Origin: Bacillota bacterium
Lineage (GTDB): Bacteria > Bacillota > Clostridia > Saccharofermentanales > DTU023
Direction of reading: 5' to 3'
DNA length: 64,000 bases
Assembly (NCBI GenBank): GCA_029570375.1
Contig: JAKPXB010000043.1
Coordinates: 97,850 to 161,849, forward strand
Below are positions 1-64,000 of the stretch, piece after piece; the first letter of the stretch is position 1; every line of letters begins with the position of its first letter. Under the pieces are notes generated by a model. It searched no databases. It had not been told where the DNA came from and saw only the letters and a list, made by a program, of their open reading frames with translations. Both the position numbers and the translations under genes were made by a program.

Positions 1-2
1 CG

Positions 3-209
3 TCCGCGGCGGTACACCGTCGGAGTCTCTCCTTCGCGCTTGAAATCGATCCCTTCGCGCCCAATGTCTCCTTTCTGTTCTATCATCCGGTCTTCATGCT
101 GCTTCTTCTGGCATCCCAGATTCTTGCGATCTACGTTCCGGCGCGCGGTTCCCGAAAGGGTGCTATTCTGTCGGTCCCCGGACGTGCGTTGCGCTCCCGG
201 TAAGCCGCC
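3..209 (+). CDS. C-terminal fragment of an unidentified membrane protein (partial at window edge)
   Basis: Open frame 3 reads SAAVHRRSLSFALEIDPFAPNVSFLFYHPVFMLLLLASQILAIYVPARG..* with a hydrophobic segment; no start in window. Confidence 0.4.
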
Positions 210-291
210 TTATAAAAATGCTTGTAAAGATACCGGACTCGTTGACAACAGGGGCGTTCCTCGGTAAACTGACTTCGCCTGTTTCGGACAC

Positions 292-382
292 GGAGAGATG
301 GTCGAGATGGATGAAGGCACCGGTCTTGAAAACCGGCGAGGATGCAAGTCCTCCGCGGGTTCGAATCCCGCTCTCTCCGCCA
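292..382 (+). tRNA. tRNA-Ser (anticodon TGA), class II with long variable arm; 3' end is prophage attL
   Basis: GGAGAGA...TCTCTCC acceptor, anticodon loop CTTGAAA, T-arm GCGGGTTCGAATCCCGC, encoded CCA. Confidence 0.96.
366..382. repeat. attL core (tRNA-Ser 3' end)
   Basis: tcccgctctctccgcca, identical to 37695-37711. Confidence 0.9.
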
Positions 383-542
383 TAACCTTTGAAAGAAAAT
401 GACAAAACCCCTGAAAAGCAATGATATCAGGGGTTTTGCATTTCTTAAAAAATGTTAAACCTTGCTCGAAGAATGAAATAATGACACACAAAACGACACA
501 CAAACAATCCCCCGGCACACTCGCAAGGGGAGAGCAGAAAAG

Positions 543-791
543 TTATTTTTTTAAAGCCGATGCACCTGCGTCGTAGACACCGGACGCGGCTGCTCCATAT
601 ACCACCCCGCTGACAATGTAGTTGAGCCAATCCATAGAGGTCACTGCCGGATAGACAGCTGCGTAAATAACGCCAAGCACACCGCCGACAGCGACTGCGA
701 TGAAGGGTAGCCAGCGAGAATCAAGCTCTGCTTTTTTGATCAGTTCGACAGTAATGATTGTCAAAGGGATAATAAAAAGATTCCAGTCCAT
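543..791 (-). CDS. Phage holin
   Basis: Small protein with two or more TM segments next to the endolysin; start chosen at MDWNLF after an AGAAAGGA RBS. Confidence 0.75.
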   Translation of the reverse strand: MDWNLFIIPLTIITVELIKKAELDSRWLPFIAVAVGGVLGVIYAAVYPAVTSMDWLNYIVSGVVYGAAASGVYDAGASALKK

Positions 792-792
792 G

Positions 793-1218
793 TTAAGTAT
801 TTCCTTTCTGTTCTGCCTCCACAATGGGAAGGGATTTTAGTGCCTGCATTTTGTCAGCCATGCCATGATTGCCGCTCATTTCTGAATAGGCCTCGTAGAG
901 CATTGCGGCGCGCTCGCGCTCTGAGAGTGCACATTTCCCTGCACGAATATTTCTCGCACAGATCTTGTCTAACTCGATACGAATAATCGCCAAAAGCCCC
1001 TTTTTTAACGATTCAATATCTTCGTGTAGCGTTTCCCTATCTTCGATACTGGCTTGAATTTGTTTGCCTTGTTCAGAGTTGGTCGTTTCAGCGGATTTCA
1101 GCGCTTTGTAATACTTCTGAATCAATATAAAGAGAGGTGTTGCCGTTGCCACCACAAGGCCTATGAATTTCAGCCACCACACAAGGCTATCAAGATTTAC
1201 AAATTTATCAGCGACCAT
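793..1218 (-). CDS. Membrane-anchored coiled-coil lysis accessory protein (holin-associated)
   Basis: N-terminal TM followed by coiled coil, in lysis cassette. Confidence 0.5.
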   Translation of the reverse strand: MVADKFVNLDSLVWWLKFIGLVVATATPLFILIQKYYKALKSAETTNSEQGKQIQASIEDRETLHEDIESLKKGLLAIIRIELDKICARNIRAGKCALSERERAAMLYEAYSEMSGNHGMADKMQALKSLPIVEAEQKGNT

Positions 1219-1224
1219 CGCACA

Positions 1225-2280
1225 CTACCCCTTAAACACTAGCGGCCAAGTCTGAGACCCCACAACGCCATCAACAACCAGCCCCTTAGCTTTTTGGAGT
1301 GCCTTGACAGCGCTCTCTGTAACTGCGCCAAAGTCGCCGTCGATATCAATCACGTCATAGCCTTGCGCCATGAGCGCCACCTGCAAGACTTCGACCAGCA
1401 CGCCCTTTGAGCCTTTAGATAGCGTGTGCGCTCGCGCCCAAGCGTCTACTTTGTTCGACGACTCCGGCTGTTCCGGATCCTCGAAGATGCGCACCCAGCC
1501 GGCACCGGACTTGAGTCGACCGAAGGCACCCTGCTTTTCAACGATGGTGTACTTCGTCGAGATCTTGACACTCCCGACCTGCTTGCTGGTGGATGCGGCC
1601 GCATAGATCGGTGTTCCGCGCTCGAGTCGGACTTTCACATTCATTTCACTTTCCTCTTTCTTTGGCGGTAACGAGTCTTGCGCCATTGCGTGCTTTACGT
1701 CAGCGCGGAAGGTGTCCATCGTGCATGGCAGCTGTAGCTGTCGCCACAAATGCTCCGGGTCTCCGTGATTCGACGCCACGCCTGCTTTGGCGCCCTCCGC
1801 ATGAGAAATCACGGCAAGGTGGTTTTTTCCTTTGATCTTCGCCGTCGGATCAATGCCGTGGCGCTTGCAGATGTCCGCAAAGAGCTCGACTGTCGTCCAA
1901 TAATTGCGCTTGACGTAGTCTCGCGCCGCTTCAAGGTCGGATGGATCGACAGTAAATCTCCCGCCTCTGCCGTATTTCAGGCTTCTCGGCTCGGCCATTT
2001 CGACCTGGATCATGTAGTTGTTCGCGTTGCCGTTCCGCCCGCTCCCCGACGTCCACGGGCGCTTTGTTTCCGGTAGCGTCTGGATCGCGAGCCCGGGTTC
2101 TGTTACGTATGTTGCGCAGACTCGCGCAGTCGGGCGATTCCATCGCTCCGCCCAATTGTCAGCCGATGATTGAGAGCAACCCACAGAGTGGAGCATGACG
2201 CCGAGTTGCCCTTGCATCTTCCGCGGGTCGTTGTAGCACGGAGACTTGACCGCGTGCTTGATTTTTAGTGTGTATGCCAT
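1225..2280 (-). CDS. Endolysin: N-acetylmuramoyl-L-alanine amidase with SH3-like and peptidoglycan-binding domains
   Basis: Amidase-type N-terminus (MLHSVGCSQSSADNWAERWN), C-terminal PG_binding_1 repeat (GDFGAVTESAVKALQKAKGLVVDGVVGSQTW). Confidence 0.85.
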   Translation of the reverse strand: MAYTLKIKHAVKSPCYNDPRKMQGQLGVMLHSVGCSQSSADNWAERWNRPTARVCATYVTEPGLAIQTLPETKRPWTSGSGRNGNANNYMIQVEMAEPRSLKYGRGGRFTVDPSDLEAARDYVKRNYWTTVELFADICKRHGIDPTAKIKGKNHLAVISHAEGAKAGVASNHGDPEHLWRQLQLPCTMDTFRADVKHAMAQDSLPPKKEESEMNVKVRLERGTPIYAAASTSKQVGSVKISTKYTIVEKQGAFGRLKSGAGWVRIFEDPEQPESSNKVDAWARAHTLSKGSKGVLVEVLQVALMAQGYDVIDIDGDFGAVTESAVKALQKAKGLVVDGVVGSQTWPLVFKG

Positions 2281-2361
2281 TCATTTTCCTCACTTTCAAG
2301 TCAACATAAAAAACCGGCTTTTGCCGGCTATAATTAAATTAATAGTCCTCTAGGTAGGTAG

Positions 2362-2883
2362 CTACGTTCCCTGCTTCCACGCTCCGCTTGTACGTGCATA
2401 GACGAGCCCTTGCTTCCATACACCGCCTGTGCGGACATAGACGAGCCCTTGCTTCCATGTACCGCCCGTGCGGACTTGCACGCCACGAGGGATATCGGTA
2501 AGCGGCAAAGTCACAGACACCTCCGTGCGACCGGGTCCTGCATGCGAAATATAATTGAGCTTGGCGGTTGCCGTGATTGTTTTCGTTCCGTCTGCGTTAT
2601 GTGCAACAGTAGAAGTCCCTGAAACGACCGCCTGTTCACGCGGGCTCCCGGACGGTCTGAAGTCGTATGTGACATACGATTTTTTCTGTTGAACACCGTC
2701 AATCAGAACCTCAACAGAAAGGTCATTTGCCCAGGTGTAATAGTACGTGTACTTTGCATTTTTGAGATAGCCGCGCCACGATACGACGCTCGTATTAGTT
2801 GCGATGTCATAAGATGCCTCATTCGCTTCTATCCATAGATAGATGACACTGATGTTAGGTGACTTGACGCTGTTGCTTGCCAT
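2362..2883 (-). CDS. Tail-associated structural protein with C-terminal 13-aa repeats
   Basis: VRTGGTWKQGLVY/VRTGGVWKQGLVY/ARTSGAWKQGT at C-terminus; downstream of tail fibre. Confidence 0.55.
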   Translation of the reverse strand: MASNSVKSPNISVIYLWIEANEASYDIATNTSVVSWRGYLKNAKYTYYYTWANDLSVEVLIDGVQQKKSYVTYDFRPSGSPREQAVVSGTSTVAHNADGTKTITATAKLNYISHAGPGRTEVSVTLPLTDIPRGVQVRTGGTWKQGLVYVRTGGVWKQGLVYARTSGAWKQGT

Positions 2884-2893
2884 GGGAGCCTCC

Positions 2894-4360
2894 TTAGATC
2901 ACTTTGATCCATATGTCGCCATCCGCCCCGCCCGACGGATTCGATGTGCTGATCGTGATTTTGCGCTTCCGGTCAGAAGCGAGGGTCGGTTCTTTGCCAT
3001 CAAGCGTCGCCTGCAAGCTTGTCACGTTTGCAATGGTGTGCGTGTGGCTCACGGCCGCGTAATTGTGCGAGTGCGAGGCGGGCGCTTTACCATCGAGAGT
3101 TGCCTGAAGGTTCGATACATTAGCGATGGTATGTGTGTGTGATGAGGCCGCTTTGCCGTCAAGCGTCGCCTGTAAACTTGTTACATTTGCGATGGTGTGC
3201 GTGTGTGAGCTGGCAGCGAAGTAGGTGTCGGCCTTCCCGTTAAGCCTTGCGGCGTTGTCAGCCTCACCTGCTTTTATGCGCTTCCACGCCGTCCATGTTC
3301 CTTCGTACAAGCCTCTTAACCATGTGTGATCTGCGGGATTGTTATATATATGAGCTATCTGTATCGGTCCACTAGATCCAATGTTAAGTACCATAAGCGC
3401 AAATGCATGGTCGAAGGGTCTATTTGGCATGGTTGCTGCTGTGGCGTTAGACGCACAGTAGTAATAGCCCGGAGCGGTCAGCGAGTTGAAGTCCGTGTTC
3501 GGCGGCACGATTGTGGCGCGCCGCGGCACATCATTGTCGTTTACTTGATTTGCCGTTGACGCCTTGCCGTCAAGCGTCGCCTGCAAGCTCGTCACGTTCG
3601 CAATGGTGTGAGTGTGAGACGTAGCCGCATAATTGTGCGAGTGCGAGGCGGGCGCTTTACCATCGAGAGTTGCCTGAAGGTTCGATACATTAGCGATGGT
3701 ATGCGTGTGTGATGTTTTCGCGAAGGCTGTGCTGTCAAGTCCATCGAGCTTGTCGGCGTCTGCCGCCTTGCCGTTGAGCGGGAGATAACCCTGTGTTGAC
3801 AGTTGATTAATAATCGCTGTTGCCTGCGAAGCAAAGTCCGAACCGTCAAGGGTGATTAGGCTGTTAATCAGTCCGCACACAGACGCGTTGAACCGTTCGT
3901 CGGTTACGTTCGCATTTTCGATTTTAACTGCGTTTGCCGCAACGGAAACTTTCGCAAGCGAGAGTTCGTAGACGTTGCTTGAGCGCGTTAAGGCGGGAGG
4001 GACAGGAGCAGTTGCCGGTGTTCCCTCTTTGACGGCGACAGTAATCTGACGCTCGGACAGTGATCTGTCAAGGCGCAAGATCACTCTGTCAATCCGTGGT
4101 TGAGACGTCGAAGCGCCTATCGTAAGCGCTTTAATACCGGTGTTGTCGTTTTCAAGCCAGTAAGCATAGCCCTGAATAAGCGCTATTCCATAATCGATAT
4201 TCACGGTCATTCCCGTTCCCGGAGCAGTCACTTTGAGGTTTGTACCGCCGTTTTTTATGCCGTCCGTGAGGAACAACCGAAAATATTCTGCAAACTGCTC
4301 CGCTTGGTATGTCCGGTCATCACCGACCGAGTCGAAAAATCTTGATTGTTCGAGTGCCAT
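2894..4360 (-). CDS. Tail fibre / receptor-binding protein with repeats
   Basis: Repeated SHTHTIANVxxLQATLDGKA modules typical of phage tail fibres. Confidence 0.8.
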   Translation of the reverse strand: MALEQSRFFDSVGDDRTYQAEQFAEYFRLFLTDGIKNGGTNLKVTAPGTGMTVNIDYGIALIQGYAYWLENDNTGIKALTIGASTSQPRIDRVILRLDRSLSERQITVAVKEGTPATAPVPPALTRSSNVYELSLAKVSVAANAVKIENANVTDERFNASVCGLINSLITLDGSDFASQATAIINQLSTQGYLPLNGKAADADKLDGLDSTAFAKTSHTHTIANVSNLQATLDGKAPASHSHNYAATSHTHTIANVTSLQATLDGKASTANQVNDNDVPRRATIVPPNTDFNSLTAPGYYYCASNATAATMPNRPFDHAFALMVLNIGSSGPIQIAHIYNNPADHTWLRGLYEGTWTAWKRIKAGEADNAARLNGKADTYFAASSHTHTIANVTSLQATLDGKAASSHTHTIANVSNLQATLDGKAPASHSHNYAAVSHTHTIANVTSLQATLDGKEPTLASDRKRKITISTSNPSGGADGDIWIKVI

Positions 4361-5478
4361 TATCTGACCACCTCCGTCTTACGTATTTCGTCGAGAATGT
4401 TTTTGTTTCTCTTTCCAAATGTAGGGATGATTTGGACCTTTCCACGCTCGTACACCTCTTTGACTGAGGTGATTTTCTTTGCCTGTTCAATCCCGAGTTC
4501 TTTGGATTGAACGGTTACCACGCTTCCGATATCCCAGTCGATAAGGTATTGAAATGAACTGTTCGGCAACACGGAGCATGTCAATGTTTCGGATGGTTCC
4601 ATTTGCGAAAGTCTATATTGCGCCTCGTAAATGAGATCGTTAATATTATCGACGCTTCCGCAGTCTTGCCATGCCTCGCGGCGCTCGTAGCCTGCCAACG
4701 CCGCATCGTCCGGCGAGCGTGAGACGGCCTGAATCAGTCTGTTTTCATCTTCTCCCGCACCTCCGGCATAAGCGACCGTCACATCGCGAGTGACATCCTG
4801 CCGGTACTCGATATTTTCAATATTTTCAAAATCAACCGACATGATAACCGGATGCTCCGATCCTGCCGTTTGGATACGCTCAGGAATGACATCAAAAACG
4901 AATCGCTCATCGGTGAGTTGAGCGGTGACGGTGTAACCCATTCCCGTGTATTCACCGATGTCACGCAGTGTTTCATCAAGTCGCTTGAATCGCTCGCTCC
5001 ATACGGCACGCATCCCGCGCCCGAGGTACGGCGCCATGTTTAATGCCGGAAAAGCTCTGTTTGATTCGCTCGGATTAACGGCATGTTTTTCGACGTAATG
5101 CCGCATGATCTCCTCTGCTGTTGCGTCACCTTGGTCAGGAAACCTGTCCCAACCGAAAAAGTGTGTGTCATCTTTCCGGTCAGGAATTATAACACGCTGT
5201 GAGAAAATGCCTTTTAGCTCGTGCCCCGTCACCATCAGACTCAGATGATCGTCCTCCGTCATCCGCACACCGGTAATCTCCCAGATGCGCTTTTCGTCGA
5301 TCATGACGAGGTTGCCGATCTGAAGTGCGTTTGAGCCTTGATCTTTCAAGCCGATATGCAGTTCAAGTTTGCCGACTTCCCAGAGTGAGCGCTCGCCTTG
5401 AAAGCTCGTGTACGTGTCGATCACAGCAAGGAGGTTAAATGCCTTATCGATGATCTTAAGTTCCGGATACTGTAGCAT
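4360..5478 (-). CDS. Tail protein, siphovirus ReqiPepy6 Gp37-like family
   Basis: Position and motif pattern (LLAVIDTYTSFQGERSLWEVGKLELHI...). Confidence 0.7.
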   Translation of the reverse strand: MLQYPELKIIDKAFNLLAVIDTYTSFQGERSLWEVGKLELHIGLKDQGSNALQIGNLVMIDEKRIWEITGVRMTEDDHLSLMVTGHELKGIFSQRVIIPDRKDDTHFFGWDRFPDQGDATAEEIMRHYVEKHAVNPSESNRAFPALNMAPYLGRGMRAVWSERFKRLDETLRDIGEYTGMGYTVTAQLTDERFVFDVIPERIQTAGSEHPVIMSVDFENIENIEYRQDVTRDVTVAYAGGAGEDENRLIQAVSRSPDDAALAGYERREAWQDCGSVDNINDLIYEAQYRLSQMEPSETLTCSVLPNSSFQYLIDWDIGSVVTVQSKELGIEQAKKITSVKEVYERGKVQIIPTFGKRNKNILDEIRKTEVVR

Positions 5479-6371
5479 TAGACACCTCCAAAGCGAGAGA
5501 ACGTCCGGATGATGACGGTTGCCGTTGTGGTGTCATCGCCGGATGAGTACGACAATTCATTTGGGCCGGGCTGTAATTGAAACCAGGTCGATTGAGGGTC
5601 GATTGCCCCGACCGCATTTTCAATCGTTCCGGTCGCTCTGACGATTGTGGCAAGCTTAGCCCCGCGCTCCGTGCTAATCGTCAAACGGTCGCCTGCGGCG
5701 AGCTCACGGTTGACGGCCAGGAACTCACCTGTCTTCACAAGCTCAATTCTCGGCCTTGTAGCGGTTCCTGTTATTTCAACGTGAATGGGAGCTTGAACAT
5801 CCCCGTCGTTGACGATTGTTGCCACATAGCCTCGCGATCCGAACCGGATGCCGGGAGTCAATTGATTTACAGCAGGGATATTCAACGGGAACTTAAACCC
5901 TCCTGACAAATAGGCGAGCCGATTAACTGTCGCCGTTTCAGTACGCCACGCCGGATCCGGACAATAGAAAACGATCTGCATCGGGAAATAATTTCTTAAG
6001 CGTCGACCGTTTTCACGCGGACCCTGCCGGACGACGGCCGGTATCCACCAACGTCCATAATCGTTTTCATAGAACAGCTTGCCCTTTTCCCCTGACCGGT
6101 TTAAGGCGCTCCCAAGGATGCGAATCAATTTTGATCGATTCTCGTACATGGAACGCCTTTCATCACCGTAGACGTGGAGATTGAGTGTGACCTCGCGATC
6201 GTTAAGTCGTAATCCGTAGTACAGCGCGCCGTCCATACCCGCAGGCGTTTGAATGTTGGACGTCACGTCAACCGCGCCAATGCCGGACACACTCTCAAAG
6301 ATGTATGGCGGGACAAAAGGCGAGACTTCAACAACCTCTCCTCTCGGATTTATGTATCTGATTTTTTGCAT
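5478..6371 (-). CDS. Distal tail protein (Dit-like)
   Basis: Position directly downstream of tape measure; sipho-tail pattern (YFPMQIVFYCPDPAW). Confidence 0.75.
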   Translation of the reverse strand: MQKIRYINPRGEVVEVSPFVPPYIFESVSGIGAVDVTSNIQTPAGMDGALYYGLRLNDREVTLNLHVYGDERRSMYENRSKLIRILGSALNRSGEKGKLFYENDYGRWWIPAVVRQGPRENGRRLRNYFPMQIVFYCPDPAWRTETATVNRLAYLSGGFKFPLNIPAVNQLTPGIRFGSRGYVATIVNDGDVQAPIHVEITGTATRPRIELVKTGEFLAVNRELAAGDRLTISTERGAKLATIVRATGTIENAVGAIDPQSTWFQLQPGPNELSYSSGDDTTTATVIIRTFSRFGGV

Positions 6372-6377
6372 AACTCT

Positions 6378-9300
6378 TTACCTCCGAGAGAGCCGATCCA
6401 ACATCCGTTCGAGATCGCGCATCATCTTTGCCGGCGTCTCTTCTTCTGCGTAATAATTCACTACGATGGTTGGGAGTTGTTTTGACGGTCGTCCTGGGTC
6501 CTGGGGAGGCACAATGGGAAGGGGCATGCCATGACGTTTCAAAAAGTTTGAAGCAACCTTACTCGCTTCTTCAGCCATCGTCGCCCGGTAGCCTTCAATC
6601 TGTCGAGTAATCGCCTCAAACCAGACGTTAATGTCCATTGCTTTCGAAGCAAACCCTTCGTAAAGCCGCTCCCCGAGCGATTTGCCCACCGCATCATAAG
6701 CAGGCGCGAAAGACTGAATTAACTTGATGATGTCTTTCTGATTGCCGGACATGATGAGCTGCTCCGCTTCCGCGGTCAGGTTGTACTCTTTCAGGCGTTC
6801 ATCGTAGAACTTGTCAAGGTCTTCGAGTTGTTTTTCAAGGGCTTTTTGCTCTTCTTGCGCACGCCTGTCAACTTCATTAGCCTGCTGTCTAAGCGCTTCC
6901 TTTGCGTCTTCGCGCTCGTTGCGCTTCAACCACTGAGCCAGTTCGTCTTTCTCTTGTTTTATTTGCTCGGATAGCTTCCGCCGGTTGTAAGCATCGTTTT
7001 CGTACTGTAACTGCTGCTCAAGTGCCGCAATCTTGCGCCGGCGTTTCCGTTCCTCCTCGGCGCGGTCTTCGCCCTTGGTCAGCTCGTCAAGCGCTTTGAT
7101 CTGTTCCTCAATCGCTTCGCGTTGTGCCTCAGACCATTCTTTCCAGTTATCCATGCTCGTGCGGATATGACCTTCTTCTGCTTGGCGTTGCGCTTCGTAT
7201 CGTGCACGGAGAGCTGCCAAAACGCCGTCTGCGAGCTTTTGGAGATTTTGAGTGTCACGTTCCTTGATTTGTTGCTGAACGGCATAAAGCTGCTTTTCGA
7301 GCTCAATCCTTGCGTCCGTACCTTCCTTATATTGGTCCATCATGGCGCGGATTCTCTCGCGCTGCTGTTCGAGGGTAAGACGGCCGTAATAGACATCGAT
7401 TTCGTACGCACGCCGCACTTCCTCCTGCCGCGCTTGATAGAGTTGTCGTTCGACCTCCATGTATTCGACGGTGCCCGCTTCGTGTTCCGAAAGCTTCTTT
7501 TCGAGTATTGTGATCTCTTCGGCGAGCGTCAGTTGATTCATCGCTTTCGCATGTTCGAGTTTCGCACGTTCCAGTTCTTGGTCACGTTCCTTGATTTGTT
7601 GCTGAACGGCATAGAGCTGCTTTTCAAGCTCAATCCTTGCATCGGTGCCAACCTTGTACTGACGGATCATCTCTTGGATGCGCTCGGCTTGTAGCTCGAG
7701 TGTCAGACGGCCGTAGTAAACATCGTCCTGATAAGCGGACATTTTCATCTGCTTTTCGAGCGCATAAATCTGTGATTCGAGTGCAAGTCGTGCTTCGGTG
7801 CCTTGGGCGTAAGCGTTTGCCATCTGCTGTAATCGCTTGATCTGCTCGGCAACCGTCAGTCGATCCATGGCGACATCGCGATCAAAAGCTGATTGGGCGA
7901 GCTGCTTTTTCAGTTCATGCAACCGCTGTTCCAGCTCCATACGAGCATCTGTCCCTTTTTTGTATTGAGCGATCTCGCGTGCGGTGATCGTGATCTGATC
8001 TTGCAGTGTGAGCCTGTCAAGCGCCACGCCCATGTCGTACTGCTGTTGCCTCTGTTTCTTTTGCAGATCATAGAGCTGCTTTTCGAGCTCAATCCTGACT
8101 TCCGTACCTGCCTTATATTGGCTCATACGGCGCTGCGTTTCCTTGATTTGCTCCTCTGTTGTAAGCCGATCATAGTACACAGCCAAGTCATAGAGTTGCT
8201 GTTCTTGTTGTTTTTGCAATTCGTAGAGTTTTCGCTCTGCCTCAAGCCTCGCCTCTGTTCCAGCCTTAAAGCTTTTGACGATGGCGCGCTGAGCGGAGAT
8301 TTCCCCGGCAAGCGACAGTCGATCCATAGCCTTGGCGTGTTCAAGGTCGCTCAGCCTCTTTTGCTGCCTCAGCTCATAGACCTTATCGTCGATTTCTTGG
8401 CGCTCACCGGCTTTTTTGGCGTATGCGGCGCGAACGTGCAACAGCGCAGCTACTTCTTCGTCGACCGTCAGCTGGTCCAATCTGCGTTTGCGCTCAATCA
8501 GTTCCAACTCGCGCTCAAGCGCCTCGTTCTTGTAAGACTGTTCACGTGTTGACGCTTTTCTGCTCCCGCTACCGCGTCTTGACCTAGGAGGTGTTTTTCG
8601 CCATGACGGTGTCCCGCCTCCGCCTCTTCCATACGAACGTGTGACATTAACGATTTGGTTATCCCCGTCCACGTTGACGCCGGCACTCGCGCCGTCCAGT
8701 TCTCTGAGCTTGTTAAGGACGCCATCCAACGCAAAAATGATTTTGTTCGCTTGCTCTTGAGTCGCTGTACCTGCGTTCGCCATGGCTTGAGCTGTCGCCT
8801 TTGCCATTTCCGCTTCGGCGATTGCCAGCTGATAGTTCAAGTCGATCATGATCGCTTTCATGTCAGCGTCTTGTTGGTATGCGTCTAAGTTTCCTGCGAT
8901 CTGTTCCGCCGTCACGCCGTACCGATCAGCAAGATATTCGAGTGCCAGTCCGTAGTCTTCCGAGGCTGTATTGCCTTCCTTTAAGACGTCGATGGCCACT
9001 TGAAGATCTGTCAGATCCTGCATCTCCTTTTTGAGCGACTCGTATGAACCGGAGAAACCGCTAATCGCGCCAATCATCTCTTTAACGGATGTTTTTTGCG
9101 CTCGAATGGCTGAAGTCGTGCCTTCAATTTCAGCAGACGTTCTACTGGCCGAGTTTCTCAGCCCTGCAAAGGCTTTCTCGACAGCGGACACGTAGGATGA
9201 AAGGCCGGCTTGCTTAAACCCATCGACCAAGTTAGACTGCATGTCCGCGAGGGATGTGCGAATGCCGTCTGTGATACGGTCAAAATCCTCTTTCTCGCTT

Positions 9301-11552
9301 GCGCTTGCTACACCGTCCATGATCCTTTGACCGAGGATTTTCGCTTGATTCATCGCCTCGGACAATGTTGCATCGCTTGACAGGCTTCGAAGCACTGTAT
9401 TAACGACTGACAGGCTGTCCGTATCACTTGTTCCGACGGCCGATACACCGGCAATGATCCGGGCTCTGACCTCCGTGAGTTCCGCGATGCCATCCGCAAC
9501 TGCGGCCTCTTTATCGAGCTTAAAGAACTGCTCGAACATTGAAACGGCTGTGTCGGAATCCACCATCGTCCCTTCATAGGCCATGTCTGTCATCGCTTGA
9601 GCGATTGCGGACTGAGTCTCCATAGGGATGGCGGATGCCGCCTCTCCGATTTTGGCCTTGGCAAGCACGAGAGAGCGCTCCACGTGTTCTGCGATCTCCG
9701 TAGGCGATTGTGCCGCCGTTCTCATGGCGTTATCCTTTGCTGTGACCAGCGCATCTAAGGCTTCCGTATATTGTGCAATCGATGCCGCATAGGCTCTGCC
9801 CGCCGCTTCTCCTGCTCCTATATCTCCGAGCTCTGCTTGTTTCGCTGCATAGTTCGCCCGTGCGGTTTCGATGTGTGCATCAATCGTTTTAAGCGTGGCA
9901 CGAGCCTCTTTTAGCTTATTGATCGTTTTTTCGATTTCTTCAGCATTCTTGGCCTCGGCCTCTTCCATCTTTTGACGAGCGAGTTCCTTCTGAACGGCGA
10001 GCTGTTCTTTCATGTACTCAAGATTCGTGACGAGGAGTACACCTTCCCTGCTAACACCGTCAGCTCTGAGGCCATAGGACGATACGAGCTTTTCGGAGAT
10101 TTGATGCATCTCCGCCGTTTCTTCCTTCGTCCGGAAGGCGTTGTCCGAAAGCTCCGCATACCGATTAACGAGGGAATCGGCACCCAGTGCTTGCCGCGTC
10201 AGCTCAGCCGCTTCCTCATTCAGCTCACGGAGCTCATCCGCCGCCTTGGCACTTGCCCCCGCGATCGCAGCTATAACACCGACAACGGCTGAGATGCCGA
10301 GCGTGACCCAACCCCACGGCCCCGAAATGGCACCCTTTAGTGCGCCCAGTTGCACCGTAAGTTTGCTTAGCACCGGAGATGCCGCCACCATTTCGGCGAT
10401 CATCCCTTTGATATTGGAGCGAAACAGAATGAGCGCTGCACCGCCGATGGCCAGCGCCTTGCCAAAGTTCAAACCGAAGGTAATAAGGCTTTGGTTCTCT
10501 GTCGCGAAATTCGCCGCGCCTTGGACAAGCTCGTTCAAGATCGAGAGCATAGGCGACAGCCCAACGACATTGGCTTCTCCGATGGCCACCTTTAGCTTGC
10601 GCGTACTTGCTTCCAATGCCAGTTGTGAGCCGGTAAACTCGGCAGACAATTTTGCCGCATCGCCGACTTGGTGGCGCGTCTCTTCCATGATGCCGAGATA
10701 CTCGGCCTCGCGCTTCTGAGCGAGCGTCATGGCCTCAGTCGTGATGCCGCGTGCCTTGGCGTAGTCCTGCCACATCTTAGCGACGTTCTTTGTGACGCCC
10801 GCGTTATCGACCAAGATACTGTTTTCGTTTTTCAGTCCTTCTGTCGCCGTCATGACAGCGTCTGCAAGGGAATAACTCGCTTGTCGGCCGAACGCCGCCG
10901 CGTCTTTCAGGCGCAAGATGATGTCGATGGCCTCCTGTGCCTCAAACCCTCGCGATAAAAGGTTCTTGACGGCGGTGGATGCCTGCTCTAGCGGAATGAG
11001 CCCATCGGCGGTAAGATCTTGCACCGCCTTGTTGATTACGCCCATATCCTGACCGGTACCCTCGGCGATCGACCGAAGACCGACCATGGCATTTCTGTTG
11101 CCGGAATAGGCGCTCGTCGACTCTTGCAGTGCGGCGCTGAGTCCTTTGTAGCCCCGAATCAAGACACCAACGACGGCGACCGCCGCAAGCATCTGCGCCT
11201 GACTTTCTTGTCTCTGCTGGGCGGACTGTGCTTCAGCTCGCGCCGCTTCTTGTACAGCTTCCGTACGCTTTCGTTCAGAATCGACATAGCTCTTGAGGCT
11301 CGTTCGCGCTTCTTCCAAGCTTGCGATTTTCTGTTCAATGGCCGCCGCGTGCTCGCTGTCGGCCTTATTGGCCTGATCCAATTCTTTTTTGAGCGATTGC
11401 AGCGCCTTCTCAAGCTGTTTTTCGGTTCTTTCGGCCTTTTCATAGGTGGTGGCCATGTCGGTCGCCGCTTTTTCAGCGGCTTTGAAACCCTTGTCGATGC
11501 CATCAGCGATGGAACGGACGACAAACACCAAGCGATCTACTTCGTAATCCAT
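6378..11552 (-). CDS. Tail tape measure protein (1724 aa)
   Basis: Longest ORF, coiled coil with hydrophobic segments, between tail chaperone and Dit. Confidence 0.93.
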   Translation of the reverse strand: MDYEVDRLVFVVRSIADGIDKGFKAAEKAATDMATTYEKAERTEKQLEKALQSLKKELDQANKADSEHAAAIEQKIASLEEARTSLKSYVDSERKRTEAVQEAARAEAQSAQQRQESQAQMLAAVAVVGVLIRGYKGLSAALQESTSAYSGNRNAMVGLRSIAEGTGQDMGVINKAVQDLTADGLIPLEQASTAVKNLLSRGFEAQEAIDIILRLKDAAAFGRQASYSLADAVMTATEGLKNENSILVDNAGVTKNVAKMWQDYAKARGITTEAMTLAQKREAEYLGIMEETRHQVGDAAKLSAEFTGSQLALEASTRKLKVAIGEANVVGLSPMLSILNELVQGAANFATENQSLITFGLNFGKALAIGGAALILFRSNIKGMIAEMVAASPVLSKLTVQLGALKGAISGPWGWVTLGISAVVGVIAAIAGASAKAADELRELNEEAAELTRQALGADSLVNRYAELSDNAFRTKEETAEMHQISEKLVSSYGLRADGVSREGVLLVTNLEYMKEQLAVQKELARQKMEEAEAKNAEEIEKTINKLKEARATLKTIDAHIETARANYAAKQAELGDIGAGEAAGRAYAASIAQYTEALDALVTAKDNAMRTAAQSPTEIAEHVERSLVLAKAKIGEAASAIPMETQSAIAQAMTDMAYEGTMVDSDTAVSMFEQFFKLDKEAAVADGIAELTEVRARIIAGVSAVGTSDTDSLSVVNTVLRSLSSDATLSEAMNQAKILGQRIMDGVASASEKEDFDRITDGIRTSLADMQSNLVDGFKQAGLSSYVSAVEKAFAGLRNSASRTSAEIEGTTSAIRAQKTSVKEMIGAISGFSGSYESLKKEMQDLTDLQVAIDVLKEGNTASEDYGLALEYLADRYGVTAEQIAGNLDAYQQDADMKAIMIDLNYQLAIAEAEMAKATAQAMANAGTATQEQANKIIFALDGVLNKLRELDGASAGVNVDGDNQIVNVTRSYGRGGGGTPSWRKTPPRSRRGSGSRKASTREQSYKNEALERELELIERKRRLDQLTVDEEVAALLHVRAAYAKKAGERQEIDDKVYELRQQKRLSDLEHAKAMDRLSLAGEISAQRAIVKSFKAGTEARLEAERKLYELQKQQEQQLYDLAVYYDRLTTEEQIKETQRRMSQYKAGTEVRIELEKQLYDLQKKQRQQQYDMGVALDRLTLQDQITITAREIAQYKKGTDARMELEQRLHELKKQLAQSAFDRDVAMDRLTVAEQIKRLQQMANAYAQGTEARLALESQIYALEKQMKMSAYQDDVYYGRLTLELQAERIQEMIRQYKVGTDARIELEKQLYAVQQQIKERDQELERAKLEHAKAMNQLTLAEEITILEKKLSEHEAGTVEYMEVERQLYQARQEEVRRAYEIDVYYGRLTLEQQRERIRAMMDQYKEGTDARIELEKQLYAVQQQIKERDTQNLQKLADGVLAALRARYEAQRQAEEGHIRTSMDNWKEWSEAQREAIEEQIKALDELTKGEDRAEEERKRRRKIAALEQQLQYENDAYNRRKLSEQIKQEKDELAQWLKRNEREDAKEALRQQANEVDRRAQEEQKALEKQLEDLDKFYDERLKEYNLTAEAEQLIMSGNQKDIIKLIQSFAPAYDAVGKSLGERLYEGFASKAMDINVWFEAITRQIEGYRATMAEEASKVASNFLKRHGMPLPIVPPQDPGRPSKQLPTIVVNYYAEEETPAKMMRDLERMLDRLSRR
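7237..8490 (-). repeat. Eight tandem ~51-aa coiled-coil modules inside the tape measure gene
   Basis: Consensus (A/Y)xDRLTxxxQI...YKxGTxARxELExQLYxLxxQ repeated about eight times. Confidence 0.8.
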
Positions 11553-11555
11553 TTT

Positions 11556-12166
11556 CTACCATTCCCCCGCATCTACTTCAGCAATATCATCTTTCTCGTC
11601 GTCAAGCCTATGCAACGCATTGTATTCATCCAAGACAACGAGGAATTCGTCATAGTAATAATCCTGTAATAATTCGCGCTTGCTAATGCCGATCGATTCG
11701 GCAATGGCTAACCAGCGCTGGAGCCAAGCGTCTGTGTCTGGAGTTGACCGGTTAGCATCGGTTTGATCTTTTTCCAGACGCGCCCGAAAAAATCAGACAA
11801 ATCATTCAGTTCCCACCACGCTTCCAGTACATCAAGGAGCTCTGAAGGTGAGAGTGAGAGCAGTACCTCTTTTCCGACATCAAGATAGAGGCTGGCAAGG
11901 TCAACAATGATCTCGGGAGCGTGAACCATGAGTTTTCCGAACAAGTCGAGCAAAAACTCTCTGTCCGCCGTTTTTGCGCGGTTGATAACGCTCTGAAGAT
12001 CCTCGTCGGGGTAACATTTCTCCATGATCGTTTTGGGCAGATTCTGGATATCCTCCATCGACGCAACGTACTTCCCGACGGGCACTTTTTTAATGGTGAT
12101 TCCGTGGACGTTTTTCTCTTTGGGTAACGTAAGGTCAACCGACTGCCTTCGATTTTTAAATAGCAT
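11556..12166 (-). CDS. Tail assembly chaperone; short form ends at 11708, predicted -1 frameshift product ends at 11556
   Basis: ORF 11708..12166 overlaps a second frame (EKDQTDANRSTPDTDAWLQRW...DAGEW*) reached by a -1 shift at GAAAAAG (11768-11774). Confidence 0.7.
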
Positions 12167-12243
12167 GAACTGTCTCCTTGTAGCGAACATTGGATGACGG
12201 CTGCCTCAGAAATGAGACAGCCGCCAGAGAGTGTTGTTTATCC

Positions 12244-12822
12244 TTACGTGCCGGCAGGCGGCGTGACAGGAAGCGGCTCAATCCCTTGAATCCAAGTGAA
12301 ACCGTCGTTGTACTCGACGTCCTTGATTTCCCGATACGTTCCGTCAATTTTGCGATGGTAAACCCTAAATGTCAGGACATACGGCGCAATCTCGTTGCCC
12401 TCTCCCTTCGTCGCGTGGTCGACCTTGACGTTCATCAGTTTCGCGACCGGGTGACGGAAGAGGCGATAACCGCCTTTGTATAGCGCCGCATAGGCGAGAG
12501 CGTATTCCGGTGCCTCGTCGAGATTGCGCGCCGAATAGATGCCGTCCGGCTCGGCGTACAGCCCGCCCGTGAGCTTGGCTTCCGTATCAAGTGCTAGCTC
12601 GGCAACCGTGATGGTTATGTCCGAGTACTTGTAATCCGTGCCTGAATCGTACACGCCGTCATCGGCATAAATGGTATACTCGTCCGTTTGATCGTCTCTC
12701 GTGAGCTGTTGAGCAGCCGGAAGTCGCAAGATCTCTCCTACGGAGTAACCGTCTTCAGTGTTTGTGACAACGGGGAACAAGTTAATTTCCCTCAAGCCTT
12801 TTAGTGCTTTTTTCTTGATCAT
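12244..12822 (-). CDS. Major tail tube protein
   Basis: Size, position and phi13-type pattern. Confidence 0.8.
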   Translation of the reverse strand: MIKKKALKGLREINLFPVVTNTEDGYSVGEILRLPAAQQLTRDDQTDEYTIYADDGVYDSGTDYKYSDITITVAELALDTEAKLTGGLYAEPDGIYSARNLDEAPEYALAYAALYKGGYRLFRHPVAKLMNVKVDHATKGEGNEIAPYVLTFRVYHRKIDGTYREIKDVEYNDGFTWIQGIEPLPVTPPAGT

Positions 12823-12840
12823 TTTATTTCCTTTCTGCTT

Positions 12841-13224
12841 TTATAAGCCGTCCGGTCCCCAGATGGAGACCTCAAAATAGTAAGTTGTACGCCCTTTATC
12901 GTCATGCCCGAACGAACGCGGACGTTTCCGGGGCGTGCAGTGACACCATCGTTCTTGTGTCAGATTGATTAATTGTTCTTCGGAGCCGGAGTCGAGCATG
13001 TGCGAAAGCTCTGTGGCTATCCGATAGGCGTCAGGGGCACTCTCATGCCTCACTTGGATCTGAGTCAAGCGTGTCAGCGTTCCGTCCTTCGACGGGAGGT
13101 TTCCATACACGAACACCGCGATCACGTGATCAGGAGACGCAGGCAGGAACTCACAAAAAACAGGGCCGTAGCCCTGTCCTTCGATGAAGCTTTTGATGTC
13201 ATCAAAAAAGTTTGCCATGCTCAC
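12841..13224 (-). CDS. Tail terminator / minor capsid-like protein
   Basis: Position and size in head-tail connector cluster. Confidence 0.6.
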   Translation of the reverse strand: MSMANFFDDIKSFIEGQGYGPVFCEFLPASPDHVIAVFVYGNLPSKDGTLTRLTQIQVRHESAPDAYRIATELSHMLDSGSEEQLINLTQERWCHCTPRKRPRSFGHDDKGRTTYYFEVSIWGPDGL

Positions 13225-13225
13225 C

Positions 13226-13738
13226 TCATTTCACGTTTCGTACTGCGTTTTTCATCTCTTCCGCGATTCGCTTCTTCCATGTGGGGCGATCTTCATCCAC
13301 CGCCGATTCCAAAAACTTCGATTCGCCGCCTTTCGGGTGATTAAACTCCGTGTGCTCGTGCTGCACGATGGCATAGGCGTTCACATCACCCTCACGCCCG
13401 GACCCGCCGCCTTCGACGGAATACCCGATCTCAAACTCGACCTCGGTCGCGTCCGGTGTCGGATCAAACGTCGTTATTTCCGACACGCTACCGTCTTTGT
13501 TGCCGCGCATGTAGCGGACGCCATTGACGCTCACATGTCCGGATTCACGAAGCGAACCCTCTTCGACGGGTGCGCGAGGCACTGACTTTTCGAGCGTGTC
13601 GGCGAGGCATCCGTAGATGGCGTTCGTGGATGATGTGAGCATCTCTTTTTCGAGCACTTTAAATTTTTGCTTCATGCTTGACATGAACTTTTTGTAATCC
13701 GCGCTCGTTTTAATCGCCCATTGCCCCATGCTAGACAA
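13226..13738 (-). CDS. HK97 gp10-like neck protein
   Basis: Position and size; basic/coiled N-terminus. Confidence 0.6.
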   Translation of the reverse strand: MSSMGQWAIKTSADYKKFMSSMKQKFKVLEKEMLTSSTNAIYGCLADTLEKSVPRAPVEEGSLRESGHVSVNGVRYMRGNKDGSVSEITTFDPTPDATEVEFEIGYSVEGGGSGREGDVNAYAIVQHEHTEFNHPKGGESKFLESAVDEDRPTWKKRIAEEMKNAVRNVK

Positions 13739-14042
13739 ACACCACCCTTCTGTGTTCCTGACCGGAAAACGTCTGCGGCTTACTCACATCAATCGCAAGG
13801 AACACTCGCCCGTCGAGGATCAACTTGTCGCCGATCTCAACCGGAGCAAGCGTCGTGATCTGTGCAGAGCTTGTGACTTCCTCACCGTCCTTATTTCGGA
13901 CGAGACGGTTTCGATAACTCACTCTGCACTTGATGTTTGCTGCCGGTGCGTAATCCGGATCGCCGTAGTGGTCGATCCCGGTCCTTTTGTGCCAAGCAAT
14001 CGATTGATTAAGCGCCATCGCGACAAGATCATTCGCTAACAT
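13731..14042 (-). CDS. Head-tail connector / putative minor capsid protein
   Basis: Conserved pattern and position. Confidence 0.6.
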   Translation of the reverse strand: MLANDLVAMALNQSIAWHKRTGIDHYGDPDYAPAANIKCRVSYRNRLVRNKDGEEVTSSAQITTLAPVEIGDKLILDGRVFLAIDVSKPQTFSGQEHRRVVFV

Positions 14043-14499
14043 AGACCGGCCCGCCTTTCAGTAGATAGGGAGCAATCAGGGAATACGCGTCCTCCGTGAG
14101 GCCGTGCCGAGATCGAGCAGCCGCCATAGATGCCGAGTCAAACCCGACACTAAAGTCTGCGATGCTGTAATTTGACACGCCCGCGCCCTGAAGAGCATTC
14201 AAAGAGGCACCCTCGCCTCCGGAAGAAAGCCTTGATGCAACCTGTAAAGACAGGGCCACTTTCAGCGCTTCCGGTATGCCGACGTCCGTGCCGTCAATCA
14301 CGCGAGGGAACGCCTCTTTTTGGGTCGGATCACTTTTACGTCCTCGGTAAGAGAGCCGCTCAAAAGCGAGCTGAGCGCCCATGATGGCCGCCATTTTATC
14401 GTCCACAGCCAACGCGTCAAATGCGGACGCGGCGACCGTTCCACGGAAAGTCCGAATGTTCGTTGCCGCTTCGTCGGCAGTCACGTAGCATGTGATCAT
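14029..14499 (-). CDS. Head-tail connector (gp6/DUF4054-like)
   Basis: Position after capsid; overlapping gene architecture. Confidence 0.5.
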   Translation of the reverse strand: MITCYVTADEAATNIRTFRGTVAASAFDALAVDDKMAAIMGAQLAFERLSYRGRKSDPTQKEAFPRVIDGTDVGIPEALKVALSLQVASRLSSGGEGASLNALQGAGVSNYSIADFSVGFDSASMAAARSRHGLTEDAYSLIAPYLLKGGPVYVSE

Positions 14500-14508
14500 G
14501 GCCTTGCC

Positions 14509-14718
14509 TCATTTCTTCGCCTTGGCTTTTGCTTTAGGCTTTGCTTGAACTTTTGGTTTAGCTTCCGTGTTCTTAACAGACGGACCCTCGGCAATGACCG
14601 AGATTCCCGCCCCCGCTTCTCGCAGTCGCTCGACGACTTCGAGCGGCGCCTCAAATTCAGTATCCGGTGGGACGATTTTCCCCGCGATTTTCACAGGTCG
14701 AAAAGCTTTTACAATCAT
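14509..14718 (-). CDS. Small phage protein with Lys/Ala-rich tail
   Basis: MIVKAFRPVKIAGKIVPPDTEFEAPLEVVERLREAG...; translationally coupled to next gene. Confidence 0.5.
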   Translation of the reverse strand: MIVKAFRPVKIAGKIVPPDTEFEAPLEVVERLREAGAGISVIAEGPSVKNTEAKPKVQAKPKAKAKAKK

Positions 14719-14882
14719 TTCGTTTTCGCTCCTTTTTTAGCAGCTGTTTTCGCCGCTTCCGCCGCAATGCCCAAGTTCACCCAGCGCTTTGCCGTACGTT
14801 CGTCGACGGAAAGAGACGCTCCCTTTGAGAGCGTCCCGTATTCCGTGTGATATGTATCGGTGAGCAGTTTAACCTTGACCAT
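14715..14882 (-). CDS. Small phage protein (MVKVKLLTDTYHTEYG...)
   Basis: Start moved to 14882 because the long upstream extension overlaps the capsid gene in another frame. Confidence 0.5.
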   Translation of the reverse strand: MVKVKLLTDTYHTEYGTLSKGASLSVDERTAKRWVNLGIAAEAAKTAAKKGAKTK

Positions 14883-14898
14883 AGGATTGTCCTGTCGT

Positions 14899-15849
14899 TT
14901 AAGGCACTGACGGCGCTGCGGGCTCAAGCACAGCGAAGGGGTAGCGATTGGCATCATCCTTCCCCGAAAGCGGGCGAATGGGATTCGCGATCTGCCACCC
15001 GAGGCGCATGACCACACGCAAGGCGACCGCATCCTGTTGCGCCAAGTTGAGGAGGACTTTACCCGTCGCATCAGTGATAACAGCCTGATCGAGGATCTTG
15101 TACGTCAAATCCTGACGGATCGCATAGACCGCCTGACTCCAATCTCCGCCGATCATGAGTGCTTTTGTCGCGTCCCAGCTTCCGTTCTTAATGAACTCGA
15201 GCGGTTGTCCGTACAGTGTGGACGGTGTACCGGCCGTCAGCGAGGGCTGGAATAAGAGCGCGTTGGTGTTGTCGCGCAATCCGCGAAGTTTTGATTTAAC
15301 GGATACATCACCCGCAAAACCGTTCACGTCAAGCCCTTGCGCTTCAATCAGCGCCATAAGCGCATCAACGTCCGCCGCAATGTCAACGCCCGTCCCCAAC
15401 ACGGTTTTCTTGAGCTTCGCGACGGCATCGGTGACAATGCCCGTCGGCCACGTTTCAGGCTTATTGACGTTGAAAAAGATCGCACCGTCGATGACCTGCC
15501 CGAACGCTTGGGCGATGAGCGGACGGATCTCGCCGAAAATGTCATACTGCGAATCGTCCAGCACAGCTTCAGGGATAGGAACGATCACGGCAATCTCTTC
15601 CGCCACAATGTTCTTCTTTTCCCATGCGGCCGTCGATGTCGGTTTAAGCCCCGTATCGCCATTGACGAAACCCGCCATAGGCGTCTGTGACAAAACGGGC
15701 ATGACACGTGTTTTTGTGCTCATGTTAGGGAGCCTGCGCATGAGCTTCAAGGCCGCCGATTGTTCGGGGATATCCTTAATGATTTCCCGAGAAATTTCCG
15801 GCTGAATTAATGCTTCAGCCTGTGTTCTTGTAAGGTGTACATCTGCCAT
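14899..15849 (-). CDS. HK97-type major capsid protein
   Basis: Typical sequence pattern; follows scaffold gene. Confidence 0.85.
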   Translation of the reverse strand: MADVHLTRTQAEALIQPEISREIIKDIPEQSAALKLMRRLPNMSTKTRVMPVLSQTPMAGFVNGDTGLKPTSTAAWEKKNIVAEEIAVIVPIPEAVLDDSQYDIFGEIRPLIAQAFGQVIDGAIFFNVNKPETWPTGIVTDAVAKLKKTVLGTGVDIAADVDALMALIEAQGLDVNGFAGDVSVKSKLRGLRDNTNALLFQPSLTAGTPSTLYGQPLEFIKNGSWDATKALMIGGDWSQAVYAIRQDLTYKILDQAVITDATGKVLLNLAQQDAVALRVVMRLGWQIANPIRPLSGKDDANRYPFAVLEPAAPSVP

Positions 15850-15852
15850 TTT

Positions 15853-16425
15853 TTAATTTCCTTTCTTTCCGCGGATAATGTCGTTCATCCACGAATTTAC
15901 CCCGCCCGTCGCAATCGGTTTGTTTTCTTGCGGTACAACGATGGCGGGTTGCTTTGATGTTTCTTGAGCGGTATTCGATGCGAGGGAAGGGTATGCCTGC
16001 AACACATCACGAATAGCCTGATCCATCGTGACCGTGTCCGAGAGACGAGCTGTCGCCAAGGTGACAACGTCATCGGTTGCTTCCGCCTTAACGCCCAGTT
16101 TTAAAGCGGCAACTTGCGCCTGTAAGCGTCTGTTCTCCGCTTCCTGTTGAGCGATGCGCTGCCTTGTCTCTTCGTCGAGCTTGCTGTCCGCTTCCTTTTT
16201 CTGTTCCGCTTGCCACGCCTTGAAAGCCTTCCATTCCTTTTCAGGTGGCAATTTGGCTTTCTGGATGTTGATCAAGTTATCCACATCCGCCTGCGTGTAC
16301 GTTTTTTCTTCTTTCTCCGACGCCTTCGACGCTTCATCAGCTTGTGGCGTTTGCGCTTTTTCCTCAGATGCCGTCTCATCAACGTGCATCTCGGTTTGTT
16401 TTACCGTTGCATTTTCTTGAGGCAT
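15853..16425 (-). CDS. Capsid scaffolding protein (DUF4355-like)
   Basis: Charged coiled coil immediately upstream of capsid. Confidence 0.75.
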   Translation of the reverse strand: MPQENATVKQTEMHVDETASEEKAQTPQADEASKASEKEEKTYTQADVDNLINIQKAKLPPEKEWKAFKAWQAEQKKEADSKLDEETRQRIAQQEAENRRLQAQVAALKLGVKAEATDDVVTLATARLSDTVTMDQAIRDVLQAYPSLASNTAQETSKQPAIVVPQENKPIATGGVNSWMNDIIRGKKGN

Positions 16426-16439
16426 ATCGTTGCCCTCCT

Positions 16440-16765
16440 TCCGGTCTCATCGACCACGTGTCGCCTCATCGGCCGTTTTGGTGCTCGTACGAGCTGGTGG
16501 AGATGACGGGTCCCGCCCCCGTGTTCCGGATGCTGCACTTCGGCTTTAACATCCGGTCGATACTCATCTCATCCCCATCTAACGCCGAGCCGATGCGGCA
16601 ATGCCTTTTGTATCAGAAAGCCTTCTCGTCGTGTGTGCAATGGCAAAGGCTCGACGTTAGATGAGCCTTTTAACGACGTGTTCAGGTCGTTTGGGTCTTG
16701 CCCAAGAAGGAGCCCCGTTGCCGTTTGTCGGAGTCGAACCGACCTTACCCGGTAAAACGGCATAT
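16440..16765 (-). ncRNA. Candidate structured RNA with a tRNA-like acceptor/T-arm at its 5' side
   Basis: No credible ORF; several stems incl. 16-bp stem 16648-16663/16576-16591 and 7-bp stem CCGGATG/CATCCGG; TLS at 16720-16761. Confidence 0.55.
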
Positions 16766-16849
16766 AAAAAGCCACCCTCGCGAGCGGCTCACGTCCTCTC
16801 TGGGGCACTTCGTCGAGAGGTGCGAGAGGTCCTGTCCCATGTAAATTGT

Positions 16850-17083
16850 TTACAGTGCGTTAAACTCCTGTTCAAGCGTTGCGATCTCGTCCATCATGTC
16901 GAGGTACGCCTGATCGATGATCGTCGATGTCGTCGTCGCAACGACGGGGATAGTATACGTTCCCACTGTTAGCGTTCCTGCTGCGAAAAGCTGTTTGGCT
17001 TTTTGCATCTCGCTTGCGATTGCTCGTTTCTCCGCCAAAAGCGCGTTAATCTCGTTTCCTCGTCTGAGTTGATCTTGTGTCAT
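16850..17083 (-). CDS. Small coiled-coil phage protein
   Basis: MTQDQLRRGNEINALLAEKRAIASEMQKAKQLF... Confidence 0.55.
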   Translation of the reverse strand: MTQDQLRRGNEINALLAEKRAIASEMQKAKQLFAAGTLTVGTYTIPVVATTTSTIIDQAYLDMMDEIATLEQEFNAL

Positions 17084-17117
17084 CTCTGCCTCCTTCCGGA
17101 CATGAAAAAACCGCCTC

Positions 17118-17456
17118 TCAAATCATCGGTGTTATTTCTTTTATCGTTCTAAGGGTGTTTGCTACTTTCTTCAGCATGCGATTTTCTTGAAGATACTCTA
17201 TCCCTTTAGGTGTGATCGAAATATTTTCAAGATCAGTTATGTGTATTTCATCATCTGCACGATAAACAGTAATACCTGTGATGTAATTTTCTGAATACAA
17301 ATTGCTGATTATGTATTCCCAATACTTTTGATTGATTGCAAAGTGCTTATTGATCGGCTGTATCGCTTCAACATCAATAGTTTTACCCTGTTTCAATTGC
17401 TCGTATAAGTATTTGCAAATGTGATATACAATTACAAAATAATCATCTTTTGCCAT
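17118..17456 (-). CDS. YjcQ-family phage protein
   Basis: Winged-helix-like sequence (YHICKYLYEQLKQGK...ITPKGIEYLQENRMLKK). Confidence 0.65.
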   Translation of the reverse strand: MAKDDYFVIVYHICKYLYEQLKQGKTIDVEAIQPINKHFAINQKYWEYIISNLYSENYITGITVYRADDEIHITDLENISITPKGIEYLQENRMLKKVANTLRTIKEITPMI

Positions 17457-17537
17457 TTTGCTTGCTCCTTAGTTTTTTGCATGAAAAACCGCCTCGATGG
17501 GCGGTTTAGGGTTTCAGCGCGCTATAGAACAGCGCTG

Positions 17538-17843
17538 TTATTGCTGGATTATCATTCTATTTATTGCGTGCTGAACAAACTCTTGTGGAAGTCTCAAATT
17601 ATAACGATCCACATAGTATGCCGTCGTAGACCACCAATGGTACGTTCCATCATTTAAGCCAACGTAAGAGCCTTTTATTGTTTCGCCGGTAAATGCATCC
17701 TCAGCACTCCCTGATGCTGCAATATCAATTTTACCTCGATGCAGATAGTCTATGATCAGACTCTTTTCAGGGTAAGGGGAAGCATTACAACAATCCGTCT
17801 GGACATTGTACTCAAGATCAATTAGATGCGGAAACCAAGTCAT
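17538..17843 (-). CDS. Unknown 101-aa protein; candidate immunity protein for the upstream minor-capsid C-terminal domain
   Basis: Overlaps stop of minor capsid gene by a few bases; no structural phage motif. Confidence 0.5.
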   Translation of the reverse strand: MTWFPHLIDLEYNVQTDCCNASPYPEKSLIIDYLHRGKIDIAASGSAEDAFTGETIKGSYVGLNDGTYHWWSTTAYYVDRYNLRLPQEFVQHAINRMIIQQ

Positions 17844-19453
17844 TTTCTTCTCGGCCTAAATATTCGCCACTCCCCCTTTCGTTCAGTATCAGGTCGCCCC
17901 AATTTATTACCCTGCTCGTCAGTAAGCTCATCCGCAACGAGTAATTGCCCGTCAAAATAGACGTATACCGTTTTGTTTGGGGCTAAAACCTCCACTTGCA
18001 GTATATCAGCAACTGCCTGTGCTGTCACGCCATTTTCCGCTCCTGCGCGACATGCAATGAGTCTGATTGGTCCTCCGTTATAGCTAGGCGTGTTTTTTAT
18101 CCATTCACAAAATTCAGCCGCGGAGATCGTTGTTTCATTGTCGTTTGCATCCCTTGTAACAAAACTGAACTCGTCAGAATGCGCCACCACGTCATAATAT
18201 CCTTCCAGTGGTTTTATCTTTTTTGCGTAATGATACAAGGGGTCGTTTTTATTTAGGTACGCAGGATCCGCAACACCTGTGTCTTTTGGAACGTTGGCAG
18301 TTACAGATTTTGTTGCCGCATGATACCTTTCTCTAACCCTGCTTCTTCTAAGGTCATACTTGTCGATGTGATCGCGCAGTTCTTTTGACTTCGCCCGTGC
18401 TTTCGTGTTGGCACGTCTTGCCGCGTCCTCATCGCCGATTTCTTTTGCGATATCGCGCTCACGCTTCGCCTTGCGGAGTTCACGTTCTAAGCGCCGCTGT
18501 TTTTGTTCCTGTTCGTAGCGTTCACGGTTCTTCGTCTCGTCGATGAGTTCTTGTTTGTTTTCCGACAGTCCGTCGAAGAACATGCCGATGTGATGCCGGC
18601 AGTTAATGCCTAAGATACCGTCCGGCTCACCGTAGCTTGTCTTGTTCCAGTCACCGACCTGCCATACAGCGCCGTTTTTGTCCGTCACGGTTTTTGTCGT
18701 ACCCGATCGACTGAACAGCTTCCCCTGAACGAGTGAGCATTTTGGCCTCGCCCCCAAGTGAGCGCTTACGACGATGACATCACATCCGACCTCATCCATT
18801 CGTGTGAAAGTGGCCTGATTGGCGGCACTGTTCCCCGTGGTGCGAAGGATCATTTCAACGGCGCTCTGTGGCTCCCAGCGCCGCCCTGCGCGGTCATAAA
18901 ACCCTGTTAAGCCTTCTCGTACCAGCCTGCGCGTGGCTGTCTTCATCGCCTCGTGAGGGCTCTCTCCGGACATCATGAAGCCGGCGGCGATATTGAGAGT
19001 ATCGATGTACTGTTGTTGCGCGCTCGTCAGCATGGACGTATTCACGAGATTCATCCGGTCGAGCGCCTGTTCCTTGAGTTTCTCAAGCATGAATGTTGTC
19101 TGCGCTGCCATGTCCGGCTCCGGCATCGTTCGGATTAATCCACGTTCCCAAGCCTCTTGCAACGTCGCCCCGTCGCCGCCGTCGACAGACTCTCGTGCTG
19201 TATGGTAAAGCATTCGGTCAATCTGGAGCGGGATATCGCCTAAGACTTTTTCCATCATGGCGATGGCTTCACGCTTGAATGACGCCGACGCAAGGATTTT
19301 CTCAATCCGCCATGCGTTCACTTCAGCCGGAAGCTCCGGCGCTCCGTCCAACAAGCGCTTCACGATCCTTACGATTATCCACTCTTCGAGCGTCCCGTAA
19401 ATACGTGCAACCTCGTGCGCGAGGATGGCCAGTTCATTTGGAGTCGGTTTCAT
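17840..19453 (-). CDS. Minor capsid protein (Phage_min_cap2 / MuF-like) with extra C-terminal caspase/C80-like domain
   Basis: N-terminal two thirds typical of minor head protein (GINCRHHIGMFFDG); C-terminal YYDVVAHSDEF...GGPIRLIACRAG...VEVLAPNKTVYV. Confidence 0.75.
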   Translation of the reverse strand: MKPTPNELAILAHEVARIYGTLEEWIIVRIVKRLLDGAPELPAEVNAWRIEKILASASFKREAIAMMEKVLGDIPLQIDRMLYHTARESVDGGDGATLQEAWERGLIRTMPEPDMAAQTTFMLEKLKEQALDRMNLVNTSMLTSAQQQYIDTLNIAAGFMMSGESPHEAMKTATRRLVREGLTGFYDRAGRRWEPQSAVEMILRTTGNSAANQATFTRMDEVGCDVIVVSAHLGARPKCSLVQGKLFSRSGTTKTVTDKNGAVWQVGDWNKTSYGEPDGILGINCRHHIGMFFDGLSENKQELIDETKNRERYEQEQKQRRLERELRKAKRERDIAKEIGDEDAARRANTKARAKSKELRDHIDKYDLRRSRVRERYHAATKSVTANVPKDTGVADPAYLNKNDPLYHYAKKIKPLEGYYDVVAHSDEFSFVTRDANDNETTISAAEFCEWIKNTPSYNGGPIRLIACRAGAENGVTAQAVADILQVEVLAPNKTVYVYFDGQLLVADELTDEQGNKLGRPDTERKGEWRIFRPRRK

Positions 19454-19480
19454 GACGGCCTCCTCGATTTTTCGCATTCA

Positions 19481-21010
19481 TTACTCTTGACCGAAAATGT
19501 CCTGCCGATCGGTTGACGGCACCGATGCCTCCGCATGGATCTGCTGAAGCTCTTCCTCGGCCTTTTCAGCAGGCCAGTCGTTCAACTCCATCAGGGCTCG
19601 GCGCTTACTCATGAGACCCGCAGACGTCAGCTTGATGACGTTGTCGATGTCGGCGTTCTTATCGGTGACAATCGAATCGTCAAACCCCACCGTGACGGTG
19701 TACGTCGCCGATTCAGGGATCTGCCCGTACATCTTTCCGTACTCGATGATCGAACGCACGACCGACTCAATTGCTTCACGGATGAGGTTCTGATGCCCTT
19801 TGATCGTCTTGTACGTCTTGCTGTTGGCGCTGATGATCTCAGTCGCGGTCTTTACCCCCTGCGCCACATCGAATGAGAACGTGCCGGCCGTGAGTCCCGT
19901 TTGCATACACAAGATATTGAGCAACGCATTGATGGCCTTGACATGCTCTTCAACGCGCAAGACGACGGTATTATCCTGAATTTGGAAGCTGTCCATCTTG
20001 TCAAAGTCGAACGCTTCATAAACTTCATCATCGGCGTCAAAGTAACGTAAAGGTTCAGAGTCAATCCCTGGCACAACGACTTCTCGGATTGCCGCCGCTG
20101 GGACAATGATCCGTTTCTTACCGAGGACAAATTCCCGCCCGAACGAATCGAACGCGATGTCGAGCTGTTTTAGTGTATCTAAGGCGTTCGCAAAGACGGA
20201 AATGCCTAAGGGCAGGGCGAAGTCAGCGTTATTGGCGGTGTTCGGTGCGAAGTAGACAAAAGTCTGCACGTCGCGGTTAATTCGAAGCACCGGCTCAAGC
20301 TCCGGGTAGACGCGCTTGACGTCAATCTCGACGCCGAGATGATCCGTGTTAGACGATTCAAAGAGATTGTATTCAAGCTCCCGTTTCAGCTCGCCCTCAG
20401 CCGTCTTCAGCAAGTGCCACTCAAAGAGCGTGTAATAGTAGCGGTCGCGTTTTTCCTGTGTCACAAAGACACCCTCAGTCATGCCCCTATTCGTCCAGCC
20501 GACGGGGATAAACTGGTCAGCCATGAGATAAGAGAACTTGATCTCTCGCTCTCCGTCATGACTGAGTTTAATCGCCGCGCCGCCAAGCGCCAGTTCCATT
20601 TCGATCAGATTTTGAAATTTAGACCAAAAGCTGTTTCGTTGAAGGACATCTTGAACGAAAGTGTCAAGGGGATCGTCCTCTTGTTGTGCTATTTTCTTCT
20701 GATCGGAGCTCACGGAAATAGTACACTCCTCGTTGAAAATAAGCCCCGCGAGTTCTTCGCATAGAATCTTTGCCATGTTAAGCCCGTCACGTGTGCGTTT
20801 TGTAGCGCCGGGCGACAGGACTGTCTTTTTGTGCGTCCGTAGCCAGTCTTTTTGAATCTTATCGACCGTATACGCGTTCTTCCATGCGCTGATGTACGTA
20901 TCGTAGAACGATTGACAGTCCGGAATACGCTTATCTTGGAACTTGTCTTTGATCCCTTGAATGAAGTGCATTTTGTAAAGTACCTCTCTTATCTTGTTCA
21001 TGATGCGCAT
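19481..21010 (-). CDS. Portal protein (SPP1 gp6-like)
   Basis: Size, position, sequence pattern. Confidence 0.85.
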   Translation of the reverse strand: MRIMNKIREVLYKMHFIQGIKDKFQDKRIPDCQSFYDTYISAWKNAYTVDKIQKDWLRTHKKTVLSPGATKRTRDGLNMAKILCEELAGLIFNEECTISVSSDQKKIAQQEDDPLDTFVQDVLQRNSFWSKFQNLIEMELALGGAAIKLSHDGEREIKFSYLMADQFIPVGWTNRGMTEGVFVTQEKRDRYYYTLFEWHLLKTAEGELKRELEYNLFESSNTDHLGVEIDVKRVYPELEPVLRINRDVQTFVYFAPNTANNADFALPLGISVFANALDTLKQLDIAFDSFGREFVLGKKRIIVPAAAIREVVVPGIDSEPLRYFDADDEVYEAFDFDKMDSFQIQDNTVVLRVEEHVKAINALLNILCMQTGLTAGTFSFDVAQGVKTATEIISANSKTYKTIKGHQNLIREAIESVVRSIIEYGKMYGQIPESATYTVTVGFDDSIVTDKNADIDNVIKLTSAGLMSKRRALMELNDWPAEKAEEELQQIHAEASVPSTDRQDIFGQE

Positions 21011-21011
21011 G

Positions 21012-22292
21012 TTATATCCTCAATAAATCGCGATAGTGTTTTTCCGTCGCGTATTCGAAGCTGTCAAGGCTATCGATATTGACCGTGCCGTTATCCAGTC
21101 GCACAAGCTCATCCGGCTTTCGAGCGTCCCATACAGCCGATTCAAACGCTTCAATTAGATGTTTACAGTTTTCCATGACGACCAGCTTATCGGTCGCCAT
21201 GAGCATGTCCGTCGCACTGATCCTGTCGGCGATCGGCAACTTTCGCGCATACCGCACGGGGATTTGCGGCGTCGCCTGTCGAAATGACTTAATCAATAGC
21301 ATTTCATGATCCAAATAGGCGTCCGTGATGCGAGGGTACATCGCTTTCCATCGCTCCGTCTTTTGTACCCATGCACCCTTAAGGTGGTCGGCGCTGAAAT
21401 TGTCAGGATCGTAATACTCGTCGAGCACGATTGCCTTTTTGAAGTTGCGCGTAAACCCGACGAGTGTAAACACGGACGCGGAGCCGCTACCGCCAAAGTC
21501 AACCCCAATCGTAAAAAACGAAAAAGGATTCGCCTCAATGTAAGCCTCCAGTTTGTCTTGGCTCCACACGTGTCGATGCCGATCAAAGCCTGTGTAAATG
21601 GAGCCTTCCGCTTGCGCCCATTCGCCGAGGATATAGCGGCGGAAAAAGACGCCTGTGTACATCCGCATGTACCGCTCTTTCACGCTCTCCGACAGCGTGT
21701 TGTTGTCGTTGAGCTGAAAGTGCAGGTAGTAAATGTGTTTCTCTTTCGCTAAGTCAATAAATTCTTTTTTGAACCAGTGTGACGGGCCCCTCGGGTTGCA
21801 ATTCATGAAGACCTTCGCGCCGTCACGTGAACACCGGGCGATCATCTGATCGACAAACGATCGCGGAAACAGCGCCGTCTCATCCGCCAGCGCTCCCGCC
21901 GCCGTTAAGCCTTGCAACACGTCTTGGCTCGCTTCGTTGTTTGCGCCGAAGAGGTAATACGTGTTCCCGCCTACTGTGATATAGTTCTCCGAACGGTTAT
22001 ATGAGTAGGGAAGCGACCACGCTTGAAGGATCTGTTGCATCGGCTTGACAACGTTCCTTTTAAGCGCGCCCATCGACTTTCCCGCTATGATGAAATCCTC
22101 CTCTTTATAGTGTGCAAACGACCATCGCAAGAAACTGCAGAGCATAGCGATCGTCTTCCCGGAGCGTATGGAGCCGTCGGCAATAACCATATCGTGATCA
22201 CGTACCGGAGACGACGGTTCCCACCAGAACAAGAGCTTGCGTTGCTTCGTCGAGAACGGCTGAAACTCAAACGCGTGCGCTTTCTTCCTCAT
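21012..22292 (-). CDS. Terminase large subunit
   Basis: Walker A-like GSIRSGKT, nuclease region; start set at MRKKAHAFEFQPFS. Confidence 0.9.
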   Translation of the reverse strand: MRKKAHAFEFQPFSTKQRKLLFWWEPSSPVRDHDMVIADGSIRSGKTIAMLCSFLRWSFAHYKEEDFIIAGKSMGALKRNVVKPMQQILQAWSLPYSYNRSENYITVGGNTYYLFGANNEASQDVLQGLTAAGALADETALFPRSFVDQMIARCSRDGAKVFMNCNPRGPSHWFKKEFIDLAKEKHIYYLHFQLNDNNTLSESVKERYMRMYTGVFFRRYILGEWAQAEGSIYTGFDRHRHVWSQDKLEAYIEANPFSFFTIGVDFGGSGSASVFTLVGFTRNFKKAIVLDEYYDPDNFSADHLKGAWVQKTERWKAMYPRITDAYLDHEMLLIKSFRQATPQIPVRYARKLPIADRISATDMLMATDKLVVMENCKHLIEAFESAVWDARKPDELVRLDNGTVNIDSLDSFEYATEKHYRDLLRI

Positions 22293-22800
22293 CCCGTTCA
22301 CCGTCGCTTTCTTCTTCGGCAAATAGTTCGGCAATATCGATCGTGTCCGGTTTCGTCGCCGACACAAAAGCTTGGACGCTTTCTCTTGCCGATTCCTCCG
22401 GTGACTGTCGGACGCGCTCAAGCTCAACCAGCGCCTTTTCCTTTTCCGCTTTGAGCTTCTCTGTGCGCGCCTTTTGCTCTTGCCTGTCTTGTAACGTGGT
22501 CGTCTGCCCAAGTGTGCTCCGGATCGTCTCAAACGCCTTCGGGTCTCCTTTCGCGATTGCTCGAACCACAAGGCTGTACGCCAGCCCCTGTTCCATCGTC
22601 GGATCGATGCCAAACGTGCTAAGACGCGCCGCTAACTTTTCGTCCGGCACCTCCAAGGACAATATGGTCTCAAGAGCCTTCTTCAAGTTCGCTTTTTTGC
22701 GTCTCGCTTTGCCGCTTGCAATTCCACCTTTTTTTCCATTTTCTCTCGCTTCGCTCTCGCTTCGTTCATCAAAAGGGATTAAATTTTCCTCGTTGGCCAT
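22267..22800 (-). CDS. Terminase small subunit
   Basis: Upstream of TerL; GKKGGIASGKARRKKANLKKALE motif typical of TerS. Confidence 0.8.
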   Translation of the reverse strand: MANEENLIPFDERSESEARENGKKGGIASGKARRKKANLKKALETILSLEVPDEKLAARLSTFGIDPTMEQGLAYSLVVRAIAKGDPKAFETIRSTLGQTTTLQDRQEQKARTEKLKAEKEKALVELERVRQSPEESARESVQAFVSATKPDTIDIAELFAEEESDGERDEEESARV

Positions 22801-22994
22801 CGTCTAATCCCTCCTCTCCGACCCCCCTTTCGCAGGCAATAAAAAAGCACCCCGAAGGGTGCCTTTTGAAAACCGAGAGGGTGTGCATCTCCCCTCATCT
22901 CTTCTAACCAAACAAATGGTGTGTCGCTACACTTGCCTCTAGGCTTCTCGACGTCCGGTTTTCAATTTTATTCTATCACTTAACATCAACGATA

Positions 22995-23300
22995 TTAATA
23001 CAGGTGTTCTACGACAAAACGTTCATCTCCACTGTCTAGCAACTCTCGTATGCTTACACCATCTAGCTTAAACTTATCAAGTAGATTAATGAACGGCTCA
23101 TCTTCAGGAAGTGTAAAAATCGGATCACCTGTATTGTCAAACGACTTACGGACTGATGGACCGGGACCGTCGGTATCAAAGAAATAGTACTCTCCGTTGT
23201 AGGAAGTCCTCATCGAACCACTTCGGGCATAATATTCATACACTTCACGCACTGCATCGGGTGTCATTGCTAGAACCTCCGTGTCGTATTTTTCTTCCAT
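22995..23300 (-). CDS. Acidic small protein; candidate immunity partner
   Basis: Overlaps 3' end of upstream MGGRG protein gene. Confidence 0.45.
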   Translation of the reverse strand: MEEKYDTEVLAMTPDAVREVYEYYARSGSMRTSYNGEYYFFDTDGPGPSVRKSFDNTGDPIFTLPEDEPFINLLDKFKLDGVSIRELLDSGDERFVVEHLY

Positions 23301-23662
23301 TTCATTATACGCTCTCCGTCAGCCAATTCCTCAGGTGTCAGAGACCTTGTGCCAATTGTAACACCGTTTGCCACAATGTTTACATGTGGCTTCATGCCAC
23401 CATGTGATTTGTCGAAATCCACACGCTTATACATCTGCTTCTTTTCATCATAGTAACCGATAGACCCAAGCTCCCCTTTGCTGTTAAGTACTGCATACGT
23501 TCGATTTGGAGATCCTGACATAAAAGGCAAACCCGGGGCTTTAGATTCATCATTCTTATTCAGAACCTGAATTCCTCGAATCGTGGCAACTGTGTGAAAC
23601 TCTTTCTTAATTAATCGTCCTTGCCCGGTTTTCTTATTAAAAAACGCCCCTCTGCCGCCCAT
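23270..23662 (-). CDS. MGGRG-leader protein with toxin-like DKSHGGMKPHVN motif
   Basis: N-terminal MGGRG; motif reminiscent of polymorphic toxin tips. Confidence 0.5.
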   Translation of the reverse strand: MGGRGAFFNKKTGQGRLIKKEFHTVATIRGIQVLNKNDESKAPGLPFMSGSPNRTYAVLNSKGELGSIGYYDEKKQMYKRVDFDKSHGGMKPHVNIVANGVTIGTRSLTPEELADGERIMKWKKNTTRRF

Positions 23663-23765
23663 TGTTTTTCTTCCTTCCGGACATAAAAAGCACCCCGAAG
23701 GGTGCTAAAAAGCAAGGCCACTAGAATCGAACTGGAGTATTCCTCAATCAAGGCGTTTTAAGCCA

Positions 23766-23975
23766 CTAAAACCAGCCTTTGCTCTTTTCCCGAGTATGTT
23801 CAGTCAGTTTACTTAGTTGCTCATAGCTCCTAAATACCGGATCAAATGAGTGATCATCTGGCTCAAACAAATATTCCTTAACGATGCCCTTCTCAAAATT
23901 GCCGTCCGTAATATACACAATGGTGCCCGTTTTCTTAGATATTGTGTCAATCACGCGGTCATATTCTCTCAACAT
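23766..23975 (-). CDS. Small protein paired with upstream MGGRG protein; candidate immunity
   Basis: Adjacent, same strand, 69 aa. Confidence 0.4.
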   Translation of the reverse strand: MLREYDRVIDTISKKTGTIVYITDGNFEKGIVKEYLFEPDDHSFDPVFRSYEQLSKLTEHTREKSKGWF

Positions 23976-23993
23976 AATAAATGACTCACCCTC

Positions 23994-24347
23994 CTAGTAT
24001 GCCGTGACAAAATGCAGTCTCCCTCTCTTATCTTTAACCGCCCAGATAGTAACAGTACTTCTTTTGACCCCTATCCCTAAATCCATTGTAACGCTAAATA
24101 ACGATGTTCCGTCCTGCGCATTGCCCTTTGCTTGTAGCCGTCCCTCTCGCAATCCTTTTCTCAGATCCCGTTCCAACTTACGCCAATTCTGATAATTGTA
24201 ACCAATGGCATTGAATATTCTGTATTTACCGTTCGACTTTTCCGGATGCAACAAGTAGTCTTTTATTTTTGCATTTGCTATTTTTGCAACCTTCGCCCTG
24301 TACGCCTTAGAGCCTTTAGGATAAAAATTTTGTCCTCTACCACCCAC
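23994..24347 (-). CDS. MGGRG-leader protein, DUF6883-like
   Basis: KIKDYLLHPEKSNGK...FNAIGYNYQNWRKLERDLRKGL pattern. Confidence 0.5.
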   Translation of the reverse strand: MGGRGQNFYPKGSKAYRAKVAKIANAKIKDYLLHPEKSNGKYRIFNAIGYNYQNWRKLERDLRKGLREGRLQAKGNAQDGTSLFSVTMDLGIGVKRSTVTIWAVKDKRGRLHFVTAY

Positions 24348-25479
24348 ATTTTACCCCGCCTTTCCAACGTCGCGTAACCTCGTTTTCAATATGCACGACT
24401 CTCGTGCTTCCGAAGTCATAGCCGATGTCGCCGCCGTAAACGACGATGGCAGAAGGATGCAGGCGTTTCATCGCTTCGTCCATGCCGGCATTCCAGATCG
24501 CTTTTGCCTTTTCATCTTGCTTGACGCCGATGGTGGACACGCTCACTGTGCCGCCGGACTCGATGCCGTCGAAGCAGAATGCGAAGGTCTCCGGTTCCGC
24601 CCATGAGAGCGTTGGGATCACCGTAATTCCGTAATCCTGCATCATCTGCCCGATCAGACGGCTTCGGTAGATATTCCACACCTTCATGGCCAGCGGCATG
24701 TTCATATACAGCGAAAAATCCGGCGTCAGCACACAATCAAAAGCTGAGAGCTTTTCAAGGTAAAGCGCCGGACGCCTCCAGATTCTCTCAAACTGATAGT
24801 CGTCAAGATAAAAATGAATGCCGGCATCATACTCATCGGACGTCAGCATGTAATTAAACCCGATTAACCGCTCCGGAATATGCTGTGTCGCTTCCAGCGT
24901 CGGCATCTGGTACATCCCGGCGACACGAGAAGGGTCATAGTCATAGAGCCTGTACAGAGTTATTGTTTTCTCCCGCTCGTCCCCGTAATAAAGGCGTTCC
25001 GTTTGTTCGCTGGCATCGCCCTCAAAACGGCTGTCCTCGTCTTCGCCTGTATCCAGTGTGCTGTTTGAAGAGGAACGCGAATTTTGGCCATCTGTAAAGC
25101 TCAGGTTTGATGTGTCAAGATCAAAGCCGAAGTCTCCCATATCAAAAGAGAATGACAATTCTTGCAATTCTTTTTCAAGCTTCCCAAGGTCCCATGTCGC
25201 CTCCTCGCTCACCCTGTTGTCGGCAAGCCTGAACGCCTTAATCTGCTCATCGGTCAAATCCTCGGCAACAATACAAGGCACCGTCTTCATTTTCAGCTGC
25301 TTTGCCGCCTTGAGACGTGTGTGTCCGGTGACAATCACCATGCTTCTGTCAACCACGATCGGCACCTTGAACCCGAATTCGCGAATGCTCGCCTTTACCG
25401 CTTCCACGGCATGATCATTCACGCGAGGATTGTTCGGATACGGTTTTAGCTTATTGACCGCGATCTCCTGAATTTGCAT
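24337..25479 (-). CDS. ParB-like nuclease domain fused to DUF4417-like domain
   Basis: N-term NPRVNDHAVEAVKASIREFGFKVPIVVD..VTGHTRLKAAKQL; C-term long unrelated domain. Confidence 0.8.
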   Translation of the reverse strand: MQIQEIAVNKLKPYPNNPRVNDHAVEAVKASIREFGFKVPIVVDRSMVIVTGHTRLKAAKQLKMKTVPCIVAEDLTDEQIKAFRLADNRVSEEATWDLGKLEKELQELSFSFDMGDFGFDLDTSNLSFTDGQNSRSSSNSTLDTGEDEDSRFEGDASEQTERLYYGDEREKTITLYRLYDYDPSRVAGMYQMPTLEATQHIPERLIGFNYMLTSDEYDAGIHFYLDDYQFERIWRRPALYLEKLSAFDCVLTPDFSLYMNMPLAMKVWNIYRSRLIGQMMQDYGITVIPTLSWAEPETFAFCFDGIESGGTVSVSTIGVKQDEKAKAIWNAGMDEAMKRLHPSAIVVYGGDIGYDFGSTRVVHIENEVTRRWKGGVKCGW

Positions 25480-25640
25480 CGCCGCCTCCCTTCCTCTCTC
25501 TGTGCGAAGACAGCGGCAGGGCAGGGCCATGCGAGGAGTCGCACATGAGCTGTCTTACGCCTGCCCTTTCACCGCATGAAAAAACCGCCCGGAGGCGGTT
25601 TGTGTGTTGAGCGCACAGAATTTATCAGAATTTTATCATG

Positions 25641-26324
25641 CTATGGTAATAGACTAAAAAACACTTTATCTTCAATCTCATGCAATTTATTCGCTCTTGC
25701 GAGGTAGTAAATTCTGTTAGCTACAATGTCCGCCATGCGAATTGCTGTTGTGCTCTCCGAATTCCGATATGCGACCGTTATACCTTGCATTTGAGGACAT
25801 ATGGGAGGGAAAAACTTCTGCCAATCTTCATTGAAAGTTCCGTATTTGAATTCCATCAAAAGGCCTTCTTGGAGTTCATATCTTCCATCCGTCGCCGTTG
25901 TATGTTCATCGCAGACCACATGGATGTTATCAATTTCGCTCAGATTGATTATCCCCCTATCACTCATCTGTAACAGAGCTTTTTTCAACCCAATCTTGTA
26001 CGCATAATCTAAGTAACGCTGCTTCGATTTTTTGTGGTAATAAATACTCTTCAAAATTCTCTTTTGATTTATAACAACGCCGAATTTTATTACATCGTTC
26101 ATCGAACGGAATAATTTGCCCTTATGCTTATTAGACAACGTGCAAGCTTTTAGCTCGCCACTAAGACAGGATCTGTTACGCATCGATCTTTCAACAGAAA
26201 TGTATTTCCTAACACCCTTATCTCGAGATGTCTTGGATAAAAATATTACGCCGCCAAACACAAAAATTTGATTATGAACGTAATCAAATACCCCGGATTC
26301 ATCAGAATAAACAAAAAGATCCAT
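25641..26324 (-). CDS. DUF3800 family protein
   Basis: YSDESG N-terminus and distal RMADIVAN acidic motif. Confidence 0.75.
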   Translation of the reverse strand: MDLFVYSDESGVFDYVHNQIFVFGGVIFLSKTSRDKGVRKYISVERSMRNRSCLSGELKACTLSNKHKGKLFRSMNDVIKFGVVINQKRILKSIYYHKKSKQRYLDYAYKIGLKKALLQMSDRGIINLSEIDNIHVVCDEHTTATDGRYELQEGLLMEFKYGTFNEDWQKFFPPICPQMQGITVAYRNSESTTAIRMADIVANRIYYLARANKLHEIEDKVFFSLLP

Positions 26325-26567
26325 ACTTCCCCATTAAAAAGCCGCCTTTCGGCGGCCCTCACGGCTGGCAACATTACATGTCGCTTAAACGTCAATTCAG
26401 TCCCGCGAGTGTACAGCATGGTTCCCCATCTGCATTTAGAGGATAGCATGAACAACCTTTGTTTTCAAGTGTTAAATTTCTGTTCTTACAAAAAAGCAGA
26501 CGCCCCTGCTCCGGACCGCCTGCTCTAGACACCTTTGTTAGCTTATATAATACCACAGATCGAACAC

Positions 26568-26603
26568 GACATTTTATGACATTTTATGACATTTTATGAC
26601 ATG
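26568..26603. repeat. 10-bp tandem repeat (gacattttat)n, >3 copies
   Basis: gacattttatgacattttatgacattttatgacatg. Confidence 0.9.
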
Positions 26604-26791
26604 TTTTCGAGTTTTTCCCTTCTTTCGGCAATCATTGCCTCTAATTCCTGTAGGTCTTCTTCGGTCGCTTTATCACGGATAAAGCGCCGTGAAGAGGATC
26701 TGTCGGTGAGATAGCGACGGTGTTCTTTGTTTTTTTCTCGCCAACGCCTGTCTGCTTCCGGATTGTACACCGCTTTTCGTTTTTTCTGCAT
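26594..26791 (-). CDS. Small conserved-type phage protein
   Basis: Basic N-terminus plus coiled coil; ends inside the 10-bp repeats. Confidence 0.55.
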   Translation of the reverse strand: MQKKRKAVYNPEADRRWREKNKEHRRYLTDRSSSRRFIRDKATEEDLQELEAMIAERREKLENMS

Positions 26792-26873
26792 TTGTCCTCC
26801 CGCTTGCCATGTGTTAGAATACTGGTGGGTGTGGCAAGCGCACCCACCGTATTGTTTCTTTGAGGCCCTTCCG

Positions 26874-26993
26874 CTAGCTATTTAGGAGGGCTTCAATCTT
26901 TTTGATAGCTTCTTCTCGGCTTTCCGCACTTCTTATGATCTCGATGACCATTCTGAGGACCGTGCGGAACTGTTCGTTTGTCATACCACTCAT
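26874..26993 (-). CDS. 39-aa small protein MSGMTNEQFRTVLRMVIEIIRSAESREEAIKKIEALLNS
   Basis: Below ORF-track cut-off; preceded by AGAAAGGAAACGAC RBS; composition fits a recurrent small Firmicute phage protein. Confidence 0.7.
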   Translation of the reverse strand: MSGMTNEQFRTVLRMVIEIIRSAESREEAIKKIEALLNS

Positions 26994-27109
26994 GTCGTTT
27001 CCTTTCTAGGCCTTGCCTTCCGTATTCGCTAGCTCTTGTCTAACTGTCTTTATTATCCCATAGTTACGCCACTATGTCAAGCGAAAAAGTGTTGTCATTT
27101 GCACAGATT

Positions 27110-27658
27110 TTAGCCGTTCGTTTTGTGCAAATTGTCAGTAAATACGTTTAAAGCATCATCGTGGAGTCTCTGCGCATGTCGAACACTGAAATTCAGTGCT
27201 CTTGAAATCGCGCCGTAGGTCATTCCCTGTATATAGCGATACTTAAGAAGTAGTGCATGCTCCGGCTCACAATAAGCGTCGATCTCCGCTTCGATCGTCC
27301 GGCAAAGCTCCGCATTCCGCTCGATCCTACGCTCGTACTCTACCACCTGATCCAGCAGGGCGACAAGGTGCTTCTCGCCGCTTTTGTAGTCGCGTGTGCC
27401 GGGGCGAACGCGAGGGATGTGAAGAACGGGAACAGAGACATCTGACGGCGTGGGCTTTGGCTTCCCTGCCTCTTTACGTCCTTCGATCGTCTCTGTAACA
27501 CAATCCCCCGTCCAGCCGCCCGTGGTCGCGCCAACGGCATGCGTGCAGGAAGTCATCTGCTCACGCAAGGTCTCGATACGCTGTCGGCAGTACTTTGTGT
27601 CTCGAACGGCACGCTGATACTCCTCCAGCCGCTCACGGGCGCGGTCTTGATCGGTCAT
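27110..27658 (-). CDS. DUF1492 / sigma-70 region 4-like late regulator
   Basis: LLLKYRYIQGMTYGAISRALNFSVRHAQRLHDDAL HTH. Confidence 0.75.
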   Translation of the reverse strand: MTDQDRARERLEEYQRAVRDTKYCRQRIETLREQMTSCTHAVGATTGGWTGDCVTETIEGRKEAGKPKPTPSDVSVPVLHIPRVRPGTRDYKSGEKHLVALLDQVVEYERRIERNAELCRTIEAEIDAYCEPEHALLLKYRYIQGMTYGAISRALNFSVRHAQRLHDDALNVFTDNLHKTNG

Positions 27659-27835
27659 GTTTAGTCAACCTCTAGCTCCTTGTCGTCCATCAAAAGCGGA
27701 CACGATACCCACATGCTGACCTCATCCAGAAAATAGTTACTGTCCTCGTTAGCGCAGATTCTGTACAATTTGCCGCGGTTTGTCTCGACGATGTGCGCAA
27801 ACACGCAGTCGGAGCAACCAAAGTCTTTACTCACA

Positions 27836-28021
27836 TTAGCCTCCACCTGTTTTTCCGCAGTGCGGACAATAATTCTCCCATTCGTCGTTCCTCGTTGGTA
27901 TTGAGTGCCAGCCCTCATCTCGCATTGCTTCTATCGCTTCTCCCCAAGTATCGCAAGGCGGCAAGTAATCACCACAGCTGTCGCAGTATGCTGTGTACTT
28001 TCTGTATTCTTTAAGGATCAT
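27836..28021 (-). CDS. Small zinc-ribbon protein
   Basis: YCDSCGDYLP...YCPHCGK. Confidence 0.55.
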   Translation of the reverse strand: MILKEYRKYTAYCDSCGDYLPPCDTWGEAIEAMRDEGWHSIPTRNDEWENYCPHCGKTGGG

Positions 28022-28370
28022 TTTTTCTCTCCTCTACTTCGTCATCAAGTACCTTCCCCGCTTCCCACTCGCGGTATAGCTCCATCCAGTCGTCTATATC
28101 CATCGTGACAAGCCAGCGGCAGTGATTCTTACGGTGGAACACAGCGGGCAGGCTATCGATGCGAGCATCGCTTTTCGCTTGAGCCATCGCGTCGTACAGA
28201 TTAAGACGCTCAACGCGCTTGACCTCAATGTGGATTCCCGGCAAGCCAATCACATCCGCGTCTCCGGAGGCTCCGCTATATTGCTGCCCTCTCCTGCAGT
28301 CGTAGCCGTGCTCTCTGAGGATTCCGGCCAGCTCGCGCTCGCCGCGAGCACCTTTTGCTCTGCTGTTCAT
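28011..28370 (-). CDS. Holliday-junction resolvase / PD-(D/E)XK endonuclease
   Basis: KGARGERELAGILREHGYDCRRGQQYSGASGDADVIGLPGIHIEVKR. Confidence 0.8.
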   Translation of the reverse strand: MNSRAKGARGERELAGILREHGYDCRRGQQYSGASGDADVIGLPGIHIEVKRVERLNLYDAMAQAKSDARIDSLPAVFHRKNHCRWLVTMDIDDWMELYREWEAGKVLDDEVEERKNDP

Positions 28371-29392
28371 GGCGAACCTCCTTGAGCCGTTTCAAGCCGC
28401 GGCAAACGAAATGAGAACGTTTCGTCTTGATCGCTATAGTTTGAATCAATATCGGGAGTAAAATTGTTGCGATTGTCGCGCAGGCCACGCTTGTCGCCTT
28501 GTGTTTTCCCCTTGCTTCGATCGAACTTGCGCTGTCGATCTGCAACAGCGTCCATGGAAAATGCTTTATCTTTCTCAAGATTGTCGAGAATCGATTTCAC
28601 GTATCTCCAATTCCTCGCATTACTCGCTGCCGCTTCATTGATCGCGTACAGCATCACGTCGGGCTCCATGCCTTTTTTTTGGAGTACGTCCATGTGAGCA
28701 ATGACGATGGTTGATGGGACAGGGTCGATCTCTCTAGCGTACAAGGCGATCACACGAGACAAAGGATCGCTGTCAACATCTGGCGGATGTGAATCACCTT
28801 GCTTAACATTCTCTCGCGCACGCGCATGCGCGCTAGTACCACTACTAAGTTCAGTTCTGTTCAGTTCATTAGCATCGCTTCGCATCGATTCGCATTGCGG
28901 TTGCTTTGCGCTTGGTATGCGCTCGCTATGCGTTCGCATTGCGGTTGCACAACTGTTACATTCTTCTGCATTACGGACGCTTGCCTTTGTCGCGCCTTTT
29001 TCTGCGACCTCTTTGCGCCTTTTGTTCCAACGAGCATTGGCCGACTCTCTAGCTTTGCGCGATTTTTCTTCTGCCTCGGCATCAATGATTTTCATCCGCC
29101 TAATGAGCGACGGAGAGTAAAAGTACTCCCCGTCACGCTCAAAAAGTCCGTATTCAATTGCTCGGTCGACAAAACCTTTGATGTCGCACTTAGCAGACGT
29201 CTGTCCACGTATAGCAGTGAAAGTCATGTCACCATACGGAAGACTAAGTTCATCCTCCGGGAACATTCTTTCGAGAAGCACCCAAAATAAACCGTATGCC
29301 TCAAATCCAAACTCATTAACCAAGGCACTGATTTTTAGATCACTGAGTGCGTCAATATCGTGTACTAGGTAATAACTGTCGCCAACTGCCAT
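28367..29392 (-). CDS. Replisome organiser (DUF4373/DnaD-like)
   Basis: YYLVHDIDALSDLKISALVNEFGFEAYGLFWVLLERMF N-terminus. Confidence 0.8.
   Translation of the reverse strand: MAVGDSYYLVHDIDALSDLKISALVNEFGFEAYGLFWVLLERMFPEDELSLPYGDMTFTAIRGQTSAKCDIKGFVDRAIEYGLFERDGEYFYSPSLIRRMKIIDAEAEEKSRKARESANARWNKRRKEVAEKGATKASVRNAEECNSCATAMRTHSERIPSAKQPQCESMRSDANELNRTELSSGTSAHARARENVKQGDSHPPDVDSDPLSRVIALYAREIDPVPSTIVIAHMDVLQKKGMEPDVMLYAINEAAASNARNWRYVKSILDNLEKDKAFSMDAVADRQRKFDRSKGKTQGDKRGLRDNRNNFTPDIDSNYSDQDETFSFRLPRLETAQGGSP
28891..28950. repeat. Repeats inside the replication gene (candidate phage origin)
   Basis: ttcgcattgcggttgc at 28891-28906 and 28935-28950 with further gcg-containing copies between. 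Confidence 0.55.
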
Positions 29393-29431
29393 AATTAGCA
29401 CCTATCTTTCCTGGCATTCATTTTTGAATTT

Positions 29432-29560
29432 CTAAAAATCGAACGGTAAGCTTGTGTCGTCGTCAGCTTGACCTGTTTTCGTCGTTGTTGTCTCGACGCG
29501 ATCGTCCGCCTTCCGCGTCTCACAGAATTCGACCTCGTTGACAATGATCTCTGTCGTTTG
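29432..29560 (-). pseudogene. ssb: Remnant of ssb: C-terminal tail only
   Basis: Frame reads QTTEIIVNEVEFCETRKADDRVETTTTKTGQADDDTSLPFDF*; typical SSB end, no OB-fold upstream. Confidence 0.65.
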
Positions 29561-29914
29561 TCATCTCGCATACGCGTCAAGGCTCATCTGTACCGGCTTG
29601 CGATTGACCTTGAGCCAATGCTCGATGGCTTTAACTGTCTGCAATCTTTCTGTCGCCTGACCGCGCATCATGAGCATGTAGCGCTCAGCTTCGGCAATGT
29701 CAACCGGGTCGTTCTCGTCCGGGATAAAATAGCCTCCGGATGACATGGAAACGATCGGGTGTCCGTATTCTCGAAGCTGCCTGATGTATTCTTGCGTCTG
29801 ACGCTCGGACACACCGGCCATTTGCGCAACGTCGCGCAGATTCCTCGCATACTTGCTCCCTTTCGGGATGCAACGGATGATCAGCTTACAGTGATTGTTA
29901 GGCAATTCAAGCAT
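29561..29914 (-). CDS. Helix-turn-helix DNA-binding protein
   Basis: LRDVAQMAGVSERQTQEYIRQLREYGHPIV. Confidence 0.6.
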   Translation of the reverse strand: MLELPNNHCKLIIRCIPKGSKYARNLRDVAQMAGVSERQTQEYIRQLREYGHPIVSMSSGGYFIPDENDPVDIAEAERYMLMMRGQATERLQTVKAIEHWLKVNRKPVQMSLDAYAR

Positions 29915-29931
29915 AAGTTCCTCCGCCTTTC

Positions 29932-30852
29932 CTACCCGAAGAACGCCTGTTCGATATCGATTTGGTCTCCCGCGTCGAACGGCAACGGCCCTTCTTCCGC
30001 TTCAGCAGCATCAGGGATAAACATAGGCTCTTTTGTGTAGGGTGAAGTCTCTTCTTCGGCCGGAGTCACATCTTTGAAGATGGCATCTTCGGAGGATTCG
30101 ACGTAATCGACAGACCCGTCATCACGGATCGCGCCCATGTCGCTCGAGAAAGCCTGCTGCATCTCAATAGACATCAAGCCCCATTTGCTGATGAGCTGCC
30201 GGAGCATCGTTTTTTGTGCCATCGCGTCAAAGTTCTTGCTCCAGAAAGTGTATGCGCGGTTGTTGGCCAGATCAGAAGCGTAGCCTTGGCTGTACATCTT
30301 CGCGTGGGCGATCATCTGTTCTTTGCTCCAATAGAGCTCTTTTCTGAAGCCGTTCAGAAGCTCAAAATAGGCGTAATACCCGATGGTCTCAGCCTTTTCT
30401 CTTGCGAGAGGATCCAAGATCGCTTTGAACTCTCCCTTCTGACGGAATGGATCGTAGCTCACCAGTTCGCCTTCCTTGACACAGATCACGTCGATGTCTC
30501 GATACTGTCCTGACCGGATCGCGAGCTGGATGTATCCCTTATAGCCCAACTGGAATTGAGCAACTTTCATTCTTCGCTTGTTGTCGTTGTACGGCACCAT
30601 GTAAAACTGCCCCAACTGCGGTGACGGGCTGAGCTTCAATGCCTCTCCCAACAGTGCGGCCGACAGGATCGACGAATAATCGCATTGAGCCAATTGCGGG
30701 TTCGTGCCGACAGCGGTCACGATGGAAGTAATGAACCGGTCGCCATCTTTGCCGGCAACGATGTCGTAAACCTTCTGTTTAACTGCTGGCAACGCCATGA
30801 ACGTTGAAAAAGACTGTTTCTGTGTCGCGATTGCATTTCTGTTGTTTGCCAT
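29932..30852 (-). CDS. recT: RecT-family single-strand annealing recombinase
   Basis: SIVTAVGTNPQLAQCDYSSILSAALLGEALKLSPSPQLGQFYMVPY. Confidence 0.93.
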   Translation of the reverse strand: MANNRNAIATQKQSFSTFMALPAVKQKVYDIVAGKDGDRFITSIVTAVGTNPQLAQCDYSSILSAALLGEALKLSPSPQLGQFYMVPYNDNKRRMKVAQFQLGYKGYIQLAIRSGQYRDIDVICVKEGELVSYDPFRQKGEFKAILDPLAREKAETIGYYAYFELLNGFRKELYWSKEQMIAHAKMYSQGYASDLANNRAYTFWSKNFDAMAQKTMLRQLISKWGLMSIEMQQAFSSDMGAIRDDGSVDYVESSEDAIFKDVTPAEEETSPYTKEPMFIPDAAEAEEGPLPFDAGDQIDIEQAFFG

Positions 30853-30854
30853 GA

Positions 30855-31736
30855 TTATTTGTCCTCCTTAATCTGTAAGTAAGAGATTTTATTTACTTGT
30901 AAGAATTTCGACAGCTGCATCAGCTGATCGCGTGTGCCGGTAACCTCGAATCGAAGCGTGTAGAGTCGAAGCTTTTCTTCTTCTTTCGATTCTTCCTTCA
31001 GCTCTTCTTTCTTCGCTTTCCCGGCCTCTTCAATAAGCTTCGCTTGCGCTTCGCGCTCGGCGGCTCTGCGCTCTTGCTCCGCTTGCCGCTCGGCTTCAAA
31101 ACGCGCTTTCTGTTCGGCGGTTTCCTTAAGTTGCTGTCCTTTGGCAAGTGCCTGTTGCAAGTCAAGTGTCTGACCGAGAACCTGACGCATCTCAAAAGCG
31201 TAAGGGCTCCCCATTTCGTCAATCACCTTGAGAGCCTCACAAACGCGATTTAACGCGTTATCGATCTCCTCAGTAATCTGTGACATGGATTTGCTTACAT
31301 TGCCGTATTCGGCTTTTTCGAGGCTCTCCCAGGCAATGAATCCCGTGAGATTTAACTCTTCCGCTTTTTCGTCGAAATAGGCCTCGCATTCGGCGAATTT
31401 CTCTATTCGGCTTTGCTCGTCATAGGACTTGATCTGTTTGTCGATGGCTTCGATCGGTTCGTCGACAAGGGCCGTTAGTTCTTTTACCTTCTTCTCAAAA
31501 TCGAGATACGGCGTCATGATCTGATTTTTGACTTCTTTGCGCTTGTCCTCGATCGCTGTTCTGAAACGGCGCAGATCGGCGAGTGTGCGTTTGCCGTCTT
31601 TGACGGTTTCAGGTGTAAAAACCAAGTGTCTGTATTTCTCGAGTTCGTTCGTGAGAGCTGTTTTGAGCTCGTCATGATTCCACTCAATCGCTTTCACGAA
31701 GTCTTCAGGTGTTGGGGAATAAATCACTAATTCCAT
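30855..31736 (-). CDS. DUF1351 family protein
   Basis: Between RecT and YqaJ exonuclease; TPETVKDGKRTLADLRRFRTAIEDKRKEVKNQIMTPYLDFEKKVKEL. Confidence 0.75.
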   Translation of the reverse strand: MELVIYSPTPEDFVKAIEWNHDELKTALTNELEKYRHLVFTPETVKDGKRTLADLRRFRTAIEDKRKEVKNQIMTPYLDFEKKVKELTALVDEPIEAIDKQIKSYDEQSRIEKFAECEAYFDEKAEELNLTGFIAWESLEKAEYGNVSKSMSQITEEIDNALNRVCEALKVIDEMGSPYAFEMRQVLGQTLDLQQALAKGQQLKETAEQKARFEAERQAEQERRAAEREAQAKLIEEAGKAKKEELKEESKEEEKLRLYTLRFEVTGTRDQLMQLSKFLQVNKISYLQIKEDK

Positions 31737-31758
31737 TAAGTTGTTCTCCTTTAGCTAA

Positions 31759-32409
31759 TTAGATAGGCGGCAGCTTGAGAGGCGGCCGCGTCTTGCTTTC
31801 GACATGCGACCAAAAGCGAATCTCCGCACGGAGAAGGGCCTTCAGGTCGTCGATATGTGCTTGTCTTTCGAATGTGTAGTGTCTCGTCGTGAGGCGGATA
31901 TCTCCCTGCCAGTCTGTCTTGAGTTGGGCTTTCAGAATTGCGTACTCATATCCCGTGACCAGCAGATAGTGCATGATCTGGACAAAGTAGTTGTCCGGCA
32001 CTCGGTCATGCCATTTCTCGCGTTGCATGGATTGAAGGATGGATGTCGTCTTAATCTCAAGGACGCCTTTTCGCCCCTCCGTATCCGTCAGCTCGCCGTC
32101 AAGGCTTGCCTGCATCCACGGAAGGCGCTTGTTTCGCAGCAACTCATTCTTTCGATAATGAACCCTGTACTCCGGGAAATCGAGCTTGAAAAGTTGCCGG
32201 AGGCTCCCTTCTGCATCGTTGCCGTATTTCACTGCCTCTTCATTGCTGATGTCCGGAGCTTCCCTTAAGCCGACCTTCTCTTCCCAGAGATCGTCCGATG
32301 TGCGCCAAGGATTCATGCCGACGATGCATGAAGCGTCGCTACCGCCAATGCCTTTACGGCGCTGAGTGAGCCAGTCTTGACGAGATGTGCATTTAATCCG
32401 CTCGAACAT
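31759..32409 (-). CDS. YqaJ-like viral recombinase / exonuclease
   Basis: RRKGIGGSDASCIVGMNPW...SLDGELTDTEGRKGVLEIKTT. Confidence 0.9.
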   Translation of the reverse strand: MFERIKCTSRQDWLTQRRKGIGGSDASCIVGMNPWRTSDDLWEEKVGLREAPDISNEEAVKYGNDAEGSLRQLFKLDFPEYRVHYRKNELLRNKRLPWMQASLDGELTDTEGRKGVLEIKTTSILQSMQREKWHDRVPDNYFVQIMHYLLVTGYEYAILKAQLKTDWQGDIRLTTRHYTFERQAHIDDLKALLRAEIRFWSHVESKTRPPLKLPPI

Positions 32410-32623
32410 TTCCATCGCTCTTTTCAATCGACTTTAAAAGCCGTAACGTATTGCTCGCAGGAAGGTATGCCGGCTCCCTGTAGGCCGGATTACGCCCGTA
32501 CGTTGAGCCTAGAAGGCAATAACGCAACACTTTGGCGGTCTTAATGTCTCCCTCGGCAACCGCGTCCTCGTACGCCCACTTGCAACGTTGGGCGATCCAT
32601 TCGGGACTGTCATTCCTTCGCAT
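32393..32623 (-). CDS. Small phage protein
   Basis: MRRNDSPEWIAQRCKWAYEDAVAEGDIKTAKVLRYC; GGAAGGAG RBS. Confidence 0.5.
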   Translation of the reverse strand: MRRNDSPEWIAQRCKWAYEDAVAEGDIKTAKVLRYCLLGSTYGRNPAYREPAYLPASNTLRLLKSIEKSDGNVRAD

Positions 32624-32918
32624 TGAACGCTCCTTCCGTCTTGAGCGCAACCAGCCCGGCGATCACGGCGTTTATCGCCGTCACCAACGACACGTTGAAC
32701 AGCCCTTCCGAGATGCCCACGCCAGTGAGCATCTCGTGATCGAGCTTGCCGCCGAGGATAAACATGAGTAAGCAACCTAGGCCTACCGAAATCCTCGCCA
32801 GCGTGACAAGCGGGTCGCGGCATGGTATGATGGTTGTAGCCTTAGGGGCTAAACCATCAGGTTGGAGAGCGGCGTAATTGCTCGTTGAGCCGCTCTTTTT
32901 TGTTCCTGAATGTTTCAT
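32610..32918 (-). CDS. Small membrane protein
   Basis: One or two TM segments; N-terminal part overlaps candidate antisense RNA. Confidence 0.4.
   Translation of the reverse strand: MKHSGTKKSGSTSNYAALQPDGLAPKATTIIPCRDPLVTLARISVGLGCLLMFILGGKLDHEMLTGVGISEGLFNVSLVTAINAVIAGLVALKTEGAFNAKE
32838..32901 (+). ncRNA. Candidate plus-strand antisense small RNA with intrinsic terminator
   Basis: GTGACA-N17-TATGAT (32803-32831) upstream; AGAGCGGC...GCCGCTCT + T6 at 32866-32901. Confidence 0.5.
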
Positions 32919-33157
32919 TCAAAAACGCTCCTTTCTGTTTGTGATATATCTGCCGGGAATACCCGGTGAAGATCTTTGTGCGGTACGCCGAGGTAATCCA
33001 TCACGGCGTACATGTCCGGTAATGACCAAGGAACTCTGCCGGCGAACCTTGCTTCAATGGCAGACTTCGACAGCTTGGTCGGCTTGCAGAGATCTGTCTG
33101 GCGATACCCCCGCATCCCCAGAATCCCCCAGAGATAGTGGAAGTTCTTCTTGCGCAT
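32915..33157 (-). CDS. Helix-turn-helix regulator
   Basis: MRKKNFHYLWGILGMRGYRQTDLCKPTKLSKSAIEARFAGRVPWSLPDMYAVMDYLGV. Confidence 0.65.
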   Translation of the reverse strand: MRKKNFHYLWGILGMRGYRQTDLCKPTKLSKSAIEARFAGRVPWSLPDMYAVMDYLGVPHKDLHRVFPADISQTERSVFE

Positions 33158-33215
33158 GGTTGCTCCTTTCTGTGTGTTATGCTGTCCTCACCACCAAGCG
33201 GGGGAGGTAAGTGTT

Positions 33216-33512
33216 GTGAAATTTTCAAAGCAACGAGACCTATTGTTGAAAAAACTTGTAAAACACTATTCAATAACAGGGGTTAAAGATCACGATGCCG
33301 AATCTCTCATGCTTCTTTCTCCGGGGCTGACTTACGATCATCTTGAAGATCTTTGCATTTCTCTTCAGAAAGATGGTTTGGTTCACATCGATTTTGCGGA
33401 TGATGAGATTTATCTTTTGGTCTTGGATGTTCAGGCTCTTCGTCAGATTGATGAGCAATCGTGGATTCGGAAGGGGTACCAGGTTGCAAAAGAGATTCGC
33501 GAATGGCTTTAG
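33216..33512 (+). CDS. Unknown protein, opposite strand to early operon
   Basis: GTG start after GGGGGAGG RBS: VKFSKQRDLLLKKLVKHYSITGVKDHDAESLMLLSPGLTYDHLEDLC... Confidence 0.45.
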   Translation: MKFSKQRDLLLKKLVKHYSITGVKDHDAESLMLLSPGLTYDHLEDLCISLQKDGLVHIDFADDEIYLLVLDVQALRQIDEQSWIRKGYQVAKEIREWL

Positions 33513-33738
33513 CCACAAGATATTTCTTTTGGTTCTCCGCAAGTGCGGAGTTTTGTAGCCGTTCTAAGCTGTAGAGCATAGCTCTGTTAGCGTCCATGAA
33601 TTGATATTTTGTGATTTGTCTAAACCCGTTTTTAAGAAGCCAATCTCGCTTTTCCTTATCAAGCTCTTTGAAAAGATCACGCCCATTCAGCTCGTCAATC
33701 AGTTCTTGAGTCGGAATATCTGCTAATTTCCCTTTCAT
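33307..33738 (-). CDS. Unknown early phage protein
   Basis: MKGKLADIPTQELIDELNGRDLFKELDKEKRDWLLKNGFRQITKYQF...; C-terminal half overlaps plus-strand ORF. Confidence 0.5.
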   Translation of the reverse strand: MKGKLADIPTQELIDELNGRDLFKELDKEKRDWLLKNGFRQITKYQFMDANRAMLYSLERLQNSALAENQKKYLVAKAIRESLLQPGTPSESTIAHQSDEEPEHPRPKDKSHHPQNRCEPNHLSEEKCKDLQDDRKSAPEKEA

Positions 33739-33801
33739 CTTCCTCTCCTTCCTCTCTCCTTGCCTAATAACGCTGGCGGTGCTTGTGTTAGTTTGTTGCG
33801 G

Positions 33802-34158
33802 TTATGTTTCTTCTCGCTCCGGAATGCTTGGCTTCCCTTTCTCGATGGGAATTTCTATGCAAGTTCCACCTCTGTCCCAATTGTTATATCCATATCTCGG
33901 ATCTTTTGTTTTATAAAGATTTTGAAAGTCATACTCTTTAGACTTGTCATCCATTCCCTCTATAACGTCTAGGCGATAAAACGAATAATTTTCTCCGTGA
34001 TTGTTGAAATCTTCTTGCATTCCTTTGTTGGTATGCTTGTTTCTACGCAAAGAATTCAGGTGACTCTTAAGTCTTTCTTGCAATCTGCAAGTAGAGCCTA
34101 TGTACATTTTCTTTGTAACGTTATGTTTGATTGCGTAAATTTCTCTTGGGAATTTCAT
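33802..34158 (-). CDS. GIY-YIG endonuclease domain protein
   Basis: IYAIKHNVTKKMYIGSTCRLQERLKSHLNSLR. Confidence 0.8.
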   Translation of the reverse strand: MKFPREIYAIKHNVTKKMYIGSTCRLQERLKSHLNSLRRNKHTNKGMQEDFNNHGENYSFYRLDVIEGMDDKSKEYDFQNLYKTKDPRYGYNNWDRGGTCIEIPIEKGKPSIPEREET

Positions 34159-34178
34159 ATGTTTAGCCTGCTTAACAT

Positions 34179-34409
34179 TTAACCTAAAAAAATATCGCTT
34201 ACTTTTCGGTCTAAAGCTTTTGCTATTTTGGTTAGTGTCTTTGTCGTGGTTGTCGTAATTGCCCCGCTTTCGAGCCCCGCAATTATAGTTCTTGATACGC
34301 CTGACTTTTTAGCCAACTCCTCTTGAGTTAACTTCTCTTCTTCTCTTACTTCCTTTAATTTAAAAAGCATTTGTTTCTTCTCGCCTCCCTTGTTCAACTT
34401 GCTTAACAT
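34179..34409 (-). CDS. Cro-like XRE regulator
   Basis: LTQEELAKKSGVSRTIIAGLESGAITTTTTKTLTKIAKALD. Confidence 0.8.
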   Translation of the reverse strand: MLSKLNKGGEKKQMLFKLKEVREEEKLTQEELAKKSGVSRTIIAGLESGAITTTTTKTLTKIAKALDRKVSDIFLG

Positions 34410-34505
34410 GATACTATACTATCATTTTCAGCTTGTCAAGTAGATTAAACAAAATTCTTGACAATTGTTTAGTTTGTTATACAATTGTAATAAAAGGAGG
34501 CAAGC
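34410..34505. promoter_or_regulatory. Divergent lysis-lysogeny switch promoters/operators
   Basis: TTGACA...TACAAT toward repressor; TTGACA-N17-TAGTAT toward cro-like gene; ACAATTGT at 34461-34468 and 34481-34488. Confidence 0.65.
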
Positions 34506-35186
34506 GTGCATTTAGGCATATTAATAAAACGATACAGAGAAACACATGGCCTTTCCATGGATGACTTTGCTAAACGATCAGGATTGAGTAAAGCCTATAT
34601 TTCCATGCTTGAAAAAAACAAAAACTCCCGATCGAAAAAGCCAATAGTACCGTCACTTGAAACGATAAAATCAGTATCGGATGTGATAGGTATTGATTTT
34701 AATATAGTAATCGAAATGATAGATCCAGATACTAAAGTAAGTGTATCTAATAAATCTATCGACCCTACCGACTACACCAATCATGGATTGCTCCCAGTCA
34801 CCACCCGCAAAATCCCAGTGATCGGGAACGTCCATTGCGGCAAGCCGGAGTTCGCCGAAGAAGACTACCTCGATATTGTCGAGTCGGACATCGACGCCGA
34901 CTTCGCCCTGCGCTCAAAAGGCGACAGTATGATCGGCGCAGGCATCGAAGACGGAGACCTCGTGTTCGTCCGGAAGCAGCCCACAGTAGACAGTGGCGAG
35001 CTTGCAGTCGTTTTATTGGGCGATGACGCCGCCGTTAAGCGCGTCTATAAGTACGAGACATACATCACCCTCAACGCGGAAAACCCTGCCTACGCCCCGA
35101 TTGTGTTGCGTGAGGGCGATGATCAGGAGGCATCCATTTTAGGCAAGGTGGTAGCGCATACGCATTACTATAAGGAGAAAAAATAA
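34506..35186 (+). CDS. CI-like repressor (XRE HTH + S24/LexA peptidase)
   Basis: HTH MDDFAKRSGLSKAYISMLE; SKGDSMIGAGIEDGDLVFVRKQPTVDSGELAVVLLGDDAAVKRVYK. Confidence 0.92.
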   Translation: MHLGILIKRYRETHGLSMDDFAKRSGLSKAYISMLEKNKNSRSKKPIVPSLETIKSVSDVIGIDFNIVIEMIDPDTKVSVSNKSIDPTDYTNHGLLPVTTRKIPVIGNVHCGKPEFAEEDYLDIVESDIDADFALRSKGDSMIGAGIEDGDLVFVRKQPTVDSGELAVVLLGDDAAVKRVYKYETYITLNAENPAYAPIVLREGDDQEASILGKVVAHTHYYKEKK

Positions 35187-35245
35187 AATCGTCATTATTA
35201 GGGGAGATAAGTATAGGCAACAAAAGCAACATAACAAGAAATCAT

Positions 35246-35274
35246 TTGACAACACAAATTTATTTGGTTACCAT
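35246..35274 (+). promoter_or_regulatory. Sigma-70 type promoter of abiF-associated RNA
   Basis: TTGACA-N17-TACCAT. Confidence 0.75.
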
Positions 35275-35280
35275 ACATCT

Positions 35281-35352
35281 AGATAACTTGGTTGCGAGTG
35301 CCGTCTCGTGATCGTCGATTGAGTCGTATGGTTTAGCCCATACGGCTCTTTT
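35281..35352 (+). ncRNA. AbiF-associated small structured RNA
   Basis: Begins ~7 nt after the -10; hairpin GCGAG/CTCGT; 11-bp terminator stem GAGTCGTATGG/CCATACGGCTC followed by TTTT; located right upstream of Abi_2 gene. Confidence 0.7.
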
Positions 35353-35381
35353 GATTTCACGAAAAAAGGAAGCAACTTTCA

Positions 35382-36383
35382 ATGCAGATACTTGACAAAA
35401 AATTTTTAACATACGATCAATTGATAGAATTACTGCGGAACCGCGGCCTGATAATCAACGATGAGAAACGAGCAAAATTAATCATTGCGTCTGTCTCATA
35501 TTACGACTTGGTTAATGGCTACAAAGAAATCTATTGTCAACCTGATTCAGTTTACGAGTTGTTTGAAGAAGGAACCACTATCGAAGATGTATACTCTTTT
35601 CATCTGCTAAACACAGGTGTCCAGAATGTTCTTTTTAAGTATTCTATGTATGTGGAGAACACTTTTAAGAATGCTCTCGCATATGTCATTTCTAAGAATA
35701 TTAGTGAGGACGAATTCTATTATTTGAGTGAATCATTTTATCAAAGGAAGCGCGGCATATACAAAAAGACCAAGCGCACATTAAACACTCTTAATAAATT
35801 ATGTGACCCGAACAACAAAAAGGTAGAGAACCCCACCCGATTCTATATAGATAATCACAACCATATCCCCCCTTGGATTCTTTTCAAGAATGCAACGTTT
35901 AGCACATGCATCGATCTGTTTTCATGCCTTCGTACGCGAGACAAACGTGAAGTTGTTGAAAACTTGATTAGCATAGAAATAAACGAGGATTACCGCAACG
36001 ATTTTGTAATGGACGCTTTGACAACCATTAGAAAATTCCGTAACGCGATTGCTCACAACTTGAAGTTTGTCACTTTGCGCATAAGCAAACAGCAAAGACT
36101 TTCCTTTTCTCAATTGATACCTGAATTTGGTGGAACTCTGATAAATGTATCAAAAGACAGTGGGGCGCAGCGTGGCATAGGTGATCCATATTCGATGATT
36201 TTATCATTGATCTCTCTGTTGTTGGATAAGAAATTAGTTGAATCGCTATTCTACGACCTGTCACATCAGTTTAAGGATATTAGCGATAGCAACGCATACT
36301 CTAGATATTGCACAATTACAGGTATCCCGGAAGACATATTGCAGAGAGGTGTTATGTATATTGATAAGATAAAAAACGGATAA
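35382..36383 (+). CDS. Abi_2 family (AbiD/AbiF-like) HEPN protein
   Basis: KKFLTYDQLIELLRNRGLIINDEKRAKLIIASVSYYDLVNGYKEIY; HEPN R-X4-H motif RNAIAH. Confidence 0.88.
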   Translation: MQILDKKFLTYDQLIELLRNRGLIINDEKRAKLIIASVSYYDLVNGYKEIYCQPDSVYELFEEGTTIEDVYSFHLLNTGVQNVLFKYSMYVENTFKNALAYVISKNISEDEFYYLSESFYQRKRGIYKKTKRTLNTLNKLCDPNNKKVENPTRFYIDNHNHIPPWILFKNATFSTCIDLFSCLRTRDKREVVENLISIEINEDYRNDFVMDALTTIRKFRNAIAHNLKFVTLRISKQQRLSFSQLIPEFGGTLINVSKDSGAQRGIGDPYSMILSLISLLLDKKLVESLFYDLSHQFKDISDSNAYSRYCTITGIPEDILQRGVMYIDKIKNG

Positions 36384-36390
36384 TAAAACA

Positions 36391-36480
36391 AGCCGCTTCC
36401 CGCACTCGCCAAAGTACTTAGGAAGCGGCCACAGATCAGCCCGGAGGCTTACACTGATTGTATCATAGGCCTCCGGTGTT
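36391..36480 (+). terminator. Inverted repeats/terminator between Abi gene and integrase
   Basis: CCGCTTCC...GGAAGCGG and CGGAGGC...GCCTCCG. Confidence 0.5.
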
Positions 36481-36494
36481 AAGGAGGTTTTTCC

Positions 36495-37628
36495 ATGTCA
36501 AGACAGAATCGTCCGCTCGGCATACCAAAATGGAATGAGAAACGCAAAGAATGGCGGTTAGGCGTCCGAGATCGAGGATGTCGCACGACCGTCACCAGCA
36601 AGAAAGAATCAGAGCGCGCAGGAAAGGCGGAATGTTACAGGAAAGCTTACGCATGGATTGACGCTTACGACGCTCCGGAGAATAAGCGATTCATTGATGC
36701 CTGGGAAGAGTTCATCGATTGGTACACTTTGAAAAACAAGATCACGTCTGCAAAGCAAATCGAAAGGCGAGGCAAAGCTCATCTCGTACCGGCATTCAAG
36801 GGGCATAAGGTCGCAAAAATCACGAAAAGAGAATGGCAAGCCGTCATCGATAATGCCTTTGCGAACGGCGCGAAGTCTATTGTAACGCTGAAAGGAATTG
36901 CAACAACGATCACCACGTTCTGCAAGTGGTGCGCTTCGAGAGGTTACCTCCGAGACATCGATGTGCCTTTGTACTTCAGCTACCCGATCGCAGCCACGAC
37001 CAAGCCGAAGAAAATATTACAGCCTGACCAAATGCGATTACTCTTTTCGGAAGAAGTAGAGGATGAGAATTTTTATATCTTCTGCTTTCGCTTCTTGGCC
37101 GTGACGGGCTTGCGAAGAGGGGAATTATGCGCGTTGCAGAATACGCGGGACTTTGACGGGGAGTATATCACAATCAATGAATCCATTAGCCACGATTTTG
37201 ACATAACGGACGGCAAAACGAACGCAGCCGAAAGGCGAATGATGCTGACGGACATCGCCTTGGAACAAATAGAACGCCATCAGAGACGGGCAGGGAAGGG
37301 GCGATATCTCTTTTGCAACGAAGAGGGCAGGATGATATCCCCGAGAGTTCTCGGCAATCATTGGCGCAAATGGAGGGCATTACACGACATTGACGTAACA
37401 CTCCACGAGTTGAGACACACTTTTATTTCTTACAGTCGATTAAAGACAACACTTGATCTGGAATCGCTTAAACAAATCTACGGGCACTCGGAGAACATGG
37501 ACACGGATAAAGTCTACGTCCACGGCATAATCAAAACTCCGGAAGAGATCGCGGAAGAAGAAAAAAAGGCGCGAGAAATAGCTTCGCAACTCAACACTGT
37601 GTTCGAGATCGTCTCCTCGCGAAAATAG
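36495..37628 (+). CDS. int: Tyrosine recombinase (phage integrase)
   Basis: TGLRRGELCAL, LHELRHTFIS, YGHSENMDTDKVYVH catalytic motifs; adjacent to attR. Confidence 0.95.
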   Translation: MSRQNRPLGIPKWNEKRKEWRLGVRDRGCRTTVTSKKESERAGKAECYRKAYAWIDAYDAPENKRFIDAWEEFIDWYTLKNKITSAKQIERRGKAHLVPAFKGHKVAKITKREWQAVIDNAFANGAKSIVTLKGIATTITTFCKWCASRGYLRDIDVPLYFSYPIAATTKPKKILQPDQMRLLFSEEVEDENFYIFCFRFLAVTGLRRGELCALQNTRDFDGEYITINESISHDFDITDGKTNAAERRMMLTDIALEQIERHQRRAGKGRYLFCNEEGRMISPRVLGNHWRKWRALHDIDVTLHELRHTFISYSRLKTTLDLESLKQIYGHSENMDTDKVYVHGIIKTPEEIAEEEKKAREIASQLNTVFEIVSSRK

Positions 37629-37694
37629 CAAAAAAGACGTACAAAACGACACACATGCGCTTGGAACGCCTGATACAACGACATCGGATGCACG

Positions 37695-37711
37695 TCCCGC
37701 TCTCTCCGCCA
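37695..37711. repeat. attR core
   Basis: tcccgctctctccgcca. Confidence 0.9.
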
Positions 37712-37917
37712 GACTTACACAGGCGCCGTTCGCATGTTATAATGCGTGCTATAATCGGTGTGCGAAGCGGGAGCCGCGAAGTCCGGACAACGGCGCAATA
37801 CGCGGAAGCCGCCGCCGCAGCCGGGAACATGCCGGTAACGCGGGAGCCGCCGGCAAACCGGGTGGCGGTTCATGCGCCCCGGTCGCAGAGGCTCGCAGAA
37901 CTGAATAAAACTGACAC

Positions 37918-38008
37918 GGAGAAGTACCCAAGAGGTCGAAGGGGACGGTTTGCTAAACCGTTAGTGGGGGTAACTCCAGCGAGGGTTCAAATCCCTCCTT
38001 CTCCGCCA
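37918..38008 (+). tRNA. tRNA-Ser (anticodon GCT)
   Basis: GGAGAAG...CTTCTCC acceptor, anticodon loop TTGCTAA, T-arm GAGGGTTCAAATCCCTC, encoded CCA. Confidence 0.96.
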
Positions 38009-38114
38009 TCCCAAGGCAGCGACTGGGGTTAACTGACAACAGAGCACCAGTTAAGGCGACCGGTTGTTTGGAAAACTGCTGTAAGCGCAATGTGTATTGC
38101 GCTTCGGCCGATAA

Positions 38115-38174
38115 AAAGCCGGAGAGATTTCAAGTTTCAGTGGTTTTTAACTTCTCTCTCCGGCTTTTTCTCAT
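38115..38174. terminator. Long hairpin terminator
   Basis: AAAAGCCGGAGAGA...TCTCTCCGGCTTTTT. Confidence 0.7.
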
Positions 38175-38666
38175 AATTAAACACGCCAAAATAGACGTGT
38201 CTGGTTTCTCGTTTTATAAGTTCTTTGATTTCTATGCAACCGGAGCTAACCTAAAACTTCTTCGGTGCCTACCAATGTTGCCGATGGCAGCCAGCTGACC
38301 CACGCGAGATCGCAGAAAGGCAATCCTCTGTTTTTCGGAAGCCGCTGATTCAGACCGTGCAGAGCACCACAAGGCGGTTTAGATTTTCAAGTTTCAGTGG
38401 TTTGAAGACAATATAATGACTTCACTGGGATATGTCAAGATTTTCATTGAGATCGCGACTTGAATAGAGCAAAGAAGCTGGATGCTAAAGCAATCTGGAC
38501 AGTGAGAAGTACGGAATGACTAGTTTAATCTGACATATTAACCGTCAGAGGTAAAATTGCAGAAAAGTTTCGATGTTGACTTTTATTATTTTTCTAATTT
38601 GACGTAGTATTCTCGAGCAAAACCGTAGTATAACATTGAAGGCAAAAAAAGGAGACAGTACAACGG

Positions 38667-39229
38667 ATGTCGATTCAGGATGGCGAAATCATCAAACTGT
38701 TCTTTGAACGTTCAGAACAGGCCATACGAGAACTGGAGACAAAATACGGACATGCTTGCTTTAAGCTCTCGTTCAATATTCTGGGCGACAGACAAGATGC
38801 GGAGGAATGTATTAATGATGCGTATTTGGGAGTATGGAACGCGATTCCACCGACAAAGCCGGATCCGTTGTTGACTTTTGTTCTGAAAATTGTCAGAAAT
38901 ATTTCATTAAAAAATACTGGAAAGAAAGAGCTGAAAAACGAAATAGCGCCTATACCATTTCAATTCATGAGATTGAGTTGTTTATCGCAACACCGAACAC
39001 AACAGAGAGTGAAATCGATGCACGAGAGCTGGCAAAGATGATTGAGGAATTCTTGGACATGCAAACGACAGAAAATCGCGTGATCTTTGTGCGCCGTTAT
39101 TGGTTTTCAGACTTTTATAAGGACATAGCAAACCAGATAGGACTTTCAGAAAAAGCTGTTTCTGTTCGCCTTACTCGCATCCGTCGTAATTTGAGAGAAT
39201 TTTTAATTCAAAAGGAGATATTAGTATGA
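38667..39229 (+). CDS. ECF-type sigma factor interrupted by one frameshift (or expressed by -1 frameshifting)
   Basis: ORF 38667 gives region 2 (KLSFNILGDRQDAEECINDAYLGVWN); ORF 38834 frame gives region 4 (IANQIGLSEKAVSVRLTRIRRNLREFL); frames join at A AAA AAT 38909-38915. Confidence 0.75.
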
Positions 39230-39981
39230 ACGCAGAAGTTTTTTCAGACGCAATGGATGTCATTGATATCAAATATGTTGAGGAAGCTATGTGTTATCGG
39301 AGAAAAAAGATATCTGTACCGTGGATCAAGATTGGTGCAGTAGCTGCTGCTTGTATTTTGCTAGTGGGTACCTTCACCATCCTTAACTTTAGCAAGCGGA
39401 ATCAGCAAGGAGTCTTTGAAACTGAACCAAGGAGAACATTGCCATCGGAAAAAGTTGAGGATACAAAAACCACCATAGATAGCGAAACCAATCCAGGTAT
39501 CTCTACGGGTGAATGTGCAGCTGATATGCATCGTCCGGCGGGTTATCACCCCCGGATCGGCTCTGCGTTAGCGCTGAAGCTTTCACTACACAAAGAATCG
39601 CCTGAAAAGGTTTACGACGTAGTGATTCCTTGCTTTCATCGCTTTGGAGAAGACGATTGCATAGTCGAGAGGTTGAGTGATCGTCTCGATACAACATCTT
39701 GGAGGCGTTGGGCTCGCATTCAATGGCCAGATCGCGGTATAGAGGAAAAATATCACGCTCAGCTTACTCTCGATCAAATAAACGTCGTTGTGGAAGCCGG
39801 TCTTTCGTGTTTCTATATTGGATCGGGGAAAGGCAATCCAACTGATATGAATTTCGATAATCCAAAGGGCATTGAGACGTACTGTGAGCTTGTGGGAGAT
39901 ATGTACACTTTCGCCTCCGATGGGAGTATCGTACACAAGCCAGATCTTTTGGCAGAAGGACTAGTCGAGCTTGAACCGTAA
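39226..39981 (+). CDS. Probable anti-sigma/regulator with one TM segment
   Basis: Overlaps sigma stop; cytoplasmic N-term, WIKIGAVAAACILLVGTFTIL TM. Confidence 0.6.
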   Translation: MNAEVFSDAMDVIDIKYVEEAMCYRRKKISVPWIKIGAVAAACILLVGTFTILNFSKRNQQGVFETEPRRTLPSEKVEDTKTTIDSETNPGISTGECAADMHRPAGYHPRIGSALALKLSLHKESPEKVYDVVIPCFHRFGEDDCIVERLSDRLDTTSWRRWARIQWPDRGIEEKYHAQLTLDQINVVVEAGLSCFYIGSGKGNPTDMNFDNPKGIETYCELVGDMYTFASDGSIVHKPDLLAEGLVELEP

Positions 39982-40098
39982 AACTCAAATCTATGAGCTT
40001 CAACGCCTCTGCCTATTGCCAATGGATGGGAGAGTTCTAAAGCTCCCGCCCATTATCAAGAGTAATTACAAAGGATTGACCAGAAAGAGATAACGAGA

Positions 40099-40275
40099 AT
40101 GAAAACAGATAGCAAACTCAAAGTCAGAACGAGATGGTTAACACTAGATTTAATCATCACCGCCTTGTTGTTCGCTGGCGCCTGCTCTCCACAGACTGTA
40201 GAAAAAGAAGTAAGCACAACAACGACGACAACCGCAACGACAGCGAAGCAGAAGACGACAACGGTAATTCTTTAA
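40099..40275 (+). CDS. Short lipoprotein (58 aa)
   Basis: MKTDSKLKVRTRWLTLDLIITALLFAGACSPQTVEKEVSTTTTTTATTAKQKTTTVIL*, lipobox LFAGAC. Confidence 0.5.
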   Translation: MKTDSKLKVRTRWLTLDLIITALLFAGACSPQTVEKEVSTTTTTTATTAKQKTTTVIL

Positions 40276-40598
40276 TGCGCTCACTAATGCCCAAAAAACT
40301 TCCTTATTTGGCCTTCAAATGAAGAGTTGCACAGTTTTCGAAGGGGAAATGGGAATGGGGCACGATCATGCGATTCGCTTCGTCGACTAATATGAGCTGA
40401 TACCGGCGAGTATGCATCGACTATATTTAAACAAGGTTCAGCTCAGTCTCTCCGGAGAGAACAATAATGCCACAACATGAAGGGGCTGTCTCAAAAAGAA
40501 CGCCCCTTCATTACTCACGATCAGGTAATATAATTTGTCTGGATCAAATTGCCCTCTACTTACAAGCTTTAGCTCACTTCAGTTTCTACAACAATAGT

Positions 40599-40934
40599 TT
40601 ACCCAAAGTATGTATGAGTTTCATAATTAATATTATGTGTATCACAAAACTCTTGAAACAACTTGCAGCCATCTAAACCAGAAAAATATTTAACTAGTGC
40701 CTCTTCAAGGGTTTCACCTTTGAGTAGAATAGCCAATAATAACGTATTCTTCTGATTCAGAGAATAGAAGCGCTCATATTCAGAATCTCCAAAGAGATCT
40801 TCTGCGAGCATACTGAATTCTTGAACAGAAATCATTAGCTTCCCGTTGCTCACTTCTGCCGTTATATAGCTTTCAAGATCCTTACTCTTATAGTTGCAAA
40901 GATATAATTTGGGAAAGTCTTTTACGTTCACCAT
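40599..40934 (-). CDS. Unknown protein
   Basis: Complete 111-aa ORF in its own transcription unit. Confidence 0.45.
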   Translation of the reverse strand: MVNVKDFPKLYLCNYKSKDLESYITAEVSNGKLMISVQEFSMLAEDLFGDSEYERFYSLNQKNTLLLAILLKGETLEEALVKYFSGLDGCKLFQEFCDTHNINYETHTYFG

Positions 40935-41075
40935 TCTACGTCCCCTCTTTATTGGAAATCTATGCCTGCGTTATCAGACTAACTTCAATTTTATAAACTG
41001 TGTAAAGCAATTAGATTATGGATCAGACTTTTGTCCCAGTGTTATTCAGTCTCAGTTTCCAATCAGAAAACAATA

Positions 41076-41942
41076 TTATAATAGTACCAACCGACCGGGC
41101 TTATACCCGTTTGGAGTCTTAATTTGATCTAAATACAAAGTCCGTTTTTCGTATTTTCCGAAAGACTTTTTTTTACTGATAAAAACTTCCCATCCCTCTT
41201 TATCGTCTTCAGGATTATTTGGATTGTGAATAAAACGGAATCGTCTCCCATCATTGTCAACGATGACAACACCTGCAACGTTAATATTATCTTTGGTTCT
41301 TGTCCCCCATGGTATGTTTTGAAATGATGCAACCATTTCAAAACCAATCTGTCTTAAGACCGCATAAACCGGATTTATTTTTGGTGGTTTCCCATTCTCA
41401 AGTGCCCCTAGAACGTCACCATCTGTATTTTTACCAATTTTGTACCCGAGCGAATTGTATTTTAACAAATTCGCGAAGTTTACTTCTAGTTTAGGGTCAA
41501 CGTGGGCACCACCATCTTGATCTGCTACATATCGGACAATGTCTTTACGAGAAAAAATATTCTTCTTGTCGTCAAATATTATTTCGTTCCACCAATCGTC
41601 AAACTTAAGGTAAACCATCTTCTCAGGTGCAGTGTTTAGTAGCGGTGAATAATGAATGTTGCCTGATTCCATTACAATTGAGAGAAGCGGGAAACTAGAG
41701 ACAAGATTTGTCGGAGAATAATCGATCAAAGTGGATGCAAATAATCCTCTTTTTTTATCTAGTTGTCCTAATAGCGACTGAGAGCGTCTGCTATCATGTG
41801 CTAATACTCTTAATCTTATTGCGATGTTCTTAGCTTGCACTTCTTCGCCAGCGTCATACGCTTTACAGGCACTTAACAACAAGTGCATTTGTTCCTCAAA
41901 ATTCTCTAGCAGTTCTTTATTTGAAAGGCGATATTTTGCCAC
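41076..41942 (-). CDS. Unknown 288-aa protein
   Basis: Good coding composition; FDDWWNEIIFDD...SRKDIVRYVADQDGGAHVDP motif. Confidence 0.55.
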   Translation of the reverse strand: MAKYRLSNKELLENFEEQMHLLLSACKAYDAGEEVQAKNIAIRLRVLAHDSRRSQSLLGQLDKKRGLFASTLIDYSPTNLVSSFPLLSIVMESGNIHYSPLLNTAPEKMVYLKFDDWWNEIIFDDKKNIFSRKDIVRYVADQDGGAHVDPKLEVNFANLLKYNSLGYKIGKNTDGDVLGALENGKPPKINPVYAVLRQIGFEMVASFQNIPWGTRTKDNINVAGVVIVDNDGRRFRFIHNPNNPEDDKEGWEVFISKKKSFGKYEKRTLYLDQIKTPNGYKPGRLVLL

Positions 41943-42303
41943 GATAATATTCTCAGACTCTCATTTTTACTATAATTCTTTGATTACGAGACATTTATTA
42001 TATCACCTAAACATCATTATTAACCAATGTATAATTGCATAAAGCAGTAATGTCTTTCTCTGGTGGACAGACGACGGTGTTGTATTTTTGAGGAATTACG
42101 ATGTTAAATGTGTAAGGTTCTGCATAAACGCGATGTTGTACTTCGTAAAATTGGAACTTGATACCTTATTTGAACGCTCATGCAGACTAATCCCAATCGT
42201 TTGGAATTTATTAAGCAATAACGTAAAATTGGATCAAGAAGTTCCGTGCATATCATCCAATAATGGATCCTTTGTATAAGCGCTCAGAAGGAAGGATAAG
42301 GAA

Positions 42304-43743
42304 ATGATTCAAGAGCTTGTACCTAATACAATTGAGTATTTTCAAACCGCTAAAGAAAATCAATTCTTTGACCGTAAAAGTGCACGGATCAAGCCTGATG
42401 ATATTGTTCGACACCTCGTTGCTTTTGCGAATGCAAGCGGCGGGACTCTGGTCATCGGTATCGAAAACGATGGACGCATAACAGGTTTTCGGGGAAATGG
42501 CGCTCACCAAGCAGATGAGTTTAAGACCGTTGCCGTCAAGCGACTTTTAGAAACGCCGATTACCTTTCAAACTTCTGAGATCGCTGTCACAAATGAAAAG
42601 GGCGAAAAGGATGTTGTACTTGTGCTGGAAGTAGCAACCTCTCAAAATAAAGTGATCCAATCTTTTGATCGCGAAGTCTATTTACGCCAGGGAGGTGAAA
42701 GCGTCAAGCTGAGTTATGAACAACGCACACAGCTCCTCTACGATAAAGGGCAGCGATATTTTGAAGATGAAGCGGTAGATCGTTCTTCGATAGATGATGT
42801 AGATGAGAAAGTGATGAGTCTGTACCGAAAGCACATGAGGCTACCAAACAAACCTGCCAGTGAGATTCTCGAAGCTAGGGGCATGCTTGTTGATGGCAAG
42901 TTGACAACTGCCGGAATTCTTCTCTTTGGGAAAAATCCGACGAAATATCTACCACAGGCCAGACTTCGCTTTATCCGCTATGACGGGATGTTCGCCGAGA
43001 CGGGTAAAAGACTTAACATTGTTAAAGAGCAGACTTTTGACAGTGCGATACCAATCATTATTTCGGAAGCTAGGAATTTCATTAACACACAGATGCGGGA
43101 GTTCCAATATCTCAATAGCGAAGGCATTTTCGAGAGAATGCCGGAGTATCCGGAATTTGCGTGGTTTGAGGGTATTGTAAATGCACTAACTCACCGCAAC
43201 TATTCGATGAACGGTGAGCATATCAAATTTATCATGTTTGATGATCGGATTGAAATCTATAGCCCCGGACTTTTGCCCAATATTGTAACGGTTGAGAACA
43301 TCATGCACACTCGCTACTCAAGAAATCCTAAGATTGCGAGGGTTCTCTCCGAATTTGGTTGGGTTAAGGAAATGAACGAGGGTGTCAAGCGTATTTATTC
43401 TGAAATGCAGAGTCTGTTCCTTAAAGATCCGATCTATTCGGAGCCGGGTCATCAGGTGCTTTTAACGTTGGAGAATAATATTTTGAATCGACATTTAAGG
43501 ATTACCGATTCATTAATGAAAAAATTATCACCGGAGATTTTCAATGAATTGAATGGCGATGAGAAAATAATTTTGCGATATACTTTAGCCAATGGTCAAA
43601 TTACCTCCTCGGAGGCAGTCCGATTAACAAAACGAAGTAGAGTAACTGCACAACGCACTTTAAGGAACCTGGAAAGAAAAAACTTTTTGACTTGGCATGG
43701 AACTAGCAAGAATGACCCTACGCAGCACTATACCTTAGATTAA
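42304..43743 (+). CDS. AlbA_2 (Schlafen-type) / RecG-like ATP-binding transcriptional regulator
   Basis: FDRKSARIKPDDIVRHLVAFANASGGTLVIGIENDG; ALTHRNYSMNGEHIKFIMFDDRIEIYSPGLLPN. Confidence 0.88.
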   Translation: MIQELVPNTIEYFQTAKENQFFDRKSARIKPDDIVRHLVAFANASGGTLVIGIENDGRITGFRGNGAHQADEFKTVAVKRLLETPITFQTSEIAVTNEKGEKDVVLVLEVATSQNKVIQSFDREVYLRQGGESVKLSYEQRTQLLYDKGQRYFEDEAVDRSSIDDVDEKVMSLYRKHMRLPNKPASEILEARGMLVDGKLTTAGILLFGKNPTKYLPQARLRFIRYDGMFAETGKRLNIVKEQTFDSAIPIIISEARNFINTQMREFQYLNSEGIFERMPEYPEFAWFEGIVNALTHRNYSMNGEHIKFIMFDDRIEIYSPGLLPNIVTVENIMHTRYSRNPKIARVLSEFGWVKEMNEGVKRIYSEMQSLFLKDPIYSEPGHQVLLTLENNILNRHLRITDSLMKKLSPEIFNELNGDEKIILRYTLANGQITSSEAVRLTKRSRVTAQRTLRNLERKNFLTWHGTSKNDPTQHYTLD

Positions 43744-43761
43744 ATATCTGTTCATCATAGG

Positions 43762-43914
43762 TTTACAGTAACTTTGCAGTAGTTTGCAGTAAACGCGTAA
43801 TGACAGAAGATGCATCTACCGATAGACGGATATTTAAAGCAACACGAACCCTTGCATGAACTTAAAAGAAATCGCATCTCAAACTTTGCAGTAACTTTAC
43901 AGTAGTTTACAGTA
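43762..43914. repeat. Two clusters of three ~10-bp repeats TTTRCAGTAr
   Basis: tttacagtaactttgcagtagtttgcagtaa (43762-43792) and tttgcagtaactttacagtagtttacagtaa (43884-43914). Confidence 0.85.
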
Positions 43915-44261
43915 AGGTGAAAACGCGAAGGAAAGAATATAGCCTCAAACGCGCCTACAGCACGGGTTTCAGCTTTCGTGTCCGCCTTTTAAGCAGTTTC
44001 GAGTAATGATCGAGTAACTGCGCTATCAACCGACACAATTCCCTCCTTCTCCGCCACAAAAACTACCCGTTTTGGGTAGTAATAGGGATCCCGACCTGGT
44101 TGGGAAGAATAGCGTAGACCTTTTTGATTTGATTTGTCGGGGTCTGCGCTGTTTTTTCCTAGGTTATTAGGGAGATCAGCGCCATTATTCCAAAAACAGC
44201 ATGTAAATCCCGTAATTTCAGGCGCTTTCAGTTCCTTCAGCTGGCTCTATTTGTAAAACTA

Positions 44262-44371
44262 TCCGCAAAATTAATATAATTGCGGATGAATATTTAAAAA
44301 CAGATCTTGACTTCTCGGCTCCCATCGCTTATGTTTTAGAAAAGTATCCGCAAAGTAAGATAAAATGCGGA
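44262..44371. promoter_or_regulatory. Two AbiEi operator-like inverted repeats
   Basis: TCCGCA-N13-TGCGGA at 44262-44286 and 44347-44371. Confidence 0.75.
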
Positions 44372-44401
44372 CTTAAATCTGAATCGAAAGGCGGTGGGAG
44401 C

Positions 44402-44941
44402 ATGAAAAACAGAGCCGAGTGCCTTGCGAAATATGGCTCGGACTATAAGATCCAGCAGAAAGTCGATGCGGGTGAGTTATTCCGTGTGGGCAGGGCATTG
44501 TACTCGGAACACAAATATGTGCCGGAACTTGCTGTGCTTGCCTACCAATACCCAAATGCTGTAGTGACCATGCATAGCGCATTTTATCTCCACGGCCTGA
44601 CGGATGTAATCCCGGATGAATACGATCTGGCCACAGACCGTGATGCTGCCAAGATCCGGGACTCTAAGGTGAAACAGTATTTTAACCCATCGTTTTTTTT
44701 TGAACAGGGAGCAGAAACGGTTGACTACCAGGGCTATCCGATACGGATGTACAACAAAGAACGGATGCTGATCGAACTTCTACGCTACAAGAGCAAGCTG
44801 CCCTTTGACTTTTACAAAGAAGTGCTCCTTAACTACAGAAAGATCATGCCCAAGCTTGATATGCAGGCCATTCAGGATTATGCCTATGAAGCACCCAAGA
44901 GCGGAAAGATCATGGAAACATTACAGATGGAGGTACTGTAA
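44402..44941 (+). CDS. Type IV toxin-antitoxin AbiEi-family antitoxin
   Basis: YKIQQKVDAGELFRVGRALYSEHKYVPELAVLAYQYPNAVVTMHSAFYLHGLTD. Confidence 0.88.
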   Translation: MKNRAECLAKYGSDYKIQQKVDAGELFRVGRALYSEHKYVPELAVLAYQYPNAVVTMHSAFYLHGLTDVIPDEYDLATDRDAAKIRDSKVKQYFNPSFFFEQGAETVDYQGYPIRMYNKERMLIELLRYKSKLPFDFYKEVLLNYRKIMPKLDMQAIQDYAYEAPKSGKIMETLQMEVL

Positions 44942-44943
44942 GG

Positions 44944-45744
44944 ATGAACCTGGCTGAACTGGCATCTGAAATCAGGAGTGACGGTTACACGGCGATCAAT
45001 GCAGAAGCGAGGGTGTGTCAAGATATCGTTCTGAAGGCTATCGCGAACAGCAGTCTTAGCCGAAATGTCACCATCAAGGGCGGCATAGTGATGAGGAGCA
45101 TCAGCGGAGATAGCAGACGTGCCACGCAGGACATGGACTTCGACTTCATCCGGTATTCCCTGTCGGACGATTCAATTCGGAGTTTTATCAAGAAGGTGAA
45201 CTGCATTGATGGGATCACGATAGAGATTGAGGGAGAAATAGACGAACTTGCCCAGCAGGAATACAGCGGCAAGCGTGTCCATGTAATTATCCGGGACGAT
45301 ACTGGGCATGCATTCCACAGCAAAATCGACCTTGGTGTCCATAAGCAGGTACAGATCGAACAGGATGAATACTGCTTCGATGTGTGTCTGGATGAGGTTG
45401 GAGCAAGCCTTCTCATCAACTCCAAGGAGCAAATTTTCACCGAGAAACTGAGGTCGCTCCTTCGGTTTGGGGCGGTGTCCTCAAGATACAAAGATGTGTA
45501 CGACCTGTGCTATCTGGCAGACCTGGTAGATAAAAATCGCCTGATGGAATGCATGCATACCTATATTCTTGACGATCCCGGTATGAGGGAGAATGACATG
45601 GCTGCTGTTCTGAAAAGGGTCAACAGGACTTTCTCAGACCGTCTGTATCGCCAGAATATAAACCGCTCGAACAGGTACAATTGGCTTGGAATCAAATCAA
45701 CGGATGCATTTGATAAGATTACAGGTTTCCTGGAAACACTATAA
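44944..45744 (+). CDS. AbiEii/AbiGii-family nucleotidyltransferase toxin
   Basis: KGGIVMRSISGDSRRATQDMDFDF; SKEQIFTEKLRSLLRFG. Confidence 0.9.
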   Translation: MNLAELASEIRSDGYTAINAEARVCQDIVLKAIANSSLSRNVTIKGGIVMRSISGDSRRATQDMDFDFIRYSLSDDSIRSFIKKVNCIDGITIEIEGEIDELAQQEYSGKRVHVIIRDDTGHAFHSKIDLGVHKQVQIEQDEYCFDVCLDEVGASLLINSKEQIFTEKLRSLLRFGAVSSRYKDVYDLCYLADLVDKNRLMECMHTYILDDPGMRENDMAAVLKRVNRTFSDRLYRQNINRSNRYNWLGIKSTDAFDKITGFLETL

Positions 45745-45949
45745 GAACTCAAAGTTCAAAGGTGTGCCTAGACAATAGGATGGGGAGAAGTGGGTAGTAT
45801 GCTTAGCAATAAAAATCTTTCAAGAATGGGAACCAGGGGAATTTATGAGCCCCGTTAGAAGTGCAAAGTGCTGATAAACCTGGTATAGCTATGTTTCAGC
45901 TTTTTACGAGGTGAGTAATTTTGAGAATTCCCCGTTCTCCGCCACAATT

Positions 45950-45992
45950 TGTCCTGAAACTCCTTTGCGCGAGGGGTTTCAGGCTTTTTTTG
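45950..45992 (+). terminator. Intrinsic terminator
   Basis: CCTGAAACtcctttgcgcgaggGGTTTCAGGcTTTTTTT. Confidence 0.75.
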
Positions 45993-46031
45993 TGCTCAAA
46001 AGGCGACCTTCCAGTGCTGGCTGACATTTAG

Positions 46032-46229
46032 GGTTTCTTCCGTATCGTCCAGTTTATTCCTTCACCAAAAGCCGAACCATTTAAAATGTGGCTGGCAGAA
46101 GTTGGTAAAGAACGTGTTGATGAAATTATTGACCCTGAACTCTCCATGGATAGAGCTTTACAAACCTATATACAAAAAGAGGGAGGCAAGGTAGACACTA
46201 ACCCGCTAAACGTTAAGCGATTGCTTTAG
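46032..46229 (+). pseudogene. C-terminal remnant of DinD/BRO-like damage-inducible protein
   Basis: GFFRIVQFIPSPKAEPFKMWLAEVGKERVDEIIDPELSMDRALQTYIQKEGGKVDTNPLNVKRLL*; no start. Confidence 0.65.
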
Positions 46230-46646
46230 CGAGAAGAAAAGTGGCCGTTCTTTTTATGGCGGCGTATGATCGATTGGAGCGGACACGGAGACTAAGTGTT
46301 TGACCATCGTTATTCATGCGGAGTCCTCGCAAAATCAACAGAAACGTTAATAGATGAATAAGCGTTAAAAGCAGCGGATAGCTACATGATGTCTCTGAAC
46401 ATCGGCAGTAATCATTAATAGTGTATGTATTATAGCTTATGGGCAGGTAACCAGGCAATTCCCGCGATTTCCCCCATTCACGCATGCCGGTTTTTCATCT
46501 TGATGCCGACAGACGGGCGTCCGCTTTTGCGTGGACCCGTCGCGACAAAATGTCATGTGTTGTCTGCCAGAGTCAACAAACGGCCGTCGGCGTGTTTATT
46601 TTTCTTTCTTATAGTCAAGTAAGCAACAAAAAGGAGAAATAAGCAG

Positions 46647-49556
46647 ATGTCCAAAACTTTTTTCAGATCGCTCTGTCTCTTATTTTCTTTACTTTTTATT
46701 CTCACTTTTATCCCATGCGGCGTGTGGCGGGAAGTACGCGCCTACACGGCCGCTCAGAGGCCATCTCTAAAGCCGGAGGATGTGACTGTCTCGCGCGAAC
46801 GTTTTCTGCGTTCGGCGAAAGCGCATATCGATCGCGCCAACCAGGTCGGTTACGGATTCAACAATATTCTTACGGGGTCCGAATATATCCCGCTCCAGAC
46901 GTCGACAAGGAAGTTTTGCTGCGTCGATCTCGTGACGCACGTCCTGTACACGGCGACCGCTTCGATGATCGGCGGGAAGTATCACCCGATCGACGGGACG
47001 CTCGCGGCACGGCACTCTTTTGCCGGAAGTAACGGCCTTGTATTCAACACATCAGGCGTCGGCGCGCTGCGCCGACAGTTGGCGGCGGTTCCTCAGCTCT
47101 ACAGCAGACTGACCGCTCCTGTCAATAAGAATGAGCTCAGGATGGGAGATATTGTTATCTCCGGGAGCAAAAGCGCCGCTGACAAACCTGACTCCTCCGC
47201 GGCGAACCAGCACGCAACGCTTGTCATCGGGAAAGTGACTCCGGAAGAGAATGCTTATCTGAAGATACCCAATTACAGTCCTCACACGTCATACTTCATT
47301 TCCCAGAGTTCGTCGAGAGGCGCTGAATGGGTAAGTACTTACTGGTATGACCGCCAATGGAATTCAGGCCAGCCCGATAAAGGGTATTTCATCAGCAACG
47401 TATTCCGGATAAAGTGGGATGTGCTGTCTCAGGATCGCGGGGGGATCAGCGTCAGGAAGGTGGACGCCGTGACCGGCGCGGGATTGGCGGGCGCCGAATT
47501 CGATCTGAAAGATGCGGCGGGGGCCCTGCGAAAACACATAGTGATGACTTCCGCGAGTTTTTCTTCGGAGAAGGAGTTTGAGCCGGGAATCTATACATTG
47601 ACGGAGACAAAAGCGCCTGCCGGATATACGCTTGACCCGGCGCTCCGGACGATCGTGATCGGCATGGACAAAATCAACACCGTGTTTTTCGACAACCCGA
47701 TCAAGAATACACCTGCCGATGGACGGGTGAAGGTTGTGAAAAAGGACGCCGAAACGGGCGCGCCGGTTCCGGGCGCTGTCTTCGATCTCTCGCAATCCTC
47801 CGCGTTTCCTCTTGGGAATACGATCCGCGTCACGACGGGAACAGACGGCGCGACAGAGCCGCAATCCTTTCAAATCTCGAACGGAACAACAGTATATGCG
47901 CGGGAGGTATCTGTCCCCGCGCCCTATCTTCTGGATCCGACTGTGAAACAGACAGCGATCAGCGCGGGCAACGAGGTGACGGCTGAGTTCGCGGACGAGA
48001 GAGCGCGGGGCAGAATTGAGGTGATAAAGCGGGATGCTGTGAATCAGCACCCGATAGAAGGCGCCGTGTTTGAGGTAAAAAGCGCGGCACACACCCTCGT
48101 CGATACAATCCGCACTGGCGCGGATGGCAAAGCCGCCACAAAAGAACTCCCTCTCGGTACCTACACACTCCGGGAAGTTGCGCCGGCAGAAGGCTATAAC
48201 GAGAGCACCGAAGTCTTCGCGCTGGAGCTTGCCTATAAAGATATGCTCACGCCGGTTGTGACAGCGCGGCGAGATATCGAAAACGCGCCGATTCAGGGAA
48301 GGATCCTGATAAAGAAGCTGTCATCGGGGGGCGATGAGCCGATCGAAGGCGCCGTCTTTGAATTGTTTGATAGCGGGAATCACCCCGCTTCCGATCTGAA
48401 CGGCCGCCGTGTCAGTGCTCTGAAAACAGATGAAAAAGGAGAGGTGCTGACGCCGCTTCTCCGGTATGGCACGTACATTATCCGCGAGACTGGCGCGCCG
48501 GATGAATACTATCTCAACCCGGATAGCCATGAAGTCGTGATTGCGGCGAATGAAAAAGTGGAGACTTGTACTGTCCGCGATGATCAGGTACTCCTGCGTC
48601 TGCGCGTCGACAAAACAGATGAGCAGACGGCGCAGCCGCTCCGGGGTGTCGCCTTCCAGGTTTTTGACAGCGCCGGCTGCCTCATTGAGTGGAACGCTAA
48701 TGTCGGCGGCGTCCCGACGATTATTGACCGGCTGATCACGAATGAAGAAGGAACCGCTTTATCGCCCGGCACGCTTCCCATCGGGAGCTACACGCTGAAG
48801 GAGGTCAAAAAGCCGGACGGATACGCTTCCTCCGAAGATATCCGATTTGAGATCACGAGGGAGACCGCGTATCTCGAGATACCTGCTGTGGGAAAAGTGC
48901 TCGCCATACCTGTCGGGAACCGGCCGATCCAGGTCGACATCAGCAAAAAGGCCATGACCGGAGATGAAGAACTCCCGGGAGCATCGCTCCGGGTGATCGA
49001 CAAGGCGACCGGCACGGTCGCAGATGAGTGGGTGTCGGGAGAAACGGCACACCGCATAGAACATCTTACAGCCGGGCGGACTTATATCCTGCGGGAGACG
49101 ATCGCTCCCGATGGGTATGCCGTCGCGTCCGATATCGAGTTCACTCTGTCGGATACAGGCGAAGTGCAGACGGTGGTCATGCGCGACGAAATGATTGAAA
49201 TCCCTTCCGAAACGACAGCTGTGACGAATCAGCCTGAAATAACAACTATACACCACGCACCGGAGAAGACAACAGCGACAACCGCCGGACTGACAACGAC
49301 AGCGCCCTCCGGGGCGACTGCAGTGCTTACGGAGCATGAACCTTCGGAGAATCCCCTTTCAGGGCTGTCTGAACCTTCCGTCTCTCCGGAGGCGCCGACG
49401 ACTGCTTCAGAGAAGACCGTTCCCGCTCCGCTGAGAACGCCGCGCACGGGAGAAAATGCGCCCAGGCTGTTGGCGGGGGCGGGATTGATAATCGCCGCCG
49501 GAATCATCATCGCCATCCTCTTGCGTGAAACGCGGCATAAGGAAAAGCGGACCTGA
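46647..49556 (+). CDS. Secreted cell-wall protein: NlpC/P60-like N-terminus, about six SpaA repeats, sortase-type C-terminus
   Basis: Signal peptide; RKFCCVDLVTHVLY ... QHATLVIGK; repeats like GRVKVVKKDAETGAPVPGAVFDL; TPRTGE + TM + RHKEKRT. Confidence 0.85.
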   Translation: MSKTFFRSLCLLFSLLFILTFIPCGVWREVRAYTAAQRPSLKPEDVTVSRERFLRSAKAHIDRANQVGYGFNNILTGSEYIPLQTSTRKFCCVDLVTHVLYTATASMIGGKYHPIDGTLAARHSFAGSNGLVFNTSGVGALRRQLAAVPQLYSRLTAPVNKNELRMGDIVISGSKSAADKPDSSAANQHATLVIGKVTPEENAYLKIPNYSPHTSYFISQSSSRGAEWVSTYWYDRQWNSGQPDKGYFISNVFRIKWDVLSQDRGGISVRKVDAVTGAGLAGAEFDLKDAAGALRKHIVMTSASFSSEKEFEPGIYTLTETKAPAGYTLDPALRTIVIGMDKINTVFFDNPIKNTPADGRVKVVKKDAETGAPVPGAVFDLSQSSAFPLGNTIRVTTGTDGATEPQSFQISNGTTVYAREVSVPAPYLLDPTVKQTAISAGNEVTAEFADERARGRIEVIKRDAVNQHPIEGAVFEVKSAAHTLVDTIRTGADGKAATKELPLGTYTLREVAPAEGYNESTEVFALELAYKDMLTPVVTARRDIENAPIQGRILIKKLSSGGDEPIEGAVFELFDSGNHPASDLNGRRVSALKTDEKGEVLTPLLRYGTYIIRETGAPDEYYLNPDSHEVVIAANEKVETCTVRDDQVLLRLRVDKTDEQTAQPLRGVAFQVFDSAGCLIEWNANVGGVPTIIDRLITNEEGTALSPGTLPIGSYTLKEVKKPDGYASSEDIRFEITRETAYLEIPAVGKVLAIPVGNRPIQVDISKKAMTGDEELPGASLRVIDKATGTVADEWVSGETAHRIEHLTAGRTYILRETIAPDGYAVASDIEFTLSDTGEVQTVVMRDEMIEIPSETTAVTNQPEITTIHHAPEKTTATTAGLTTTAPSGATAVLTEHEPSENPLSGLSEPSVSPEAPTTASEKTVPAPLRTPRTGENAPRLLAGAGLIIAAGIIIAILLRETRHKEKRT

Positions 49557-49754
49557 CACCGCCGGTTTGCCTGCCGCTCCTCCGGCGGGAGCGGTCGGCC
49601 GTTGTGAACTGGGGAAGAGGTGATTTCTCCGATAAAACCAGCGGTTGACGGGACAGAGCTTTTTCCTTGCATTCGCGTCGGCGAACCATTACACTTCAAT
49701 TACGAATGAGGGTGTAACGCTGAGAACAGTCCATTTAATCTGGAGTGGTGAACA

Positions 49755-51122
49755 ATGAATATTGTCGTCGCGGGCGCGGGCAAGGTCGGAGAAGTCCTCT
49801 GCCGGGAGCTTTGTTTCGAGAATCACGAGGTCACGCTGATTGAATTGCGCGAGAAGCGCTTAGACAGCATGATCAGCATGTATGACATTTCGGGAACTCT
49901 CGGGTCGGGTGCGTTGGAAATAACCCAGCGCGAAGCCGGCGTTCCTCACTGTGATATTTTTATCGCTGTCATGCCGGAAGACGAGACAAACCTCATTGCC
50001 GCCATTACGGCGAAGAAGATTGGCGCGCGCTATGTCATTGCGCGCGTGCGCTGCCCTGAGTATTCCAAACAGATGGCCTTCCTGCGTGAATCTCTCGGGA
50101 TTTCGATTATGATCAACCCCGAACTCGAAGCCGCACGCGATGTCATGCGAGGGATGCGGTTCCCTGAAGCTCTCTCCGTCGAACACTTCGCGCACGGTCT
50201 TGTTAACATCGTTGAGTATGTATTGCCGGAGGATTCCGAACTTTTGGGGCTGCAGCTGCGGGATGTAGGGCGAAAACACGGCGATGTACTTATCTGCATG
50301 ATCATCCGGGATGAAGAAATCATTATCCCCCGCGGCTCAACACGATTAGAGGCGGGAGATCATCTCTACGTGACCGGGCAAGACTCTGAAATTCTCCGTT
50401 TTACGGAATGGGGCGGCAAGAGCCAGCGTATCAAGACCGCGCTGCTGATTGGCGGAGGGCGCATCACGCGCTATCTTCTGCCCCGACTGGAAGAATATCA
50501 TATCCGGGCAAAAGTGATCGAGGTGGATGAGGAGATCGCGGAGCAGCTGGCCGCCGATTTCCCGCGAGTGGAAGTGGTAAACAGCGATGGGACGAATCAG
50601 GCTGTTCTCAACCAGGAGAACGTGGCGAACTACGATGTTGTCATCGCGGTGACCGGCGTTGATGAAGAGAATATCCTGATCAACATATATGCCGCTCATA
50701 TCGGTGTCAAAAAAACGGTTACAAAAGTGAACCGCACCGATCTCCTGAATGTTCTGAAAAACGCCGGGCTTCAATCGATCCTGACGCCATACCGCATTGT
50801 TTCGAACCAGATTGTGCGGCTCGTCCGTTCCATGGCCAACAGCGAAGGTTCGAACATCGAAGCTTTTTACAGCCTGGCGGGCGGGCGGGCGGAAATCCTG
50901 CAGTTTCGCGTGGCTGAAGGCAATCACGTCTGCGATATCCCGCTCGCTGATCTCCAGTTGAAGCAGGGACTGCTGGTCGCCTGTATTGTCCGCGGAGAAG
51001 AGATCCTTTATCCCCGGGGCGATTCGTGTATACAGCTGGGGGATGAGATTATTATCGTGACCACCCATCCCCGCTTTGACGATGTAAACGACATTCTGGC
51101 TCACGGGCGCGGCACGCGATGA
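49755..51122 (+). CDS. trkA: Trk potassium uptake regulator TrkA
   Basis: Two Rossmann (VVAGAGKVGEVLCREL) / TrkA-C halves. Confidence 0.93.
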   Translation: MNIVVAGAGKVGEVLCRELCFENHEVTLIELREKRLDSMISMYDISGTLGSGALEITQREAGVPHCDIFIAVMPEDETNLIAAITAKKIGARYVIARVRCPEYSKQMAFLRESLGISIMINPELEAARDVMRGMRFPEALSVEHFAHGLVNIVEYVLPEDSELLGLQLRDVGRKHGDVLICMIIRDEEIIIPRGSTRLEAGDHLYVTGQDSEILRFTEWGGKSQRIKTALLIGGGRITRYLLPRLEEYHIRAKVIEVDEEIAEQLAADFPRVEVVNSDGTNQAVLNQENVANYDVVIAVTGVDEENILINIYAAHIGVKKTVTKVNRTDLLNVLKNAGLQSILTPYRIVSNQIVRLVRSMANSEGSNIEAFYSLAGGRAEILQFRVAEGNHVCDIPLADLQLKQGLLVACIVRGEEILYPRGDSCIQLGDEIIIVTTHPRFDDVNDILAHGRGTR

Positions 51123-52567
51123 ATCGTAAGGTCGTCTCTTATATCCTCGGAAGGATTCTGCTGGTAACCGCTGCTTTGATGGTTCCCTCTTTGATCGTGG
51201 CGCTGGTGTACGGTGAAGGATGGGCGGGCTCCTGCCCGTTTCTTCTGACAATCCTGGCGGCATCGCTCGGCGGGTGGGCGCTGTCGTATCGGCGTCCTGC
51301 CGATATGGCCTACTATATGAAAGAAGGGTTTGTCATTGTCGCGCTGTCGTGGATCATGCTCTCGCTTATCGGTGCGATGCCCTTCTATATCAGCGGCTGG
51401 ATTCCGAGGTACTATGACGCATTTTTTGAGACGGCGAGCGGTTTCTCGACAACAGGTGCCACGATACTGATCGATATTGAGGCGCTTCCGCATTCGCTGC
51501 TTTTCTGGAGGTCATTCACACACGCGATTGGCGGGATGGGTATTCTCGTGTTCGCGCTCGCGGTCATGCCGCGCACAGAATCGAAAGAAGTGTTTGTGAT
51601 GCGCGCGGAAATGCCGGGGCCGACGTTCGGGAAACTGCGAAGCAAGGTGCGGAGTACGGCGCGTATCCTCTACCTGATTTATCTGGGGATGACGTTCTTA
51701 CTGGTGTTGCTCCTGCTGGCAGGCGGGATGCCGCTGTTTGACGCGTTAATTCACTCATTCGGAGCCGCGGGCACAGGCGGATTCAGCTCGAAAGCCGCTT
51801 CTATCGCCGCTTACAACAGCACCTATATTGAATTGGTTCTGGGATTTGCCATGCTGGCTTTCGGTACGAATTTCAGCCTCTATTATCTGATACTCAGCGG
51901 CCGCGGGAGGCAGGCGGCGAAGAGCGAAGAACTTCGCTGGTATATCGGAATTGTCACGGCGGCTGTCGCGGCGATCAGTCTCAATCTTCTGCATTATTAT
52001 GATAATATCGGCCGCACGCTCAGGGATGTGTTTTTCACTGTTTCCTCCATTGTGACGACGACCGGCTATTCGACGGTTGATTTCACTCACTGGCCGCTGT
52101 TTTCACGCCTTATTCTGCTTCTTCTGATGTTCATAGGCGGGATGGCCGGATCGACCGGCGGCGGTATTAAAATCAGCCGTATTTCGCTGTATATTAAAAT
52201 GCTGGTTCAGGAGATCAGGCGGAGCATCAATCCGAACCGCGTTTTGCCGCTGCGGTTCGAGGGGAAACCGCTCTCCGCGCCTATTCTCAGACAAGTCTCA
52301 AATTACCTGATTATTTACGCCACGTTATTTACCGCGATTACATTGATTGTCGCCATTGATGTCAATAATTTCGAGTCATCCTTCAGCGCGGTCGCTGCCA
52401 CATTCAACAATATCGGACCGGGTCTCGGGCTCGTCGGCCCTGCCCAGAATTACTCATTTCTCAGACCTCTGTCGAAAATCGTCCTTTCGATCGGAATGAT
52501 CATGGGGCGTCTCGAAATCCTTCCCATCATTGTCCTGTTTTCTCCGAACACATGGCGGAAGGTGTAG
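51119..52567 (+). CDS. trkH: Trk potassium transporter TrkH
   Basis: SGFSTTGAT, FGAAGTGGFS, TTTGYST, FNNIGPGLG filter motifs. Confidence 0.93.
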   Translation: MNRKVVSYILGRILLVTAALMVPSLIVALVYGEGWAGSCPFLLTILAASLGGWALSYRRPADMAYYMKEGFVIVALSWIMLSLIGAMPFYISGWIPRYYDAFFETASGFSTTGATILIDIEALPHSLLFWRSFTHAIGGMGILVFALAVMPRTESKEVFVMRAEMPGPTFGKLRSKVRSTARILYLIYLGMTFLLVLLLLAGGMPLFDALIHSFGAAGTGGFSSKAASIAAYNSTYIELVLGFAMLAFGTNFSLYYLILSGRGRQAAKSEELRWYIGIVTAAVAAISLNLLHYYDNIGRTLRDVFFTVSSIVTTTGYSTVDFTHWPLFSRLILLLLMFIGGMAGSTGGGIKISRISLYIKMLVQEIRRSINPNRVLPLRFEGKPLSAPILRQVSNYLIIYATLFTAITLIVAIDVNNFESSFSAVAATFNNIGPGLGLVGPAQNYSFLRPLSKIVLSIGMIMGRLEILPIIVLFSPNTWRKV

Positions 52568-52748
52568 GCGAAAAATATTGTGGCTTCGGACGGCCGTTCT
52601 GCTATCCGCCACAATGGATGCGGACCGGTCAACACGTGCCGATCTTTGTGATACGATGAATATTCTATCAGAAAAGATGTTTTCTCTTGCTGATACAAAA
52701 AGGCGTCAGTCCGCGGGGGCTCATGACGCTTTATCGTGAGGGTATTAT

Positions 52749-54503
52749 ATGCGGCGTAACCTCTTGAGGAGCTTGCGGGAGTATAAAAAACACAGTATGC
52801 TAGGACCCCTGTTCGCGGGGCTGGAATCGGCTTTCGACATCATTGTCCCGACATTCATGGCGTATCTTATCGATTTCGGGATCAGCCGGAGCGACATGAG
52901 CGCGGTCTTGAAATACGGCCTGCTACTCGTTCTTTGTGCTTTCGCGACCATGGCTCTCGGCTTTCTGGCGGGGCGGAGTACGGCGATCGCGGCGGCGGGA
53001 TTAGGAAAGAACCTTCGCCGGGATATTTTCCGGAAAGTTCAGACATTCTCTTTTTCCACCATTGATCAGTTCTCGACTGCCAGTATCATCACACGGCTGA
53101 CGACAGATGTCGCGAATGTGCAGAACGCGTTCCAGATGACAATTCGTATCGGCGCAAGGGCGCCGATCATGCTCTGTTTCGCGCTTGTATTCGCTTTCCG
53201 GACAAGTGTACGCCTTTCCCTTATTTTCCTCGGTGTCATTGTGATTCTGGCCATAGGGCTCTATCTCGTGATCAAAAATGTCCATCCCGTATTTGTCCGG
53301 GTCTTTAAACGGTATGACAAACTCAACAATATTGTGCAGGAGAATCTGCTCGGCATCCGGGTCGTTAAAAGTTATACGCGTGAGTCGCACGAGAACAGTA
53401 AATTCGATGGCATTTCAATGCTTATCTCACAGGATTTTATGAAAGCGGGTATTATCCTTTCCCGTATCGCTCCGTTGATGATGTTCTGCCTTTATCTGAG
53501 TACGACGCTCCTCGCGTGGCTGGGGGCGAAGGAGATTGTCGGATCCGGCAATAACCCCGCTCTCGGTTTGACGGCGGGACAGCTCACCAGTCTCGTGACG
53601 TACACGATGCAGATACTCATGAGCCTTATGCTCCTGTCTAATGTGTTTATTTTCTTTCTTATTTCGCGCGCATCGGTTGAACGAATCGCGGAGGTATTGG
53701 AAACGACGAGCAGCCTTCAGAACGGGGAACATCCCCTCTGCGAGGTGCCGGACGGTTCCGTTATCTTTGAGGATGTCTCCTTTTCCTATTCCCCTGAATC
53801 GGAAAAGCCTGCGCTTGACCATATTAATCTTTCCATACCTTCTGGCGCTGTCGTCGGCGTGCTGGGCGGAACCGGGTCATCAAAGTCAACGCTCGTTCAA
53901 TTGATTCCACGCCTGTATGATGTGGTGTCCGGCCGTGTGATGGTCGGCGGCATCGATGTGCGCGCGTATGATATCGCGTCTCTGCGCGATCAAGTATCCG
54001 TTGTATTGCAGAAAAATCAGCTCTTTTCGGGGACAGTCAGGGAGAATCTCCGTTGGGGCAACGAAAAAGCGACCGATGAGGAGATTATCCGCGCGTGTCA
54101 GCTGGCGCAGGCGGATGCCTTTATTCGAGCGATGCCGGACGGCTACGACACATACATTGAGCGCGGGGGAACCAATGTGTCCGGGGGGCAGCGCCAGCGC
54201 CTCTGTATCGCCAGAGCGCTCCTAAAGAATCCGAAGATTCTCATCTTCGACGATTCGACCAGCGCCGTCGATACAAAGACAGATCGCCGGATTCGTCAGG
54301 GGATGCGGGAGGCGATTCCCGGGACAACAAAAATTATCATTTCCCAGCGGGTAGCTTCTGTTCAGGATGCCGACATGATCATTGTGATGGATGACGGCAG
54401 AGTGAGCGCCTGCGGGACACATGATGATCTTATGAAGACGTCTGAAATATACCGCGAAGTGTTTGACTCACAGAACAGAGGAGGACTTCTCCATGTTTCG
54501 TAA
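52749..54503 (+). CDS. ABC transporter permease/ATPase, half 1
   Basis: TM domain plus GGTGSSKST, VSGGQRQRLCIARAL, ILIFDDSTSAVD. Confidence 0.92.
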   Translation: MRRNLLRSLREYKKHSMLGPLFAGLESAFDIIVPTFMAYLIDFGISRSDMSAVLKYGLLLVLCAFATMALGFLAGRSTAIAAAGLGKNLRRDIFRKVQTFSFSTIDQFSTASIITRLTTDVANVQNAFQMTIRIGARAPIMLCFALVFAFRTSVRLSLIFLGVIVILAIGLYLVIKNVHPVFVRVFKRYDKLNNIVQENLLGIRVVKSYTRESHENSKFDGISMLISQDFMKAGIILSRIAPLMMFCLYLSTTLLAWLGAKEIVGSGNNPALGLTAGQLTSLVTYTMQILMSLMLLSNVFIFFLISRASVERIAEVLETTSSLQNGEHPLCEVPDGSVIFEDVSFSYSPESEKPALDHINLSIPSGAVVGVLGGTGSSKSTLVQLIPRLYDVVSGRVMVGGIDVRAYDIASLRDQVSVVLQKNQLFSGTVRENLRWGNEKATDEEIIRACQLAQADAFIRAMPDGYDTYIERGGTNVSGGQRQRLCIARALLKNPKILIFDDSTSAVDTKTDRRIRQGMREAIPGTTKIIISQRVASVQDADMIIVMDDGRVSACGTHDDLMKTSEIYREVFDSQNRGGLLHVS

Positions 54504-56550
54504 GCCAAAAGATCGCCGGGAACGCGCATTGAACAGTTCTGCCAAAAGCCGCGGTGAGATGGATGAGAAACGCTATATCCCCTCTCACTCCCGAGACACC
54601 TCTTCTCTGAAACCGGAGGATTCGTCTCTTCAGGAATCGGGGGAAATGGATAAGAACCGCGATAAGGGTACACGTCATATTAACCCTGGAACGATTAAAC
54701 GCCTGCTCTCTCATATGAGCGCCTATAAATTGAGGCTGATAATCGTGTTTCTGTGCATCATATTGAGTGCCCTGACCGGCGCTTCGACATCACTGTTCCT
54801 GCGCATGCTGATTGACGATCAGGTCCTGCCGATGATCTCGCAGGGAAGCCGTGACTTTTCAGGAATCATCCGAATTGTGATCACCATGGCTGTTGTCTAC
54901 GGCATCGGGATTGTCTCGATCTGGGGGTACAACCGGATCATGGTGGCCGTCGAGCAGCGAACGGTACGGGTCATTCGCGACAGTCTGTTCGCGCACATCC
55001 AGACGCTGCCTGTGCGCTACTTTGACACGCACGCGCATGGGGATGTGATGAGCCGTTTCACGAGTGATGCCGATACGCTGCGTGTCGCTATTTCACAGAG
55101 CTTCCCCGCGATGCTTTCATCGCTGTGTTCGACGGTCGCCGCTTTTGGAACGATGCTTTTCCTCAGTATCAATCTGACGCTATTCGTTATGTTATTTGCC
55201 GCCGCGCTTCTTATGCTCGTGAGAGTAATCGTCAAGCGGAGCTCGAAATATTTTGTGAAACAACAGGCCGCGATGGGCGATGTCAACGGCTTCGTCGAGG
55301 AGGTGGTGAACGGGCAGAAAGTGGTCAAGGTGTTCAATCGCGAGGAGCATGTGGCGGAAACATTCAGCGAAAAAACAGAGGAGCTGTTCCGAAACGCGAG
55401 TCAGGCCATCAAATACGGGTCGATTACGATGCCGGTAGTGATCGGCATGGGCTTTCTCCTCTATGTTCTCCTCGGGATAGTCGGCGGCGTAATCGGAATT
55501 CTCGGCATTCCGAACTGGCGATTCTCCGGATCGGAAGCCATGACGGTAGGCACCATTATATCGTTTGTTACGCTTTCCCGCGGTTTTATCAATCCGATCG
55601 GCCAGATCTCGATGCAGTTCAATATGGTTGTTCAGGCGCTGGCCGGTGCGTCGCGCATTTTCGAAGTCATGGACGAGCCGAGTGAATACGACGAGGGTGT
55701 TGTCACACTGGTAAACGCCGCCCTCGAAAACGGCGCCATCGTCGAGTGCTGTGACAGGACGGACGTTTGGGCATGGAAAATTCCGCATGAAGACGGTTCG
55801 CATTCGTATATTGAACTGAAAGGCGACATCCGCTTTAATGACGTGAATTTCGCGTATAATCCCGGGAAGCCGGTTCTTCGTGATATCAATCTTTACGCCA
55901 AACCGGGGCAGAAGATCGCCCTCGTCGGCGCGACAGGCGCAGGCAAGACCACCATTACCAATCTCATCAATCGTTTCTATGATATTGAGGAGGGGGAAAT
56001 CCTCTACGACAGCGTTGATATCAAAAGGATAAAAAAAGCGGATCTGCGGAGGTCCCTCGGTGTTGTGCTCCAGGACGTGAATCTGTTCACAGGAACGGTC
56101 ATGGACAATATCCGCTACGGGAAGCCTGACGCAACAGATGAGGAATGTATTCAGGCGGCGGAACTCGTCAACGCGGACAGCTTTATCCGCATGCTTCCGC
56201 ACGGTTATGAGACAATGCTTGAGGGGGACGGAAGCGGGTTGTCTCAAGGTCAGCGGCAATTGATCTCCATTGCGCGCGCGGCTGTGCTCGATCCGCCTGT
56301 TATGATCCTTGACGAGGCGACCTCTTCGATTGATACACGCACCGAATCGATCGTACAGCAGGGGATGGATGCTCTGATGCGCGGAAGAACCATTTTTGCC
56401 ATTGCGCACCGTCTTTCCACGGTCCGGGACGCGAATGTGATCATGGTCATGGAAAACGGCCGGATTATAGAACGGGGCACGCATGAGCAACTCATTGAGG
56501 AAGGAGGGCAATATTACCAGCTGTACATCGGAGCATTTGAGCTGGAGTAG
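54493..56550 (+). CDS. ABC transporter permease/ATPase, half 2
   Basis: TM domain plus GATGAGKTT, LSQGQRQLISIARA, MILDEATSSID; overlaps half 1. Confidence 0.92.
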   Translation: MFRKPKDRRERALNSSAKSRGEMDEKRYIPSHSRDTSSLKPEDSSLQESGEMDKNRDKGTRHINPGTIKRLLSHMSAYKLRLIIVFLCIILSALTGASTSLFLRMLIDDQVLPMISQGSRDFSGIIRIVITMAVVYGIGIVSIWGYNRIMVAVEQRTVRVIRDSLFAHIQTLPVRYFDTHAHGDVMSRFTSDADTLRVAISQSFPAMLSSLCSTVAAFGTMLFLSINLTLFVMLFAAALLMLVRVIVKRSSKYFVKQQAAMGDVNGFVEEVVNGQKVVKVFNREEHVAETFSEKTEELFRNASQAIKYGSITMPVVIGMGFLLYVLLGIVGGVIGILGIPNWRFSGSEAMTVGTIISFVTLSRGFINPIGQISMQFNMVVQALAGASRIFEVMDEPSEYDEGVVTLVNAALENGAIVECCDRTDVWAWKIPHEDGSHSYIELKGDIRFNDVNFAYNPGKPVLRDINLYAKPGQKIALVGATGAGKTTITNLINRFYDIEEGEILYDSVDIKRIKKADLRRSLGVVLQDVNLFTGTVMDNIRYGKPDATDEECIQAAELVNADSFIRMLPHGYETMLEGDGSGLSQGQRQLISIARAAVLDPPVMILDEATSSIDTRTESIVQQGMDALMRGRTIFAIAHRLSTVRDANVIMVMENGRIIERGTHEQLIEEGGQYYQLYIGAFELE

Positions 56551-56649
56551 GTTTCCTGCCTTTTTCAGGGGAGTTTCAATTATTCCATTAGAATGAAATA
56601 TTTCATATTTCAATAAATTTGAGCACTTGCCAGCGGTATAGGCCGCGAG

Positions 56650-56679
56650 TTGACAAGGCTAATAATTTAGCGATAGAAT
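56650..56679 (+). promoter_or_regulatory. Putative promoter of eut operon
   Basis: TTGACA-N18-TAGAAT, ~55 bp before first start codon. Confidence 0.6.
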
Positions 56680-56733
56680 GGAAAAAATCAAATATGCGGC
56701 CATGCTTAGAACCCACCTTTGGAGAGGTAATTC

Positions 56734-58065
56734 ATGGATCTAATTCATTGCATTTATCAGGCGGGGCTAATTGGAGAAGGTGGCGCCGGTTTTCCGACAT
56801 TTGTTAAACTCGGTGCGCAAGCCGATAACTTATTAGTCAATGCTGCAGAATGTGAACCACTTTTATTCACTGACCAGTACATAATGGAGCATTATGCCCA
56901 TGACATTGTTCGAGCACTGGAATTATGTCGGAAACAGGTCCAGGCAAAAAGAACGGTCATCGCCATTAAGCACAAGTACGAAAAACAAATTGCCGCGCTG
57001 AAAGAGGCCATTGCCCACTATGAAGCGCCGATCGAACTTCACGAAATGGAGAGTTTCTATCCCGCCGGAGATGAGCAGAGCATCATCTACGACGTCATTC
57101 GGGATCCGCTGCCCCCGGCAAGCCTTCCCAAGGACAAAAGCACTCTTGTTTTGAATGTCGGCACTTTGCGGGACATCTGGCGCAGCACGCAGGGTCTCCC
57201 CTTCACGCGCAAAATTGTTACGGTGAACGGGGATATCCGGAAGCCTTCGCTGCTCGAGGTGCCGATCGGGACATCAGTCGCTCAGTGTATAGCATGGTGC
57301 GGCGGCACCGACCTTGACCGGTATGTGGTCATTCTGGGCGGCCCGATGATGGGGCGCATGATTGACCAGGACGAGATCGGGAGCGAGGTGATCACGAAGA
57401 CGGTGGGCGGGCTTCTTGTTCTGCCTTATGACCATCCGCTCGCCGTCCGGAGAAGAAAGCCTATTGAGAGAATCCGTTCCGAAGCGCGGGCGGCCTGTAT
57501 TCAGTGCAATTTCTGTACGGAGCTGTGTCCGCGCTATCTGAAAGGCCATCCTCTGCACCCGCACGAGGTTATGCGCGCTTTTGCGCTGAACGACCCCGAT
57601 CATCCTCTTCTCGCGCAGGCCAGCCTCTGCTGTGAATGTGGAATTTGTGAATTGTACTCCTGTCCGATGGGGCTTTCGCCGCGCCGGGTCAACGCGTATC
57701 TTCGAATCGAGCTGAGACGGCGCAGGGTTAAAATGCCGGCCTTCCAATCAGAAGGCGTTCACAGCGAAGAAGATGTGCGCCGTATTCCAACGGATCGGAT
57801 GGTTATGAAAACAGATCTGACGAAATGGTATGTGCGGCACGATTTTCCTTTTGAAAGCCATGAAGCGGACGAGGTCAGAATCCCCTTGCGTCAGGGTGTC
57901 GGGGGAGCGGCGACAGCCGTTGTAAAAGTCGGCGATAAAGTCGAAGAGAATGATCTGATCGCCGATCTTCCGGAGACTTCTCTCGGGGCGCGGATGCACG
58001 CAAGTATCTCAGGCACTGTTCTATCCGTTGATGAATCATCCATTACGATAAGTAAGAAAGGGTAA
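56734..58065 (+). CDS. PduS/RnfC-like SLBB Fe-S electron-transfer protein
   Basis: GLIGEGGAGFPTFVKL; two cysteine clusters CIQCNFCTELCP and CCECGICELYSCP. Confidence 0.88.
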   Translation: MDLIHCIYQAGLIGEGGAGFPTFVKLGAQADNLLVNAAECEPLLFTDQYIMEHYAHDIVRALELCRKQVQAKRTVIAIKHKYEKQIAALKEAIAHYEAPIELHEMESFYPAGDEQSIIYDVIRDPLPPASLPKDKSTLVLNVGTLRDIWRSTQGLPFTRKIVTVNGDIRKPSLLEVPIGTSVAQCIAWCGGTDLDRYVVILGGPMMGRMIDQDEIGSEVITKTVGGLLVLPYDHPLAVRRRKPIERIRSEARAACIQCNFCTELCPRYLKGHPLHPHEVMRAFALNDPDHPLLAQASLCCECGICELYSCPMGLSPRRVNAYLRIELRRRRVKMPAFQSEGVHSEEDVRRIPTDRMVMKTDLTKWYVRHDFPFESHEADEVRIPLRQGVGGAATAVVKVGDKVEENDLIADLPETSLGARMHASISGTVLSVDESSITISKKG

Positions 58066-58072
58066 GTGCCAT

Positions 58073-58621
58073 ATGTTAAAAGCGATCGGTGTCCTGGAAA
58101 CGAACAGCATTGCACAAGGGATTCTTAGTGCCGACGTGATGTTAAAGACCGCGATGGTCGAGTTATTGGAGTCGCGTTCCATCTGTCCCGGGAAATACCT
58201 GACTATTTTATACGGAGATGTCTCCGCCGTTCAGAATTCGATTGAAGCCGGCTGTGCGAATGCCGGGGCATATCTGGTGGACAGCAGCGTTATCCCGAAT
58301 GTTCATCCACTGGTAGCCGATGCCATTCGCGGTATGCCCATGTCTATTAAAGCCGGGGCGGTCGGAACACTTGAGTTTTTCTCGGTGACCGCGGCCGTTT
58401 ATGCCGCGGACGCGGCGGTTAAAGCGGGTGACGTCCAGTTGGTGGAACTCAGGCTTGGCATTGCAATTGGCGGTAAATCGTACTTTGTCGTCAATGGTGA
58501 TGTCGCAGCCGTTAAAGAGGCTGTGAAGGCGGCTTGTGAGGTTGGACAGCAGCACGGACTTCTGTTCAACTCAATAGTTATACCTTCTCCTCACGAACAG
58601 CTGCTGCCCAGGTTGATGTGA
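58073..58621 (+). CDS. PduT-like tandem BMC-domain shell protein
   Basis: Two BMC domains; co-linear with PduT (ICPGKYLTIL..GDVSAVQ; VIPSPHEQLLPRLM). Confidence 0.85.
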   Translation: MLKAIGVLETNSIAQGILSADVMLKTAMVELLESRSICPGKYLTILYGDVSAVQNSIEAGCANAGAYLVDSSVIPNVHPLVADAIRGMPMSIKAGAVGTLEFFSVTAAVYAADAAVKAGDVQLVELRLGIAIGGKSYFVVNGDVAAVKEAVKAACEVGQQHGLLFNSIVIPSPHEQLLPRLM

Positions 58622-58848
58622 CCTGAACGATAATTGAACGACATAACCATAATGATCCGATTATGGTTTTGTTATGTGGCGCACGGTAGAAAAGTCTTTA
58701 AACGCTTTCTGCGCGGCGCCACGGCTGTTTGCTCAACAACGCTTGAATGAAAAGAAGATAAGGAGAGAATCTTCCTTCCTGACTGGGGTTCCAGTCGTTT
58801 CAACAGATGCAGCGACCCGGCGAGGAGGCACAAGAAGAGGGATGATGT

Positions 58849-59985
58849 ATGAGTTTTTATAACCCGACTGAACTATACTGCGGTTCACCTGATTTTGCAG
58901 AACTGATCGGATCATCCCGCAAAAAAGCTTTGCTCGTGACCGACCCGTACATGGTAAAGAGCGGAACCTATCAATATGTGATGGAACCTTTTCATGCGAT
59001 GGGGATCGATGTCATTGTCTTCTCGGACATAGTTCCCGACCCCACCATCGATCAGGTCGCGGCCGGAGTTGATGTGATGCTGTCCGAAAACCCGGATGTT
59101 CTGGTGGCGCTCGGCGGCGGATCAGCCATCGATACGGCGAAAGCGATTCTCTATTTTTCAAAAAAAGCCGGATGTCAGTCATCTGTCTATTTCCTGGTCA
59201 TCCCGACGACGAGCGGCACAGGATCGGAGATGACGAGCTTTTCCGTGATTACGAATCCCAAGAACAAGCAGAAATATGAGTTAATCGACGACTGCATGCT
59301 GCCTCAGGCGTCTGTGCTTGATCCCACGCTGACCGTGTCTGTACCGCCGCGCGTAACAGCGGATGCCGGCATTGATGTGCTGACACATGCCATTGAAGCG
59401 TTTGTGTCTCCCCGCGCCAGCGACTTTACGGATGCCTGCGCGGAGAAAGCCATTCAACTGGTAAACCGCTGGCTTGTGACCGCCTATCAAAGATCCGGTC
59501 ATCTGAAAGCCAGGGCGTCCATGCACCACGCGTCATGTCTGGCGGGAATGGCATTTAATCACGCGAGTCTGGGCATTAACCACAGCCTTGCCCATGCGAT
59601 CGGACCTTGGGCCAGCCTGCCGCATGGCCGGACAAACGGCATTCTGCTCCCATACGTGATTGCGTTCAATTCCGACGACAGAGGGCGTGATCTGCCTCCA
59701 ACGGAGCGCTATGCCGAACTGGCGGTGATACTCGGCTGCTCATCAGACAAACCGCGGCAGGCGACGCGCAATTTGATACGCTCAATCATGAAAATGCGGA
59801 GTGATCTCGATATCCCTGCCAGCTTCCAGGAGGCCGGCATCCGCGAGAACGAATTCATGTCGGCGCTCGATGATCTGGCGGAGAGAGCTCTGAATGACCG
59901 CTGCACCGCAGGCAATCCTGTGGAGGTAACAGTCTCGGATCTGAAGAATATTTATCTGAACGCTTATTACGGAAGGTGGCGCTGA
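58849..59985 (+). CDS. eutG: Iron-containing alcohol dehydrogenase (EutG-like)
   Basis: [40 protein letters not shown]. Confidence 0.88.
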
Positions 59986-60380
59986 TCATGGACGATGCAG
60001 AGAACAAGGGTGTGTTTCCCGTTGACCAGACAATGGATTCTCCCGATAAACAACGCATTGTTCAGGAGTACGTTCCTGGTAAGCAGATCACGCTCGCTCA
60101 TCTTATTGCGAATCCCGACGATGATCTCTACCGGAAACTCGGATTAATTGAAGTATACGGAGCGATTGGCATAATGACGATTACGCCAAGCGAAGCGGCC
60201 ATCATCGCCGCCGACGTCGCCACAAAGTCGGCTGCCGTCAAAATCGGCTTTCTTGACCGCTTCAGCGGGTCTCTCGTCGTCTACGGCGATGTCGCGGCTG
60301 TCGAAGCCGCGCTCAGCGGCGTCATTCATCTGCTCGGCGACAAGATGCGCTTCTCCAGTACGAAAATTACGAGGTCATAA
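59976..60380 (+). CDS. eutS: BMC shell protein EutS
   Basis: [25 protein letters not shown]...[23 protein letters not shown]. Confidence 0.92.
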
Positions 60381-60382
60381 GA

Positions 60383-60895
60383 TTGATGAAGCGGATGATA
60401 TTAGTCGGTACGACATATAGCGGCAAAACAACTTTAGCGCAGTACTTGCACAACCAGAAAATGGTCTATAGAAAAACGCAGGCAGTACAGCTTTTTGGGA
60501 AAAGTATTATCGACATGCCGGGTGAATATCTGGAGCTCAGAGCGCTCTATCGCGCTCTGATCGTCACTTCTGTCGATGCGGATGTGGTCGCGCTGGTGCA
60601 GAGCGCGGTCGAAGACAAGAGCATGTTCGCACCGGAATTTGCTTCTATGTTTAATAAACCGACAATTGGGATTGTGACGAAAATCGATTTAGCTTCTGAA
60701 AAGAGCATTGAAAACAGCATTATGCGGCTGGAACTGGCCGGAGCGGAACGGATTTTCCGCACAAGTACGATTACGGGGGAAGGAATGGAAGAGCTGGCCG
60801 CCTATCTGGCGGACACAGACGAAGCAGTCAGTCTGGTGGACAGATCGCGGGATAACCGCGAATCGCCGGACAAAAGGAAGGAACGATTGGCATAG
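60383..60895 (+). CDS. eutP: EutP, P-loop GTPase/acetate kinase-like
   Basis: MILVGTTYSGKTTLAQYL; IVTKIDL. Confidence 0.88.
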   Translation: MMKRMILVGTTYSGKTTLAQYLHNQKMVYRKTQAVQLFGKSIIDMPGEYLELRALYRALIVTSVDADVVALVQSAVEDKSMFAPEFASMFNKPTIGIVTKIDLASEKSIENSIMRLELAGAERIFRTSTITGEGMEELAAYLADTDEAVSLVDRSRDNRESPDKRKERLA

Positions 60896-60959
60896 CAGCC
60901 AGGGATTCGAGCAGGAGTTTCCGGCGGCTCGCGCTGTCAGGAATCGAAAGGAAGCAGGC

Positions 60960-62402
60960 GTGGAACAAGTCATTCTCAGCACAGGAATAGATATAGGAAC
61001 ATCGACAACACAACTCATTTTCAGTCGTCTGACGATTCAGAATCTCGCAAGCAGTTACACTGTACCGAACATTTCGATTGTTGATAAACAAGTCGTATAT
61101 CGCAGCGATATTTATTTCACGCCTCTTATATCTGACACGGAAATTGACGCGGAATCCATAAAACGGCTTGTGCTGAAGGAATATGAACGCTCAGGGTTTA
61201 AGCCCTCTCAGATTGAAACAGGCGCCGTCATCATCACGGGAGAGACAGCGCGGAAGGCGAACGCGAACCACGTGCTCGAGAGCCTGGCCGGTCTCGCCGG
61301 CGACTTTGTTGTCGCTACCGCCGGCCCAGCGCTTGAAGCTGTTCTCTCCGCTAAAGGAGCCGGTACTGATGAAATTTCCCACGAGCGCCGCCAGGTTCTG
61401 GCCAATATAGATGTCGGCGGCGGTACGAGTAACTACGCCGTATTTGACCGGGGAGAACTGCGCGAAGTCGCATGCATTGATATCGGCGGCCGGCTGGTCA
61501 GGCTGCACCAGGGAAAAATCGAGTATATCGCGCCGCCGATTCAGCGGCTGGCCGAACGTCACGGTTTGAAAATATACGTGGGGATGCCGATTGACCGCGG
61601 GTTGCTGCGGCGGCTTTGCGACAAGATGGCGGATGCGCTTCTGGCAGCTGTCAATCTCTGTGAGGCGCCATCCGGCGAACTGGAAGACCTGTCGACGAAC
61701 GGCGAACCGCTGTTGTCGAATTCACTGAAAATTCAAGGGATTACGTTCTCCGGCGGTGTGGCCGACTGCCTCTACAATCCGGGCGATTCCGATGATTTCC
61801 GTTACGGCGATATCGGACCTCTCCTGGCCAGGGCGATCAGTGAGCACCCCGCGCTGAAGCAGGTGACGCTCTACCCGGTGGCAGAGACAATCCGCGCGAC
61901 AGTGGTCGGCGCAGGGAGCCACACGATGGAAGTCAGCGGCAGTACCATTGCCTACGCGGCGGATCAGCTTCCTATGAAGAATGTGCCTATTTTGCGCGTT
62001 CCCGCTGCGGCGGAGGAGGAACTCCCGCAGCTGGAAGAGGCCATTCTGCGGCTGTTGCCGCTCTTCATGCCCGAAGGGAAGCCGGAACTGGTCGCGATTT
62101 CAGTGACAGGTGAGATTCACACAAGCTTTACTCAGATTCAGGCGTTTGCGTCGACATTGATCAGGGCGACCGAAGACCTTCGGAAAGCGGGCCTTCCGCT
62201 CCTGATTATCTGCAAGAACGATATTGGCAAGGCTTTAGGACATGCGCTGAATGTTCAGCTGGAACATAAGACGCCTGTCTTGTGCATAGATGGAATACAG
62301 ACACTCAGTGGGGATTACATCGATATCGGTAATCCAATTGCAGAAGGGAGAGTAGTACCTGTCGTTATAAAGACTCTGGTCTTCAACAATGCGAGATCAT
62401 AG
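60960..62402 (+). CDS. eutA: EutA, ethanolamine ammonia-lyase reactivating factor
   Basis: STGIDIGTSTTQLIFSRL; ANIDVGGGTSNYAVF; GTG start 60960 with GAAAGGAAG RBS. Confidence 0.9.
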   Translation: MEQVILSTGIDIGTSTTQLIFSRLTIQNLASSYTVPNISIVDKQVVYRSDIYFTPLISDTEIDAESIKRLVLKEYERSGFKPSQIETGAVIITGETARKANANHVLESLAGLAGDFVVATAGPALEAVLSAKGAGTDEISHERRQVLANIDVGGGTSNYAVFDRGELREVACIDIGGRLVRLHQGKIEYIAPPIQRLAERHGLKIYVGMPIDRGLLRRLCDKMADALLAAVNLCEAPSGELEDLSTNGEPLLSNSLKIQGITFSGGVADCLYNPGDSDDFRYGDIGPLLARAISEHPALKQVTLYPVAETIRATVVGAGSHTMEVSGSTIAYAADQLPMKNVPILRVPAAAEEELPQLEEAILRLLPLFMPEGKPELVAISVTGEIHTSFTQIQAFASTLIRATEDLRKAGLPLLIICKNDIGKALGHALNVQLEHKTPVLCIDGIQTLSGDYIDIGNPIAEGRVVPVVIKTLVFNNARS

Positions 62403-62503
62403 GAACGTAACGGCAGGAAAAGGGAGTAAGAGAAACAAAACAAAGAAACAAAAGGAACAAAAGGAAAGAGGTAAGAAATTATGAAACAAGTGAGGTGGAT
62501 TAC

Positions 62504-63871
62504 ATGGTTTTAAGAACTAAACTCTTTGGTCATAACTACGAGTTCAAATCACTGCGCGAAGTTATGGCTAAGGCAAACGAGGAAAAATCCGGCGATAAGC
62601 TGGCAGGAATTGCCGCTGAGTCTGCTGAAGAGAGAGTCGCCGCGAAACTCGTTTTGTCGGAAATTACGCTCCAGGATGTGCGCAATACGCCGGCAGTGCC
62701 CTACGAAGAAGATGAAGTGACCAGGATCATCCAGGATGATGTCAACGAACGCATCTACGACGAAGTGAAACACATGACAGTCGGTGAATTCCGCGAATGG
62801 CTGCTGGCCGTTGAGACGACAGGCGACATGATTCGCCGCGCTTCACGCGGTATCACCAGTGAAATTGTCGCTGCCGTGGCTAAGCTGATGAGCAATATGG
62901 ATCTGGTCTACGCCGCAAGGAAAGTCCGCGTCCAGGCTACCTGCAACACGACAATCGGAAAACCGGGGACATTTGCCATTCGTGTTCAGCCGAACCACCC
63001 GACCGATGACCCCAAGGGAATCCTCGCGTCTGTTATGGAAGGTCTGAGCTATGGCGCCGGTGACGCGGTTATCGGCCTGAACCCCGTCGATGACTCCATG
63101 GAGAGTGTTACCAGAGTTCTGAGAGCATTCGATGAGTTCAAGAACAAGTGGGAAATCCCGACACAGCAGTGCGTGCTCGCTCACGTGACCACGCAGATTG
63201 CCGCCGTGGAGAAGGGCGCGCCTTCCGATATGATCTTCCAGAGTATCGCCGGTTCGCAGAAAGCGAACGAGGCATTCGGAATCACGGGACAGATGATCCA
63301 GGACGCGCGCGATCTGATGCTGACGAGAGGCACCGCGAAAGGCCCGAACGTTCTCTACTTCGAGACAGGCCAGGGCGCTGAATTGTCCTCTGACGGCCAC
63401 AACGGCTGGGATCAGCTTGTCATGGAAGCCCGCTGCTATGGCTTCGCGAAACGCTTCCAGCCTTTCTTGGTCAACACCGTTGTCGGCTTTATCGGCCCTG
63501 AGTATCTGTACGACAGCAAACAGGTTATCCGCGCCGGGTTGGAAGACCACTTCATGGGTAAACTGACGGGCATCTCGATGGGGTGCGACGCTTGTTACAC
63601 GAACCACATGAAAGCAGACCAGAATGATATCGAGAATCTCGCGATGATGCTGGTTGCTGCAGGCTGTAACTACGTGATGGGCGTTCCTCACGGCGATGAC
63701 CCGATGCTGAACTATCAGTGCACCGGCTACCATGACGGTCCGTCATTGCGCGAGATTTTCGGTCTCCGCCCGATCCCCGAATTCGAAGCCTGGCTTGAGA
63801 AGCTGGGGATCTACAAGGATGGAAAACTGAGCGTTAACGCCGGCGATGCATCCATTTTTATGGCGAAGTAA
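62504..63871 (+). CDS. eutB: EutB, ethanolamine ammonia-lyase large subunit
   Basis: Characteristic sequence (VRVQATCNTTIGKPGTFAIRVQPNHPTDDP...). Confidence 0.95.
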   Translation: MVLRTKLFGHNYEFKSLREVMAKANEEKSGDKLAGIAAESAEERVAAKLVLSEITLQDVRNTPAVPYEEDEVTRIIQDDVNERIYDEVKHMTVGEFREWLLAVETTGDMIRRASRGITSEIVAAVAKLMSNMDLVYAARKVRVQATCNTTIGKPGTFAIRVQPNHPTDDPKGILASVMEGLSYGAGDAVIGLNPVDDSMESVTRVLRAFDEFKNKWEIPTQQCVLAHVTTQIAAVEKGAPSDMIFQSIAGSQKANEAFGITGQMIQDARDLMLTRGTAKGPNVLYFETGQGAELSSDGHNGWDQLVMEARCYGFAKRFQPFLVNTVVGFIGPEYLYDSKQVIRAGLEDHFMGKLTGISMGCDACYTNHMKADQNDIENLAMMLVAAGCNYVMGVPHGDDPMLNYQCTGYHDGPSLREIFGLRPIPEFEAWLEKLGIYKDGKLSVNAGDASIFMAK

Positions 63872-63886
63872 GAGGAGGTGTGAATA

Positions 63887-64000
63887 ATGGATCAAAGTAA
63901 ACTGCGTGAAATTATTGAGCAGGTATTAACTGAGATGGATCTCGTGGGCGACAGCGCCGGTGGCAATGGCTGTGCTCAGGAACCATGCGAATGTTCTTGT
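63887..64000 (+). CDS. eutC: EutC, ethanolamine ammonia-lyase small subunit (truncated by window end)
   Basis: MDQSKLREIIEQVLTEMDL after EutB with GGAGGTG RBS. Confidence 0.8.
   Translation, partial: MDQSKLREIIEQVLTEMDLVGDSAGGNGCAQEPCECSC

Follow-up and report, generated by a model that had tools for sequence, protein, structure and literature searches.

Two tandem integrase-less islands at the 3' end of a tRNA-Ser(GCT) gene, probably gathered by stepwise accretion

The accretion of integrase-less islands at tRNA sites is a well-known route by which genomes gather cargo. In streptococci, cis-mobilizable elements (CIMEs) are described that measure 1.2-13 kb in S. salivarius and number 215 at a single tRNA-Lys site of S. 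agalactiae (PMC7563491, PMC5704250), and among the ssrA islands of Dehalococcoides 15 are without integration genes (PMC3146451). Tandem integrase-less islands are thus already well described, and the locus reported here is a further case. In the window (the whole stretch of 64,000 nucleotides that was analysed) two segments, A and B, lie one behind the other at a tRNA-Ser(GCT). We read them as two successive tRNA-targeted integrations by elements that lost, or never carried, an integrase, and consider the chance that this is correct to be roughly three in four.

The target gene, an intact tRNA-Ser(GCT), occupies 37918..38008 on the plus strand (ARAGORN 37918-38008; Rfam tRNA) and ends where a first-pass annotation of the window had placed its end, at 38008. 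Three copies of its 3' end are present on this strand: the tRNA-side core copy within the gene (37988-38008), the middle copy, which is the junction of A and B (44036..44056), and the distal copy (45924..45944). With the last 21 nt of the tRNA as reference, the middle copy matches at 20/21 and the distal copy at 16/21 positions, the last 10 bases of the latter being exact. The last 17 bases of the tRNA, TCCCTCCTTCTCCGCCA, occur exactly at 37992-38008 and 44040-44056 and match 45928-45944 at 14/17 positions. Directly 3' of the copy in the tRNA stands TCC, where the distal copy has CAA, and the 13-mer TTCTCCGCCACAA is thus confined to the middle copy (44047-44059) and the distal copy (45935-45947), exact in both. 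Both repeats, the 17-mer at 44040-44056 and the 13-mer at 45935-45947, had been pointed out in the first-pass annotation, and both copies stand above the shuffle level: after dinucleotide shuffling of the 8-kb segment (100 rounds), the best match to the 21-nt core was 13.2 on average and attained 16 in a single round and 20 in none. The distal copy is not attributed to chance because it is also placed exactly at the junction that the congeners predict. The core copies are real and their coordinates correct.

The empty site can be seen in G001, G005 and G006, three other species of the genus, whose tRNA-Ser(GCT), 97-99% identical to that of the window, runs directly into a terminator, with CAA[TC]TTGTCC directly 3' of the tRNA and then a hairpin with a T-run. 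The same terminator sequence (CAATTTGTCC, hairpin, T-run) starts at 45945 in the window, and the insertion therefore spans 38009-45944, that is 7,936 bp between the tRNA and its own terminator. This displaced native terminator (45945..45995, plus strand), which adjoins the tRNA directly in the three congeners, has a hairpin with a fold z of -3.63 and is 74-77% identical to theirs over 70-81 bp. The first-pass annotation had made its proposal depend on empty sites in related genomes, and at the tRNA 3' end the three congeners have one. Homology to the congener sites stops after about 70-80 bp, with none past the terminator, and the genes further right do not lie near the congeners' tRNA in the contigs examined. 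By inspection, A and B are both absent behind 25 further tRNA-Ser(GCT) sites in the family. The gene directly to the right of the island (46647-49556, plus strand) encodes a large surface protein containing several SpaA prealbumin-like domains, which has paralogues or relatives in congeners.

Segment A (38009..44056, 6.05 kb), with core copies at both bounds, has a GC content of 41% as against 53% in the right flank. It starts with a strong hairpin with a T-rich tail (38110..38172, plus strand; an inverted repeat, fold z = -4.35), by which A probably provided a substitute terminator for the tRNA. The gene for an ECF sigma factor (38667..39229, plus strand) has a frameshift near 38910 and intact orthologues in G001 and G005; the adjoining gene (39226..39981, plus strand), which is next to the sigma gene in G001 too, encodes a membrane-anchored sigma-factor partner of 251 aa without a Pfam match. 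This pair recurs away from tRNA-Ser(GCT), at 92% in G001 and 82% in G005. Two ORFs on the minus strand, of 111 aa (40599..40934) and 288 aa (41076..41942), follow; the 288-aa protein has no relatives in viral contigs. A further gene (42304..43743, plus strand) encodes an AlbA_2 / HATPase_c_4 protein (Pfam) of 479 aa; in viral contig L106 a 56% relative of it adjoins an integrase gene. At 38476-38535 the window has a member of a 60-bp repeat, GCTGAATGCCAAAGTAA..TGGACAGTGAGAAGCGCGGG..CCAGTTTAATCTGGCA, which is dispersed through the genus, at many sites as well as at contig ends, and is probably a mobile-element end.

Clustered direct repeats beside the core occur in attachment regions. Beside its right core, A has six TTTRCAGTAR repeats in two 31-bp clusters (43762..43915, plus strand) as well as two CGAGTAA repeats, which look like integrase arm sites and are candidates for those of a lost integrase of A. 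These right-end repeats and the L106 relative beside an integrase gene fit, without proving it, the loss of an integrase from the right end of A. Across 38 family genomes the 20-mer TTTRCAGTAACTTTRCAGTA occurs only in these clusters and at C13:3604. Also at this end of A, a block of 118 bp (43853..43970, plus strand) is 100% identical to C13:3572-3689 (L051 3572-3689), inside a second prophage on that same contig, whose integrase gene lies beside a gene that we take to be guaA; the identity may reflect a recent transfer or a misjoin. As attachment region of this second integrase (C13:4288-5526) the block was rejected, since it lies about 600 bp upstream of the integrase gene, inside the prophage, and its position is taken by a different gene in L124, a related phage. 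The integrase itself ends about 80 bp before the guaA 3' end, so that its site is not tRNA-Ser(GCT), and it was likewise rejected. G+C-rich stretches at about 37760-37910 of the window, between prophage and tRNA, and at about 3455-3571 of L051, adjoining the 118-bp block, share TCCGGACAACGGC and ATGCCGGT(C)AACGCGG(G)AGCCG and look like a repeated element; they have no Rfam match and fold no better than shuffles. The stretch that directly precedes the tRNA (37740-37917) was rejected as an RNA element, its fold being no better than that of shuffles (z = -0.82).

Segment B (44057..45944, 1.9 kb, GC 46%) likewise has core copies at both bounds and, at its tRNA-side end, a very strong hairpin with a T-run (44105..44157, plus strand; fold z = -6.8), probably again a replacement terminator. 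Its genes, both on the plus strand, encode homologues of the AbiEi antitoxin (44402..44941, 179 aa; PADLOC AbiEi, E = 2e-77) and of the AbiEii nucleotidyltransferase toxin (44944..45744, 266 aa; Pfam PF08843, E = 2.7e-18; PADLOC, E = 1.8e-123). Two copies of an inverted repeat, TATCCGCAAA..TGCGGA (44260-44286 and 44345-44371, plus strand), are candidate AbiEi operators, and phage contig L103 has the repeat conserved in front of its AbiEi gene. The AbiE family has a bicistronic AbiEi-AbiEii operon with inverted repeats in the promoter (PMC7319586); B has both, and its pair is a predicted phage-defence toxin-antitoxin of AbiE type IV. The closest AbiEii relatives found sit in three tailed-phage contigs (IMG/VR L103, L104, L105), where the AbiE pair lies within the tail genes, directly ahead of the tape-measure gene, and the best relatives in the same bacterial order reach 61%, for which reason the AbiE cargo of B probably came from phage. 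The DNA similarity of B to these contigs is limited to the operators and the two genes. As extra genes in L103-L105, the AbiE pairs are possible defence cargo against competing phages.

Elsewhere in the order, 2 of the 15 AbiE loci examined lie downstream of serine tRNAs, both in another family: about 0.9 kb downstream of tRNA-Ser(CGA) in G138 (L143 3092-5389) and about 5.6 kb downstream of tRNA-Ser(GCT) in G109 (L146 106-7143). No core copies were seen at these two loci, which were therefore rejected as proof of mobility and give no more than a hint that B might be a minimal 1.9 kb defence cassette, integrase-less from the start and moving between serine-tRNA sites via the integrases of others. 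We hold this to be decidedly improbable.

Neither segment contains a recombinase, as the first-pass annotation had observed, be it of the tyrosine (PF00589) or the serine (PF00239) type, and a tblastn search with three integrases found no integrase remnant in them (best E about 3). The genome has three PF00589 proteins (the integrase of the prophage in the window, that of the second prophage by guaA, and an Xer-like protein) and two serine recombinases (PF00239), both on another contig; these counts refer to a draft genome of 51 contigs, so that a further integrase may lie elsewhere in the genome. No parent element with A's repeats was found in IMG/VR or in 37 other family genomes. In the genome_contigs set these repeats have seven chance-level matches, without detectable integrase, and in 188 genomes of the order there were none beyond tRNA ends. 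The left junctions of A and B have no match in IMG/VR, and DNA relatives were found neither for A in phages nor for B in plasmids.

Under the history that we propose, tRNA-Ser(GCT) would twice have received an element by site-specific integration at its 3' end, which built the array of tRNA, A, B and terminator. Each time, a tyrosine integrase would have recombined this end with its counterpart on the element, leaving the tRNA intact and the displaced copy to mark the end that lies away from the tRNA (44036-44056 in A, 45924-45944 in B). The first to enter would have been B and its AbiE pair. A, whose cargo is the sigma pair plus the AlbA_2 protein, would have followed at the tRNA, pushing B away, and each element would have brought its own terminator. 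The integrases may subsequently have been lost, or may have been supplied from elsewhere; A and B, now integrase-less islands, would be movable only with help, e.g., by capture through an incoming element that uses the same site. Both segments have at their start a strong hairpin resembling a terminator, which one would predict had A and B each at some time adjoined the tRNA. These tRNA-side terminators and the native terminator, now displaced, are consistent with an entry of B before A. The difference in GC content between A and the flank was counted for integration. Counted against it were the match of only 16/21 in the distal core of B, the lack of an integrase remnant and of a parent with both A's repeats and an integrase, and the end of congener homology at the terminator. 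The stepwise accretion put forward in the first-pass annotation is the simplest reading of two segments that each end in a core copy, and its weak point is that neither segment was found in any genome without the other. That annotation had also regarded the segments as passive or satellite elements; integrase loss is at least as good an explanation.

Its further suggestion, that the neighbouring prophage might have mobilised A and B in trans through its integrase (36495-37628), was not supported. The prophage (383..37711) sits in tRNA-Ser(TGA), about 300 bp away, and its target is related, the 3' end of a serine tRNA, with a 17-bp core (at 366 and 37695) that agrees with that of tRNA-Ser(GCT) at 14/17 positions. 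The prophage core differs at 3/17 positions, however, and the two cores belong to two different tRNAs, each element being at its own. Moreover, the prophage has a 14-bp repeat, ACAAAACGACACAC, once near each end (488 and 37641), a placement that suggests candidate arm sites of its integrase. At up to two mismatches this repeat is absent from A and B, which has other repeats in the case of A, and CAAAACGACACACA is found nowhere else in the window at the same limit. If ACAAAACGACACAC does represent the arm sites, A and B are not substrates of this integrase. The prophage integrase was accordingly rejected as helper, and we give this mode of transfer hardly any credence. The gene adjoining the prophage integrase gene (35382-36383, plus strand) encodes an Abi_2/AbiD-like abortive-infection protein, and the prophage has Rfam matches above gathering scores to skipping-rope RNA (22869-22962, minus strand) and DUF3800-I RNA (26330-26440, minus strand).

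Two other explanations concern the array as a whole. A and B could be one composite element that arrived in a single integration, the middle core being an internal relic of earlier accretion in another host. Composite transfer of a CIME and an ICE in tandem has been described (PMC5704250), and the failure to see A or B singly agrees with it. Against it stand the GC contents of 41% in A and 46% in B, the different core matches of the two segments and the terminator of its own that B has adjoining the middle core; since these differences are also compatible with accretion elsewhere, they only weaken the composite explanation, which we regard as rather unlikely. Alternatively, the distal copy and its terminator might be the stump of a second serine tRNA gene, and A and B in part a deletion scar. 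The tRNA-Ser(CGA) of a congener (G011) has a similar 3' end and terminator, which leaves room for an origin from another serine tRNA. However, what the resident tRNA-Ser(GCT) lacks is exactly the terminator of its congeneric orthologues, just 10 exact tRNA bases are left at the supposed stump, and a better copy lies in between, so that we consider a stump very improbable. Two successive integrations at tRNA-Ser(GCT) remain our preferred reading.

Among known systems, the CIMEs of streptococci, including those at tRNA-Lys(CTT) of S. agalactiae (PMC7563491, PMC5704250), likewise stand in tandem behind a single target gene, at its 3' end. Like them, A and B are bounded by copies of the target end (A by the 20/21 copy, B by the middle and 16/21 copies), possess no recombination genes and, among ORFs of at least 110 aa, no conjugation or mobilisation genes, and at 6 kb and 1.9 kb are within the CIME size range. 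CIMEs derive by deletion from an ICE or IME and can be mobilised in cis once an incoming element has captured them. The cargo of A and B points rather to phages, with relatives in phage contigs, and there is no functional ICE or IME in tandem, nor was a relic of one found in either segment. The ssrA islands of Dehalococcoides (PMC3146451) also form a series separated by copies of the target 3' end, some of them integrase-less, but their target is the tmRNA and their helper a serine recombinase in neighbouring islands, whereas the array described here holds no candidate helper. By this comparison the locus appears to work like CIMEs and ssrA islands; strict membership in the former would require descent from an ICE or IME. 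Phage satellites of the PICI type are a poorer match, as A and B have no integrase, replication or packaging-interference genes. The AbiE loci of L103-L105 have the same gene pair, gene lengths and operator as B, with AbiEii 70-79% identical, but lie between phage tail genes and not between tRNA core copies. The known picture of tandem islands is unchanged by this locus, and a live trans-acting integrase would be needed to alter it. To the described cases it adds clear tRNA-targeted accretion, with a toxin-antitoxin of phage type as cargo, in a little-studied genus with small genomes, three other species of which display the empty site. Its displaced native terminator and one terminator per segment are useful to locate and order insertions when the integrase is gone.
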